NCBI GenBank assembly: GCA_956465555.1 | Contig: OY101119.1 | Coordinates: 310,001 to 374,000, forward strand | Direction of reading: 5' to 3' | Origin: Nitzschia sp. pyKryTriq1 | Taxonomy: Eukaryota > Bacillariophyta > Bacillariophyceae > Bacillariales > Bacillariaceae | Length of the DNA stretch: 64,000 nt | Shown here: positions 1 to 64,000 of the stretch, in pieces | Numbering within the stretch: position 1 is the stretch's first letter | How the letters are laid out: each line of letters opens with the position of its first letter | Program-made: the position numbers and the translations under genes | The notes under the pieces: generated by a model | What the model saw: the letters and a program-made list of their open reading frames with translations, nothing else | Told to the model about the DNA's origin: nothing | Database searches by the model: none

Positions 1-962
1 GAGTGAGATGATTGCGGAGTGTGCAGTGTGATGCGGGGTCGCTGGGTGCGATGCCCGCCTCGCGCGTCCGTTGAATTCAGGACCGATGCTGTCCCAGCTA
101 GCAGAGCAGAATTCATTATATATAGACACTCGTTACGCATTCATGACTGACCAACTCATGACTTATTACACCACCCTCTACCGTATTTTGCTGTCGTCGG
201 CTCTACCGGTCTTATCTCTACTCGAGTAGAGTACTGTATTGCCGCATACTCGCTCTGATCAGCATAATAGCTAGCTTGAGCAAAGGGCCGGTAGGGAGAT
301 GGTGTGAAACAGTCGTAGTATCGTCTTCCTTGTCCTACCGGTACGTACTGTACGAGTTGGTGAGTCGTCGTTGGCGAATTATTTTCGCTGCCAGCACTCT
401 AATGGTAAATGATGCTCGAGTTGCGTAACTTGCTACTATTATGTGAAGATCTGCTCCAGCTCTAGTAGCTATTTGTGGAGAGAGAGAGAGAGGAGAATAC
501 TCTCCAAGGTTTCGATTATTTTCGTGAATAGTATATAAAGCACTCTAGGTGATGGAGCGACGTCTAGCTAGTCTTGCAATGGGGGTTTGATTGGAAGAAT
601 TCTTCAAATTCTTCTACGGTACTCATGGAGAATGAGAGATGGACTCAACATTAGCATTCGGCTACGTCATTCTCGAGCTGTCGTCTACGTTTCAAGCTAC
701 CGCTTGTACAAGTAACTGTAGGCGGTAGCAGGGGAGTAGTAGTAGTGAAGCACCATTCTGGACTCGTCTCACAGTACCACATGCACACACGGGTTAAAAG
801 GTCAACAGACCGACTAATAGTACCGTCACCAACTACTGACTTTACCCTAAGACCGACGCATTTGCAACCTAAAACGGCGGCTAGTTCTTGGTGCTGTCAA
901 GTTAGTACTAGGGCAACTACGTCGAAGAGCTCTGACTTTCTTCTTTCTTGATCTGCATGTCA
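1..962. other. Intergenic, no gene seen
   Basis: This stretch lies downstream of the first minus-strand gene. It has a short GA microsatellite near 480-493 and many short CTAG- and GTAC-containing palindromes. The only open frame (745-951, plus) is short and shows no protein-like pattern, so I call no gene here. Confidence 0.6.
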
Positions 963-1969
963 TCACAGCTGAATGCGAGTAGACATCTTCGTTTTTCGAC
1001 TTCTTGACGACTTCCTTCCTCTCTTGACTTTGCTTGCCTCCATGCGGTTATGATGCCCTTCCTCTTGTTCTTCGAGATTCACTAGGAGTGGCTCTTTTGC
1101 AGGCAGCGTTTTTTTCCCGTGTGCGCAGCAGAGCTGATACGAAATACAGGGAAATAGTAAAGCGCCCAATATCAGAAGTGAAATCATCAAGCCCAGTCTT
1201 CCCGATGGAACAGTCTTGAAAGCACTTTTGTTTTCTTGATTAAAGGATCCTGATCGTAGTGTCTGAATACCGAACCGACATTGTCCGACAAGTGATTCAG
1301 ATGCTGAATTGAAATATACGTCGAAAACAATTTCACCCTTATATCCACTTGCAGCCCATCCGATAAACTGATTTTGTGGACTCGGAAAGTTCAGATTTAC
1401 ATCAAACGATGAGTAGCTGCCGTCTTGTGGACATGTTCCATCTTCTCCTTGCCGATCCTCGTCGTTTTCATCGCCGTCTCTGTCATTTTCATCGCCGTCT
1501 CTGTCATTTTCATCGCCGTCTCTGTCATTTTCCTCGTCCTCTCCTTGTAGGATCCTGCGCATGTCATCCCCGCATATTGAAACTTCAAGCATTTCATCCA
1601 ATAACAGATGGTCGTACGTTTCATATCCCGAAAGTGAAAAAATCAGACTCGCCTCGACTAGGAGGATGTCGTTTTCGTTGGCATCCACACTGTCTTGGAG
1701 TCCATCATAGGCCACTGAAGGGAGAAAGAAAAATGAGCTCACGTTATCATATAATATTTACAATGATATCAATTCTCGACAGGCTTACATTCTACTGATA
1801 CATAATCCGAGCTCCCAAACGTGCACGAGGAATTTTCGTTGCAGAACTGAGTAATGTTCATCTTGACAGGGAGATCTTCACACGAGACACTGCCGGTGGT
1901 GACCATATCCAAGGCCGAAGCCACGGAGAAAGCGAGGGAGGCGAAATACAGAAGGTGTAGTGTTCTCAT
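963..1969 (-). CDS. Secreted type I membrane protein, tandem family member 1 (function unknown)
   Basis: Two exons on the minus strand: 1969-1789 and 1714-963, with an intron of 74 bp (GTAAGC...TTCAG) in phase 1, giving about 310 aa. The first about 20 residues are a signal peptide ending SVASA. A Cys-containing ectodomain follows, then a membrane span near the C-terminus (LGLMISLLILGALLFP) and a basic cytoplasmic tail. The ectodomain shares with its two neighbours a C-T-F-G motif just before the intron, a YDGL motif just after it, and a WAASGYKGE-like motif with a later Gly-x-Cys. An acidic insert of three DRDGDEN units is unique to this copy. I do not recognise the family; a diatom-restricted surface protein is an inference. 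The start is the ATG that opens the signal peptide. Confidence 0.8.
1466..1531 (-). repeat. 21-bp coding minisatellite, about 3 units
   Basis: Three near-identical 21-bp units encode DRDGDEN heptads in the ectodomain of family member 1. The two paralogues lack them, so this is a lineage-specific in-frame expansion, probably length-variable. Confidence 0.8.
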
Positions 1970-2855
1970 GGTTATTGAATGCCGGCTTTATTCTATTATT
2001 TCTGAAGTACAGTATGTAAAGGAAGGAAGGAAGGAATAATTGGAACGTGGGAGCTGTGGGTGATTGAAATGAGACTGAGATTTGTGTTGTCTTTTTACAT
2101 CAGATACAGGCGGTGTGCTTCTCGGTCACTTTTTCGTTTTGTAACGGCAAGAAACGAGGCTGATACACATGAAAAGAGCGAGGAAAATAGATATGCCATG
2201 GTATCCTGGAGCATGCCCCGCGCGCCCTTGCCCTCTTGGTCCCTATACTAAATAAACCGCAGGCCTTCCGTTGAAGCGATACCATTGATTTACTGGACTT
2301 AACATTTTTAAAAAACGACTCCTTGAAGATCACCACGACGACACCTCCTGCTGGTACCGGAACAAGGTCGATAGGTGGCTGCGACAGCATAGAGGCCGTG
2401 TCCCCACGCCATACTGTACAGTACCGGTATCCTGAGAACAAGCTAAACTAAACCTCTCTCTAGATAGCTAATAGCTGGACTTAGTAAAGTATGGTGATAA
2501 TGATTATTTGCTCGGTTTTTACCTGCTTTCCTAAATCGTCACGATTGATAATGAATGCTAGCAATTATGCCATGATTCAGGAGGAGGGCACCATCGCTGC
2601 AAAAACAAGAGAAAGAGGCCGAATCTTCACATTCCTTTCATCCTTTGGCTCGAGCTGAGGTCGTCTGACCTCTCTAGGAGCAAGATGAGATAAAAAAACA
2701 TTATTGCTGCACTCGACGATGGCATTTGCTAGTACGTTGTTATGGGAGTAGTTTTCTTTCATCATACAATAGGTGTACAGGGATGTTACTATATTGCGGC
2801 ACAAGGAAATGTTGATAGCGAGTGCCTGTTTGAGAAAAAGGTGGCAACCTGCCGA
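1970..2855. other. Intergenic, no gene seen
   Basis: This is the spacer between tandem family members 1 and 2. It contains the putative promoter of member 1 near 1970-2100. The small open frames on both strands have no recognisable content. Confidence 0.55.
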
Positions 2856-3794
2856 TTATATAACAGGACCACCAGGAAGACTGTATCTGGATTCAGCGTT
2901 GCTGACCATGCTGATCGATGGAGTAATATCAGTACTATCATCCTCGGCACCGGATTCCATTCGGTTGTAGCTAGAGGCATAGTCTGCATGCGCTTCTTGA
3001 CGGAGAGTTTTCCTTTTTGTTCTCCTTGCTTGGCAGGCCTTGATCAGAAGGCACATGGCGTACATGACCAACAGTGCCATAAGCGATGCAGCTATAATGG
3101 CGGCAATCGCTCCCGAAGGCTTGGTTTCGAAAAATCCCTTTTCGTAGGATCCCGTGACCATAGTCTTGATTGGCACAACGCATCGTCCCACCAGCGATGT
3201 TTGCACATACACGTCCAAGAGAATATCACCTTCGTACCCGGTAGTTGCCCAAGACATGAGATCAACCTTTGACGGGGCAGGGAAGTCAAATGAGGAACTG
3301 TATCCGTATCTTCCGTCGGCCGGACAGTCGCCGTAACTGTTGTAAGCATTGGATGTGAAGGCGCTGCATACGGGAACTTCGGTCATGTTTAACAATTTTT
3401 GTGAATATGTTGTAACTCCGCCGATGCCTAATCGGATCTTGGCATCCATGTAGAAGTAATCTTCGTCGCTGAGACCGTAAGTATCAACGAGACCGTCGTA
3501 GAGAACTGGAGAACAAGAAGGAAATAACAAAGAGCGGGAAGAAGCGACCGATGCCACATGAGATACTTTCGACAACTACGGAGACCACAGACCCGCATAA
3601 GTCCTAAACTTACAGCTTCCCTTGATCTCCTGAGTTTGCCCCAAGGTACACACATCATCGTCGCTGCAAATGTATGAGAAGGATGCCTTAACAGCTCGAT
3701 TGTCGCATATCATGTAGTTCTTCTGGACCATCATATCCACAGCCGAAGCCGTGGTCAGAAGGAGAGCAGCCAAAGAGAGTTGAAACAGCGCCAT
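2856..3794 (-). CDS. Secreted type I membrane protein, tandem family member 2 (function unknown)
   Basis: Two exons, 3794-3614 and 3505-2856, separated by a 108-bp intron (GTAAGT...CTCCAG) in phase 1; about 276 aa. There is a signal peptide (MALFQLSLAALLLTTASA) and an ectodomain with C-T-L-G before the splice junction. LYDGLVD follows after it, then CPADGRY and WATTGYEGD motifs. The membrane span is AIIAASLMALLVMYAMCLLI, and the tail has about 70 residues rich in Ser, Asp and Arg. Intron position and phase match members 1 and 3 exactly, so the three arose by tandem duplication of a spliced gene. No known domain is recognised. Several N-x-T/S sequons fit passage through the secretory pathway. 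Confidence 0.82.
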
Positions 3795-5429
3795 TGTTAC
3801 AAAACCTGTTGTTTCAATTGCTGTTTGGGAAGTTGTTGTGGCAGCGTGACAACGTGTTTGCGATTTGATTTCTTCGAGGCGGGCGGGGGTGGAGGCAAGA
3901 GTTTCGGATGGCGATCTCGGGTTATGGAGAAGGCAGGTCGTGACAAAATTACTTAGGTTTATTGGCGGTCACGCAGGATGTAACTCCTCGCTAAAAACAT
4001 GTTAAAGTCGTATATCTGGAAATGTTCGAAAGCCGCCCGGCGTGTGTTTGATTTTAGTACTAAGTAAACAGGATTGGCATGCTCGCCTTTTTCGTGTCGT
4101 AGGCGACAAATTTCGTTGGCGATTGTATGCGCTATGTATCTTTTTTGGCTCTCGAAGTTCGTGCCGACACATCCTCAGCACCGTGGTCCGCTGCGTGCTA
4201 CTCGTACTGGTACGTAGTTGTGGTGAGCTGGGTGGGTTACAAGTAGTACTATTAGAGTACCTGGTACTGGTACCGGTACCGGTACATAACCTGAGCAAAT
4301 CTGATGGAATTGCCTGGTCCACTGTCCACTTCGACGGGGCACGGAGCAAAAGTCACCCTCGGCAGTGGAAGTTACCATCACATATACCCACAACTTCTAC
4401 AGGATGTAGATGCTATAGTACAGTTATATCATTCTGAGCGAAAGACATGTCGCGATGAAGAACAACAAGAACACTCTATCGTTCTATAGTATTAGTAGGT
4501 GGCGGACGAGGACTGGTGGTGCCGTCGACGAGCGACTAGTAGGACGAAGAGTGATCGTCAGCAATCGAAAGAGGCGGGGGCGGGCGGCCGTGGTAACTAG
4601 GATCATCCTAGTCCTCGCCTCGCAAGCAGCAGGAGAAGGAGGAAGAATATTTTCAAACCTTTCTTCTTGTAGCCTTGTTGTTACCGACGAAAGTTGTTTC
4701 TTCGTCCCGCTCGTCACAACCTGTACTAGTAGCTAGTTCTACTCGTGGTCCTGGCTGCGGCGGCTGCTGTCTGCTGTAGCACTTCTTCACCGGGAAGAAT
4801 GAGGACAGATGTTCAATCATGCGTTTCTTTTACTGCTCATACCGAAGCTTGCGGAAAGAGAGAAGCTGGTTTCAAGTCGATTCCCACTAGTACTCCTTCT
4901 ACTACTACTGACGAAATTTTACTGGTTGGTGTGGTGTCCACCAAATCCTCGGACGAAATCATAGCACAACAAACCAGTCCTCATGCTGCTGGAAAACCCA
5001 GAGTACGCGAAGAGTACTGGGCTAACACATCCTTTGGTAATATCCCGAACTGAAATGTACGATAATACGAGGATAGACCTTGTTCTTACGAATGATTGAT
5101 TGAGTACACGACGATGAAACTTCTTGCGCCATCGCCTCTTGCTTCACTTTCGGCAGAAACCTACTCCTTCGAGGGAGAGCGACGACCTCTAGTAGTTACT
5201 CAGTTTCGAGTACCTACTAGAGACTAGTGTTCGAAATGAGGTTACCCCATCATCCACCATCATCACACGATACGACACAACGAGTTTCGTCTACCAGCAT
5301 GAGTCCATCGTCATTCGTTCCAGGGGCAGATGGGAATTGAGTAGCATGGAACTCAGAGGTTCTAAAACGATAAGTCTAATACATACATTTATCTATGACG
5401 GGGTTGGAAAAGACGCGCTGTCTTCCTTA
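3795..5429. other. Intergenic, no gene seen
   Basis: This is a 1.6-kb spacer. Near 4261-4287 there is a run of overlapping GGTAC/TACCGG palindromes. Open frames at 4042-4437, 4455-4736 and 4745-5053 have low-complexity, unstructured translations and no partner exons, so I do not call them genes. Confidence 0.55.
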
Positions 5430-6348
5430 TCACATCAGATAGGTTCCGTCCGAAGTACCGGTGGTACTGGCGTTATCTTTAAGTAAACCTTCTTTGATGG
5501 AATCGTCAGAACTACTTTTGTTTCTGGTGCAGCAGCAATACAAACAGAGTAGCAAAACGGCCATCAGCGACCCGAAGACAGCAAGCGATACTGTCTTTGC
5601 CGAAGGCATTGATCGAAATGCTCCCTCTTCATAAGATCCCGTAACCAGTGTTTGGACTTGCATGGTGCACTTCCCGACCAAATCCTGCGTCGAGTTCAAG
5701 TACATTTCCAAGACGAGTTCACCCGACCATCCACTGGCTGCCCAACTCATATACGGGGAATCCACTTGTGGCATATTGTAAACCGTATCAAAAATGTATT
5801 TTCCATCACTGGGACAATCGCCGTCTTCGTTTCCTTCGTCCGCCAGCAAGGCATCATTGCAAAGGGGCATAGCCAGGTCGCTGATCAAATTTTGGGAATG
5901 CGTGTAACCCGTCAAGCTAAAATACAAGTTGGCATCCATAATCACAACATCATTGGCAGTTGCATTTTCTTGATCAACGAGTCCATAATATTGGACTGTG
6001 ACGGGCGATGTCATTAACGAGAACAGAAAGAACAAAATGTGAGTCTACGGAATGTATTCAAACAATGAGCACTGCTGGCTTGTCGGCCGAACGTGGTTCC
6101 ACACGACGCCAATCCGCAATCCCCTAGACAATTCCAGCATCATTTCCAACATTCAACGCTTCCAAGAACGTACATGATCCTTCCATACTCTCAACGTCTC
6201 CAAATGTGCATAAAAAGTCGCCATTGCAGATGTAGTCGAAATGAACTTGAATGTGGCGACTTTCACAGGAAACGTCCTTGATGAGGAGATCCAGGGCCGA
6301 AGCCATAGACAGCAATAGCGTCGATGCCACCAAGATTCGAGAAAGCAT
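5430..6348 (-). CDS. Secreted type I membrane protein, tandem family member 3 (function unknown)
   Basis: Two exons, 6348-6174 and 5995-5430, with a 178-bp intron (GTACGT...CACAG) in phase 1; about 246 aa. The ATG at 6348 opens a signal peptide (MLSRILVASTLLLSMASA); the open frame extends upstream, but that part does not align with the paralogues. The ectodomain carries C-T-F-G, then YYGLVD, CPSDGKYIFD, WAASGWSGE and GSYEEGAF motifs. The span is VFGSLMAVLLLCLYCCC, followed by a short acidic/Ser tail. The Cys cluster at the membrane-cytosol edge is a possible palmitoylation site (inference). This is the most compact of the three and probably closest to the core fold. Confidence 0.82.
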
Positions 6349-7408
6349 GATGCAATAGTAATAAATAAGGTTGGAGTCTGCAATGCTACTAGAGTGTATG
6401 CAACTGGCTTCTGGGCGCGAAAGCTTTCTTCGCAATGCAACGGACGGGAAGAGGGAAGAGTTCTTGTTGTTAACGTGCGATGTGATTGATATTGTGGACA
6501 ACATCATGGTGTTCGTTTGGAGCAAGCCACATTCGAGATTGACTAAATAGTTTTAAAATAAAGTCTTCGGCCATGAATAAAGCATTCCTCCGTTGAATAG
6601 TGGTGCTTAGGCATTTGGCGGTCGATGCCTTCTAAATACGAGGTTGAAACGCATCCATCCCTCTTGGTACTAGGGGATTGTGACCATGTGCATCTCTGAC
6701 TTTGTATTTGAATCAATCGACTTCGGAAGTTTCAATCCCCTAAACGATTCTACGTAGCATCTACGTGCCCGTAGAAACATACCAGAGATCGTGTAGAAGC
6801 CTGAATGACCCATCCGTCTCTGTTCATTTTCCATTTTTGGGACGGGAGGAACGAAGTGCGCCTTCGCGTGGACTTTGGTACGTTTTCTACACCGTCTCCA
6901 AGATGACCATGCCGGCGAAATCTCTGTAGGAAGCAGTACATTTTCTACACAAAATGTCGTTTCGAAGATCCATTTTTTTCGTTTGGGATCGAGAGAAACA
7001 AACGCAACCGCATCGAAAAAAGCAATCGAACCACTCCAACACAACGCTGTCTTCTCGGGGTCGCCTCTCGCGGATCACATTGATTGCAAGGACCCATTCG
7101 AACAAGGTAAGGCTTCGACGATGATGGATGGACTGATGAGACTGAAGAGGCAGCACAAGCAGAATGATGATGGATAGATTCACCATTCATTCATTCATTC
7201 ATTCATCTGTAAATGAAAGATCGATCGAGACAATGAGGATCACAGCTACAAAAAAGTTGCGCTACAAGGGCCGCCTGTGATGATTCCGCTCTTTTTGGCG
7301 GTGTTCTGGTATTCTCTGTCACGCTTTTTTATTCCCCATAATGACTCACTTTCTCTCGTTGACCTCGCGTTCTAACTGTGATAGTTACCAGATCATACTA
7401 TTATAATC
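6349..7408. other. Divergent intergenic region, no gene seen
   Basis: This region lies between a minus-strand gene start and a plus-strand gene start, so it should hold two promoters. An (ATTC)n run lies at about 7184-7206. Open frames at 6670-7044 (minus) and 6875-7177 (plus) overlap each other and show no recognisable pattern. Confidence 0.5.
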
Positions 7409-9025
7409 ATGGTTCGTTCCACGAGAAGAGGCAAGGCCGAAGAAGAGCCCAAGAAAGAGGAGCCCAAGAAGGAAGAGCCCAAGCCCAAGAAGTCCGCCGC
7501 CCCTAAGAAAGCCATGGCCAAGAAGGCTGCTGCCGCCGAGAAGAAGAAGGAAGAGGAGGGAGAAAAGTTTGAAGATGCCAAGCAAACTCTTGACGAAACC
7601 CCCGCCCCTGCTCCCGCCGAAAAGCCCGCCAAGAAGGGCAGAAAGCCAGCAGCCAAGAAGGACGAAAGCAAGGAGGAGTCCAAAAAGGAGGAATCTAAGA
7701 AGGACGACAAGACGGAGTCTAAAAAGAAGGATGATAAGGAAGAATCGAAGAAGGAAGAGGCCAAAGAGGAGGATACGACTCCTGAAGATGACGCTAACGC
7801 CATCTGGGCTCCTACTGACTTTGATGTCTTGAGTGGACGTGGTGCGAGTGTCAACTCTCACGGGGTAAGTACCGAACTCGCACAAACGAATCCTCTATTG
7901 TATCTGTATCTAATGCTTTCTCTCTATCCTATCCACCTTTAGGGCAACAAGAAGTTCCGCGCCTTGTGCTTTGCTCACAAGCCCCATTTTGAGGCTGGTA
8001 ACCATGCCGCCAAGCGCCGTATCGCTACTGAAATCGTTAACGCGGTGTACAACGATGGGGAGGCTCGTTTCTTGAAGCGAAAGTCCGAGAAGGGACCATG
8101 GCTTGTCCTCACTCGTGAACAAGCCATCCTCAAGGCTTGCCAAGTGATGAGAGATTACAAGCGTCCTGATCGTCTGGCTCTTCGGGAAATGATGGCGCAG
8201 AACGGGCAAGCTCGTAAGCGCTCTCGTCAGGTGGAATCGACTCCCATGTTGGATATTGTAAGTGAACGATAAAGTACTGGGGCGGGTCTGCATTGTGCGC
8301 GTCAGAGTTATTCATCGTTCTGTTGTTCTAACCATGTGGTTTCTTCCTTTGCATTTTTACAGGAGGTTCCTACTGGTCCTTTGGAACCTATCATTGAGAA
8401 TCCCTTTGGAGTTCACGATCACGATATTCTCTGCGGTCGCGGTGCCTTTGTGAATGGTCACATTGGTAACCAACGCTTGCGAGACTTGGCTCAGGAACGC
8501 AAGACGGCCTTCGATGCTGGAAACTACACTGAAAAGCGTAGTTTGGCAGGCGAGATTGTTGGAATCATCAAGGCGCTTGATCCTCCTGGCCGTTTCCTCA
8601 AAAAGGCGTCCAAGAAAGCAGCCGAAGGAGAGGCCAAAGTCGAAGAGACCAAAGAGGAAGAACCCAAAAAGGAAGGTGATGCCGGATGGACCGAACCCGC
8701 CAAGGTGGAAGAATCCGAGTGGGAGGAACTCGGCGATGAAAAGGCCATTCACAAGGCGTGCCAAGTAATGAGGGATATCGACCGCCCCGATCGTAAGGAT
8801 CGCGAGGAACGCCGCGCCAAGAAGAAGCAAAAGATCTTGGAAGGCACTAAGCCTGGAAAGGCCGACAAGAAGGATGATAAGAAGGATGAGAACAGTGCCG
8901 AAAAGGCCGCCGTCGCCGAGGCGGTAGCTGCCACTGAAGAAGCCCTCGACAAGGCTTTGGACGCGGCTGGAACCAAGACCAAGGAAGAGGTTGCCAAGGC
9001 CAAGGACGAATCGGTGGAAGTCTAA
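7409..9025 (+). CDS. Two-domain DUF6824 protein with Lys/Glu-rich tail
   Basis: Three exons: 7409-7864, 7943-8257 and 8363-9025, with introns of 78 and 105 bp, both GTAAGT...AG and both in phase 0; about 477 aa. Residues 1-140 are almost pure Lys/Glu/Ala/Pro repeats, like histone H1 or HMG tails. Two DUF6824 domains follow, at about 145-245 and 270-390. Each starts with a D-x-L-x-GRG motif (VLSGRGASVNSH and ILCGRGAFVNGH) and ends with KACQVMRDxxRPDR. The C-terminus is again charged. The first intron splits domain 1 right after the N-S-H-G motif, so the unspliced frame would not read through it. DUF6824 proteins are numerous in diatoms and of unproved function. A nuclear, DNA- or chromatin-binding role is an inference from the basic tail. 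Confidence 0.88.
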
Positions 9026-9531
9026 TTGTTTCTCGCGGGAATGCTGGCTCTTCCTCTACTAGAGTAACAGTATACATTACATGTTTTCGGAAATTTCATG
9101 AAGGAATATTATTAACACACGTCCCTTTACTAGCATTTGCAATGATACAATCTACCAGCAAGCCCAGCTACTAGTATACTACAGTAGTAGTAGACTGGTT
9201 GCTATGTTCTCGCCACAAAAACAATTTCTTCTTTCGTTCAAGTAGTCATTCATCACAATATTAGCTGGCTCAACAACTATCGTTCAATACCAATACTGCT
9301 GTACGGTAATAGAGAGATTTTCCTCCTGCCTGTCGGATCGAACGCCCGTACTAGGATTCCTGCTGCTCCTTGTCCTCCAGCCCTCTTGGTGAGGATGGCT
9401 ATACTAAAGTATGCTATTGCTAGCAGAGTGGTGCTGGTGCAACGACTTGCTCGTCGGGTGACGATAGTTCAATACGGCGTTCTGTCCCGCGTCGTCCACG
9501 GCGCTCCCTCCTCCTCCTGCTTAATCTTCTC
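9026..9531. other. Intergenic spacer between convergent genes
   Basis: Here the 3' ends of the DUF6824 gene and the first sulfotransferase-like gene face each other. I see only short TAGTAG/CTAG repeats and no gene. Confidence 0.5.
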
Positions 9532-11088
9532 CTAATAATCCGGCAGACCACCAGACCCGCCGCCCCATCCCTTCATTATTTCATCGGGACATTGGGAGAG
9601 CGCATGGGCCAACTTCCTCGTCTTGCCTTGACATGTCATGTTAGTCTTCAAACCTAATGCAAACTCAATGAGATCCCCCTTCGCTGCTAACCAATCGTCC
9701 AGCTTGACGATTCTGGCTGCTTGTTGTTGTTGTTGTTGTTGTTGACTCCGTTGTCGTCGTAGCTTCGCAGATTGCAGTTGGATGCTGACGGAAATTTGAT
9801 CCTCTCCCAGATTGGCTCGGATCAGCGGTTGGTCCAGCAAGTTGGGACAATAATTCTTGGCTAGCAGACGTTGTAATCGGTCGACTTGTCTGTAGTTTAC
9901 CACGACCACATTGGAATACAAGTAATTGTCTTCCAATGCTGCATAACTGTCACAAGTCAAAATTTCTGGAATTCCAAATCCGACTTCTGCACGTCGTTGT
10001 TCAATGTATTCCACAAAGAGGCGTTCGTCCAAAATGCATTGTTCTTCTCCTTTCTTTATTGTTGTCGCATTGTTATTATTATTGTTGTTGTTCCGTTGGA
10101 CTCCTCCTCCTCCTCCTCCTGTTACCGGTAGAGTAATATTCACCAATCCAGGAGGAATATCGCGACCACGACAAAGTCGATGAGACGCCACTTCCCGTAT
10201 CCCCGACAATAGCCGATCCGTCTCATCGCGATAAATGAAAATGATGAGCGAGTCGCTAGTAGCATGTTTGGCCAAATAAATCAAGGTGGCATCTTTCAAC
10301 AAATGGGACGTGAGAATCTTGGGCGACGACGACGACGACGACTGCTGCTGGTGCGATGATGATTTGAACAGCATATTTTTTCGAGGCCGTTCCCAGTTGA
10401 AAAAGTTGTCTCGGGTAGTAACATTCGTGCACTGATGGGTGAATCGTTTGAGCGAAGTACCGGCAGCTTTGGCGGGCATGACAATATACACTTGTTTCTT
10501 TTTCTTCTTCATGCCTTCTCCTCCTACTTCTCCTCCTACTTCTCCTTCTCCTCTGTAGAAGGAGGAGGAGGAAGAGGATAAAAGGGCATCCATACTTCTT
10601 CTACTACTACTCGATGTGGAACGATCGCCGCTGTGGCCGTCGCCGTCCTCGAAATCGAAATCAAGACTCAAGCAATGCTTTGGAATCGAGGTAGTAGTAG
10701 TAGTAGTAGTGGTAGTAGCAGTACTTTTTCTTGTAGTAGTACTACTACTACTACTCGTACCAGACGAGCTGTCGAAAAGAACTCCTGCTGCCCCGTAGGG
10801 TGACGGTGAAAACAAGGAGAGAGAGCGCTCGGCGCCCAGAACATCATAAATATCGTTGTTGTTGTTGTTGTTGTTTTTGTCGCTGCTGCTGTTCAAGAAC
10901 AGAGAAAGATTGCCGAGCAATGAAAGTACCACGGAAATTGCCAGTAGGAGGTGCACCAATCGCTTGTTTGGAGAGAGAGCAGTACTACTAGTAGAACTAG
11001 TATAACTACTACTTGTAGCGTTGTTGTTCGAGGACGGGCGGGACGACGACCATGGCGATGACGACGACGGCGACGACGATGATCCCAT
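9532..11088 (-). CDS. Sulfotransferase-fold type II membrane protein, copy 1
   Basis: A single exon of about 518 aa from the first true ATG at 11088; the upstream codon that is ATG in copy 2 is GTG here. The N-terminus is a Ser/Thr/Asn-rich cytosolic tail. One membrane span (HLLLAISVVLSLLGNLSLFL) follows at about 45-66, then a low-complexity stem. The catalytic domain begins with VYIVMPAKAAGTSLKRF, which fits the 5'-phosphosulfate-binding loop of sulfotransferases. IIFIYRDETDRLLSGIRE fits the 3'-phosphate-binding Arg...Ser motif. This points to a Golgi sulfotransferase using PAPS on a secreted sugar or protein. Diatom wall polysaccharides are sulfated, but the substrate is unknown. Poly-Asn, poly-Ser, poly-Thr and poly-Gln runs come from trinucleotide repeats. 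A close paralogue lies at 13479-15047 as part of a segmental duplication. Confidence 0.75.
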   Translation of the reverse strand: MGSSSSPSSSSPWSSSRPSSNNNATSSSYTSSTSSTALSPNKRLVHLLLAISVVLSLLGNLSLFLNSSSDKNNNNNNNDIYDVLGAERSLSLFSPSPYGAAGVLFDSSSGTSSSSSTTTRKSTATTTTTTTTTSIPKHCLSLDFDFEDGDGHSGDRSTSSSSRRSMDALLSSSSSSFYRGEGEVGGEVGGEGMKKKKKQVYIVMPAKAAGTSLKRFTHQCTNVTTRDNFFNWERPRKNMLFKSSSHQQQSSSSSSPKILTSHLLKDATLIYLAKHATSDSLIIFIYRDETDRLLSGIREVASHRLCRGRDIPPGLVNITLPVTGGGGGGVQRNNNNNNNNATTIKKGEEQCILDERLFVEYIEQRRAEVGFGIPEILTCDSYAALEDNYLYSNVVVVNYRQVDRLQRLLAKNYCPNLLDQPLIRANLGEDQISVSIQLQSAKLRRQRSQQQQQQQQAARIVKLDDWLAAKGDLIEFALGLKTNMTCQGKTRKLAHALSQCPDEIMKGWGGGSGGLPDY

Positions 11089-11750
11089 GATGATGATTGC
11101 CACTATTTAATAGCTGATGGTCGGTGCTTGCGAGTAGTACCGGTATAATAATATATGGATCCTCGCGTCTAAGTGTACGTCAAGAAAGCAATAGTCTAGT
11201 AAATTGATTCTGATTTATGTAGATGTATAGTTGGTACGGTGTAGACTATGATTCTTGCAACAAAGTGAGCCTTTTGCTCATCTCTTCCTATGGTCGTTGT
11301 TTGTTCGTTTTGGATATAAAATATATATACTCTCCGAAAGGAAGAAAGTCATAATGACTCTTTGATTAATAGGACTAGTATGCGGAATTTCTTCATCCAA
11401 CACGGCTAGACTAGTAGGGTAATGACCATTATTTCGCGTCCGCAGGAACGGTTGACAAACTCACAAAAACGGAATCAGTCACGTCTGTCCGTCGCGCACG
11501 TTTCTTCATTGTGGGCATATATATAATTGGATACGACATCATCAGGACACACGACGGATTGCAAGCAGTGCGAGGTCTGTCATCCCTCACGAGGTTTGTG
11601 ACGCGTCGCGAATACATCGCGACGCGTCGCAACGCGTCGCAACCGTACGACTATGTACTACAGTATGCACTGGTCGAATACCGGTATGTTCCAGAATACT
11701 CCTGTACCGGTACGAACAGTACCAGTGAGCAAGCCAGCCCTCCAGCCACA
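11089..11750. other. Intergenic, promoter side of copy 1 and a strong hairpin
   Basis: The first about 80 bases match the region upstream of copy 2. A perfect inverted repeat sits at 11600-11628: two 12-base arms (GACGCGTCGCGA and its complement) around a 5-base loop, followed by further GACGCGTCGC copies. No gene was seen. Confidence 0.6.
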
Positions 11751-11900
11751 GGACCGTGCGGTAGTACGGGCGAACCCTAGCGTCGGGCTCATGACCCCCC
11801 AGCTAGGAATACTTAATGGAAGCGTTGATTTTTATGGCATTGACATAGGGAACAGAATTCCACTCTAAACTCGGAACGCGCGTTAAGTCAATTTCGATTC

Positions 11901-12075
11901 GTTGAATTAACATTCGTTGAAATAAGATTCGTTGAAATAAGCATCCATCCGTTGAAATAAGATTCGTTGAAATAAGAACCGTTGAAATAAGCCTCCATTC
12001 GTTGAAATAAGATTCCATTCGTTGAAATAAGATTCCATCCGTAGAAATAAGCAACCATCCGTTGAAATAAGCAAC
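11901..12075 (+). repeat. Array 1 of CGTTGAAATAAG
   Basis: About ten exact or near-exact copies of the 12-mer, spaced irregularly by short linkers such as ATT, CATCCATC and CCTCCATT. Because unit length varies, this is an interspersed motif array and not a simple tandem repeat. Confidence 0.85.
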
Positions 12076-12269
12076 TACTATTGAAAATGCCCAATCCGAT
12101 CCAAGCTACATTAGTACCATCCATTCGACGATGAGCAATTTTTGTCTCACCATCACGGGCGCTCACCAAGTAGAGCCGGCTGTGGTCGAATCGGTCACTC
12201 CAAAAGCGAAAGCAATAAGTGAGGCATCATCGCATTCGTAGTGGCATCGTCAAATGATCTCGGAATCAT

Positions 12270-12430
12270 GATTCGTTGAAATAAGGAACCATTCGTTGAA
12301 ATAAGGAACCATTCGTTGAAATAAGGAACCATTCGTTGAAATAACATCCGTTGAAATAAGAACCGTTGAAATAAGAATCCATTCGTTGATTTAAGAATCG
12401 TTGAAGTAAGAAACGTCGAAATAAGCATCG
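12270..12430 (+). repeat. Array 2 of CGTTGAAATAAG
   Basis: About ten copies of the same 12-mer. The first few sit in a regular 20-bp unit (GGAACCATT plus motif), and the last ones are decayed. The orientation is the same as array 1. Confidence 0.85.
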
Positions 12431-12562
12431 GTCGTGAAAAATGGAAACATAAAAAGCGCGTTAAAAAAGGTTGCTTGGTAACAATATTTCCGGTCGTGGG
12501 AAGTCACTACTAAGGGGTAGGGCCTCCCCCCTTAGGGTTTGCCGCGCAGTACCGCACGGTCC

Positions 12563-13478
12563 AGTCAGTGCTACAGTATTCGAAGCAGATGTCTTCTCCT
12601 CCCTCCACAGACTGGTGCCCTATGCAGAACAATCGGTGGTGAGGAACAAACTGATGTTCTTTGACTGCTGATTCTTTCTACAACAGTATCTTTCTCTACT
12701 ACTACTACTACTACTACTACTACTGCCTCTCTAGCTAGAGTCTGCAGTATGGATTAGTCATCTATCTACTAGTCCGCGAGTGCCCCGCACGAGCGTTTCT
12801 ATCCAATCCCGTGCGTGCGATGTAGTCCAATTAGTCATTTTCTTGTGAATACTCGGCAGCTTTTTTTTTTTCCTTTTTTTTCGGTGACCCCCTTACTTAA
12901 GGGAAAAGTGTGCACGCGAGTCTCCCGCACTACCTTTGAAGAAGAATTCATAAAAAACGCAGTATGTGCCGGGAATCTCCAAGCCCATCTCGAACGCTTC
13001 CAGACAGGGTAGAATTGTTCTGTTACCTGCACAAAAAATATATAGATCTGCAGTGGCTGTGTAAGGAATTAGCATGGTCTCAAACCACCTGACTTCTGTT
13101 TTACTTACCTATGTTGCCATACGAATGGACGCCTCCACGGGAGTCTCGGGGTTGCGATGAGCAACCATGACTACTTGGATTCAGTACGACGGGCAGACGT
13201 CTATCCGTACACGTTACGTACTACTAGAGTAGAGAGAGAGAGAGACCTACTACTAATAGAGAGAGACCTACCAGCACCACCACCACTGGCAAGACTCACC
13301 AACTAACAAACTAACTGTGGTCGGTAGCTAAAATGGTTGAGTGATCCAGAAGGGACAAGAAGACAAAGACGACGAGGAGCAGGTCTTTCATCATTCATCA
13401 GTCAGTCAGTCAGTCAGTTCATTGCTTGCCTGCCTGCCTGCCGGCTTGCTTGCTTGCTTCCTCCTCCTGCTTATTCTT
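12563..13478. other. Intergenic, duplicated BEACH-upstream block
   Basis: Holds a (TAC)n microsatellite near 12698-12723, GA runs near 13230-13262, and at 13218-13450 the duplicate of the BEACH gene leader region. No gene seen. Confidence 0.6.
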
Positions 13479-15047
13479 CTAATAATCCTCCAGACCACCA
13501 GAGCCGCCGCCCCATCCCTTCATTATTTCATCGGGACATTGGGAGAGCGCATGGGCCAACTTCCTCGTCTTGCCTTGACATGTCATTTTACCCTTCAAAC
13601 CTAATGCAAACTCAATGAGATCCCCCTTCGCAGCTAACCAATCGTCCAGCTTGACGATTTTTGGTGCTTGCTGCTGTCGTTGTTGACTCCATTGTCGTAG
13701 TTGTCGTAGTGGTATTCTTTGCTTAGCAGCAGCGGCATTTATTGGTTGTGCAGATTGCAGTTGGATGCTGACGGAAATTTGATCTTCTCCCAGATTGACT
13801 CGGATCAGCGGTTGTTCCAGCAAGCTTGGACAATAATGCTTGGCTAGCAGACGCTGTAATCGGTCGACTTGTCTGTAATTTACCATGACCACATTGGAAT
13901 ACAAGTAATTGTCTTCCAATGCTGCATAACTGTCACAAGTCAAAATTTCTGGAATTCCAAATCCGACTTCTGCACGTCGTTGTTCAATGTATTCCACAAA
14001 GAGGCGTTCGTCCAAAATGCATTGTTCTTCTCCTTTCTTTATTGTTGTCGCATTGTTATTATTATTGTTGTTGTTCTGTTGGACTCCTCCTCGTCCTCCT
14101 CCTCCCCCTGTTACCGCCGGTAGAGTAATATTCTCTAATCCAGGAGGAATACCGAGACCACGACAAAGTCGATGAGACGCCACTTCCCGTATCCCCGACA
14201 GCAGCCGATCCGTTTCATCGCGATAAATGAAAATGATGAGCGAGTCGCTCGTAGCCTGTTTGGCCAAATAAATCAAGGTGGCATCTTTCAATAAATGCGA
14301 CGTGAGAATCTTGGGCGACGACGACGTCGACGACTGCTGCTGCTGGTGCGATGATGATGATGATGATTTGACCAGCATACTTTTTCGAAGCCGTTCCCAG
14401 TTGAAAAAGTTGTCTCGGGTAGTAACATTCGTGCACTGATGGGTGAATCGTTTGAGCGAAGTACCGGCAGCTTTGGCGGGCATGACAATATACACTTGTT
14501 TCTGTTTCTTCTTCATTCCTTCTCCTCCTTCTTCTCCTGCTCCTCCTCCTTCTCCTCTGTAGAAGGAGGATGAGGAAGAGGAAGAGGATAAAAGGGCATC
14601 CATACTTCTTCTTCTACTACTACTCGATGTGGAACGATCGCCGCTGTCGCTGGCGCCGTCGCCGTCCTCGAAATCGAAATCAAGACTCAAGCAATGCTTT
14701 GGGATCGAGGTAGTAGTAGTAGTAGTAGTGCTTCTTCTTTTAGTAGTAGTAGTACTGCTACTACTAGTAATGCTAGTACCAGACGGTGAAAACAAGGAGA
14801 GAGAGCGCTCGGCGCCCAGAACATCATACATATTGTTGTTGTTGTTGTTGTTGCTGCTGCTGTTCCAGAACATTGAAAGATTGCCGAGCAATGAAAATAC
14901 CACGGAAATTGCCAGTAGGAGGTGCAATCGCTTGTTTGGAGAGAGAGCAGTACTACTAGTAGCGTTGTTGTTCGAGGACGGGCGGGACGACGACGACGAT
15001 GATGATGATGACGACGACGACGATGATCCCATGATGATGATTGCCAT
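13479..15047 (-). CDS. Sulfotransferase-fold type II membrane protein, copy 2
   Basis: A single exon of about 522 aa from the ATG at 15047; a further in-frame extension upstream is not shared with copy 1 and is left out. It is nearly collinear with copy 1: Ser/Asn-rich tail, membrane span (LHLLLAISVVFSLLGNLSMF), low-complexity stem, the PAKAAGTSLKRF loop and the IFIYRDETDRLLSGIRE motif. The main differences are lengths of Asn, Ser, Thr and Gln runs and an extra segment near the C-terminal quarter (INAAAAKQRIPLRQLRQ). The globular domain is highly conserved between copies while the repeats vary, which suggests both are under selection. The likely role is transfer of sulfate from PAPS in the Golgi lumen, substrate unknown. 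Confidence 0.75.
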   Translation of the reverse strand: MAIIIMGSSSSSSSSSSSSSSRPSSNNNATSSTALSPNKRLHLLLAISVVFSLLGNLSMFWNSSSNNNNNNNMYDVLGAERSLSLFSPSGTSITSSSSTTTTKRRSTTTTTTTSIPKHCLSLDFDFEDGDGASDSGDRSTSSSSRRRSMDALLSSSSSSSSFYRGEGGGAGEEGGEGMKKKQKQVYIVMPAKAAGTSLKRFTHQCTNVTTRDNFFNWERLRKSMLVKSSSSSSHQQQQSSTSSSPKILTSHLLKDATLIYLAKQATSDSLIIFIYRDETDRLLSGIREVASHRLCRGLGIPPGLENITLPAVTGGGGGRGGVQQNNNNNNNNATTIKKGEEQCILDERLFVEYIEQRRAEVGFGIPEILTCDSYAALEDNYLYSNVVMVNYRQVDRLQRLLAKHYCPSLLEQPLIRVNLGEDQISVSIQLQSAQPINAAAAKQRIPLRQLRQWSQQRQQQAPKIVKLDDWLAAKGDLIEFALGLKGKMTCQGKTRKLAHALSQCPDEIMKGWGGGSGGLEDY

Positions 15048-15683
15048 TATTTTTAAAATAGCTGATGGTCGGTGCTTGCGAGTAGTACTACCGGTATAAT
15101 AATATATGGATCGCGTCGGCGTCGGCGGCAAAACGGCGCGGCTGCTGGATGATGATGCGCCGCTTATATACTGTATTGGCTGTTTGGTTTGCTAATACAG
15201 TATATTCTGTCGGGGCTGATGAGGATGATGCGGTCCTGGTTGGTCTTGTCGTGGTCGTGCGCTGTAGCACGTATTCTTGTTGTTGTGAAGGATGGAAAAA
15301 TAATATTAAAAGGATCTTGAGACCAATGCGATGAAACGCGCTTCGCTCCTTTTACTACCGGTACTTGTACAGTAACAGTACGGTACGAATAGTACTGTGT
15401 TTTGAGCCTAAGCAAGTACTGTACAGGTCCTTTCTTTCACCGCGCTCCGCGCGCGCAGGCCATGCGGCGAACTCGCATGTTGCGAAGTCTCTAGTCTAAT
15501 AAGTCGTACGATATGTCCTACGAATCTCTCGTTTTCCAAATTATGACTATTTTAGATGTCTACTTTCTGCTGCTTCTTTAACTTTCCAGACCCGCACTTT
15601 AGATCGTGTTTCGGAGTATAAATCGTGTTTAGGTCGGAGTGTAGTTCGTGTTTAGGTCGGAGTATAATTCGTGCTTCTTGGTC
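15048..15683. other. Intergenic with degenerate 23-bp repeats
   Basis: Similar to the upstream region of copy 1 for the first about 80 bases. Near 15612-15683 three degenerate 23-bp units (TCGGAGTATAAATCGTGTTT and variants) lie directly against the left LTR of the next element. No gene seen. Confidence 0.6.
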
Positions 15684-15798
15684 TGTCTAGTTCATCGATA
15701 TAGTCTAGCGGATATCGATCTCGTATTGTTTGAGTAACGAGTCGAGTCACGACGTCTGTACGTCGTTCGATGTACGTCACAATCAATGATTCTCAACA
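15684..15798 (-). repeat. LTR (3' end of the fossil in minus orientation)
   Basis: A 115-bp repeat starting TGTCTAGTTCATCG and ending TTCTCAACA; it matches the copy at 17384-17498. Confidence 0.85.
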
Positions 15799-16009
15799 CC
15801 CTCCCTTGACGTGCAGTCGAGCGACTCAATTGTATTGCTCGTCGGCTTGTTCGTTCGAGTTCGAGTTCTCCTCTAGGTAATCCTTCTTGGCTACGTATGT
15901 ATTTATGTGTCGTTCGTGCGTTTCGCTCGTCACATTTTTCGTAAAGATGTCGCTTCTGTTTTCTTCTGATTTTACGAAAATTAGCTTGAAGAAGCCGTCT
16001 TCACAAGCT

Positions 16010-17371
16010 TTAGTTGTGGTGGATGAGTCGGGCGCGTGCGTTAATTAATGGGTAGGTAACTACGTGTGTCGCGTTCGTTGGGTAGAACGCCGATCTGCTC
16101 AGAATGATTGCTTCGTGTACGGCGAAGTCTACCGATGTCTTGTTAAGTATGAACATCAGTTGGTCATTGTATTTGTCTTGATCGAACTGGTCCAAGGAAA
16201 AATTAAACCACGCGTGATTGCGCGCTACGTCCCCAACCGTCGTGAGATCGGCGGAGTAGAAGTCGTACAGCAGCATGTGAGCTAGCTGTTCCGCGTTATC
16301 ATGCAACGCACCGTATTTGTTGCGCATGTATTCTTCCACGACTGAAGAAACGAGCGCAGACATTGATACAAAGTTGCGGGAGCTTCGAAGTAGTTCGGGG
16401 CGTTCGCTTCGTTGGGCCCCGTGTTGGTCCGTTCGTCGTCGGGTTGGTGATCTTGTTCGCCCGGTTCGCCGCCAGTGCCAACCGACACGTGATCTGGGAT
16501 CCAAACTTTGGAAAATATTCGGCCGTCTTGCACCGTCTGTGTGTGCTCCGGTGCGGTCCGGTGACGTCGCGTCATCGGTTTTGGTTCGGATGTTCTGTTC
16601 GCTTGTCCGAACATTTTGTGTCTGTCCGCGACCGTCCTTTGGGCCTGATTTCGATGCGTCATCATCCACGTCATCAATTTCCATCTGCTCGCGTCTGTCC
16701 GTCTGTTCTTCTTGGGCCTTCTTTGGGCCTGATTTTGGTACGTCATCAATTTCCATACGTGCATCGATCCTTTCCGGATCTTGTTCGGTTGTGTGCTCTA
16801 GTTTCATTATTTTCAGTTTCTGCTCATTTTCTTCATTATTTCCCTCATTGTCCTGCACTGTTTGCAAGACATTTGATTTGCCTTGAGCGCTCAGCTCTCG
16901 TTGGTACTCGTCCCTCACGTCGTGCATCTCGTTGGGTTCTACTCCCAGTAGTACGACGTCTTCGCGCGCTAGCATTGCTCGTTCGTTGCGCTGTCCGTTA
17001 TTGTTCGCGTTAGTGCGCCCGAATCTTCCGCGGTAATCGCTTGACCTGTTTTGTTGCTCTCTTTTCAGCTTTAGGCATTGCGACTTCATGTGTCCCCTGA
17101 TGCCACAGTGATGGCAGTGTCCTTGGAAACCGTTGTTTCCATTTCTGTTGTTCGTGTGGTGACTGCTAGTACTGCGACCGGAGCTGGAGTTGCGTCCGTC
17201 ACTCTGTACGTCTCGGCAGTTCGTTGCCATGTGCCCCACTTTGCCGCACTTGCGACACTTTCCTTTGAATTTCTTGTGCGAGGTGGCGAACAGCGCCGTG
17301 TCGCTCGCACTTCCGTTGTATTGTCTCTTATTTTCGTTATTGCGGTATCGTTGGTACCGAATACTTAACAT
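16010..17371 (-). CDS. Gag-derived frame with two CCHC zinc knuckles (in LTR fossil)
   Basis: A 453-aa open frame inside the LTR fossil. Two CCHC knuckles lie at about residues 39-52 (CRKCGKVGHMATNC) and 86-99 (CHHCGIRGHMKSQC), the nucleic-acid-binding part of retroelement gag. A long polar, Asp/Arg/Thr-rich stretch follows, then a more structured C-terminal region that I do not recognise. A typical capsid region is not seen before the knuckles, so this represents only part of a gag. It is listed as a fossil component and not as a host gene. Confidence 0.65.
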   Translation of the reverse strand: MLSIRYQRYRNNENKRQYNGSASDTALFATSHKKFKGKCRKCGKVGHMATNCRDVQSDGRNSSSGRSTSSHHTNNRNGNNGFQGHCHHCGIRGHMKSQCLKLKREQQNRSSDYRGRFGRTNANNNGQRNERAMLAREDVVLLGVEPNEMHDVRDEYQRELSAQGKSNVLQTVQDNEGNNEENEQKLKIMKLEHTTEQDPERIDARMEIDDVPKSGPKKAQEEQTDRREQMEIDDVDDDASKSGPKDGRGQTQNVRTSEQNIRTKTDDATSPDRTGAHTDGARRPNIFQSLDPRSRVGWHWRRTGRTRSPTRRRTDQHGAQRSERPELLRSSRNFVSMSALVSSVVEEYMRNKYGALHDNAEQLAHMLLYDFYSADLTTVGDVARNHAWFNFSLDQFDQDKYNDQLMFILNKTSVDFAVHEAIILSRSAFYPTNATHVVTYPLINARARLIHHN

Positions 17372-17383
17372 CTCGATGACTTT

Positions 17384-17498
17384 TGTCTAGTTCATCGATA
17401 TAGTCTAGCGGATATCGATCTCGTATTGTTTGAGTAACGAGTCGAGTCACGACGTCTGTACGTCGTTCGATGTACGTCACAATCAATGATTCTCAACA
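17384..17498 (-). repeat. LTR (5' end of the fossil in minus orientation)
   Basis: The second copy of the 115-bp terminal repeat, 13 bp from the start of the gag frame in minus orientation. Confidence 0.85.
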
Positions 17499-18188
17499 CT
17501 CGCAAGTCCGACGCGTGATTTTACGAGTTATTGTCGTCTCCCGTGCGTGTGGAGAGAGTACTCGTACCGTTCAACTGTACACGGGGTACCGTATTATTTC
17601 TCGCACCGCCGGCGAGGCGCAGCGGGCCCCGCGCGCCCTCCTTTGGTGCGGCGCCGCGGCGGCGGGAGAGACGCGAGATCTAAATACGCGGTACTGCTGA
17701 CTATTATGCTGCTGCATCTACATAGGATCGCATCGACCATGGACAAGGCATGGATGCGATGGACGATGGACCAGCAAAGTCACGGTACGAATGCACTACT
17801 CTCTACCTACTACTACTAGAGTAGAGAGAGAGAGATCTACTAATACTAGAGAGAGAGAGAGAGAGACGTACCACCACCACCACCACCACCGGCAAGACTC
17901 ACTAACTAACAAACTAACTGTGGTCGGTAGCTAATATAGTTGAGTGACCCAGAAGGGACAAAGAAGACGAAGACTACGAGGAGCAGGTCTTTCATCATTC
18001 ATCAGTCAGTCGGTCAGCCAGTTCATTGCTTGACTGCTTGCTTGCTGTGTTTTCGAGATCCGTGTGGAGCAGGATTTTGATTTTTTTCAGTGATTGCTCC
18101 ATATCATCACACATCCAGTGCTTGATCTTAGATCCATCCTCGCGGCCTCTTTCTTCTTTCCAACAACAACAACAACAACAACAACAAA
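17499..18188 (+). promoter_or_regulatory. Upstream region of the BEACH gene with (CAA)n leader
   Basis: Contains GA-rich runs (17820-17865), a CAC run, and the block duplicated at 13218-13450. Directly before the ATG, at about 18162-18187, is an uninterrupted (CAA)n tract, an unstructured leader of the kind known to favour ribosome scanning. The promoter itself is not mapped. No separate gene was seen. Confidence 0.5.
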
Positions 18189-21100
18189 ATGGCCAAAACA
18201 AACAACGATAAGAATGATGATCATGATCATGATCATGATGATAGCGGTGGTAGCAGCAGCATTACCATGAGCGAACATTTGATGGATCGTTTCCAGTCCT
18301 TCACTCGTCCGGACGTGGATGTAGGGGTCAAGATTCAGTTGGCCCAAGAATTTCAACCGTACTTGGAACAAGTCGATGGGCACTTGAGTTTTAGTAGTGG
18401 TAGTGGCAGTGGCAGTGGCAGTGGTAGTGGCAAGGCGGTAGCAGGGCAATTGCCGGTATTGGAATGGAATGCCCAATTTCGCAAAGCCTACACCTTGTTG
18501 TTGTGGATTCGACCCGTGTTGGGAGAAGAACTCGAAACGACCATTTTGGAAGATGATCAAAATGCCTCGAATCATTACCGGCGGGTATTGTATCGATTTG
18601 CAACAGCTCCGGAAGATGCCAATGCGGCATCTGGAATATGTGCCACGATTGGAGACTGGAGAGTCATTGAGTTGGAAGAAAATGCCAACAATGCTAGCAG
18701 TGGCAACAACAATGACCAGAAGACGAAAAAGAAGAAGAAGAAGCGACGCATGGTCCACTCTCAGTTGACAGTCTATACCCTTCCGTATCAAGCGCCAGAT
18801 CTGACTGCTGGACCCAACGCCAGCATCCATACCACAAATTCCGAGTACATCATGGCACCCTTGGAATTGGAAGAGAATCAATGGAGTTTGGTCGGAATTA
18901 CCCATGTCTTTCCCTACCTCAAACGACCCCATTGGACCTTGTGCATCAATGGACGCGTCAAGGCCTCGGGAGAATTGCCGTATCCATCCTTGGAAGGGCG
19001 CGGCAGTCCCGTCATGAATTTCAATACGCTCCTCGAAGATCCCGTCAAGGGAGGATGTACTTTCTTTTCAAGTGACGAAATTAATAATCAAAAGCCTGAT
19101 TCGGCCAAGAACGCTTCTCAACTCCAAGAACAGACCGTATATCCCCGCCATGCTATCAAATTGCATCTTGCCACCTTCATGTTGAGCAACGAAGCCTTTT
19201 CACCTACGGTCCAAGCCTTGTTGGCACAAGCAGGACCCAATATGAGCCTGGCGTCTCATGGATCCGTTCCGATTCTACCACCCGTGGCCAATTGGAGCAA
19301 GGGGTCGAGTCTCGAAGGCCCCAATGTCGGAATTCCATTGGTTGTTCATGGACAAGCCTTGCTCGTTCAGCAACTCGCGGCGAGCTGTATCCTTTGGGGA
19401 AGTGCTGTCGAAGCCCGATTGTTGGGACGTGCTGGTGGTGGTGCTGGTGGTGGTGGAGGCAGTGGAGGTCAGCAACACCAACGGATTGTATGTCGCATGC
19501 CCCCGCGACGTGGTGCCACCTACAACGCCCCTCGTGTCGGACTGATTCAACCCACACCGACCACGTCGCAAAATCAGTCTCAACGTTCGGCCGCCGAAGT
19601 CGGTGCGGACCAAGATCCCATCTCTCTGACGATTGTGGGAGAAGATGTCAGCATTCATCACAACTTGAGTCATTATTTACTCCATTCGTCCAGTAACGGC
19701 TTTGAGCAGCAGCAGCAGCATCACCAACAACATCAACAACGACATGTCGATACCCATCATTTATCGTTTTCCACGACGCCTCATTTTTCCTTGCTCGTTT
19801 TGGATGGGACGGCTCTGGATACACATGTCTTGTTGCCCTTCTTTTTGGCACTTCCACCGCCTGGATCATCGATGCAATTGCAAATGACATTATTGACGGA
19901 TTCCTTACAACATTTGTTCGATTTGTATTCTACTTCCAATACCAATGCTGATTCCAAGCCGTTCGCCTGTCATTTGATTAAACTCTTGACGACCTCGATT
20001 CGAACCGGAGGCGGAAGATGGCAAGAACACTTGTTGCAAAATGGAAGTTTGCATGTCTTGGGATCGTGTTTGCGACAATCCTTGGTCCGAGCCGAATATC
20101 TACAAGTCGATCAATACGATACGTATACCGAATTCATCAAGGCTGGTACTAGTGGCGCTCAAGCCCAACAACAACAACTCGGCCGGAATAAAATGATGAA
20201 GGCTCCCATGAGTCAGATGCCCATTTCGCCGTCCCATATTCCGCCAAGTATTACTGACGCCATGGCCGAATTGTTGGACGCGTGCTGTGGACCACCCCAA
20301 GCCTTTTTGGAAGATTTGGATCCCTCGATGCAAATTCAACGTACGTCTGACTTGGCATTGACGGCCTTGTTTGGGATTGGTTTGGATTGGGAATTGTGGG
20401 GACACGATTGGGAAGCGGCCGCGACCATTTTGGAAACCATCGCCGCACGATATGGTGGATCCTGTGTGACCGCCGGATATATCTTGCGGAGTCAAATCTC
20501 GGTCCAATTCTTTTTGGATACGTTGCAACATGCCTTGGCCGCCCACAAAAACAATACTGCTCATCCAAAAAAGGATAACGACAAGAACAACGACAAGAAG
20601 ACTCGAGCATTGGAACGGATCGCCAATTCTTGTGCGGACCTGCTCAAGGCCATGCTTCTCTCGTCACTTTCCAACACTCGATCTATTTCGCAAGGCGAAC
20701 ATGATATTGGAGCTTGTATGGGCGCTCTTTCGGATTGTCCACTGGGAAGTATTGGCGCCCACGTCATTTTTACCGCGCTCTTGAGCGTGTTGCAATGGTG
20801 CGATGTCTTGCCCGCATCCATTTTGGATCATCCTGCTACGAGTAGTAGTAGCAGCAGCAGAAGTAGTACAACCACCTCCTCCTCCCACCACTACTCATCC
20901 CCACGAGTCAATGACGATCACAAGTCTCAAATGGCCACGCGATTGGGCCGGAATCTTTTGATTTCGCAATATCATGATGTCATTGCTCCCATGTTACTCA
21001 GTCGGACCGTCTTTTCAGGAGAACGAACCATGTCGAATATGCAAAACAATGCCCTTCCATTGGATTGGGAACATCATTGGCGTCTGAGTCTGTTATTGTT

Positions 21101-24100
21101 TTCATGGGTCACGACATTGGCGGGTCCTGAAGGAGTTATTGCTGCCAAATCGCTGGGATCCTTGCTGTTGGCATCAGGATTGGCCGGATCCTTGAATGGA
21201 GCCTTGACGCAAGCCGACAAGAAGATGGTCCAACACTTATTTTTGCCTCCCCCTACCATGGCCTTGACCATGGCGGCATCGTCACGCAAATTCAGTGAAT
21301 GGTCCTATACTGATCTCTTGTCGGATCGACTACACGTAATGATGCCACTGTTGCCAGGATTGGTCGTGTCCTTGGTCTCTCACCCGGCGGACGATCCTCC
21401 CCCAAAGCTTTCTTCAACGACCCTCCATGTTTTGGCCGAACTCTTGACGGCCGTGGGTGGTAGCTTTTATCGAGTTTTGGGCGGACAAACCCATTCGGCG
21501 AATGTTGTGATCGGGACAAAACACACCAAGAATCGTCAAGCGGATGCCATCAAGATTCAAGCCGCCAAGTCCTACATTCCTCCGCTACTTGTCGTGGCCA
21601 TGGTGTTGGAACATCATCGCTTATTGCTGCAGCAATTTGAACCGACGGATACGATATCCATTTTGAGGACTCCGTCCATGGTACAAAAGAGAGCGGACGA
21701 TGGCTCGTGGGTCGAAGTCTCTTCTACCGTCACCGATTCTTTAATGAGCGACGGGCGCATTCAACTATCTGAAGGACTGCTGCATGCCGACGGCGACAAC
21801 CACCAGAAAGCCATTCTCAAGGCGCTGCTCGATTGTCAGTCGAGCATGCTCACGACCCTTTCCGAGCTCTTGACCAATGCTATGCGTGCGGGTGGAGGCG
21901 AAGCTTCGACACTTCTCTGGAGGAGTGTCTTGGTGACCCTTCAACAATCGGCCTCTTATGCCGTGAAAAGGAAGCCCAAACAACAGGATTCTACTACTAG
22001 CAGTACGGAACCACCCACTGCCGCCACTCAAACCAATGTCTTGTGCCGTTTGGCAGCCATGGTGTTGATCAAATCTCTGAAGCGGGATTATCAGTGGGAA
22101 GTCTGGCATGCCGATTTGGGATCGGGAGTCTCTCGTTTGTGTCTCTTGATAGAAGAAAGGGAATTGTTGATGAAACCAATGGGCAAGGATGGCAGTTTTT
22201 CCAACGATCAAGTCCTCTTGTTGGGAGCCATGCTCAATATTCTTCAATACGGCCGAGATACGACGGGTTGGTGCCAACTCATACTCCCGACCCCACCCGG
22301 CCCAGTGGACGAGGACGCTCCAAAGCATAACACGTCGGATGCTGCTCCCGCCACCTCCAAGGTCCTCTTGCCAGTGCTCCAACCCGCACTTCGTTCCATT
22401 GTCGAATGCGTCGGAACCTTGGGTTCGGGAATGCGAATCCAAGTCCCCAAGTCGGATACTGCCAAGACTAGCAGCGCTACCACTTCGTCGCCGTCCCAAG
22501 TAGAGGAAACCGAGGAACGATCGCTCTTGGAACATGTTGTGTCCGAGCTCAGAGAGACTCTCATGGCGGCCATTGTTGGCATGTCCTTTGCTAATGCTCG
22601 AGATGTCGCCCTACACGCTCTGGCGACCTTACGACGTGCCATTCATTCCTACAAAAATTCCAACGATGCCAAGGGAGTGGAGTACTGCAAGAGCCTCATG
22701 TGTCTGGTAACGGAAGAGGTCCGAGTCCGCTACGAAGGCGAACGTCGTCGACGAGAAACCGCCTTGTTTGATGCCTACGAGCACAACGAAAACGATCAGG
22801 ACGACGCGCGAGCAGTAGCTGCGGCAGCCGACTCTCAAGCTATCGAGAATATGATTCTGGGTGGAGACTTGATCCCACAGGGAGGGTCGGCAAAGACAAA
22901 GCAGCCTATTGAGGTGGTGGAATTCCTTCATGCAGATGATGATGATGATGATGATGATGCTTCGTCGGACGAACCTTTCAAGGATCTCAAGCCGGCACCA
23001 AGCGAAGATTTTGTCGTCTACAATGATGGCCTAGCCGTGGGCGGAACTGGTGAATACAAGGTCGCCAAAATGCAATGGAGCCAATACGAAGGATTGAGTG
23101 CTGCTCTCGAAGAGTGCTTGGTGGCAAGCAAGGCTGCTGCTGGCAAGGGTGGGTCCTCATCCAGCAGCGACCCAATGCCAACTGTGGAGCCGATCCTTGA
23201 GATCCTCTCTCCATATTTGGATGCCTGGGACGAGAATGCAGCGAGAGAGGCCGCTGAATCCGAGCTGGTGCACCTCTTTGACTTCACTATCGATTCCGAA
23301 GATGAAGGCAGAGGCGATAGTCCGGACACTCTCATGCCTCTACAAGGTTCCGAGACCGCGGCAGATTCCATGTCGACCTTCATCGAACTCTCTGCCGCTG
23401 AGAAAGCAAGGATGCAAGAGGTCGCCACTAGCTTCTTGCCCAACCATCGAACCAGCACAATGGCGTACACAGAGCGATTTTGCTGGGCGCGCTACAACGA
23501 AATCGCTAGCGAAGGGACCATGGATGCGATTTGGGAACGAGGTGTTGCCGACGGAAATCGCGACGTTCGAAGTCGCTTCGTGACGATTCCATGCAGTCCC
23601 CAATTCAGGCGGCACATCCCCAAGTATCTCGACCACGGAGCCGTACATGATGATGAAGGAACGTCGAAGCGAAGCAACATGATGTCCAGCAACGAAGAAA
23701 CGATGGATGAGTTCACAAAGGCTCTAATCTCTACCGGCCACTTGCAGATTGTTGACATCACAAAGAAGGAAGTCAACGAAGAGGAAGAACCCGAGCTAAA
23801 ATTGCCTGTTGAAGGCTCCATGGACTTTGACGAATTTGGAGAGGCCCCGATGGAAGTATCGGCCCCGTCTGGTGAGAAAACTGACGATGAATCATCAACG
23901 GCTGAAACTGCAAGCGCTACTGAAGCCACGACCAATACCGAGGAAACAACTCGGCAGGAAGAAATTTTCGACAAGACTAAGCTTGGCTCGTCGCATTATA
24001 ACATCACCGCAAGCGCTTTTGCCAGTCCTCCTGACAATTCATCCTCAACGTTGAGCTTGATGCACTCGGCAGCAGCCGGTCTCATCGAAAAGCATCTCGA

Positions 24101-27062
24101 GAACTGCCTCCATGTGAAGGCCGAGGGAACTCGAAAGTGTTCCTTACTCCTGACTTCCACCCACCTAATCCTTGAATACGATATCGACGAAGAAGGACTC
24201 TATGAGGGCGAAATGATGGCCGTGCGGGAAGAAGCCGATCGACAGCGAATGATTGAAGATGCTGGAGGCGCGAACGCTAGAGAGGAAGACGTTATTCAGG
24301 ACGAGATCGAGAAGCGACAACGAGAAGCGGCCTCTCTGCGGCCCAAATCGATTCGGTGGAATCTGAGCGAACTGTCCCATGTGTATCTTAGACGGTATCG
24401 TCTGCGAGATTCCTCCATCGAGATGTTCTTCATTCCTTCTGGAGGGACATCATTTGGTGGCTACGGTCTCTACTCTCCGTCAACGTCCCTCTTTTTGGAT
24501 TTTGGTCCGGGATATGAAGGCAACACACGCCGAGACGAGGCTGCATTTGCTATCATGAAACGAGCACCTCCACAGGCGATCAAACAATGGCCGGATCGAA
24601 GTGCCCAGTTTCTCCATGAGCAGCTCAGCCGTTTAACAATGGGATGGGTCGAGGGGCGCATCACCAACTTTGACTATCTGCTTCATCTGAACATGCTGGC
24701 AGGTCGAAGCTACAACGACACGTGCCAGTATCCAGTTATGCCTTGGGTCCTGTCGAATTACAAGGATGAAGAAATTCCTGATCTTTGTGACCGCAACAAC
24801 TACCGCGACCTCACCAAGCCTATTGGGGCTCTTAATCCAACTCGGCTAGAAGACTTCATCGAGAGATTCAGCACTTTTGCCGATCCATCCATCCCACCAT
24901 TCATGTATGGTAGCCACTACTCTACAAATGCCGGTGTTGTCCTCCACTTCCTTGTACGCCTTCATCCATTTGCTGGTCTTCACAGACAGCTACAAGGTGG
25001 TCATTTCGACGTGGCGGATCGTCTATTTTCTTCCGTTCCAAGGACTTGGGACATGTGCACAGGATCATCAGCCGCAGAAGTCAAAGAGCTTACTCCCGAA
25101 TGGTATTGCAATCCGACTTTCTTGAAGAACAATAACAACTTCAAGCTTGGAACATCACAGGATGGGGAGGTCTTGGGCGACGTGATTTTGCCTCCATGGG
25201 CTAAAGGTTCGCCAGAGATTTTTGTTGAAGTCATGAGAAATGCCCTAGAGAGCGATATATGCTCTTCTATGCTACCCGACTGGATCGATCTGATCTTTGG
25301 ACGGAAACAGCAAGGGCCCGAATCCATTAAGGCACACAATGTCTTCTTCTACCTTACATACTATGGAAGCGTGGACGTGGCGGCTATCGAAGACGAAAGC
25401 CTGCGACACGCTACTGAGCTGCAAATCGCACATTTTGGCCAATGCCCGATGCAGCTTTTTGTACGGCCCCACGTGCGAAGGATCCCCAAGATGAACCGAG
25501 GCCGAATGTCCTTTTACCAGGTCACGAGTGCCTATACTCATGGCGCTGGACGAGACGATGAGGGAGAAGAACAAAGGAGCGAGCGAATGGCTCATCCTGT
25601 CTTCGGGCAGCCGCTCTACTTGCCTTTCTTCTCGGCTCCCCTGTCGCACTGGGTGCACCTCGACGCTCCTCCACCTGGCCCACACGCTAGTTTGCTAGCC
25701 GTCAGGCTTGCTGGAATAGATCGATGCCTCGCGGTCGATGCTCGTGGTGTCTTCCATTGCTTTAGGTGGGCATGGAAGCCCGAAGAACCTTCCGAGATTG
25801 AAGGGGCGGCAGGGAAATTTCCATTGGACGGGGGTTGTTTCATCGCCCAACGCGAACTACCTCGATTTCGGACAGTCCCTCGACTTATTCACACTCCAAG
25901 ACCTGATGAACTACCTGCAGTGGCGATCTCCAAAACGCTCTTTGCAGGGCGATCCGTCCTCCTCGTTCTATCGGATGGGGACGGGCGTGGAGGCCTCGCG
26001 ATGCAGCTAGTCGACCCAGCCAAGGGGTCTGTGAGAGGTGAGGCGTTGGTCGAATTAGTCCACTCTGCGCAAATCACGTGTATGGCTACCGATCCGATTG
26101 GTACGGCAGCTGGTCACGGGGGAGTGGGAGGTGAACTCGCCATTGTTGGAAGTATGGATGGGTGTGCGTCCATCTGGCGTTTCATGTCGAGTCATTATCT
26201 TCCACTTCGGCCGAGAGTCCGATTAGCAGGTCATGTTGGCTCGGCTATCGTGGCAGTTGGTTTGAATGCATCCATCAACATCGCTGCTACTGTTTCGAGC
26301 CGTCGACTCTGTTTGCATTCGATTGGCAACGGTAATCTCGTTCGAGTCATCCAGCCGCCGCAGAACTTCTTGGACCTACCAGAGGGAAGTGAAATGTCTA
26401 CCACTTTTGCCAAGGCACCAGCAGTAGCCATTAGCGTTCAGGGCTTTGTCGTCGCCGTGTGCGAGACGCTAATCCACTCGACCACCTCCCACGGACAGTC
26501 TCGAAGCGTTGTTACTTTGCATCTATTCTCGCTTGGGGGTGTTCATCTGGGCTCCAAGCCACTAGAGAGCTGGCGCGGAATCCCCCACAAAATGTCCTGC
26601 ACGCCAGACGGAACAGCAGTCTTGGTCTGTTCCGGTAGGGGCGTGACCATCCATCGTTTGTCGTCTATTACGCCGCTAGAATTCATTGATGAGTGGCACA
26701 TTGCTGAAACCGAAGAATTAACGTCGTCCGTGTCCCGTGCCTGGGACGTGGATTTTGGTCCTTCGTTGAATCGCCCGGTTGTGGCTGCGGCGGCCTGCAG
26801 CCATGGAATTCTCCGGCTACATGCTCTGTCAGGTATTTCTGCCTTTTCCGAGCGTCACAAGAAGTTGGGTCTTGGACAGAGTGTCGGGAGTGTATTTGCT
26901 GCCCCAGCTCGCCGTATCAAAGATGCCGTTGGCAAGGGTTGGGGGATCGGATCGAAAGTAGCTGGTGTCGGCAAAGAAATCGGCAAGGAGATTCAGTCCG
27001 ATATGAAAGAGAAGGGCGTTGGAGGCTTTATCGGAAACATGTTCCGAAAGAATGGCAATTAG
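18189..27062 (+). CDS. Giant PH-BEACH-WD40 protein
   Basis: One intronless frame of 2957 aa. The start is the ATG directly after the (CAA)n leader. Residues about 110-300 look like a concanavalin-A-like domain (WSLVGITHVF, then W-T-L-C-I-N-G-R). A long helical region with Gln, Ser and acidic runs follows to about 1900. At about 1965-2110 is a PH-like domain, and at about 2137-2430 the BEACH domain. The BEACH domain shows the diagnostic ITNFDYLLHLNMLAGRSYND, then YPVMPWVLSNY, YGSHYSTNAGVVLHFLVRLHPF and DLIFGRKQQG stretches. WD40-type beta repeats fill 2487-2887, and a Gly/Lys-rich amphipathic tail ends the protein. The architecture matches the LvsA/neurobeachin/LRBA/SPIRRIG group, cytosolic scaffolds in vesicle and lysosome or contractile-vacuole traffic. 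The partner and pathway in this cell are unknown. Confidence 0.93.
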   Translation: MAKTNNDKNDDHDHDHDDSGGSSSITMSEHLMDRFQSFTRPDVDVGVKIQLAQEFQPYLEQVDGHLSFSSGSGSGSGSGSGKAVAGQLPVLEWNAQFRKAYTLLLWIRPVLGEELETTILEDDQNASNHYRRVLYRFATAPEDANAASGICATIGDWRVIELEENANNASSGNNNDQKTKKKKKKRRMVHSQLTVYTLPYQAPDLTAGPNASIHTTNSEYIMAPLELEENQWSLVGITHVFPYLKRPHWTLCINGRVKASGELPYPSLEGRGSPVMNFNTLLEDPVKGGCTFFSSDEINNQKPDSAKNASQLQEQTVYPRHAIKLHLATFMLSNEAFSPTVQALLAQAGPNMSLASHGSVPILPPVANWSKGSSLEGPNVGIPLVVHGQALLVQQLAASCILWGSAVEARLLGRAGGGAGGGGGSGGQQHQRIVCRMPPRRGATYNAPRVGLIQPTPTTSQNQSQRSAAEVGADQDPISLTIVGEDVSIHHNLSHYLLHSSSNGFEQQQQHHQQHQQRHVDTHHLSFSTTPHFSLLVLDGTALDTHVLLPFFLALPPPGSSMQLQMTLLTDSLQHLFDLYSTSNTNADSKPFACHLIKLLTTSIRTGGGRWQEHLLQNGSLHVLGSCLRQSLVRAEYLQVDQYDTYTEFIKAGTSGAQAQQQQLGRNKMMKAPMSQMPISPSHIPPSITDAMAELLDACCGPPQAFLEDLDPSMQIQRTSDLALTALFGIGLDWELWGHDWEAAATILETIAARYGGSCVTAGYILRSQISVQFFLDTLQHALAAHKNNTAHPKKDNDKNNDKKTRALERIANSCADLLKAMLLSSLSNTRSISQGEHDIGACMGALSDCPLGSIGAHVIFTALLSVLQWCDVLPASILDHPATSSSSSSRSSTTTSSSHHYSSPRVNDDHKSQMATRLGRNLLISQYHDVIAPMLLSRTVFSGERTMSNMQNNALPLDWEHHWRLSLLLFSWVTTLAGPEGVIAAKSLGSLLLASGLAGSLNGALTQADKKMVQHLFLPPPTMALTMAASSRKFSEWSYTDLLSDRLHVMMPLLPGLVVSLVSHPADDPPPKLSSTTLHVLAELLTAVGGSFYRVLGGQTHSANVVIGTKHTKNRQADAIKIQAAKSYIPPLLVVAMVLEHHRLLLQQFEPTDTISILRTPSMVQKRADDGSWVEVSSTVTDSLMSDGRIQLSEGLLHADGDNHQKAILKALLDCQSSMLTTLSELLTNAMRAGGGEASTLLWRSVLVTLQQSASYAVKRKPKQQDSTTSSTEPPTAATQTNVLCRLAAMVLIKSLKRDYQWEVWHADLGSGVSRLCLLIEERELLMKPMGKDGSFSNDQVLLLGAMLNILQYGRDTTGWCQLILPTPPGPVDEDAPKHNTSDAAPATSKVLLPVLQPALRSIVECVGTLGSGMRIQVPKSDTAKTSSATTSSPSQVEETEERSLLEHVVSELRETLMAAIVGMSFANARDVALHALATLRRAIHSYKNSNDAKGVEYCKSLMCLVTEEVRVRYEGERRRRETALFDAYEHNENDQDDARAVAAAADSQAIENMILGGDLIPQGGSAKTKQPIEVVEFLHADDDDDDDDASSDEPFKDLKPAPSEDFVVYNDGLAVGGTGEYKVAKMQWSQYEGLSAALEECLVASKAAAGKGGSSSSSDPMPTVEPILEILSPYLDAWDENAAREAAESELVHLFDFTIDSEDEGRGDSPDTLMPLQGSETAADSMSTFIELSAAEKARMQEVATSFLPNHRTSTMAYTERFCWARYNEIASEGTMDAIWERGVADGNRDVRSRFVTIPCSPQFRRHIPKYLDHGAVHDDEGTSKRSNMMSSNEETMDEFTKALISTGHLQIVDITKKEVNEEEEPELKLPVEGSMDFDEFGEAPMEVSAPSGEKTDDESSTAETASATEATTNTEETTRQEEIFDKTKLGSSHYNITASAFASPPDNSSSTLSLMHSAAAGLIEKHLENCLHVKAEGTRKCSLLLTSTHLILEYDIDEEGLYEGEMMAVREEADRQRMIEDAGGANAREEDVIQDEIEKRQREAASLRPKSIRWNLSELSHVYLRRYRLRDSSIEMFFIPSGGTSFGGYGLYSPSTSLFLDFGPGYEGNTRRDEAAFAIMKRAPPQAIKQWPDRSAQFLHEQLSRLTMGWVEGRITNFDYLLHLNMLAGRSYNDTCQYPVMPWVLSNYKDEEIPDLCDRNNYRDLTKPIGALNPTRLEDFIERFSTFADPSIPPFMYGSHYSTNAGVVLHFLVRLHPFAGLHRQLQGGHFDVADRLFSSVPRTWDMCTGSSAAEVKELTPEWYCNPTFLKNNNNFKLGTSQDGEVLGDVILPPWAKGSPEIFVEVMRNALESDICSSMLPDWIDLIFGRKQQGPESIKAHNVFFYLTYYGSVDVAAIEDESLRHATELQIAHFGQCPMQLFVRPHVRRIPKMNRGRMSFYQVTSAYTHGAGRDDEGEEQRSERMAHPVFGQPLYLPFFSAPLSHWVHLDAPPPGPHASLLAVRLAGIDRCLAVDARGVFHCFRWAWKPEEPSEIEGAAGKFPLDGGCFIAQRELPRFRTVPRLIHTPRPDELPAVAISKTLFAGRSVLLVLSDGDGRGGLAMQLVDPAKGSVRGEALVELVHSAQITCMATDPIGTAAGHGGVGGELAIVGSMDGCASIWRFMSSHYLPLRPRVRLAGHVGSAIVAVGLNASINIAATVSSRRLCLHSIGNGNLVRVIQPPQNFLDLPEGSEMSTTFAKAPAVAISVQGFVVAVCETLIHSTTSHGQSRSVVTLHLFSLGGVHLGSKPLESWRGIPHKMSCTPDGTAVLVCSGRGVTIHRLSSITPLEFIDEWHIAETEELTSSVSRAWDVDFGPSLNRPVVAAAACSHGILRLHALSGISAFSERHKKLGLGQSVGSVFAAPARRIKDAVGKGWGIGSKVAGVGKEIGKEIQSDMKEKGVGGFIGNMFRKNGN

Positions 27063-29343
27063 ATTTTACTTAAAAAGGAAGATACTGTACAATAAAAGCC
27101 AAATTCGTATCTACCTCTACTAGAGGAGAGAGCACCAACACAGTTTTTTTCAAAACTGAAAAGCATTGTAATACTAGAGTAGAATAGAACATAATCAAGC
27201 CAGCTGAACGAAGAATCGTCGTGGCAGTTTTATCGTAAGAAAGAGGAACGAAGCGAGGAACATTTTCTTGCTTGAAGTGCTTCAAGCTTCTTAGAATGCA
27301 TCATCATGGTGCGAGTATTGGCGGCGTGAACCGAGTTGGCAGATGATCTTCTTAATCTTCCTCTTCATCCAGAATGAGCAAAACTTGATCAATGATATCC
27401 ACAACAAGAAGTGCGTTATTCTTCTTGTTGCCTTCTTGACGACGATTTCCATAATCCAATGGGTGCAGAGAAGTCGCTGTTGTTGCTACACTTGTAGTAG
27501 TGGCGGCGATGCCCATCAGCGGCGCTGCTTCGCGAATGAGGACATGCTCCTGGTGGTGGTGATGATCCTCTTGCTCTTCTTCGTTTTGCTCTTGAGCATC
27601 AACAAGCGTCGGCCACCAAGTACGAACAGCACCTTGCGGCTCTGTTTCGAAGTTCTGTTGAGGGTGGTGTGGTTGCACTACTACCATTAGTCCTCGGCCC
27701 AGCATGATGATACTTTATCCCAAGAAGACTAGTACCGGCTGGACGAGTTGACTTCTGAAATTGTGGGGACGCGGCGGCTGTCGTTTGTTTCTGCTGGCTC
27801 TCCGAGACGGAGGAGCCGTACAAGTACGTACTCTCTCCGCTCTCTCTACGTGTACTCTCTTGGAGTACTACTGATAGTAGAATGGTGTGTAGTATTTTTG
27901 TACGCCACGTCTTTAACAAAGTGTGAATGAATCATCGTCGTCGTCATCATCATGGACGAAGCATCTGGCTTTACTTCTCTTGCAGAGGGTTTCAAAGGGC
28001 TATTATATTTTTGACGTGTGTGGCAAAGCAGGATGACAAGCAACAAGCAAGCAACATCTGCTGTCGATCGATGGCTTTGCATTGCAGGTACAAGTACTGG
28101 TAGTAGTAGTACGTGAAGTAGGACGAGATGATGATGATGCACCGTCGATCATCGTTCTTCTGCTGGAACAGCTGCTCTTTTCTTTTGTTTGGCTGCCTTC
28201 TCCATTGCTTTCGGTACAGTAAAGCTTCACTCTCTCTACCGGTAGTAGAGTAGTAAAAAACGAGAAGAGGAAAGGATCTGCTACTGGTGGAGATGAGCAG
28301 GAGTCAGTCGTCAGTCCCACACGAGCGGCCTCCTTTCATTTTGCTGTAGTATTAGTATAGTAGTAGTAGTAGTAGTAGTAGACTGTGGTAAAAATCCACC
28401 AAAACGAACGACGACGACGTCGTCGTCGGCCCGCAAAACTGAGAAAAAAGCCGGTGATACTTGGAAGACATCATTGTGAAGCACTTTTTAAAAGAAAGGT
28501 TTCGGAAGGGCATAATATTTTTATGAATCAACAAGATTTCTTGATTGAAGGGAGATCATTCGTTCGTGCATCATCGCAATAAGATCGGTTCTTTCTTTCT
28601 TCGCCAACACCAAAAACCATCGGCCTCTACCGGTAGTACTACTAGTAGTAGAGATATGATATTACGTTGTATCTACTAGCTAGTACTAGATTGACCACGA
28701 GTTCCGGGTACCAGGTACCTTATTGTCACGATATCCATACGGTAGTATACGAAGAATCATCAACATCATCATCATCATCATCATCGATGCATAGTCGGGT
28801 ATCGAGCCGCCCTCTCACCGACCGCTCTCAGATTTATTTTGTCTTGGCTTATTATTATATTCCTTGTGGCTCTTTGTTTGAATCATCAAGCATCTTCATC
28901 TACTAGTACTACTAGAGACTACTACTTGGATTGGATTCAGCTTCTTACTCCTGCTGATCAACGTAGTACTGGTACCATTAATTATATGTGAAATACTATC
29001 ATGGGTATGGGGGATAGTTACCTTAGAATCGTCGTTCCGTCTACTACATGGTTTGATAGTATTAACAAAACCATAGCAGAGCTTCCATCATACTAGAGTA
29101 GTAGACGAACAATCCAATCCAATCCAATCCAATCCAATAAAAGCAAAATGCCGAGCATGTGCTCGTATCGTAGATGCATCATCAAAACTTTCAAAAGAGT
29201 AGTACTGTTTGTAGGGTAATGCGTATCACGGTGTGTACGTATGTAAAACATTGAAAACCGTGTATGTAGAAACGGATGTCATCCTGTCGCAAGATTTCGT
29301 CTTCTTCTTCTTCTTCGTCTTCTCTGCTTCATCATCATCATCA
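27063..29343. other. Long intergenic region, simple repeats, one weak ORF
   Basis: AATAAA at 27091-27096 may be the polyadenylation signal of the BEACH gene. Other features are a TAG run near 28358-28381, a perfect 20-bp palindrome of CGA/TCG units at 28409-28428, an ATC run near 28757-28785 and five AATCC units near 29109-29139. Apart from the weak frame at 27352-27705, I see no gene. Confidence 0.5.
27352..27705 (-). CDS. Hypothetical small acidic protein
   Basis: 117 aa from an ATG at 27705, His/Gln/Glu-rich in the middle, ending in a hydrophobic then acidic tail (VVDIIDQVLLILDEEED). It resembles no family I know. It could be a small gene or the last exon of a longer minus-strand gene, but no convincing upstream exon was found. 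An equally long open frame lies on the other strand, which lowers confidence. Confidence 0.3.
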   Translation of the reverse strand: MLGRGLMVVVQPHHPQQNFETEPQGAVRTWWPTLVDAQEQNEEEQEDHHHHQEHVLIREAAPLMGIAATTTSVATTATSLHPLDYGNRRQEGNKKNNALLVVDIIDQVLLILDEEED

Positions 29344-29973
29344 TCAGAGTGATGATGATAGCGGCTTTGGAGAATCATCAGAATCCTGCTCTGTCATTGC
29401 AAGGTCTTGATATTTCACGGACATGATCCTCTTCATCATCTCTGACTCCTCATCGTCGTCGTGGCCAGCACTATTAGTAGTAGTATCCTTCTTGCTATTG
29501 CCCAAAAGAATGGCGTCTCGTACTTGAAGTAGCCACCGAGCAAAGAAGAGAGATGCCATTGCCAATGCGGCTGGTCGCCAAAACCAAACCGTCTGGGCCG
29601 TCCGCAATCCAACGGCTTCACTGAATCCCCAAATCGCACCCCCACCACCAAAAACTTCCAAGACGAGACGACTGCCAAAGAGGACCAACAGATCCATCAT
29701 ATTATTATTATTATTCGTAATATTACTATCATTATTCTTCCATTTGCGGCTTCTTTCTTCATTGTTATTATTTTTGAAAATAGTAATAGTCATGGTTGCT
29801 ATTGTAGTAGTAGTTGTTGTTGTTTGGGGTCTAAAACTAGACCTACAGTACAATGATGTTGTGGTCTCGGGGCTCGGGGGGAGAGTAGTAGCGCGAGCGA
29901 CAATCGGCCAATGCCAATGCTCAATGCTCAATTCACAACAACAATAAGTGAATGAATCCCGGGAACGCATCAT
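29344..29973 (-). CDS. Hypothetical small membrane protein
   Basis: The frame is open for 209 aa from the ATG at 29973. The convincing part begins at the ATG at 29793 or 29700. It has two hydrophobic segments (MMDLLVLFGSRLVLEVF and PAALAMASLFFARWLL), joined by a Gly-rich and Trp-containing loop, and a Ser/Asp-rich acidic tail of about 50 residues. The region before 29793 is Thr-rich and may be leader. I do not recognise the family. Poly-Asn before the first span comes from an AAT repeat. The hydrophobic-then-acidic layout suggests a small protein of an inner membrane, but nothing shows which one. Confidence 0.5.
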   Translation of the reverse strand: MMRSRDSFTYCCCELSIEHWHWPIVARATTLPPSPETTTSLYCRSSFRPQTTTTTTTIATMTITIFKNNNNEERSRKWKNNDSNITNNNNNMMDLLVLFGSRLVLEVFGGGGAIWGFSEAVGLRTAQTVWFWRPAALAMASLFFARWLLQVRDAILLGNSKKDTTTNSAGHDDDEESEMMKRIMSVKYQDLAMTEQDSDDSPKPLSSSL

Positions 29974-30612
29974 GCGTCCCGCTCGTCCCTACTCTTACGA
30001 CCGGGACTTGTACAGTAGACTCTACCGCGCTTTTTTCTGCGCACAGTACTGTACACTGTACAGGTATTGGTACCAGTACCCTCTGAGAGCGTGAGAGGCT
30101 TCCACGTGTACAGTAGATGTGGAGAACGTCGTCTGGTAGGAATCATCATCATCCACACTACGGCCCGGTGTCAATGGACGGACCGTTTCAGTAGCATTTG
30201 AACACTGATGATGATTCTTCCTTCTTTTTCTTCGCCCGATCATCCAAGCTCAAGCTCTGATGACGTCGATGACCCGCCGAGCAGGGCCCCGCCGAACCAC
30301 CGACCTACGCGAGTAATACACCGGTAGACCAGCAAATAAAATCCAACGGATCAAAAGGCTCGTCTCTCTCGCCTTTATTTCTCCCTTGTTCTCCCTCTTG
30401 TGTTTTATCGTTCGTTCGTTTTATTGTTGTTGTTGTTGTCGCTCATCTACTCCTTGTCTCTACCTCTACTATTAGTAGAGAGGGAGAATAACACAACAAT
30501 ACCAGCATCAGCATCTACTATCCGCTATCCGCTATCCACTATCCACTTTACACTTTACAATATTATAACTAACTACAGTAGAGTCTACTACTAGGAGAGA
30601 AACAGTACGAAG
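29974..30612. other. Divergent intergenic region
   Basis: Lies between divergent gene starts. It holds dense GTAC palindromes near 30045-30080, a TTG run near 30424-30439 and a purine-rich leader just before the next ATG. No gene seen. Confidence 0.5.
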
Positions 30613-30663
30613 ATGGGTTGGTTATGGAATGCTGCCTTTGGTGGTGGCAGAAATAACAACAAC

Positions 30664-30698
<35 letters not shown>

Positions 30699-31854
30699 GA
30701 GTAACAAGAATAAACGAGCTTCCATGACGAAACAAACATCGGTGCGAATGCAGCAATTTACGACGGCAGGAAAAACTGGCTCGTTGATCTTGAGCAAAGA
30801 AGATCTCGAGGCGGTCCAAATTCAAAGCAAGACGGAACGAACCCGACGAAAAATCGAACATCAACGCAAGAATCATCAAGATGAATTGCAAGTTATGCAG
30901 AATTTGAAACAAATGTTGATTCAACAATTGGATCAGAAATTGGAAACGGAACTCGACGATATTTCAGTGTATAAACAAGTCATACAAGAAGCATTTTTAG
31001 AAGAATCCCTCTTGCTGGCCGATCCGGGAGATGGAATGAAGGAAGCGACGTTATTCCAAGCATTGCACAAGTCGGAACTCAAGGACAAGATGCGAGTGCT
31101 CTTTCAACAACAGGCCAGTGATGAGCTCATGGAGATTTACAGGACATTGCCCAAATTCCAAGAGCAAATGGGAGAACGAGAAGCCAAAATGGTATCACTG
31201 GTCTTTCAAAAGGATGCTTTGGTGCAACAACGAAAAGAGCTCAATGAAACGATCGTCAGAATCCAAAAGGAAATGATACAAAAACTCGAAAAGGCGACCC
31301 AAGAGCAATTCCAAAAACGATACGAGGCGATCCGAGATGGAAATGCCGCTGAAGATGGGGATCTTGTCACTAGACGGCAGCAATTTACAGAGAAAAGCTA
31401 CTCGGCTCGAATACTCGGTGCATCGTCACCAGAAAAGACGACGGAACGCAAGACACCATCAACATCATCATTATCAGCAGCAGCAGCAGGGATAGTGGTA
31501 GAAGGAGGTCTCAAAGATGTCATCCTGGAGGAAGACAGTCCGAAGGAGGCTCATATTGGTGAAGTTAAGAGACGGACAGGTTCCAGTCGAAGTCCTGTGC
31601 GACCAACAACAGCAAGCCGAAGTAGGAGTCCGGTTCCATCTACTACCGGTACTGGAAACACGCGTCGAGGGGAAGTAGGAACTTTCAACAACACGACCGC
31701 AACCACCACCACCCGAGTCAGAGCTCGGCCTGCACCTCCTTCCGCCCGATTAGCGGCCGATCGGGTACAAAGTGGGGCAGCAGCGGCCGCGGCACGGCGG
31801 GCCGCCGGTGAAAGGGCTCGTCAACAACAAGCCAATGGGCCATCAGCCAATTAA
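30613..31854 (+). CDS. Coiled-coil protein, function unknown
   Basis: A single exon of 413 aa. The N-terminus (MGWLWNAAFGGG) is hydrophobic and starts Met-Gly, so N-myristoylation is possible (inference). An Asn run of about 15 follows, encoded by AAC/AAT repeats. Residues about 55-240 are strongly helical and charged, with heptad-like patterns of Leu, Gln and Lys, consistent with a coiled coil. The C-terminal third is a disordered Ser/Thr/Pro/Arg region with RSRSPV-type motifs, ending in an Ala/Arg-rich helix. I recognise no catalytic motif. The helical core looks a little like ESCRT-III or membrane-scaffold proteins in composition only, and I do not assign it there. It converges on the next gene with about 140 bp between stops. 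Confidence 0.72.
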
Positions 31855-31996
31855 TTTACTGAGGGGGGATTATTAGACTATATACTGGGTATCATCATAA
31901 CTACGAGTACTATAGAGCTACCACGCCGATCGTACGTACGAGTAGCATTAGAATCAAGGATTGAATCGAATCGAATTGAATCGAATTGAAACAATA

Positions 31997-34900
31997 CTAG
32001 ATTTGCCGGTGCCCCATGTTCTGTAGCATTCCCACAATCATGGAAGCTTCCTTGGGACTCTGAGCGATCAAATGTAAATCTCGCAAGTGGGAAAACTGAA
32101 CCTCGGCTACCAAGGTCTCCAGACCCGTTCTCAGTGTCTCGGAATAGCTTGGACTGGTCTCTGGGGTCGTCGATAAGCTCAGTGCCAGAGCTTGAAGCTC
32201 TGAGTGTTTTGCTAGCACCATGCTAGATCGATAACAACTCCTCAGCATGGTCTTGGTTTCGGATAAAATGTCGGGACTCGAGACTAAATAATCATCTTCG
32301 TCGTCCTTTCCGTTTGAAGCAGCAATGCTCGTAGACAAGGGGGGCACGGTCAGAATGATACAGGGAGCTGCCAGCGAACCAAATTTCTCGGGACCTATCA
32401 TGAGTGCGTTTCCCATGGCACATCGAACGGGGCCGTATGGAGTCTTGGATATTGTTGGCACCTCCGAGAGCTCATAGCGCAAATCGGAGCCTCCCAATCG
32501 CAACAAAGGATCGCCGAAGACAGTTCCTTCGAGATGACAACATTCATTCGTCCAGCAGACAATTCCACGTGCTTCGGCGGGATGATCAAATTCCCAAACG
32601 TTACCCGTCGAAACGACAAAGGAACAGTCGCGATGATCTCCACAATTGACAGCAAAGGTAATTTCACCTGCTGTTTTGATGTTGACGATGATTGGATCGG
32701 GAATGTCTGGATCATTTTCATCATTTCGGCTTGAATTCACCATTTGTTGGACTTGAGCTTCCAATGCATTGACTTTTTCGTTTGCGGAGCTGGATTTTCC
32801 ATTCTTTGCCTTGGCGGCATTTAAACTTCGTTGTTCCTTTATGATTTTCTTTTTCAACGTGAGTAACTCTCGTTTCATATCATTCGCAACGTCATACCTA
32901 CGATTGCTAACGGCCTCGGCCAAATCAGCCTTCATGATTTCTTCTTCCTCCTTCATGTCTTCCAAGCTGGGAAATTCAGGACGCATGGCCTCGAGTTCTT
33001 GCAGTAAGTCGTCCAAGTGGAACGCCCGTAGGTAGTTCTTGTCATCGAATGCTTGTGATTGCTGTCGTTTCCGCCGTCGTACTTCGATATCCAGAGCCCC
33101 CAGAGAATCGACGAATACGTCGGGACGATTGGCAATCCCAATCAATTTGATGAAATCTCGGGTGGCCATGGTGTTGGCAGCTTTCACAACAGCCTTGGGA
33201 AGACCGTGTCCCATCAGAGCATACAATTCAGATCGGCGTTGTGGAATGATCGTAGAGCAAGCGTCCTGTCTCCAGGGTTCCATCAACTCGGCAAATTCGA
33301 TAGCATCGTGTGCCGCAGGACATCCACTGCCCGTGATGAATTTGTTGATTTCCCCAAAAAGTTGGGCTGTGGCCCTGAAGTCGAGGGGGTGGACTTCGAT
33401 CGTTGCTTCTTCAAAGCGTCGAGAGCCAGTAGTTTCTCGGGAAATGTGCGAGACAGACGACATTCCATCTGCAGAGCTTCGAGCTTCAATTAGAAGGATT
33501 TTTACTTGAGCAGCATTCAATAGGAAAGAAATGAACTTTTCCAATCCTTCTTGGGCAGCCTTGTAGTGAAATTGACGGCAGTCAAGAATCAAGAGTACTC
33601 TCGTTTCTTCCAACTCAACCTCGATTCGTTCATGGCATTCAAGCAAAGCATCATCTTCGTCCCATATGTTGGTCTGTGCCTTTCTCAACATATTCGTACA
33701 AAGACATAGATCCCCGTAGAGAGAGTCGGCTTCGGGCTCGATGCCATCCGGAACTGGCAACCAAAAGATGTTGTCAACCTCAAAGCTAGCGCGGCGTCTC
33801 CAGACATAGTGACACACAGCGGTCAGGATGCTGTCTTTTCCAGTCCCAGCAGGACCAGCGATGCGGACCATATCGTCGACCCGAAGGGCTCCCAGAATAT
33901 CGTACATGTCTACCTCTCGGCCGAGAAAGTGTTCAGGGATGGGAGGAATTCTTGACAGGGTTGTATCTTGTTCGCCTTTACCATCGCTTGAGTCATACAT
34001 CGACTTTGGCGGAACTGGCTGAGTGAAAAAGACAGAAATATTATGGTAAGGGTCGTTTTCAGCTCGTTCAGGAAGGATGTGGAAGCGCTCGTGCACCCGC
34101 CTGGTGAGGCGTGCGTGAGGGCTGCTGGTAGCAGCCGATCTGGCAATTTGAAAAGCGTGTTTCAGACTCCTTTTCTGTGCCAGCGATTGATAGAAACTTT
34201 GCACGAATTCCATTCCAACAAGATCGCGAAATCGATGATCCAGGTCGCAACAGACCACATGAGGGACACCAGCCTCCACAAATGTTTGTCCAATCGACTT
34301 GGCGTTACGTGAAGACACACAGACGACATGCAGACCACCGATCTTGGACGCGACCATTCGTTTCAATTCGTCGTGGGGTATCGACTGTATCGAACCGTAG
34401 CCATTCTCTAAAGTCAGCTGGTCCAAGGGACCGTTGCATGAAATATGAAGTACGTGGGCAAGTGGCTGCTTGAAAAATGTGGTAAATCGCTCCACAGTGG
34501 CAACCTCAACCTCGGTATCGATCTCCCCGGCCATTGCTTGTTTCAGGGCGTCTTGAATGAGTTGACTTTCGTGATCGGAATCAATCAGCGGGACTGCTTG
34601 ATTGGCTCCACTTTCTCGGTTCAGAATCGCCAAGGGGGTAGATTGAAAGACAACCAATCGATCATAGGGAGGTCCCTCCATGGGTGGCGACGAGTAAATT
34701 GTAGCAGGAGTAACAATCTCAATGGGTTCCTCGAGTCTTGTTGAAAGCATGTGTTTGCGAGATATTACGTGTGGAGGCCTCCTCCCTCGACGGACTGGAG
34801 GATTCTCGTCGTCTAGATCTGTAGGACTTGACGGTTCCGCATAGTCGGCATCAGCTGTCATGGCACTGACCACCGTCCCTGGTCCCTCGCTAAATCTACC

Positions 34901-36400
34901 AGACTCCGGCGGTGAGTCAATTTCAAAGTCGATATCTATCGAGGACATGCGGCCAACGTTGTTGGAAGGAGCTTGCTCGTAGAGTTTGGCGCAAGCAGAG
35001 CCGTTAGGATCGGAACTGAGAAGCAACTTCCGAATCGCCACAACAATAAAACGACGTTCGATCTTGTTCCTCCACAGTCCCGAAATCTCCTTGATGGTTG
35101 TATTCTCGTCCATCGCAGCGAGTAGCGCTCGGGCTCCTGCGTTTTGTATCAAGTTTTCTCCAAGTCCTAGAACCCGCAGCGAAGTGTTGCTTTCTAGCAT
35201 CTCAGCCAAGGCAATAGCTCCCACGTCACCAATAGCATTCCAGCCGAGATACAATCGCTCCATTGCTGTATATTCATTATTCTTGATCCCATCTGACAAG
35301 GCATGGATGCTCTCATTATTCAGATTATTCCCCTCTAAATTCAATATCCGAAGACTTCGATTCTTCTGAAGAAACGGCTCGATACCGGACTCGACATCGT
35401 CCAAATCCCGCAGGGTGTTATGTGATAGATTGATGGACCGGATACGCGTCAATCGATTGTGAAGAAAGGCGCTAAAGAGGGCCAGAGCCCCATTGCTGGA
35501 CAAACAATTCCGGGAGAAATCGAGTTTTTCCAACGTGCCGTTGGCTTGCAAAAATGGCCCCAAGGCATCTATCCCTTGATCCCCCACCTGATTGCTTCTC
35601 AAGTAAAGCTTGACGAGTGGAATATCTCGGGCTTGCTCCAACCCGGAAGCAATAATCCCCAGGTTGTCATCGTCTAGCTTGGAATTCTCCAGAATCAAAG
35701 CTGATAGGCTTGTATTCACCTTGAGACCCTCCGCGAGCGCTACAAAATCAACCTTTCGCATATGAATTCCACTCAATTCCAAAATAACAATCGTCTTTGA
35801 GTTTTGTTGAAGTCCCTCCACTGCCTTGTGCACTACAAAGAGAGGTTCATCGTCCTTGACCACAAAGTTGTTTGCATTTCGTAGTTCTGGCGGAGGAAAG
35901 GATTCTTTACTACGTTTGTGTGCTGCGTGGCTGCCGCCGGCTGGACGATGCTCATTGGAATCATCATTGTCCGAATCATCCTCCGGCAAAGGTCTAGACC
36001 GATTGTTTTTCCTTGACAAGTTATTGGACCGCTGCCTTCGAGGATCCATCGGCTCTCCCGCCAGTCGCTTAGCTTGATCCAATGTAAAGCAATTTGGCTT
36101 GACACAATATCCCTTGTATACTTGATAGGCTCCAGTTTCTTTATCGAGGACCGTCAGTAGTTCCCATTGGTTTCTTTTTTTGCCAAAGAGTCTAAAGGCT
36201 CGTTTTCGCGTCCGCGTCTTGGCGCAGAGTGGACAAAGTCCTCTTCGTTTGCAATAATCTTCCAATTCATCGCCTTCTAAACTCAAGCCGCCCCCCAACT
36301 TGACATTGTCAATATCCTGCAACGACTCGCGATGTTTCATTGGAGGTCGTTGTTGATGATCCATCGACATCCTCGTGATACTTTGTTGAGTAGTACTCAT
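31997..36400 (-). CDS. LRR-CHAT-STAND-macro protein 1
   Basis: A single exon. The first ATG is at 36400 (about 1467 aa); the frame is open a little upstream but without ATG. Modules in order: a Cys module at about 50-105 (C-x5-C-x2-C, then YC-x4-C); RI-type LRRs at about 185-465; and a disordered linker. Next is a CHAT/caspase-like fold at about 580-800 (VLHISCNG; later VSSRNAKSIGQTFVEAGV). The STAND-type P-loop NTPase starts at HFLGREVDMY, with Walker A GPAGTGKDS at 849-857 and Walker B LLILD. A paired-helix UVR-like segment lies at 1110-1195 and a macro domain at about 1240-1467 (IVCWTNECC, YGPVRCAMGNALMIGP). The CHAT His and Cys positions are Asn and Arg, and Walker A has GKDS in place of GK[S/T], so both active sites look weakened. 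It is probably cytosolic, since no signal or membrane span is seen. A sensor role is inferred. Confidence 0.88.
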   Translation of the reverse strand: MSTTQQSITRMSMDHQQRPPMKHRESLQDIDNVKLGGGLSLEGDELEDYCKRRGLCPLCAKTRTRKRAFRLFGKKRNQWELLTVLDKETGAYQVYKGYCVKPNCFTLDQAKRLAGEPMDPRRQRSNNLSRKNNRSRPLPEDDSDNDDSNEHRPAGGSHAAHKRSKESFPPPELRNANNFVVKDDEPLFVVHKAVEGLQQNSKTIVILELSGIHMRKVDFVALAEGLKVNTSLSALILENSKLDDDNLGIIASGLEQARDIPLVKLYLRSNQVGDQGIDALGPFLQANGTLEKLDFSRNCLSSNGALALFSAFLHNRLTRIRSINLSHNTLRDLDDVESGIEPFLQKNRSLRILNLEGNNLNNESIHALSDGIKNNEYTAMERLYLGWNAIGDVGAIALAEMLESNTSLRVLGLGENLIQNAGARALLAAMDENTTIKEISGLWRNKIERRFIVVAIRKLLLSSDPNGSACAKLYEQAPSNNVGRMSSIDIDFEIDSPPESGRFSEGPGTVVSAMTADADYAEPSSPTDLDDENPPVRRGRRPPHVISRKHMLSTRLEEPIEIVTPATIYSSPPMEGPPYDRLVVFQSTPLAILNRESGANQAVPLIDSDHESQLIQDALKQAMAGEIDTEVEVATVERFTTFFKQPLAHVLHISCNGPLDQLTLENGYGSIQSIPHDELKRMVASKIGGLHVVCVSSRNAKSIGQTFVEAGVPHVVCCDLDHRFRDLVGMEFVQSFYQSLAQKRSLKHAFQIARSAATSSPHARLTRRVHERFHILPERAENDPYHNISVFFTQPVPPKSMYDSSDGKGEQDTTLSRIPPIPEHFLGREVDMYDILGALRVDDMVRIAGPAGTGKDSILTAVCHYVWRRRASFEVDNIFWLPVPDGIEPEADSLYGDLCLCTNMLRKAQTNIWDEDDALLECHERIEVELEETRVLLILDCRQFHYKAAQEGLEKFISFLLNAAQVKILLIEARSSADGMSSVSHISRETTGSRRFEEATIEVHPLDFRATAQLFGEINKFITGSGCPAAHDAIEFAELMEPWRQDACSTIIPQRRSELYALMGHGLPKAVVKAANTMATRDFIKLIGIANRPDVFVDSLGALDIEVRRRKRQQSQAFDDKNYLRAFHLDDLLQELEAMRPEFPSLEDMKEEEEIMKADLAEAVSNRRYDVANDMKRELLTLKKKIIKEQRSLNAAKAKNGKSSSANEKVNALEAQVQQMVNSSRNDENDPDIPDPIIVNIKTAGEITFAVNCGDHRDCSFVVSTGNVWEFDHPAEARGIVCWTNECCHLEGTVFGDPLLRLGGSDLRYELSEVPTISKTPYGPVRCAMGNALMIGPEKFGSLAAPCIILTVPPLSTSIAASNGKDDEDDYLVSSPDILSETKTMLRSCYRSSMVLAKHSELQALALSLSTTPETSPSYSETLRTGLETLVAEVQFSHLRDLHLIAQSPKEASMIVGMLQNMGHRQI

Positions 36401-37562
36401 ATTATTATCAACAACAACAACAACAATACTATTCGATTGAGATGAAGGGTTGATTGATCGACGATGATTCGTGTCAAAGAATTCTTTAGTGTGGACCACC
36501 GGAGCTTCTTTTTCTTCTTGTCCGGGCGACTACTAGTAGTATTTCTTCGAAACACTCTACTACTCGTAGAGAGTAAGAACTAACTGTGAGACACCACCCC
36601 GCAATCAAGAATATATCGAAAGGCAACTCGCAAAAGCGTTTTGAGGGGTGTGGACACCAGCACCTCCTCCTCTATCACTTACGAGTACAAGTGTTTGGTA
36701 CTACAGTTCGTACTGTACCTTGCTCACTCGGTTCACTGGAGCACATCAGCATATGAAGGATCAACGAAGAAGGGAAAACAGCACAACCATACCGGTACTG
36801 GGTAATACTGGTACCAACATCGTTACCACCGCGCGCAAAACTGATCATCATCATCAACATCTTATTCTATCTGGCACAATAAACACAATAACAGCCAACA
36901 CAACAGTGACTCCGGTAGGCGCGCTAGCCCGCCAAAAATGGGCACTATTCTTTTGATGGCAGCGACATTCCAATTAGTGAATTTCAGTATACATTCATGA
37001 AGCTTACATAAGAGCTGTTCGGCGAGGATTTTCGTAATTACCCAAAATTGTCGCGCCGGTCGGTCAGAGCTCCATGTAGGAATGACTGATTAGATCCCAA
37101 TTGTGTGGGAAGGACAGACATTCGATCTACTTAACCGTCCGTGCGTCGTCCTCTACGCTATTATCAGCTTTGCATGATACTGTGCGCACGCGGGTCATCG
37201 CATCGCATGAATTATGACTGTTTTGGGAATTTTGGTGTTCGTGCGATGATCGAGCGTCGATCTTCGGAAGAAGTGAAAGGCCCTGCTCTGCTGCGCCGCC
37301 TGCCTAGCTACGAGTACATATGCACGCTGAAAAGAGTAATAAAGAGCAGGCGAGCGAGAGAGGTGCACCATCTGCATAAGAACCCTTCTTGTTTTGGTTG
37401 TGGAGAAATCATAATACAACATCGAGCGGCGTCTATTGCTCTGCTCTGCCCTGCTGTCGATCGAAGAATCATCATCCTTCGCGAAGCAACAACCGCCATT
37501 GTTTAGCTTAGTTGTAGTGCATTCGGTTGTTGGAAAGATCATCCAACAAAGAAATAAGCAGT
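36401..37562. promoter_or_regulatory. Shared divergent promoter region of two LRR-CHAT-STAND-macro genes
   Basis: About 1.16 kb between the two ATGs, so both promoters must lie here. It has scattered CTACTAG and TACCGGTAC palindromes. Open frames at 36648-36956 and 37141-37506 have no recognisable content and are not called. No TATA or initiator can be assigned with confidence. Confidence 0.55.
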
Positions 37563-40500
37563 ATGGCCTCTCAACCAATCACCTTTCTCGAGATTGACGG
37601 CAAGGTGTTGAGTGGGGAAGAATTCGAAGAGTACTGCAAGGATCATGGATTGTGTCGGCGATGTGCCAGGGTGAAAACCCACCGCCGTATCGTCAAAATG
37701 TTTGGCCGGGGCCGCAAGTGGGAACCCATGACGTTGCACGACGACATGACGGGGGAATACACCGTATACAAAGGATATTGTTTGCAAGCCACGTGCTACA
37801 CTCTGGGACAAGCCAAACGCATGTTGGGCGAAGGGGGTGGTGGTAGACGTAGCGGTGGTGGGGCGTCGCGTCGGCAGCGATTGGCAGCGCGTCTCAAGGG
37901 CAAAAATTCCGCCAAACGACCGTCGCGACGCAAACCAAGAGCCAACCCCGAGACGGGCAGTGTCATGAGTGGCATGGGTGCCGACGACGATGATGATGAC
38001 GTGTCGGTGGGATCCAATGTCTCGGGAATATCGCAAATGAGTGGACTGTCGGCCATGAGTGGCTTGAGCGGGATGAGCGGGATGAGTGGCTTTTCTCTGG
38101 GAGGCTTTCGAAGGCGGCGAAAAAGCAAACGAAGTTCCAGCGGAACCGCCTCGAGTGCTTCTTCAGTGTCGAGTATGGAGTCCATGGAAGACGACGATAT
38201 CACTGTCGATTCGACCATGACCAATGATGTCAACCCGATGGTGGACGAAGGAGAAGTCAATCCTATCGTCTCTCATCGTGTTGAACAACTCACTCTTTAT
38301 GACTACTTTACCGTCTTGGACTTGAGTAAGGTCGTCTTGCGGACGGAAGATCTCGAAGCTGTGGTCGGAGCTCTAGGGAAAGCCAAGACTTTGGAAAGTA
38401 TCACCATGGACAAGTGTAAATTGAGAGACGAGGGCGTGGAAAAGATCATGGAAGGAATCAAGGCAGGAAACCACGTCAATCTCAAAAAGTTGAGCCTGCG
38501 ACAAAACAACATGGGAAACAAGGGCGCAGAATCTCTCACCTTCCTTTTGGAAAATTCCTCCACGCTCGAAGAATTGGATGTCAGCGAAAACGCCATTAGC
38601 AGTCGAGGCGCAGCTGCAATACTGGGTGCTCTCAAAAAGAATCGAAAGTGTGCCTTGAATACTCTCAACCTTTCACAGAATGAGATCTGGGACCTGGACG
38701 ACGGCAGTTTCCTGGGTACCAATCGAACACTCAAGGTGTTGAACATGGATGGAAACTTTATGCATGATGAAGGTGCCGAACATATCTCCAATGCCATTGC
38801 TGGGAACAAGCACTCCATCATTGAAAAGCTCTACCTCGGGTGGAATGGTATCGCCGATGATGGAGCCACGGCACTGGCCAAAATGATGGAAGCCAACTCT
38901 ACTCTTCAAGTCCTGGGACTAGCGGAGAACGACATTAGCAACGCCGGGGCTCGGGCGCTGTTGTCGGCTTTAGCGATCAATACAAGCGTTCGAGAGATCA
39001 GTGGCTTGTACCACAATCAGATTGACCGAAAATTCATCATTGTCGCCATCAAGCGTTTGCTACATCGCTATGGTGAGCGAGGAGGAGCTCCTCAGATAAG
39101 ACTGGAAGGCGAAGACGAGGAAGAACAAAGGATGAGTGGTATGCCACAAGAAGCAAAGATGCCCGAAGGAGAATCCGACTCGGGCTCGGATGGGTCCACC
39201 AACTGGGCGGCGGCGATGTATTCGGAACCAGAACCCGCAGAAGTATCGCCAACCAGGAGAAGTAGCGCCGCTCTCGAAGCCATTGAAAACTGGGACTGGG
39301 GAACCTTTGGAATCGAAGACGAAATTGACAATCTAGAAAAACCCGCTGTGGCTTTACCGGCACCCATGGCCGATGTGGAGTCTGAGGACGAACTGGAGGA
39401 AAGCAAGCCGCCAACGGGACCAACTGGAACAACAATTAAAGCAAGTCGGATCTCAGTCTTTCGATCGGCTCCTTTGGCCTATTTCAATCGCCAAACATCG
39501 GAGCACCATGATGTGCCTCTTTTGGACTTTGACCAAGAAAAGGCGGCTCTCGATGATCTAGTCAAGGACAAGGATCTCGGGGCCAGCATCGAGATCATCC
39601 ATGAAATTGCTACTCAAGATCGACTCAAGGAATTCTTTTCGCGAGGTACTAGCCCCGTTCTCCACTTTTCCAGTCATGGGAACGCGGAATGTCTGGCGTT
39701 GGAAAATGGGTTCGGCTACATGCACGCATTGGATCCCAGCGAATTGCAACAATACGTGATGCTCAACCAAGGGACTACCAAGGTTGTCGTCGTTTCCTCC
39801 GTGCATGCTCGAAGCACTGCCAAAATCTTTTTGGACGCAGGGGTCAAACACGTCGTCTGCTGTGAACGAGAAGCAACCTTCCGCGACGAAGCTCCAGTCG
39901 AGTTCACCAAGGTGTTCTACCGTTCTCTGGCCAAGAACAAGACCCTTCAAGATGCCTTTGAGGATGGTTTGGAAGCTGTCAAGCGACATCCTTCGACAAC
40001 GACCCTGAAGAAGTCCACAGATCGATTCCAGCTCCTTCCAAAACAGCCCGCAAATTCATCGTACCACAAGATCAATGTACTTTTCCAAGGCTCGTTGCCC
40101 AAGAAACCAGTCCTACCACCGCCAGGAGATACTTCCATGTTGCCACCTCTTCCCAACCAATTCGTGGGGCGAGAAGTGGACATGTACGAAGTCCTCGAGT
40201 CGCTCCGTGTGGATGACGTGATCCGTGTTGGCGGTGCAGATGGAAGCGGCAAGGCCACCCTCCTCTCCGCCGTCAGTCACTACATTCTGGCCAGACCCAC
40301 ATCGTTTGGAATTGGAGAGATATACTGGCTACCGGCACCCCCGGACATTTATCCCGAGGAAGATACTTGTTACGGAGACCTTTGTCAAGTTATGGATCTG
40401 TTGGTGGAGGCTGAGGACGATATTTGGGACGAAGAACTTTATGCCGAGTGCCGGGAACGCATCATGATCGAATTGGAAGATCAAAAAACGATTTTGATCA

Positions 40501-42029
40501 TTGATGGTCGTATTTTCGACACAGAAGCCGCGGGGGAGAACCTGGAACGTTTCTTGTCCCATTTGTTAAATGAAGTCAGCGTCAAGATCATCTTGTTGAC
40601 GGCGCAAGAAGGAAGCTCTAGAGCCAAGCGATCGAGATCAGAAGAGACCATGATCACCGTGGGACCTCTCGACTTCAAGGCGTCGTCTTTGTTATTTGGT
40701 GATTCGTGTCCCCACGTTTCTCCCGACGGCAACGCCATGGTCCATACCCCCGATGCGTTTGCGAACTTTATGGTACCTCCCTCTGTGAAAAAACAAGGTG
40801 CGGATCTTAACAAGGCGCTCTCACGTCGACAACAAGAACTCTACGACCGTATGGGCAAGGGAAATCCCAGGGATATCATCGCAACGGCAGCCGCCATCTC
40901 TGCAGCAGACCTAGTTTCCATGCTTCGATTTGCGCAACGTCCCGAAGTGCAGGTTGAGTCTGCAGAAGTCCTGAAACACGAGCTTGCCAAGCGAACGTCT
41001 CAACTAGAAAAGGCGATCAAAGGCAAGAACTTTTTGCGAGCTCGGGATTTGGCGGAAACCGTGGAAGAACTAGAGTTTCTAAAGTCCAGATATCCCAGTA
41101 TGGATGATCTTTTGTCCAAAGAGAAAGATCTCAAGAAGGAATTTTCAGAACTGTTGAAAGCCCGCAAGTACGACGATGCCAACAAGGTGAAGCGCAAGAT
41201 TCTAGCCTTGAAGAAAGACATTATGAAAGAGAAATTTGCCAAGCCCAAAGGCGCTGGTACGGTGGTTGCCTCTGCCAGGCTCCAACAACTTCAAGCCAAG
41301 ATGGACGAAATGATGGCCCAAGCCAATAAAGTTTCTCTCAGCGATGAAGACAAGGCGGACGAGACCTTTGCCATTCCGCAAGAAAATAACAATGTATGTC
41401 GACTACATATTTCAAAGGGCGAGATCATCTCTTACAAATACAGCGGGGGGCTGAGTGGCATTATTTGTTGGACCAACGAAAGTTGCGCTTTCTCAGGGTA
41501 TGCCACGGGGGAAAAGATCCTGAAAGCGGGGGGCGACAATCTCGAGGAAGACATTGAATTGATCGAGCCGGTTGCCGAAACCAAATGGGGACCCGCCCGG
41601 ATCGCAACGGGAGAGGCCGAAATCGTGGGGCCGAGGTCCTATCACAACCTGGCGGCGCGTTACGTGGTCATGGCCGTCCCTATTCTATCGCCAGCAAATG
41701 ACGACGAGGAATGGGATGGCGAAAATACCGATGAAGATGCGCTTCATGTATTGGACACGGGCCTACGAACATGCTACCGATCGAGTTTCCGATTGGTCAA
41801 GAATACAGGAATGGAAGGTGTTGGTGTACCCACTGTTACAACCAAAGAGGGTGGCAAGGTCTATGAGCGAACGCTCAGAATTGGCCTTCAGACCGTGATT
41901 GAGGAGGCCAAGACGACCAGGCTCAAATCCATTGACTACATCGCTTCGTCTGAAAAGGAAGCCAAGATCTTGATCAAAATGGCGCACACCATCGGCCTCG
42001 TGGTTGCCAAGGCGGAGGAAGAACCATAG
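37563..42029 (+). CDS. LRR-CHAT-STAND-macro protein 2
   Basis: A single exon of 1488 aa from the ATG at 37563, which has A at -3 and G at +4; the open frame upstream has no ATG. The modules match copy 1. The Cys module is at about 25-78 (YCKDHGLCRRC, YCLQATC) and is followed by a basic and a Met/Ser/Gly-rich linker. LRRs lie at about 240-500 and the CHAT fold at about 625-835 (VLHFSSHGNAE; VVVVSSVHARSTAKIFLDAG). The NTPase has Walker A GADGSGKAT at 891-899 and Walker B LIID at about 981. UVR-like helices are at 1140-1225 and the macro domain at about 1285-1488 (GIICWTNESC, KWGPARIATGEAEIVGP). This is the only copy that keeps the CHAT His (SHG), but the Cys position is Val. It is divergent from copy 1 and converges on the p47-like gene. 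Confidence 0.88.
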   Translation: MASQPITFLEIDGKVLSGEEFEEYCKDHGLCRRCARVKTHRRIVKMFGRGRKWEPMTLHDDMTGEYTVYKGYCLQATCYTLGQAKRMLGEGGGGRRSGGGASRRQRLAARLKGKNSAKRPSRRKPRANPETGSVMSGMGADDDDDDVSVGSNVSGISQMSGLSAMSGLSGMSGMSGFSLGGFRRRRKSKRSSSGTASSASSVSSMESMEDDDITVDSTMTNDVNPMVDEGEVNPIVSHRVEQLTLYDYFTVLDLSKVVLRTEDLEAVVGALGKAKTLESITMDKCKLRDEGVEKIMEGIKAGNHVNLKKLSLRQNNMGNKGAESLTFLLENSSTLEELDVSENAISSRGAAAILGALKKNRKCALNTLNLSQNEIWDLDDGSFLGTNRTLKVLNMDGNFMHDEGAEHISNAIAGNKHSIIEKLYLGWNGIADDGATALAKMMEANSTLQVLGLAENDISNAGARALLSALAINTSVREISGLYHNQIDRKFIIVAIKRLLHRYGERGGAPQIRLEGEDEEEQRMSGMPQEAKMPEGESDSGSDGSTNWAAAMYSEPEPAEVSPTRRSSAALEAIENWDWGTFGIEDEIDNLEKPAVALPAPMADVESEDELEESKPPTGPTGTTIKASRISVFRSAPLAYFNRQTSEHHDVPLLDFDQEKAALDDLVKDKDLGASIEIIHEIATQDRLKEFFSRGTSPVLHFSSHGNAECLALENGFGYMHALDPSELQQYVMLNQGTTKVVVVSSVHARSTAKIFLDAGVKHVVCCEREATFRDEAPVEFTKVFYRSLAKNKTLQDAFEDGLEAVKRHPSTTTLKKSTDRFQLLPKQPANSSYHKINVLFQGSLPKKPVLPPPGDTSMLPPLPNQFVGREVDMYEVLESLRVDDVIRVGGADGSGKATLLSAVSHYILARPTSFGIGEIYWLPAPPDIYPEEDTCYGDLCQVMDLLVEAEDDIWDEELYAECRERIMIELEDQKTILIIDGRIFDTEAAGENLERFLSHLLNEVSVKIILLTAQEGSSRAKRSRSEETMITVGPLDFKASSLLFGDSCPHVSPDGNAMVHTPDAFANFMVPPSVKKQGADLNKALSRRQQELYDRMGKGNPRDIIATAAAISAADLVSMLRFAQRPEVQVESAEVLKHELAKRTSQLEKAIKGKNFLRARDLAETVEELEFLKSRYPSMDDLLSKEKDLKKEFSELLKARKYDDANKVKRKILALKKDIMKEKFAKPKGAGTVVASARLQQLQAKMDEMMAQANKVSLSDEDKADETFAIPQENNNVCRLHISKGEIISYKYSGGLSGIICWTNESCAFSGYATGEKILKAGGDNLEEDIELIEPVAETKWGPARIATGEAEIVGPRSYHNLAARYVVMAVPILSPANDDEEWDGENTDEDALHVLDTGLRTCYRSSFRLVKNTGMEGVGVPTVTTKEGGKVYERTLRIGLQTVIEEAKTTRLKSIDYIASSEKEAKILIKMAHTIGLVVAKAEEEP

Positions 42030-42140
42030 GGTGGGGGATTCTTACTGATATGCGACAGTAATGAGTTAAAGTGAAACAAGAACAAATACTAGTTTCTGTA
42101 GAAAATAGGCGAAATAGAAGTGTCGTATCAGAAATCATTA

Positions 42141-43013
42141 TTATACTTTCTTTATCTGTACTTGGGCCCCTTTGAGTCCCGCCGCTTCTACTGTTGCCTG
42201 AAAGTCTTCCAGTGGTTTGGGTGGAAAGCCCGCAATCAGTTGAAAAATACTAGAAGAGTCTTCTAGCAACGGCACAACGTGAGCCGCTAGCTGCAAAACT
42301 GGAACATCCAAATTGATCTTGAGAACCTTGCGTTTGCCGTTAGGCAGCCGCACTGCAATAGAAGTTGTGGGCCGGCTTTCGTCCACAGGCGCAGCCTCCG
42401 GAAGACTAGAGGGATCCACAGTACTCCCAGTCACAGCCACACTATTTCCCAGAGTAGCACCCGCTCCCGAAAAGGATCGAAAGGTCTCGACGTACTCTTC
42501 TTGACGCTTGTCAACAAGCCCCACGGAAATATTTCCTCCTTCGCTGTCCTCCATGAGTTCGGCAGGGGTTCGTCCCATAGCTAGGGATCGCAAAAAGTCC
42601 GCATTGGCAGGATCGTCCAATCTTCGATACGGTCCATCGTCTACCACAAACCCTTCGCGATACATGACGATCGTTCGTCTGATTTGACTGGACTCGTCGC
42701 TCCCGGCTTGCTCGGCCAGTTGAAAGACGGAATCGACAGGGGGCCCTCCATCGTCACTATCGTCATGAGTGGGCTCTACGGCTAGGCCACTATTATATTG
42801 ATGACACGGAAAGAGAATAGGCGGCGTGAGTCGAAATCAGGTCTCTACAGTACTACCAGCATGCTCGTCCAGGCCGGTCGTCGACCGACCAGCAACAATA
42901 ACGCACCTCCCGCCACCACGTGAATCAATGCCTCCGACGAAGCGGTTGTTGGTTTCCTCATCCGAGGAATCGTCGTCTTTGCGACCGCTGAATAAACCGT
43001 GAACATTGGCCAT
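42141..43013 (-). CDS. p47/Shp1-type UBX cofactor of p97/Cdc48
   Basis: Two exons, 43013-42907 and 42789-42141, with a 117-bp intron (GTGCGT...TAATAG); about 251 aa. The N-terminus has the p47 signature NNRFVGGIDSRGGG, which splicing continues as S-G-L-A-V. The SEP domain at about 72-140 shows IVMYREGFVVDDGPYRRL and NADFLRSLAMGRTPAEL. The C-terminal UBX domain at about 176-251 shows the usual beta-grasp pattern (SIAVRLPNGKRKVLKI). Known family role: an adaptor that brings the AAA ATPase Cdc48/p97 to membranes for homotypic fusion and protein extraction. The N-terminal UBA domain of animal p47 is absent, so ubiquitin binding may be lost. The intron and its splice sites are inferred from reading frame and motif continuity. 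Confidence 0.92.
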
Positions 43014-43908
43014 TATAAGAGAAGTAAGATTTGAGGATACAGCGGGTGGTATTTGGTATTGCAAAAGCACAAGCAATTAGGCGGTAAAACTACAGTAAAG
43101 GACGCGAGGCAGAGAGGAAGCCCCTTCTGACTTATTCTCACCATCACCGACCATGGCCGCGAGGCTTCATTTTGCGTCTGGCTTTCTTTTTGGTCTTTGG
43201 TCTGCGGGAAAAGTATTTACCCCCCAGCCTTTGAATCTAAATTGCAATGAAATTTGAGTCTATGAATCTATTTTGATGACTCAGGGGTTTCTTCGAATGA
43301 ATAGAGCCAAAGAGAAGACGATGGAATCAATCCAAGAATCGATATTTGTGACTCAAATCATCGGTCCGGCGTCCGGTCGAAGGTCGGTCGAAGGCCGGAC
43401 GAGATTCGTCCGTCCGTCATTACGTTTAGTCCATTCTTCTACCTACTGTACCGTATGCGTACCTTGAAGACGAGCTTTGCGGCGGCGATCTTATTCGTTT
43501 TATGTCAGTTGGAAAATAAGAATGTTCAAAATGGCATTGCCCCTAAGTAATTTCCGTTTGCTGCTGTTCTGGCGCGTCTTTGATATATGCCTATCGGCCC
43601 CGGATCTCACAAAGGTCCAGTGAGAATCCAGAACCAAAGAGGAGAAGCTCTGTTTCTTTTCTTCGAAGAATCCCTTGAAGAAAGATCAAGATAAAAAGTA
43701 GCCGAAAGAACCACGCAGCATCTTGTCATTGTGTTTGTTGGTATATCTTTCATCCAGTTTACGTAGTAGTGGTCGTTCTCTGATATCTGAAACATCCATC
43801 ACATCTACAGTCCCAAAGTTTTAGCTGCTGTCGCCCGGATTGAACGAGATAGCAAAAAGGATTCTTCAGAACAAAGCCCAAACATTATTTGAAAACCAGA
43901 TCCTTACC
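43014..43908. other. Divergent intergenic region, no clear gene
   Basis: Contains the p47-like promoter side. A CCGG-rich stretch near 43363-43400 has GTCCGG and CCGGAC in inverted order. No gene seen. Confidence 0.5.
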
Positions 43909-44154
43909 ATGACAAATTGCCTTCCTCCACAAACAAGCCATCCTTTGAGAACGATCGATACCAATGTACAGATGTTGGTGTCCACTTTCCAGCAAACCGC
44001 ACTCGTCGATCTTCCTATCAAAAACAAGCGGGACAAGGCATCTTCTGCTGTTCTTTTACATCGCCGGTCTCATAGAGCCTTTTATGACTTGCCCATCGAT
44101 CCATCACCGGAAATCGAAGCGGCACTTCGAGCCAGCAAACGAGCAAAGAAGTAG
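43909..44154 (+). CDS. Hypothetical small basic protein
   Basis: 81 aa from the ATG at 43909; the frame is open upstream but without ATG. The composition is protein-like, and the end is ASKRAKK, which resembles a nuclear localisation signal. The middle holds LLHRRSHRAFYDLPIDPSPE. No family is recognised. It lies between convergent large genes; support is only the open frame and composition. Confidence 0.38.
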   Translation: MTNCLPPQTSHPLRTIDTNVQMLVSTFQQTALVDLPIKNKRDKASSAVLLHRRSHRAFYDLPIDPSPEIEAALRASKRAKK

Positions 44155-44467
44155 CTTCAATCTTCAGAGGCGTCGTCGTGCGTGGTACCATCCAGCTCAA
44201 AAAGACACTCAACACTTGAGGCGAACAAATTGAGCGATGGATGCATGCGAAGAAGCCACTGGGGGAAGCATTTTGCTTTCTCCCATCATCATACATACGA
44301 ACGTATAACGTACATACGTGGACTCGGTAGATAATTTCTGTATTTCTTCATAATTTGACACTTTTATCATTTATATTTACGTTTCCCCATTGAGGTCATC
44401 ATCTGTACCACAACTCTACTACCTACTAGTCCCCATCCCTCATAGCCACCAAGAAAGATCATGATCA
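44155..44467. other. Intergenic spacer
   Basis: A 3' flank shared by the small ORF and copy 3 of the LRR-CHAT-STAND-macro family. It is AT-rich with ACGTAC repeats near 44295-44318. No gene seen. Confidence 0.5.
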
Positions 44468-47400
44468 TCATGACATGGTCAAACCCATGTCCAGCGCCAT
44501 GGCAATGAGCTTGGTCGATTCGTCTTCGTCCTTGGCAATAATATGCAGATTGTTTAGATCTGAATGCTTGGCCTCTTCGATCAAGATCTTCAATCCCATC
44601 AACAAGGTTTGCTCATAGGTGTCTCCCCCCACCTTGGACGTCAGAGTCGGAAAGGCCACGGACTGCACTTGAGAGTGCTTGGCAAGAATCAAACCAGAGC
44701 GAATGCAAGACCGAAGCATAATCTTAACGTAGTGCAGACTGTCTTCGTCGTCTGCCGCAATGGCATCAATTCCCGCCGGCGATAGAGGTCCTACCGCCAA
44801 GATGACGCAGTGCACTTGTAGTTCTTCGTAGTTGCCAGGTCCAACAATGACGGCATTTCCCGTGCCGCACTTGGCTAGTCCCCATTTTGTTCTTGTAATT
44901 CCTGGCAGAGACGCAATGTCTCGTTCCAAGCTATGGCCCCCGTATTCGATCAGTTCACGGCCATTCTCATGGAGCTGCATGTCGCAACACTCGTTGGTCC
45001 AGCAGATGACGGCGCCAAGATCATTTCCAGGATCAAAGTGAACGACAGAACCGGGATAAATGGCTACCTCACAGTGGTGATAGGCTGAACCCAAAGAAAA
45101 GGAGGCCGCACTGACTTCGGGGGTAGTCAGATTGTCCAAGCTACTAAAAGACGAGTGAGCAATCTTCATGATGGAGTTCATTTGACGCTGTAGTTCCTCG
45201 ATCTGATCCTTGGCCGCTTGGGTAGCGCTAGAAGCTCGCTTCTCGTTCATAATGACCTTTTTGAGGGTCAAGATTTCACGCTTGATATTGTTTCCGGCCG
45301 CATACTGCTTCTTGGACATGGCCAAATTTAACTTTCGCTGGAGCTCTTGTTCTTTGGCCTGGAGATCCTGTAGACTTAGGAAATTCTTTCTTTGTGCTTC
45401 AATTTCCGACAGGACTTGTTCCAGATCTGTCGCCCGAAGGTAGTTCTTGGATTTGACCGCCCTGTCCCGTTGCGTAGACCATCGCCCCAGCGCTGCTTCC
45501 AAGGACTTGTAAGAGTCGATTTGGACTTCAGGAGTGTTGGCCATTCCAATCAACTGGATAAAGGCGCTTGCCGGCATGTTCTTTCCAGCCTTGATGACAG
45601 CCAGAGGATTACCATTTCCCATTTGTTTCATCAAATGCGTCCTTCGGCTCGAAGAGAATTTGGCCTGATCCTGGATGACGGCCACTGAGGGCGGCACCAT
45701 GAGCGCGGCGAATTCATCGGGAGATTGGGCCGCAGGACACCCATTCGCCGTGATGAATCTTGAGACTTCCCCGAACAACAAGGCGGTGGACTTGAAGTCG
45801 ATTGGCTTGAGCTGGATAGTATCGTCTTCAACCTCCTCGTCCCCTTCGCTGGAAGACGAGATCAACAAGACCTTGACATTGACTTCTGGCTTGTTCAGAA
45901 GCTCCCCCAAAAAGAGTTCCAGATTTTCGGAAGCCACTTCAGTTGTGAATTTACGCGAATCAAAGGCAATCAATGCCCGAGTCGCTTCCAATTCAATCTG
46001 TATCCGGTCACTGACTTCCATCGTCTCTTCATCTTCAAACATGTCCCCACCCTGCATCATTCGATTGACCAGGTCACACAAATCCCCAAACAATGTATCT
46101 TCATCCGGTATTACTCCATGAGCGGGAGGCAACCAAAAGACCTCATCATAACCAAACATTTTGCGTCTTTGGTTCACGTAACGACACGTGGCAGCCACCA
46201 AAGACGACTTGCCACTGCCCTTGGGACCACCGATTCGAACTACATCATCAACTCGAAGAGCTTCCAATACCTCGTACATGTCCACTTCCCGCCCAATAAA
46301 ATGCTTTGGGAGACTGGGGAGGATGTTGGGCCGTTCCTCCTCGTCTTCATCATCTTCTCGAATGCCGATAGGCGGGACGGCTTGGGTATAAAAGATGGGT
46401 ACATCATGATAGGGATCGTCTTCGGGTTTTTGAGGCAACAAGACGTATCGATCGACATGCTTGGAGATTTCTTCGACACGCACAGCTTCTTGGGCCATGT
46501 AAAAGGCTTGCTTCAAGGATTTGTTGTCTGCCAATCCTCGGTACAGATTCCGAACAAATCCTGTAGCGGCCTTGTCTCGAAAGATTTCGGTATGATGGCA
46601 ACAGACCACATGTGGCACTCCCGCATCGACAAAGGCCTTTCCAATGCGACCCGAGTGAAAAGAATTGACCACCACTAGTTTCAGAGGACACGGTCCCGCA
46701 TTTTGAGCCTTGATCAAGTTGCGCAATTCTTCTGGCGCCATGGTTTCCATGTATCCGGCTCCATTTTCAAAGGCCAAATGCTCTGGGTGCCCGTAGCAGG
46801 AAAGATGCAAGACCCGACTGGTCCCTTGATCAAAAAAGGTTCGTACTCGATCGCTATGACCCGCTTCGACTTCCAATTCAATCTTGGCTCCCAACTTGTC
46901 AGCGGCTTCCAATGCTTTCTTCATGGCATGACGTTCATAATCAAAATCATGAAGAGGAACGGCATGATGCAAGGTCGTGTCTCGATTAAAGAAGGCGAGG
47001 GGAGCCGACTGAAAGACCATGATCCGATCAAAGTCCGTTTGAGGCTCTGGCATGGATTGAAAGGTAATTTGGGGTTTGGACCGACGACTAGGCGACGTTA
47101 CCGGAGGAGGAGCTCGCGAGACGGGAGCTGCTGCTTTGGCGGGAGTGGGAGCGTCTTCTTGCTGCTTGCGAGCGTTGACGGCTTGGCAACTTGGACAGTT
47201 ACAATCAGGTCCATGTTCCAGTTTCTTGTCAAAGTTCCCCAAGGGAACACCTGGATCATTCCGTTCGGCCATGGGAATTATTTTTCCATCTTGTCCCGGC
47301 GCAAAGAGTTTATCGGCCCAATCCAAGGACCCTTCCGACATTTCTTCGGGTGGAGGGAGTTGCGATCCCAAAGGTTCGGCCAAGGTGTCCATGGCCGACA

Positions 47401-49120
47401 AGGATTCTTCAAAGATCAAGTCCGAAGACGGATCGCTGGTACTCAAGTCCTTTCCATCCAGGGCTTCCACGTGCGACTGCAACAATCGTTTAATGGCAGC
47501 CACAATGAATTTCCGATCAATTTGATTGTGATACAATCCGGTAATTTCTCTCAAGCTTCCATTGGAAGCCAAGGACGACAAGAGCGCTCGTGCTCCCACA
47601 CTGGTAATATCATTCTCTCCCAGTCCCAAGGTGGTAAGAGAGTGGTTGGTTTCCAGCATTCTTGCCAACTGCATACATCCTTCATCACCAATCCCGTTCC
47701 ATCCCAAAAAGAGTCGTTGGAGGACACATCGTTTATTGGCTTTCATTCCCTTGGCAATCGCTTCGATGCCTTCATCATGAATAAAGTTTCCTTCAAGATT
47801 GATGAGTTCCAATGTTTGGTTGGTCGCAAAAAAGGTTCCATCGTCCGGATCCCAAATTTCATTGTGGGCAAAGTTCAACATGCGGAGTTTGCAGTTGCGA
47901 TTGTCCCGAAAGGCATGCAAGGTCGAAGCCGCACCCCGAGAACCAATTTGATTCTTACTCATGTCGAGTTCTTCCAGTGTCGAAGTGTTGGAGAACCAGG
48001 TTTGGAGTGAGACGGCACCTCGATTGCCCATGCGATTCGAGCGAAACGACAAACGTTTGAGAGGTGCAACACCCATTTCCGAAAGTCCTTGGCCCAAAAT
48101 TTCAATTTCATTGTCATTGAGTTTGCAGTTTTCCAAAATGAGTGTCTCCAAGGACGTGGCGACGCCCAATGAGTTGACCAATTCGGTAATATGATTGTGA
48201 TGCAGTCGTGTCGAACTCAAATCCAACATGGTACCCGCATTTTCTTGCAAGAGCTGTGCCAAACTGACACGTACATTGGAAGCACTGGTCATACTGGTCA
48301 TGGCCGACGCCACAGAGACGTCGTCATCGTCGCGTCGAATTTCAGATTTGAGAGGACCACCACCGCCGCCTGTCTGTCTGGAGGAGACGGACGACTTACT
48401 GGACGAAGTCTTACTGCCTCCTTTTCGCCTGGAAGAAGAAGCAGGACCACTGGTGCCGCTGGTGACGGAAGTGGAAAAGCCAGTCATGGAATCAAAGCTT
48501 CCCACTCCGCCCGCCATTCCTCCAGTTTTCTTTTTGCCACGACCTAAGAGCAATCGCGAGATTCCCTTGCGTTGCTTTCCCTTGGGTTCTTCATTCTGTC
48601 CTTCCACAAAGGCTGATTCTGGATCCTGTGCTACCGATCGAGTAGCACGAGCTGCACTCGCTAGAACAGCATCCGCCTCCGCATCAGTCATGTTGTTGGT
48701 GTTGGTGTTGTTGTTGCTGCTGCTTGGAGTTTTTGCTGGTTCTTCTTCGTCCGGCCCAATTTCTCCCAACAAACGCTGCGCTTGTTCCAGCGTAAAACAA
48801 CCTGGTTGGACACAATATCCTTTATACACAATGTACTCTTGATGGTTTCCTCCTCCCTGCTTGTTACCGCCACCGTTCTTCACTTTCATTCCAACCGTCA
48901 GAGGTTGCCATTGATTTTTCTTTTTCAATCGAAAGACCCGTTTGTGCGTTCTCGTTTGGGCACACAAGTTACACAATCCATGCTTTTTGCAATACTCTTC
49001 CAATTCTTCACCCCCCAAGGTCAATTGATCGTTCTTGTGAGGATCAATGATGGCCGCCATATCCATTCCTGCATCGCCCTCTTCATAGTACTCCTCGTCT
49101 TCCCCATTGTTGTCGGACAT
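44468..49120 (-). CDS. LRR-CHAT-STAND-macro protein 3
   Basis: A single exon of about 1550 aa from the first ATG at 49120. It starts with an acidic stretch, then the Cys module at about 44-108 (YCKKHGLCNLC, YCVQPGCF). Disordered Ser/Gly/Lys linkers follow, then RI-type LRRs at about 290-550. An extra CNCPSC motif sits at about 640 in the next linker. The CHAT fold is at about 695-890 (VLHLSCYGHPE; VVVNSFHSGRIGKAFVDAG). The NTPase begins HFIGREVDMY, with a textbook Walker A GGPKGSGKSS at about 964-973 and Walker B LIAFD at 1054. UVR-like helices lie at 1230-1300 and the macro domain at about 1350-1550. The CHAT His and Cys positions are Tyr and Phe. This copy alone has a canonical GKS Walker A, so it is the best candidate for active nucleotide binding. 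Confidence 0.88.
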   Translation of the reverse strand: MSDNNGEDEEYYEEGDAGMDMAAIIDPHKNDQLTLGGEELEEYCKKHGLCNLCAQTRTHKRVFRLKKKNQWQPLTVGMKVKNGGGNKQGGGNHQEYIVYKGYCVQPGCFTLEQAQRLLGEIGPDEEEPAKTPSSSNNNTNTNNMTDAEADAVLASAARATRSVAQDPESAFVEGQNEEPKGKQRKGISRLLLGRGKKKTGGMAGGVGSFDSMTGFSTSVTSGTSGPASSSRRKGGSKTSSSKSSVSSRQTGGGGGPLKSEIRRDDDDVSVASAMTSMTSASNVRVSLAQLLQENAGTMLDLSSTRLHHNHITELVNSLGVATSLETLILENCKLNDNEIEILGQGLSEMGVAPLKRLSFRSNRMGNRGAVSLQTWFSNTSTLEELDMSKNQIGSRGAASTLHAFRDNRNCKLRMLNFAHNEIWDPDDGTFFATNQTLELINLEGNFIHDEGIEAIAKGMKANKRCVLQRLFLGWNGIGDEGCMQLARMLETNHSLTTLGLGENDITSVGARALLSSLASNGSLREITGLYHNQIDRKFIVAAIKRLLQSHVEALDGKDLSTSDPSSDLIFEESLSAMDTLAEPLGSQLPPPEEMSEGSLDWADKLFAPGQDGKIIPMAERNDPGVPLGNFDKKLEHGPDCNCPSCQAVNARKQQEDAPTPAKAAAPVSRAPPPVTSPSRRSKPQITFQSMPEPQTDFDRIMVFQSAPLAFFNRDTTLHHAVPLHDFDYERHAMKKALEAADKLGAKIELEVEAGHSDRVRTFFDQGTSRVLHLSCYGHPEHLAFENGAGYMETMAPEELRNLIKAQNAGPCPLKLVVVNSFHSGRIGKAFVDAGVPHVVCCHHTEIFRDKAATGFVRNLYRGLADNKSLKQAFYMAQEAVRVEEISKHVDRYVLLPQKPEDDPYHDVPIFYTQAVPPIGIREDDEDEEERPNILPSLPKHFIGREVDMYEVLEALRVDDVVRIGGPKGSGKSSLVAATCRYVNQRRKMFGYDEVFWLPPAHGVIPDEDTLFGDLCDLVNRMMQGGDMFEDEETMEVSDRIQIELEATRALIAFDSRKFTTEVASENLELFLGELLNKPEVNVKVLLISSSSEGDEEVEDDTIQLKPIDFKSTALLFGEVSRFITANGCPAAQSPDEFAALMVPPSVAVIQDQAKFSSSRRTHLMKQMGNGNPLAVIKAGKNMPASAFIQLIGMANTPEVQIDSYKSLEAALGRWSTQRDRAVKSKNYLRATDLEQVLSEIEAQRKNFLSLQDLQAKEQELQRKLNLAMSKKQYAAGNNIKREILTLKKVIMNEKRASSATQAAKDQIEELQRQMNSIMKIAHSSFSSLDNLTTPEVSAASFSLGSAYHHCEVAIYPGSVVHFDPGNDLGAVICWTNECCDMQLHENGRELIEYGGHSLERDIASLPGITRTKWGLAKCGTGNAVIVGPGNYEELQVHCVILAVGPLSPAGIDAIAADDEDSLHYVKIMLRSCIRSGLILAKHSQVQSVAFPTLTSKVGGDTYEQTLLMGLKILIEEAKHSDLNNLHIIAKDEDESTKLIAMALDMGLTMS

Positions 49121-49799
49121 GATTTCAAAGACAGATGTGGAGTGAAAGCTCAAACGTAATGTAAGCGACTAACTAACTATCTATCTCAGTGAGCGAGTGA
49201 GCGAGTGAGTGATGAACGAGTTCTCGTTGATCAACAACACCACAAGGAAGGATGCTGTTGTGAAGGTAGTTAGTTCTCAGTTAGCAGAGAGAATAAGAGA
49301 CAAGGGACGGAAGACAAGATCGATCGATTATTGTTTGAATGTGTACTATTGGATGCGATGCGATATGCTGCTGCTATGATGCGCGGAGCTGCGACAGATG
49401 ACAGCTCGATACCCCGGATAGAGAGACGCGATGCGAATGGCTTCTCGCGCTCTTGGCTTCCGTTGCGTCGATCTTTCGTGTTCGGCCGGCGCCGGCGGGG
49501 CATGGTTTACGGGACCTGTGGTACTAATTCTACCGTACGTACAAGTACTGTCGAGGTCAAGACTTTTCTCGTACACGTATGTACAGACAGACAGTCAGAA
49601 AACATCATCCGGGTGGGCGGGCGGACGAGGGGGTCATTCTTCAACAACAAGAATGACCCACTGACTGTCGTCACCATTAGTCGAATGAATCAATCAAGCC
49701 ATTTCGCCACCATTCGCTGGCGCAGGCGCCAACTAACCCTCAACTCTCTCGGACACTGTCGACCGATGATCTAGTAGACTCTAGAGTAGATAATTCGCT
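49121..49799. other. Intergenic, no gene seen
   Basis: Promoter side of copy 3. A GAGTGAGC tetranucleotide-type run lies near 49190-49213. Open frames on both strands have no recognisable content. Confidence 0.5.
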
Positions 49800-49849
49800 G
49801 GGCTATGTCCCTAATCGATTTCGATTTGCGTAGCAAAGTCGTCCTCTTT

Positions 49850-49990
49850 CGGGAATACCCTTGGGTACAATGTTTCGTTTGAACAACGTGAAGGTCGTTC
49901 CAGGTATTGCAAAGAACATTGTAAGCGTCGGAATGATGGCCGATGCTGGAAACAAGAAGATCGAACTGGGAGGACGAGGAACCAAGTGAT
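49850..49990 (+). mobile_element. Copia-type LTR retrotransposon fragment (pol)
   Basis: A short stretch whose translation (RLNNVKVVPGIAKNIVSVG) strongly resembles the part of Copia polyprotein between protease and integrase. It is an isolated fossil piece with no LTR or other part seen nearby. Ends are approximate. Confidence 0.65.
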
Positions 49991-50632
49991 CACGGGATCT
50001 GAAGTACCTGTACATATGGCAGTCGGGCTATTATGTTACTTCAGATCTTGGACATTTGTAATGACCATCAGTAACTCTAAAAGGGGAGTTTGAGTTATTT
50101 GGGGAAGGTCGGTTTGACACATACAGTACATGTACAGTACATCTCCAGCTAATAGTAGTATAGACAGGAATTTTCTGCGCAAGATCACGAAGCAATCCAT
50201 CTCATCGACTTTTGTCGCGCCCCATAGAAGAGCAGGAGCGAAGATCGTGGTCTATTTTTTAATGTTCATGCTTATTTTAGATGGAGTACCATACAGGTAC
50301 GGCGTATAGAGGAGGAGGGCCACGAGGAGGCCGTTAAACAGAAGTACTAGGGTCCGTCGTCGTGGTGATTCCCGATACGTCGATTGAAGGTACAAGGAGT
50401 CTGACAACAAATGCCGCCTTGCTTGCAAGTACGGTAGCAGATGCTGGGCATTTTTAAATTTCTTGCGAGCTACTACTAGGAGCATTTTCGAGTTGGTGCT
50501 TCGTTGGAGGAGGGAGGAGAAAGGGCCGCTGCTCTGCCCAAATGGGGGGCTACCTCTCCAGAGGTGTCGTACGACCTGGCCCAGCAGGCTTCATTTCAAA
50601 GCACTATTTCCCCCGAACGGGGCTGCTGCGAA
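49991..50632. other. Intergenic, no gene seen
   Basis: Follows the Copia fragment. Near 50119-50142 is a GTACATGTACAGTACAT palindromic run. No gene seen. Confidence 0.5.
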
Positions 50633-52468
50633 TCAAATAATCACTTCACAATTTTCTCCAAATTCCACCTGGCTGAAATCTTCGCATTCGCACCAGACAC
50701 CAATTATTCGATCCTTTTTCTCTCTCTCCCAGCATTCCGCCCCTTCTCCACATGGATAGGGTTCGTCGCAAGATTTGATCGTGTCAAACGGACAATCCTT
50801 TGTGTCCGATACGATGGAATCATCTGGGCATCTGCATTCGTAGCTGCTGCCACCACTAGTCGTCTCATGACAAGTGGATCCAATGCCGACGCATGGACTG
50901 CTCAAACATTTGGAACCTGTAGCAAAGCAAAAGCCCCAGTTGTCATCTTGTGGCGTTTCTGGAGGACACACGCATTCTCCCAGGTCGACGTCAAAGACTC
51001 TAGATCGTTGGCAAACGATTGTCTCTACAGAACAATCCTCGAAGGTGCCCACTGTGCTTCCATCTTGGCACTCGCAGCGTACGCTTCCCTCATCAAGTTC
51101 CCAACATTCGGCAAATAGTCCGCACGGATTGTCTGGATAGCAAGAAGTGATTGGAACTGGAGTTGGTTCCGGCGGTGTCGTGGGCAGGGAGACTGGAGTT
51201 TGCGTTGGCTTGGTAGTCGGTTTGGGAGTGGTGGGTGCCACTGTCGGTTTCGATGTAGGAGCACTTGTGGGTTTGGGGGTGGGTGCCGCCGTCGGTTTCG
51301 TCGTGGGAGCAGGCGTGGGTTGGGAGGTGGTAGCCGCGGTCGGTTTTGGAGTTGGCGCAGGAGTTCTTTCTTGGGGGGCGAGGGTGGTGGGGTTCAGTGT
51401 AGGCAACACTGTCTGTACAGGTGGAGACGTCGGCGCTGGACCTGTACTTGTTGGTGAAGATGTCAATGGCCTCGAAGTAGGAGCGCGTGTAGTTGGTTTC
51501 AAAGTTGTTGGTGATGCTGTCTCCTGAGGAGTCGACTTCGGGGTTGAGACTTTCATTGTCGGCGAGCTGGTTGGGACAGGCGTTGAGAGTTGGAGAGTTG
51601 GCGCATTGGTAGATGACGGAGAATCAGGAAGCGTGTCCTCTTGGAGAGGGGCATCAGAAGGAGGATCTGGTTGTGAGTCTGGTGCTGCAGTATTATCAGC
51701 TGGCAACTCTTGTTGATTTTCTATTGGTAACATAGTCTCGTTTTCGCTGGTAGGCTCAATACTCTGGAAATAATAGTCGTCGTCTGTGCCGTTATAGTTC
51801 TGCTGCTGTATCGTATCCCATGCAGAAGTAGACGGGCTTGGTGATGCGGCTGGGCTCAGAGTCGCAGAAGTATTAGACGGGATTGGTGATGCGGCTGGGC
51901 TCAGAGTGGTAGTGGGAGCGAAAGTAGGACCACCAACAGATTCACCTGCTCGATAAATCCCCGTCGGTGCAAACGTAGGACCACCTGGTTGCTGAGGTTG
52001 CGCGGCAGCAGACGAATTGCCATTGCTATTCGCAAACAGGAATCCGAAAGCAACTCCAAATGCCAGGAACCAAAAACAACAACAACTCGTCATGATGTAG
52101 AGCTGTAATTTGCGGTCCTTTAAGTCTTCATTGTGTGATTTATCTTTTGCATCGTCCTCCGAGTCGTCTTCGGCATTATTAGTTACCGGTGATATTGCTG
52201 GGTCTTGTTCTTCCTCGTCGAGGCTCGTGAGATCTCTTGTGCTGTCGCTATCACCAAATAAACCCTTCGGTTCGTATTCACCGGTCTGCTTCCCCATCTG
52301 AAAGGCGACGCTCTCAACTTCGTCTTCATACTGACCGCCATCCCCTTCTTCGCACTGTCCAAATTCATCTTCATATTGATCACTGTCATTTCCGTAACCG
52401 TCAACATGATACTGGTCGCTGGGAGGATACCCATCATCATCATACTGTTGCGGCTGCAATAGCGCCAT
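50633..52468 (-). CDS. Type II membrane protein with Pro-Thr stalk and EGF-like modules, copy A
   Basis: A single exon of 611 aa. Residues 1-125 are acidic with Asp/Tyr/Gly repeats and no signal peptide. A membrane span with a Cys cluster (CCCFWFLAFGVAFGFLF) lies at about 130-150. A Ser/Thr/Pro stalk to about 435 is made of irregular repeats (PTPKPTAAPTPKPT) and is probably heavily O-glycosylated. Three Cys-rich modules follow: NPCGLFAECWELDEG..CEC, SPCVGIGSTCHET..CRC and YPCGEGAECWER..CEC. This C-x(n)-C-x-C spacing fits EGF-like domains. It is a cell-surface protein with the C-terminus outside; adhesion or wall anchoring is an inference. The paralogue is at 58102-59895. Its 3' third is almost identical to copy B even at silent sites. 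Confidence 0.82.
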   Translation of the reverse strand: MALLQPQQYDDDGYPPSDQYHVDGYGNDSDQYEDEFGQCEEGDGGQYEDEVESVAFQMGKQTGEYEPKGLFGDSDSTRDLTSLDEEEQDPAISPVTNNAEDDSEDDAKDKSHNEDLKDRKLQLYIMTSCCCFWFLAFGVAFGFLFANSNGNSSAAAQPQQPGGPTFAPTGIYRAGESVGGPTFAPTTTLSPAASPIPSNTSATLSPAASPSPSTSAWDTIQQQNYNGTDDDYYFQSIEPTSENETMLPIENQQELPADNTAAPDSQPDPPSDAPLQEDTLPDSPSSTNAPTLQLSTPVPTSSPTMKVSTPKSTPQETASPTTLKPTTRAPTSRPLTSSPTSTGPAPTSPPVQTVLPTLNPTTLAPQERTPAPTPKPTAATTSQPTPAPTTKPTAAPTPKPTSAPTSKPTVAPTTPKPTTKPTQTPVSLPTTPPEPTPVPITSCYPDNPCGLFAECWELDEGSVRCECQDGSTVGTFEDCSVETIVCQRSRVFDVDLGECVCPPETPQDDNWGFCFATGSKCLSSPCVGIGSTCHETTSGGSSYECRCPDDSIVSDTKDCPFDTIKSCDEPYPCGEGAECWEREKKDRIIGVWCECEDFSQVEFGENCEVII

Positions 52469-53094
52469 TTTTTGAGGGTGTGATCAATAGGAAATGACGT
52501 TTCTCTCCTAGATCTTGATCCCCATGGTTCGCAGTACAGGATTTCGTTCCGTGTGTTGTTGTTTCCCCTTCAATGCTTGTTTGAATACAAGTGCAATGCG
52601 TATGGTCGGTCGAGGATGTGATTGATGCCCTGTATCGTATGCTGGTCTGCGTTTTGTTATAATGTGCGGGATGCGGGGTATCGGTAATCACTACTGTAAA
52701 GTGATCATGAAAATTAAAACAGCTCTTTTAACGGATAACTAAGGAGGAATTAGTAGAGGAGAACAGTTCTCCAATTCCTCCAAGTCCACGATACGCGATA
52801 GCGCTAGTAGAATAATACAAAAATAAATAATACGCGATAGCGCTAGTAGAGTAATAATGAAAATAACGCGTGTTTCTACCGTAGTGGTCAGAAATATTAT
52901 TATCAACAATAATACGCGATAGCGCTAGTAGAGTAATAATGAAAATAACGCGTGTTTCTACCGTAGTGGTCAGAAATATTATTTTCAACAATAATACGCG
53001 ATAGCGCTAGTAGAGTAATAATGAAAATAACGCGTGGTGTTATTTCTTCCCGTGATAATGATATTAAAATACTATGTTAGTACAGTAGTTAGTT
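52469..53094. other. Left flank of the Crypton-like element
   Basis: Holds the promoter side of copy A, the probable left end of the transposon (52709-52734) and its 82-bp repeats. No gene seen. Confidence 0.55.
52792..53037. repeat. 82-bp tandem repeats
   Basis: Units starting TACGCGATAGCGCTAG begin at 52792 (shortened), 52831, 52913 and 52995. The two full units are 82 bp apart and nearly identical. Each full unit contains TTTCTACC...GGTCAGAAA, a loose inverted repeat similar to one in the right-hand foldback. They may be recombinase-binding sites (inference). Confidence 0.85.
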
Positions 53095-53828
53095 CTACTT
53101 TTTTGACGCCTGCTCTTTGCACTTTGAGGAACAGTACTTGATTCTCTCATCAGCATCATCTTGCAAGGAGTTGCTGTCAACACATAAATGATGCACCGGC
53201 AGACCACAATTGCGGCATCGAAAGGATCCGTTGCCTTCGAGCTGGAATTGTGGCCAGCCACATCCAACAATAGCGCAGCGACCTTTACGGCGACCATTAA
53301 CATCTGCTGTCGGGAATTCCCGTCTCAGAAAAGCAATATGGCGCTTGTAGTCTTCGTTCTCCTTGTCGTCTGGTAGGGCTTTTGCTAGATCCGCGAATGC
53401 ATCCCCGTTGTTGGTAGTAGTAGTAGTAGTAGTAGTGCGGCGGCGGCTTCGTGCTCGTCTCTTCTTCAAAGTAGCAGTAGCACCAGTATTAGTAGCAGTA
53501 GCAGTAGTGGCAGCAGACTTCTTTGTTTCAGTAGTACTAGTAGTAGTACTAGTAGCAGTACTCTTCTTCCCGACTTTCTTCGTCCCCGATCTTTTACACA
53601 TGTCGCTGCAATAGACAGCCTCATCATTCTCTCCAAGGTCGCCTACGTGGAGCTTGTAGCGACTTTTCTTCTTTGCTGCGCAGTGGCGATGAACAAACTT
53701 CTCGCACTCTTTGCCGCAGCAATAATTGAGCAGAGGAAGGAACGGAGACACGCACGGATCCACTCCGCATTTTCCGGTGCGGAAGTACCGTGGATCCGCG
53801 GTTTTTATTTTCTTTTGCCTGTGCTCCT

Positions 53829-53870
<42 letters not shown>

Positions 53871-56646
53871 CATAGTCGTCAGGTAGAGGCACATTCATGT
53901 CGTCTGAGTCTTCATTTCCGGGCAGTACACGTTTTGATGTTGTTGGTTGTTGCATCTTTTCGTCGTGCTGCTGTTTCTCGCCGCCGCTCGTTCCACCACC
54001 ACCATTATTATTATTATTGCTGTTGTCATGTTGTCGCTCCTGTTGCTGTGTTTCGCCGCCGCTCGTTCCACCACCACCAATATTATTATTATTATTATTG
54101 CTGTTGTCATGTTGTCGCTCCTGTTGCTGTGTTTCGCCGCCGCTCGTCCCACCATCACCATCACCACCATCATTATTATCATTGCTGTTGTCGTGTTGTC
54201 GCTCCTGTTGTTGTGTTTCGCCGCCGCTCGTTCCAACACCACCATTATTATCATGTTGTCGCTGCCTCTGCTGGGCCCTCTTCGCCTGCCGGTGTGGGTA
54301 GAGAACCCTTTCCTGCCGTACATTCCTCCGAGTGAACTTGTGAGCACGGGCTTTGTTCCGACCTGTCGCCCCCTTCAATTTTGCTTTGTCCGAATCAGTG
54401 CCATGTTTTGAAATGACGCTTCGACTTGTTTTATTGGACCAAGTCCCAAGCGTATACGTCAGGGGATCCACCTTGCTTTGGACGAAGCAGTACGCCACGT
54501 GTGATTTGAGAAACTGGACGCATTTATCGTAAATAACGTCCAGTTCTGCTTCTGACACTGCAGTATTAGTAGGGAGGTCGAGACCATTTTCCAAAAACTT
54601 GAAGATTGGGTTCCACTGAGTCTGGAACATTTTTCTCAGATTCGTCGGGATTTTGTCTGCGCTAAGCTTTCGAAATGGCAGTACAACTTCCGTTCCATCG
54701 ACCGACACCGACTGACCCAGCAACCAAAATCTTAGACCACTCCGCAAGTTGGCTTTGGGAAACTCAAAATCTCGTGGCACATAGTTGTAGCGACCATCGT
54801 AGTAGTACGTGTTGATTGTAGTAGTCTGATGATTTTCCTGTTGTGTGCGTTGGTCGGCAGTCTTCTTCCCCCCTTGCCCTTGTTGTTCGGCCACACGATT
54901 ATAATCTTCACGCAAAAGATCCATTTGCTTTGTATTCGACACGTGGAATTCGTCTAAAATTTGTTTCAAACGCTCCCCAGTCACATGGCCGGACTCCCAT
55001 GCTTTTCGTTCGATTGCGTTTTCTACAGCTTTTACAAGATCGTCGCTTCTGCTAGCAAAGGAATTCAGTAGCCCACTGACCGCCTGAAGAATGTCTTTCA
55101 ACTGCCGAGCAAGAGATACATGTGGTGGAATCCCAGTGGCTTGGGTCATAACACCTGGCGTTGGATCCAGAGTGACAAGCTTTCTGAGTTCACTAAGCAG
55201 AGGCTCATCGTGGAGGATGGCCAATTTTGTGAAGGCATGACCGGGGTATTCGACCATGACAGCAGCAATTTCGCGTGAATGATATACCAGACATGGGAGA
55301 CAACGCAGCAACAGCCCCAGTGGGTTTTTGGTTGGCTCACTACTGTAGGCTTCGAGTATTGGCCCATATAGCATGTGCATGGCTTTCTTTACATGCTCAT
55401 TCTCATATATATTCGGAACATTCCAGTGTGGGGGAAGAGAGTCAAAATCTGGATCGTTAGGACTTACTCCACGAAGAACTCTACCAAGATATTCATCTCC
55501 TGTCTTGGCAAAATGCCAATACACATCCATCACGTCACCCATTGACCAGTCACCCCGACGAGCTATGCTAGGAAGAGAGGGGGGGGCCGTGGTCCCTGAC
55601 ACAGCGTGGGTGGCGGCACCCTTGCGGAGGCCGTAGGGGTTGAATCTGTCAAATCGCATCATCATTTCAACTTCAACTTGGTGCAGATCAACGATTCCGA
55701 AGAGCTGCTCGCAGTACTTGGTAGATGCAGTCCCGAATTTCGCCGACTTCGATAGAAATATTCTCTCTGACGTACTGAGCCGCTCGCAATCCATGGCAGC
55801 CCAGACCGCCATGCCAGTCCACCAGCATTTACGCCAATCTTTCTCGTTGGCATAGATATTCTTTTCGTTCAGAAACTCACCATTCTTGTCCGACTTGGAA
55901 TCGTCATATTTGGCCATAATTGAGTCTGATGCTCCGAGCTTGAAGTTGTGAAGGCACAATGGATCAATCGAGGCTGATCGAGCCATACAGTTCCATTGCG
56001 AAATGGTCCAAAACCAGACCATGATATTGCTTGACTCAATAGACCAAGTGAGAAGGCGGCCATACAACTCTTCAGTAATAGGGTCGGCTGCATGCTCATC
56101 TACTTCCCCATTTTTCCTGGCGATGGCGTGCTTTTTCTTGAAACCTCCAAGGTACTTGTCCATCTCGTCAAAGAAGGCTCGAGGCAGGAGTTCTCCTGCG
56201 GTTTTGGAGCCCCAAAGAATCGAATCTCGATATTTGCGAACGTCCTGCACGCTTTTAATTTGACCATTCTCCTTCCGCTCTGTGGACATGAGAAAGTGTA
56301 GAACAAATTTGGTGTTGAGACCTTTGTACATAAGGTCTTCCTTGTACCGCCCATAATAAAACTTGACTTCATCTTGGAGATCAGTTGTAGAAACTTGTTT
56401 TACACCGATATCATAGTACTCTGGACAATTGTCCCGCCAAAACTTGGTGATTCGGGCAATGCGGCACCGATAATCCTTTCTGCACTTGTCGTCTAGACCA
56501 AGTTTCATTATGTCGGTATATTGCTGTTGGTATTCGTGACTAGTCACGAGATCATCACCCAATATAGTTGCATCTTCATCTGCCTCCCGCTGATTCGGAA
56601 GGATACGCCCACTGCTATGAGCTCGAGTGCTTCTAGTACCAGCCAT
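53095..56646 (-). CDS. Crypton-type tyrosine recombinase with C-terminal zinc fingers
   Basis: A single exon of 1183 aa, start ATG at 56646. Residues about 35-120 are a helical core-binding-like domain and about 190-395 the catalytic domain. Likely catalytic residues are Arg223 (MARSASIDPL), Lys251 in the beta-hairpin (KSDKNGE), Arg341 in box II (PYGLRKGAATHA, where the usual His is Tyr338), Trp367 (RRGDWS) and nucleophile Tyr376 or Tyr386. The middle has helices. Then comes a Gln/Asn/Asp-rich region with four SGGETQQQERQHDN units, and a Ser run. Two Cys/His clusters near the C-terminus (CGKECEKFVHRHC...CSDMC and CGWPQF..CRNCGLPVHHLC...CSSKC) look like zinc fingers. The role is excision and insertion of the element by strand exchange. 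Confidence 0.8.
53826..53872 (-). repeat. (AGC)n microsatellite encoding poly-Ser
   Basis: About 12 consecutive Ser codons in the recombinase, a pure trinucleotide run likely to vary in length. Confidence 0.8.
53975..54262 (-). repeat. Coding repeat SGGETQQQERQHDN, four units
   Basis: Four degenerate units of about 66 to 75 bp, differing mainly in the length of Asn/Asp runs, lie in the low-complexity region of the recombinase. Confidence 0.8.
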
Positions 56647-56771
56647 GATGATGTCGTTGTTTCTTGTGGTTCTGAGATGAAATACTAATGATAACAGTAC
56701 CGTACATGTACATTACCAGTAGTACTGTAGGCAAGCACTGAGAAAGCGTGCTGAATGTGCGTTGCAGAGAG

Positions 56772-56871
56772 GAGCGAGGCGATGATGATGTGTTCTTTTC
56801 TTCCACGCGATAATTGTACGCGAGGCGATGATGACATGATGTGTTCTTTCTTCCACGCGATAATTGTACGT
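56772..56871. repeat. Direct repeat of about 50 bp, two copies, upstream of the recombinase gene
   Basis: Two copies of a unit GCGAGGCGATGATG...CCACGCGATAATTGTAC, the second about 4 bp longer. Both contain ACGCGATA, the same 8-mer that begins the 82-bp units on the other side of the gene. Confidence 0.75.
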
Positions 56872-56897
56872 GTTGACAAGTTCTACTGCGTTCCTAC

Positions 56898-57067
56898 GGA
56901 AAAATAAAACAGATTCTTTTAATTTTCCGGAACTACCACTCGGTAGCATCGATTTTACCGTGAAATATCGCGCATTAATATCTGGTTTCTACCCGAGGTA
57001 GAAATGGAAAAATAAAAGAATCTGTTTTAATGCTGACGTGGGGGCCTATTTCTGTTTTATTTTTCCG
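56898..57067. repeat. Nested foldback at the right end of the Crypton-like element
   Basis: GGAAAAATAAAACAG-type arms at 56898-56922 are inverted at 57006-57030 and again at 57050-57067. Between them are two smaller hairpins, CTACC-ACTC-GGTAG (56932-56945) and a perfect TTTCTACC-CGA-GGTAGAAA (56986-57004). Confidence 0.75.
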
Positions 57068-58101
57068 GAAGACTGCTAGCTATGAGTGATTCGGAGTTGT
57101 ACGAGAGAATATATTGTTACTGGGAAATGCGAGGTGAAAAAAGCGCCCTCAGCGAACCTTGTTCCTTGTCGCGGTCGTGCGTGGTTGATGATTCAAATTG
57201 CCATGGGACCACCCTGGCTTCGCTTTCACCAGATAAATAATGACCGTTAGCCTCTCAAGGCTGAGGGCAATACCAAGCGCGCTTCGCTTTCACCAGATAA
57301 AAAGCCCCTCAAGTCTGAGGGCACTAATAGAGATAGCAATGACTCCTCATCCTTCTTCTTCAAGACATACAATTGTTTTTCCTATTTTTCTTCTTCGCTC
57401 GGATCAACGCTATCCTCATTATTTTTTTAACACGTTTTCGAATACGTCCCCTTTCTCGTTGCTACAGCTTCTACTGTAGTACTCGTCGGGTAGAGAGACC
57501 GTAGAGCACCCTGGTAGTATGGGCGATCTCATGCGATGATCCTCGCCGAAGAACAGCACGAAGAGCGAAGAGTACCAGACACTATCAGCGATACTACTAG
57601 CTACTACTAGCTATTGTACTTAGTAGTAGTAGTAGTAGCGTTACAGCAGCCCTCTCCCTCTCGCTCTCTCTGTTACTACTAGAGCTAGACTACTCGTAGT
57701 CGTTCAGGAGTTGAAAGTAGTACGAATAGCGAGTAGTAGCAAGACTACTACATACTTTCTATTTTCGTAGAGTATTGCCCGGCGTTCGAGTAGCTAGTTC
57801 CACTCTCTCCACTACTACTAGCTAGCAAATATCTTGGAAGGAGTTAAGACTTATTTCTAGTACAGCGATATTTGATGCTGCTTTCCCCAAAGGAAAGACG
57901 AGGCCTTGGAAACAAGAACAAGAAGAACCATCACGCTGAGTGAGCAGTGAATCTTCCGGGGAAAGACAAAGAATGTTCAGGACCAATTATCCGCAAGAAG
58001 AAGTCCTCCTGTGTGGCAGATGGAGGGATCTTTCTTTCTCGTCGGCGTCGCGAGACGACCAGCTCAAGCTTTTGATTAACGGATTGGTAGAAGAAGGATC
58101 A
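57068..58101. other. Intergenic with short duplicated motif
   Basis: At 57211-57274 and 57281-57328 the motif GCTTCGCTTTCACCAGATAAA, then CTCAAGxCTGAGGGCA, occurs twice; the second half can form a small stem. Further on are TAGTAG and CT runs. No gene seen. Confidence 0.5.
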
Positions 58102-59895
58102 TCATCTAACATTGGCTTCGCAGATTTCTCCAAACTGAACTTGCCTCAAGTCTTCACATTCACACCCGACGCCTATGGTTCGACCCTTTTTCTCGTTCAC
58201 GTAACAATACGCCCCCTCTCCACAAGGAAAAGGTTCGTCGCAAGATTTGATCGTGTCAAACGGACAATCCTTTGTGTCCGATACGATGGAATCATCTGGG
58301 CATCTGCATTCGTAGCTGCTACTGCTGCTGCCACTATTCGTCTCGTGACAAGTAGATCCAATGCCGACGCATGGGCTGCTCAAACATTTGGAACCTGTAG
58401 CAAAGCAAAAGCCCCAGTTGTCAGCTTGTGGTGTTTCTGGAGGACACACACATTCGCCCAGGTCAAAATCAGGTATTCTAGTTCGTTGGCAAGAAACTGT
58501 CTCTACTGGACAATCCTCGAAGAAGCCAACATCTGTTCCATCGTGGCATTCACAGAGTATGCTGTCTCCTCCATTAACTCCCCAACATTCGGTAAATAGT
58601 CCGCATGGGTCTTGCGAACACGATGTAATTGGAACTGATGTTGGTCCTGGTGTCACTGTCGGAGAATCAGTTGGAGACGCAGTGGGCGAGGCTGTTGGAT
58701 GGGAGGTTGACGGTCTTGGAGTAGGTGCGAAGGTGATTGGTCTTGGGGTTGGCGACTCAGTCGCCACTGGGGTGGGCTCCGGAGTTGGTGAAGATGTCAA
58801 TGGCCTTGATGTAGGGGCAGATGTCACCGGTGTTTTGGTACTAGTTGGCGACACCGTCTCACGTGGAGTCGGCGAGCTTCTTGTAGGGGAAGGCGTGGAT
58901 GAATTTGGAACATCGGTAGGTGACGACGCTATTTGGAGCGTGGGAGACGTCGTCGTTGTTTGAGAAGTTGGTGCTTTTGCAGACGGCGAGCTAGTTGTTG
59001 GGGAGAACGCTGCTAGACCGTTTCCAGTACTAGAAGACGGACTTGTTGTGGATGGTTCTTGGGTCGAGGAATTTTGTAGCGTTGGGGAAGACGTCGAGGT
59101 CTCTGGAGTGGTAGTGGGTGACGATATTTGGATTGTTGGTGAAGGTGTCGCTAGTTGGGACGCTGGCAAATTACCCGTTACAATTGGTTCATTGGTCGAA
59201 GTAGGATTGTCCTCCATATCATCGTAATTGGGTATTGTGTCCCATGGTGAAGGCATCGAAGTTGGCGAAACTGATGGGCTTGGTGGTCCTGTACCCGTGA
59301 TAGTTTGTGGAAACGTGGTGGGGACGCTCGACACTGGTGACGATGAAGGCCCCGAAGTGTTGGCTCTTGCAGCAAATTCCTTTTTGGCAAATATATCAAG
59401 AGGTTCACTGTCACTCAATAGGAATGCCAAAAATACTGAAGCAAGAAGGAACCAGAAGCCACAGCAACACCCAAAAAAGAGTTGGACTCTACGGCGTCTT
59501 GTTAAATCCTCTTTTTCGCTTTCTGATTCTTTCGTCGCAAAGATTGAATCGCCATCGCGATATTGTGCTCCAGATTCGTCCTCGTCGTAGACGGTTATAT
59601 CCCTTGTGCTTTTAGTACTGTCGTTATGCTCATTACGACAGTAGCCCCTTTCGTACCCGTCGTAGTCCCCCTCGTCCCCATATCGTCGAATGTCGTATCC
59701 ACTGTCATCATTATCGTATTCAGCATCGTCATAGTCGTAACGACCGCCATCTTCTTCTTCATAATCCCCGCAATCATCTTCCTCGTAAGAAGAACCTCGA
59801 TCGACTTCCCAGTCAAAATCTAAGTCTTCGTGCAAGTTGCTAGCGGAGCGGCCCTCCTCCCCGCCCCGATATCTACACCTACTACTTTGGGCCAT
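58102..59895 (-). CDS. Type II membrane protein with Pro-Thr stalk and EGF-like modules, copy B
   Basis: A single exon of 597 aa with the plan of copy A. It has an acidic Asp/Tyr/Gly-rich cytosolic tail (residues 1-130) and a membrane span (FFGCCCGFWFLLASVFLAFLL). A Ser/Thr/Pro stalk follows (SPTSTKTPVTSAPTSRPLTS), then three Cys-rich EGF-like modules (DPCGLFTECW, SPCVGIGSTCHET and FPCGEGAYCYV). The tail and stalk differ a good deal from copy A. The module region, by contrast, is almost the same in DNA, including about 85 bases without a change (around 58228-58318 against 50758-50848). This pattern points to gene conversion or strong recent exchange. Cell-surface adhesion or wall attachment is inferred. 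Confidence 0.82.
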   Translation of the reverse strand: MAQSSRCRYRGGEEGRSASNLHEDLDFDWEVDRGSSYEEDDCGDYEEEDGGRYDYDDAEYDNDDSGYDIRRYGDEGDYDGYERGYCRNEHNDSTKSTRDITVYDEDESGAQYRDGDSIFATKESESEKEDLTRRRRVQLFFGCCCGFWFLLASVFLAFLLSDSEPLDIFAKKEFAARANTSGPSSSPVSSVPTTFPQTITGTGPPSPSVSPTSMPSPWDTIPNYDDMEDNPTSTNEPIVTGNLPASQLATPSPTIQISSPTTTPETSTSSPTLQNSSTQEPSTTSPSSSTGNGLAAFSPTTSSPSAKAPTSQTTTTSPTLQIASSPTDVPNSSTPSPTRSSPTPRETVSPTSTKTPVTSAPTSRPLTSSPTPEPTPVATESPTPRPITFAPTPRPSTSHPTASPTASPTDSPTVTPGPTSVPITSCSQDPCGLFTECWGVNGGDSILCECHDGTDVGFFEDCPVETVSCQRTRIPDFDLGECVCPPETPQADNWGFCFATGSKCLSSPCVGIGSTCHETNSGSSSSSYECRCPDDSIVSDTKDCPFDTIKSCDEPFPCGEGAYCYVNEKKGRTIGVGCECEDLRQVQFGEICEANVR

Positions 59896-61437
59896 TTTAT
59901 CCCCTGAGCGCTATCAGAAATGATTTTCGGGAAAGCTTTTGATACTTCACTCGATACTACTCTTCTGCATCGTGGATATATCTATCGGACGAGGTGAGGC
60001 TCGAAGACGAGGTGCTGAAGTTCTAAGGAATTTTATCCAAAGCAATGCTTATGATGTTACATGCGTACTGTGTGTTTTGCATGTGTTGGGCGTTTTGGGC
60101 GCGTTTCTCATCTACTACTACAACATACCGGTACGCGAGTACTCGAATTGTCTGCGTTCTTTTCGATTTTTTGAAGGCGCTTATTCGGATCCGGCGCTTC
60201 AGTTCTCAGTTCTCATTTGGGATCATCTCTCACCGCTCGCCTGAGGAGTATAATAGCCTCATTCGTGCGTGGAAGGGCTTGAATTTTCTTAGAAGTCAGC
60301 AGGGCCTTTCTTGCTCTGATTAGTGGCAGACGTTTAGTGAGAAGCCTTAGAGAACCGTTAAGTAGAGATTGAGTCAGCGGTCATTGGTGGAATCCGTTGG
60401 CATTTCATCATCATCTGGCGCCGGATGGAGTCACGAATGGAAGTCTCAGGCCGACCCTTATGCGCCGATCTGCCCCTGCCCCATTCGTCGCTGACGTCAT
60501 TTTTTGTCACGCTACTTATGGTGCGACACGGATTTCTCACAGAATGAGGATTTCTCATTCTGTGAGAGGCCCTCCCACAGAACGAGCCTGGACGTCATTC
60601 TGGGAGATTTTTAGCTCGGCTCAACATGTGTATCGGATTTATTTTTTTGAACACATCAACAAAGCGACGATGGCAACACAATATCATCACAAAGCAAACC
60701 ACACACTAGAGCCAACAACAAACTACCACACTACGTGGCCTGGAATTTTGGCTGGAAGACAGACGCTTGGAGAATGATGCCAGCGGGCGTGAGGATTTAT
60801 TCCGGCGAACGCGGTCGGATTATTATTTTGGCTGGATTTGCTAGCGTCTATTCCAGTCGGGCTGGTCACGATCTCCAGTCCGCCTGAATTCCTGGAAAAC
60901 AATCCCGGCCTCCGATGCCTTTGAGCTTTTCGATTGCTTCATTTATTTATGTACTCTTCCTTCGGGGCATAGATAGAAGAGCGTACCATCCACGTATATG
61001 GGGTTGGCGCTTTGGTCTGACTGAAAATCTCAAGAAGATTGTTCCAGATGTAGACAGCATGTTCCAAGGAGAAAGGGCAGTCTCGTCGTGTTGAGCTCAT
61101 AACCTGCAAAGATAAAGCGATTTAAGTACTCCGAGGACGAGTACTACAGTACACCTAATCTTGATAGGAAAGAGACTAGTAGTGTCATTAGGGATAAGAT
61201 GATGTTGATGATGATGACAAAGAGATTGTGAGATTGATGAAAAGGAGAAGAAAGGAATTTGTTGATGAATTCTTCCGAGTATCGTGCAAGATGTGCGAAT
61301 AGAGTGAGCGATGGTGTCATAGTGCCACGTGTAGGAGTTGGATGACTGGAGAGCGTCGGATGAGTCATAAATGAGATCTTAGAGTTCGGAGATCGGTTCA
61401 TTCATCCCAACAGGTATCGGAAATACCTGAAATCGCG
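59896..61437. other. Intergenic with a perfect hairpin
   Basis: Holds the promoter side of copy B, a perfect hairpin at 60535-60567, and AT-rich sequence. Open frames at 60397-60777 and elsewhere have no recognisable content. No gene seen. Confidence 0.5.
60535..60567. repeat. Perfect 14-bp inverted repeat
   Basis: Arms TCTCACAGAATGAG and CTCATTCTGTGAGA with a 5-base loop (GATTT). A weaker echo (CCCACAGAACGAG) follows within 20 bases. It has no T-tract and no gene directly upstream, so it is not called a terminator. Confidence 0.85.
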
Positions 61438-64000
61438 CTATAGCGTATCATCTGTATCATTTGTATCAGCTCTACTCCTACCGGCAGAAGAGCGGTCCCA
61501 ATGTGGTGGCGAGGTTTCAACGATCTCTGGATCTTTTCCAGTGGTCCTGGCGCTTACGTTGAGATCTTCTCCGGTGTATGAGATGGCTTCGGAAGGACGT
61601 GACATCGGGTAGGAGCCTTCAGTACCTGGAGTTGCTTCGAAAGGACGTGACATCGGGTAGGAGCATTCAGTACCTGTAATGGCCGGTGAATGCCCTGCAT
61701 TCGTCCGAAGTCCAGAAATGAAGACACTGCTGCGGGTTTCACCTGCGATGTTCGCATGGCGGGCCTCGATCAATCGAGGAATGACAAATGCCGCTGAACT
61801 CACAACGGTACCCCAAAAGACACCAATCGCCTGAAGAATCCTCTTTCCATCGGGATCAATGTAGGCCACGTTCAACACAATCAAGAACGTAACACCTACC
61901 AGCAAGATATTGTACATGGCGAAGATCAGCTGCTTGCTTTCACCAAATTTCGCGTCCAAATGCCTTGTTTGGTACGCGAGAACGCAACCCACCAGCACCA
62001 GACCTCCTTCATAAATAAGTTGGGTAATGAATAGAGCATTGGTATCCTGTTCACAAACAATATGCTGCGTGATGATCTGGTCGCTCTCTATAACAATCTC
62101 TGTCTCTTCAGGTGGGTCAAAAATTGAAATAAACATCAGGATGACTCCTTGGAACAGGATCATCGGCATGGTGTAGAGAGCGGCCTGTTTATTGCTGATC
62201 ATAACTTTCCGAAAGTTCGAACTCCCAATTAATTTCTTCATTCGCCACACCTTCACGAACAGCGGCGCAAGAGCAACCACAAAGAAGACATGGAAGGACC
62301 ACATCCGAAGCATGCAAGTGCCATCGGTATTAGGGCCCAAAAGAGTCAACGACGAGGCGTTGAAGAGAGCGCAGCCGGCGATGAAGGCACACGTGAACTT
62401 CCAATCAGAGTTGACCACCGCGCGTTCCGTCCTCTTTCGATAAAAGAGGACAACAAAGGCCGAGCAAGCGACGACTCCAAGAGCGCTGATGGCCAAGACA
62501 GCGCCAAAGAGAGGATTCCCGATCTCGATCGAGTCAGAACTGTTTTTTTCTGCAGGCGAAACAACGAGTATGCGCCACCTCAAAGTTGCGTCGGTTTGCT
62601 CGTACAAACTCGATTGTGCAAGGTACACTTCCGCATTGGTATCGCCCGATGCGCTAAAGCTAAGAATTTCCTTGGGGTACCCGGCCTCCCTGTGTCTCTC
62701 GAATGCTTTCACCAAGATCTCGTCTTGTTCATCACCGGACAGATTGGACATCTTGATCCGAATCGGTTCGCATGGGGTGCCCACCAATGAGAGGGCTGCT
62801 GGACAGGGTATGGAGTTGTCTTCTGAGAGCACTTTGATTGCGGCCGCGGATGAAGTCGAAACTCCAATAACAAAATTAGGTTCAGAATCCTCGAAAATGG
62901 CAACCAGCGTGTCTGTATTTCCGTACGCCTGTTTGAGAAACTCTGAAACATCCGAAACTTCAAGGGCATCCGACATCGAACATGTTTCAAGAAAGACATT
63001 GTGGTGAGTGAATCGCATTCCTGAAAACAAACCGATGTCCGAGCTCGCACTTACGCAAGTAGTCGATCCCAAGGATACCAGCGAAAACCTGTTTTCCGTC
63101 CACAAAGTTGTAGATTGGATGAACATATGACAATCCAATATCAAGGCCCATAAAAACGAAAGGTTCAAGCCACACAGGTTGCTGCAATTCCTTTAGTTGC
63201 ATGTACCAGGGTCTGATAGTGGGTTCGTAAATGTACGACTGAAAGGCGCCCAAATAGGGATTACATTCCCCTCCCTTGTCACTGCAATAAGCATAGTCGC
63301 CAGTAAGATTACTCTGAACCAAAGTTTTCCCATCACCATAATAGCAACTTCCCAGAGTATACGCATCGCTTGTTAGATCAAATGGAGAAATAATCTTGGC
63401 AAATTCTTTGAACTCGAGTGCCCGAGGATTTCCTTTTTTAACACCACCAATATCCTGGGTTAAGAGCCCACGTGGACCATTGCAATGATCGGTCATTGGG
63501 ATATATCCCAAAGCAGGACTATCCACTTCCGGTGCGTACACGACAGTTTCGTATTTCACGCAATATTTCTTATTGTGTTCGCACTTCGTTTGCTCTTCCT
63601 TGTTTTCTAAAACTTGGCAATCTCTCTGAGAATCTTCATCCTTGCAAAGTTCTGGTTCGCAGTTTGTATCAACACACCTGGCATATTCGGCGCCCGGTTG
63701 AAGGATACAATCTTCCGGTTCTCCATTGGTGCTGTTGAAACATGCTTTCAAGTACTTTTGCATGGAAGGATCGTCTACCGAATATCCAGAGTATCCAGGT
63801 TCCCTATAGTAGGCCATATTACCCCCGTCGAGAGTGCAAAACCTTTTTAAAATCATTATTTAAGAAGGGAAATAGACAAGCAGTGACTACGTGAGCCACT
63901 CACTCAAAGTTTTATGAAAAACGCGAGAGACAATACTCCAAATTGCTTGGCTTTATAGTACTTACCCGGTCATGGAGCCGTCGTCCATCGCGTTCCAGAT
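61438..64000 (-). CDS. Cache-domain class C (GABA-B-type) GPCR, 5' end beyond window
   Basis: Three exons are visible: 64000-63966 (partial), 63842-63055 and 62957-61438, with introns of 123 and 97 bp (both GTAAGT). About 780 residues are seen. The ectodomain is a Cache-like sensor (YYREPGYSGYS; RPWYMQL; FAGILGIDYL, continued by splicing into L-SDVSEFLKQAYG). It carries a Cys-rich insert (CEPELCKDEDSQRDC). Seven membrane spans begin at LFGAVLAISALGVVACSAFVV, and the region fits the GABA-B branch of class C receptors, with CMLRMWSFHVFFVVALAPLFVKVWRMKKL around TM3. The tail is Ser/Thr-rich and holds two SYPMSRP repeats. Known logic: ligand binding outside drives G-protein signalling. The ligand is unknown. 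The second acceptor at 62958 was chosen because it restores the Cache motif. Confidence 0.85.
61577..61676 (-). repeat. 48-bp coding repeat in the GPCR tail
   Basis: Two copies encode TECSYPMSRPFEATPG and TEGSYPMSRPSEAI in the cytoplasmic tail; the nucleotide match is close, so the duplication is recent. Confidence 0.75.

Follow-up and report, generated by a model that had tools for sequence, protein, structure and literature searches.

Caspase-like CHAT domains joined to NLR-type receptors have been described in fungi. According to the available text of two reports, some fungal NLRs carry a CHAT domain and adjoin gasdermin genes, and in P. anserina a TPR-bearing CHAT protease cleaves and activates gasdermin (PMC12881547, PMC10197012). 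In bacterial ternary conflict systems, the accessible part of one report describes inactive STANDs (iSTAND) and inactive caspase-like domains, interprets the latter as dominant-negative regulators or binders of peptides, and discusses decoy roles (PMC7159879). For diatoms, the portions available of two further reports mention, for Thalassiosira pseudonana, a TPR protein with an NB-ARC and an NTPase of the NACHT family (PMC5599023) and, for Pleurosigma pacificum, genes annotated as NLRC3 (PMC12803021). The idea that diatoms have NLR-like genes is thus, in general terms, already known.

The window analysed here is a stretch of 64,000 nucleotides from Nitzschia sp. pyKryTriq1 (contig OY101119.1). 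It contains three genes (P1, P2, and P3) with a common module order: Cys module, RI-type LRRs, CHAT, STAND NTPase, helical linker, and macro domain. A STAND-type fold and RI-type LRRs are shared with plant and animal NLRs (NB-ARC-LRR and NACHT-LRR); however, the LRRs of those are C-terminal, whereas the trio has them N-terminally and additionally bears CHAT and macro domains. Fungal CHAT NLRs have in common with the trio that a caspase-like CHAT is joined to an NLR-type receptor but, in the text available, carry WD40, TPR, or ANK repeats and are clustered with gasdermin genes. A gasdermin search of the diatom genome gave no match, which is a weak negative (one control genome matched, below the cut-off). 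Coral and human TPR-CHAT proteins resemble the trio in having a eukaryotic CHAT, N-terminal repeats, and tandem copies, but these repeats are TPR rather than LRR, and neither STAND nor macro domains are mentioned in the accessible part of the report (PMC12314368). The bacterial ternary systems likewise retain dead enzyme domains in putative defence proteins, yet, as far as the available text goes, in another architecture with MoxR and vWA partners.

Among the matches listed in the open-licence PMC literature (titles and abstract starts), no protein with the module order of P1–P3 is described, which agrees with the sequence-only reading of this locus, and the combination with a pseudo-CHAT and a pseudo-macro domain appears to be new. 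The architecture unites a bacterial-type conflict core with LRRs and a macro domain. The trio and its paralogues are candidates for NLR-type receptors and caspase-like death proteases in unicellular algae.

Gene Organisation and N-Terminal Modules

P1 (31997..36400, minus strand, 1467 amino acids), P2 (37563..42029, plus strand, 1488 amino acids), and P3 (44468..49120, minus strand, 1550 amino acids) each form one open frame from ATG to stop, with intergenic gaps of 1162 bases between P1 and P2 and 2438 bases between P2 and P3. Three intronless genes had been proposed at exactly these positions. Identity to P3 is 39% for P1 and 40% for P2. All comparisons within the genome refer to this one genome (40.65 Mb, 20 contigs), in which the trio lies on contig C5. 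Its single PsbO match scores 508 bits with a photosystem II chain of the PDB, and as the leading entries are presumably diatom chains, this agrees with a diatom origin. The predicted order of LRR, CHAT, STAND, and macro modules was borne out by profiles and structure comparison: LRR_6, CHAT, and nSTAND1 were matched in all three proteins (some below cut-off) and Macro in two of three.

The Cys module (CxxC ... CxxxxC) lies at 36053..36301 in P1 (minus strand), 37599..37832 in P2 (plus strand), and 48761..49021 in P3 (minus strand), and a Pfam search of the three proteins returned no match for it. One CxxC and one CxxxxC pair are invariant among four proteins, and a genome search at E<=0.01 gave five copies of the module. 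Since the fifth copy sits in a repeat protein on contig C15 (L012:2154-6500; large, ARM-like by eye), the module is also found outside the CHAT-STAND family.

RI-type LRRs follow at 35015..35833 in P1 (minus strand; Pfam LRR_6, E 9.5e-12), 38268..39068 in P2 (plus strand; E 1.2e-19), and 47474..48274 in P3 (minus strand; E 6.2e-19). In a PDB search, those of P3 matched ribonuclease inhibitor and NLRP chains. The trio had been interpreted as diatom NLR-like sensors. A STAND core with LRRs fits this interpretation, but the LRRs of all three proteins lie N-terminal of CHAT and STAND, against the effector-NOD-LRR order.

The CHAT Domain and Its Lost Dyad

The CHAT domain is located at 33956..34666 in P1 (minus strand; Pfam E 6.4e-5), 39441..40148 in P2 (plus strand; E 1.3e-5), and 46331..47032 in P3 (minus strand; E 5e-6). 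P2 and P3 score over the curated cut-off, and P1 is one bit under. An AlphaFold2 model of the CHAT-STAND part of P3, built from seven alignment rows of which two are parts of one gene, reached a pLDDT of 80.8 and a pTM of 0.78. As the structure comparison had been expected to yield, the model resembles SAVED-CHAT and STAND-type NTPases in Foldseek. Rank 1 was the SAVED-CHAT filament 8tl0 (five chains, best E 1.7e-10), aligned over about 201 columns with an rmsd of 2.6. The CHAT fold is thus recognised by Pfam in all three proteins and in P3 also by the 8tl0 match.

The dyad positions were compared with those of three paralogues from contigs C15, C3, and C12 and of three Chloroflexota proteins (L024, L025, and L026), of which L025 and L026 are near copies, so that the bacterial rows are worth about two. 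The His and Cys columns read N656 and R698 in P1, H705 and V747 in P2, and Y776 and F821 in P3, as against H and C in all six other proteins. Hence, the Cys is replaced in all three trio members and the His in two of them. In a CHAT profile of the three intact paralogues, both dyad residues align with their counterparts in the solved CHAT structure 8tl0. Thirty-eight CHAT columns are invariant in the six dyad-bearing proteins, and P1 retains 23, P2 29, and P3 28 of these; four are kept by no trio member, the dyad Cys being one of them. The H- and C-region patterns noted earlier are therefore present as motif regions, but the catalytic dyad is absent. With the dyad lost, none of P1–P3 should be a normal CHAT peptidase, and their CHAT domains should, judged from these residues, be pseudo-enzymes.

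It is very improbable that CHAT is still active through a nucleophile at another position, for instance a Cys from an HVVCC stretch that is present in all three trio proteins. The same stretch also occurs in the C3 and C12 paralogues, both of which have the normal dyad; at this place C15 has HVVCA, and the three bacterial proteins have HVVAV. This variation, together with the presence of HVVCC beside an intact dyad, indicates that its Cys is not the usual nucleophile. In P1 and P3, the His is additionally missing.

Conservation of the Three Genes

Over the whole proteins, pN is 0.42–0.43 versus a pS of 0.78–0.80. By domain, pN amounts to 0.37–0.43 in CHAT, 0.37–0.38 in STAND, 0.42–0.49 in the macro domain, and 0.50–0.58 in the two linkers, with a pS of 0.67–0.86 over all domains. 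A ratio of the two is not quoted, as synonymous changes have reached saturation or nearly so (dS is beyond estimation); the amino acid sequence stays conserved while the synonymous sites are scrambled. As the pN of CHAT is near that of STAND and below that of the linkers, the dead CHAT domain has been kept: it is retained under constraint at the protein level despite the loss of the dyad. Several active-site residues have gone together in the trio, as would be the case in decaying genes that are heading to pseudogenes. However, three frames of 4.4–4.65 kb remain open, the excess of pS over pN speaks against decay, and CHAT is constrained about as much as STAND. Decay is therefore scarcely conceivable.

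The STAND NTPase and the Helical Linker

The STAND NTPase extends over 33080..33934 in P1 (minus strand; Walker A GPAGTGKD; Pfam nSTAND1 E 6.6e-5), 40149..40985 in P2 (plus strand; GADGSGKA; NACHT E 0.012, nSTAND1 E 0.014), and 45488..46330 in P3 (minus strand; GPKGSGKS, with a GxP motif; nSTAND1 E 1.4e-4, and NLR and AAA+ matches in Foldseek); all three nSTAND1 matches are below the Pfam cut-off. After SAVED-CHAT, the Foldseek search with the P3 CHAT-STAND model gave the plant NLR RPP1 (E 2.8e-8), for which a TM of 0.26 and an rmsd of 19.9 mean that the match supports the NTPase part and not the overall layout. Other plant resistosomes and CED-4 came up among non-STAND AAA+ proteins. GRE[VAL]DMY before the P-loop and GxP after it occur in all six diatom CHAT-STAND genes, and GRExE-like and GxP sequences are what we take to be STAND motifs. 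In a genome scan, nSTAND1 marked 19 places; the same profile matched in all 14 control genomes (over the cut-off in three), and generic P-loops therefore probably account for the weaker of these places.

All three trio proteins have the Walker A Lys and the Walker B Asp. A Ser or Thr after the Lys is present only in P3 (GKD in P1, GKA in P2), and a sensor-type Arg is absent from P2 and P3. Given these gaps, switching by hydrolysis is uncertain.

The linker between STAND and macro domain covers 32738..33079 in P1 (minus strand), 40986..41315 in P2 (plus strand), and 45164..45487 in P3 (minus strand). It had been called UVR-like. The region is indeed helical in the predicted model of P3, with which the P1 and P2 linkers are aligned, but a Pfam search at E<=1 detected UVR in none of the three.

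The Macro Domain

The macro-like C-terminus of P1 (32000..32653, minus strand) was recognised via alignment with P2 and P3 and has no Pfam or NCBIfam macro match of its own. The degenerate macro domain of P2 (41370..42026, plus strand) was matched by NCBIfam PRK00431 (E 8e-6) and by Pfam Macro (E 0.076), and that of P3 (44471..45097, minus strand) by Pfam Macro (E 2.8e-4), by PRK00431 (E 1.5e-4), by the trio profile, and by Foldseek with a low-confidence model. The NCBIfam matches are far under the models' cut-offs; with Pfam Macro, both proteins were below the cut-off in the protein search, and P3 exceeded it when the genome was scanned.

A profile of the three C-terminal sequences retrieved GDAP2 first from the PDB (E 2.1e-4) and also MACROD2 (E 6.1e-4). 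At E up to 10, 13 of its 15 matches were macrodomains, reaching from GDAP2 to TTHA0132 (E 1.3), and the other two were NOC2 and biotin synthase; GDAP2, 8rsm, and TTHA0132 were presumed to be macrodomains in this count. Macrodomains also made up 42 of the best 50 Foldseek matches of an AlphaFold model built from three rows, with SPX entries at ranks 1–6, 8, and 9. As this model is poor (pLDDT 53.6), its Foldseek result is taken as supporting. Profiles and model together support a macro fold for the C-termini of P1–P3.

The motifs NAAN and GGGGV are presumably the ADP-ribose-binding and catalytic loops of macro domains. A resident macro protein encoded on contig C9 reads NAANEQCLGGGGVDG in this region, where the aligned sequence is CWTNECCDMQLHENG in P3, CWTNECCHLEGTVFG in P1, and CWTNESCAFSGYATG in P2. 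In all three, NAAN reads CWTN and GGGGVDG is gone, so that neither the Gly loop nor the first Asn remains, whereas the C9 protein keeps both motifs; this loop comparison rests on that one resident protein. A second resident macro protein, on C8, shows neither NAAN nor GGGG in these columns; to judge from an NPAN stretch elsewhere in its sequence, it is probably misaligned there. The macro domain of P3 is related in sequence to the C9 protein (pairwise E 8e-12; E 0.0036 in the genome search), so the macro domain of the trio may derive from a resident macro gene.

Since the NAAN and GGGG residues are lost, the link to ADP-ribose signalling that had been drawn for these genes is unsupported; binding of ADP-ribose as such, though conceivable, has nothing in its favour here. 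In the earlier version of the interpretation, the trio would be ADP-ribose sensors by virtue of the macro domain and would have a working CHAT effector. The supported macro fold agrees with this; however, the loops are lost in all three proteins and retained in the C9 protein, the CHAT Cys is missing throughout, and a search for PARP-family proteins found no match in this genome (a weak negative; no control genome gave one). It is quite unlikely to hold.

Paralogues, Bacterial Relatives, and History

Six CHAT-STAND genes, all six candidates by protein similarity, were found in the genome: the trio without the dyad and three genes that have it. The C15 paralogue (L009:4139-7644) encodes a Cys module, CHAT with dyad, STAND, and helices and has one apparent intron; the two exons that were read gave neither an LRR nor a macro match. 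A stop within its match had suggested a broken gene, and this was rejected. This stop is part of a GTAAGT splice donor, and beyond a TAG acceptor the reading frame resumes in the next exon (by eye), so the interruption appears to be an ordinary intron. The C3 paralogue (L010:3237-7409) is an LRR-CHAT-STAND protein of 1390 amino acids with an intact dyad, in which the Walker A Lys is replaced by Arg. In the C12 paralogue (L011:2061-5009), CHAT with the dyad was recognised by similarity (a Pfam search did not find CHAT at E<=1), and it has weak P-loop matches and a different C-terminus. By eye, this C-terminal end is Trp-rich and possibly membrane-bound. Neither P1 nor the C12 gene was picked up when the genome was scanned with the CHAT profile, and both were tied in by protein similarity. 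Below the cut-off, the profile also matched L023:3338-7917 on contig C6 (20.4 bits), which from its sequence we take to be a probable separase.

A scan of genome contigs for relatives yielded three among 44 stretches, all from Chloroflexota. The proteins L024, L025, and L026 have CHAT followed by STAND, as in the trio, and P3 matches L025 with an E of 2e-21 (96 of 319 positions identical) over CHAT and the P-loop. Unlike the trio, they have an N-terminal EAD7, C-terminal TPRs, and an intact dyad in all three, and no LRR or macro match; P1–P3 in turn gave no Pfam match to EAD or TPR at E<=1. In sequence, the CHAT-STAND core of the trio thus resembles these bacterial EAD7-CHAT-STAND-TPR proteins. 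Two scans of viral contigs (IMG/VR), with 12 and 160 pattern matches, revealed no confirmed relative, and a PADLOC search gave only weak matches, the best with an E of 0.0011.

The trio forms one group in a tree built from nine CHAT domains, with values (87/88) that fall short of the starred level. A split that does reach it (96/95) separates the trio and C15 from C3, C12, and the bacteria. The CHAT of C3 is nearest to the bacterial ones (84/87). Because C15, with its dyad, groups with the trio, the simplest story would be descent from an active CHAT-STAND ancestor, with LRRs and the macro domain gained and the dyad lost. Nine rows are too few to tell the direction of any transfer.

How the Proteins May Work

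With active-site residues missing from both CHAT and macro domains, P1–P3 look like signalling scaffolds or decoys and not like enzymes. We tentatively favour the reading, to which we give slightly under an even chance, that they are intracellular STAND proteins of an NLR-like type in which both CHAT and macro domain are pseudo-enzymes, and which are proposed to act on the intact paralogues. STAND proteins switch and assemble. The N-terminal Cys-LRR part would sense a ligand or an altered partner, and the STAND module, going by its family, would switch and oligomerise. The assembled pseudo-CHAT might recruit, restrain, or compete with the intact CHAT of the C15, C3, and C12 proteins, and as sensors or brakes the trio would meet these active paralogues through CHAT-CHAT contacts. 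The degenerate macro domain, its loop residues being lost, could serve as a binding module or decoy and not as a hydrolase. A partnership with the intact paralogues, which sit on other contigs, is a guess. The six-gene set is small and countable, and it predicts sensors or brakes among the genes without the dyad versus executioners among those with it.

A different role is possible, if doubtful: P1–P3 might be house-keeping LRR-CHAT-STAND scaffolds for the control of cell cycle, stress, or cell death without pathogen recognition. The trio consists of just three copies, which are old (dS beyond estimation), and is not a large, fast-evolving family. In addition, the LRRs are 43–51% identical, no less than CHAT, STAND, or macro domain. 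Separase is a CHAT-fold protein of the cell cycle, and a separase-like gene is also present in this genome. However, caspase-like domains joined to STAND or NLR receptors are described in bacterial and fungal systems of cell death or defence, as far as the available text of those reports extends.

If the trio are NLR-like pseudo-enzymes that act on the intact paralogues, as favoured here, they could be part of a sensor-helper NLR network in a unicellular alga, in which LRR receptors with dead CHAT and decoy macro domains would regulate the C15, C3, and C12 executioners. Such a network, drawn by analogy, can be likened to cFLIP and caspase-8 and to the sensor and helper NLRs of plants, on a bacterial-type CHAT-STAND core; in this complete form it is rather unlikely.

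Surroundings of the Trio

Next to P1, an open reading frame on the plus strand (window positions 30613-31854) has a weak EcsC match (E 4.9e-4, below cut-off); the two are convergent, and 142 bases separate their stops. A BEACH protein of 2957 amino acids is encoded in a single open frame at 18189-27062 (plus strand), and a 7tm_3 protein (class C GPCR type, E 1e-42) at 61438-63126 (minus strand). Two minisatellites were observed at an open reading frame of 1183 amino acids (53095-56646): three copies of an 82-nt unit lie beside it (52811-53056), and four copies at a spacing of 75–84 nt lie inside it (53918-54254).
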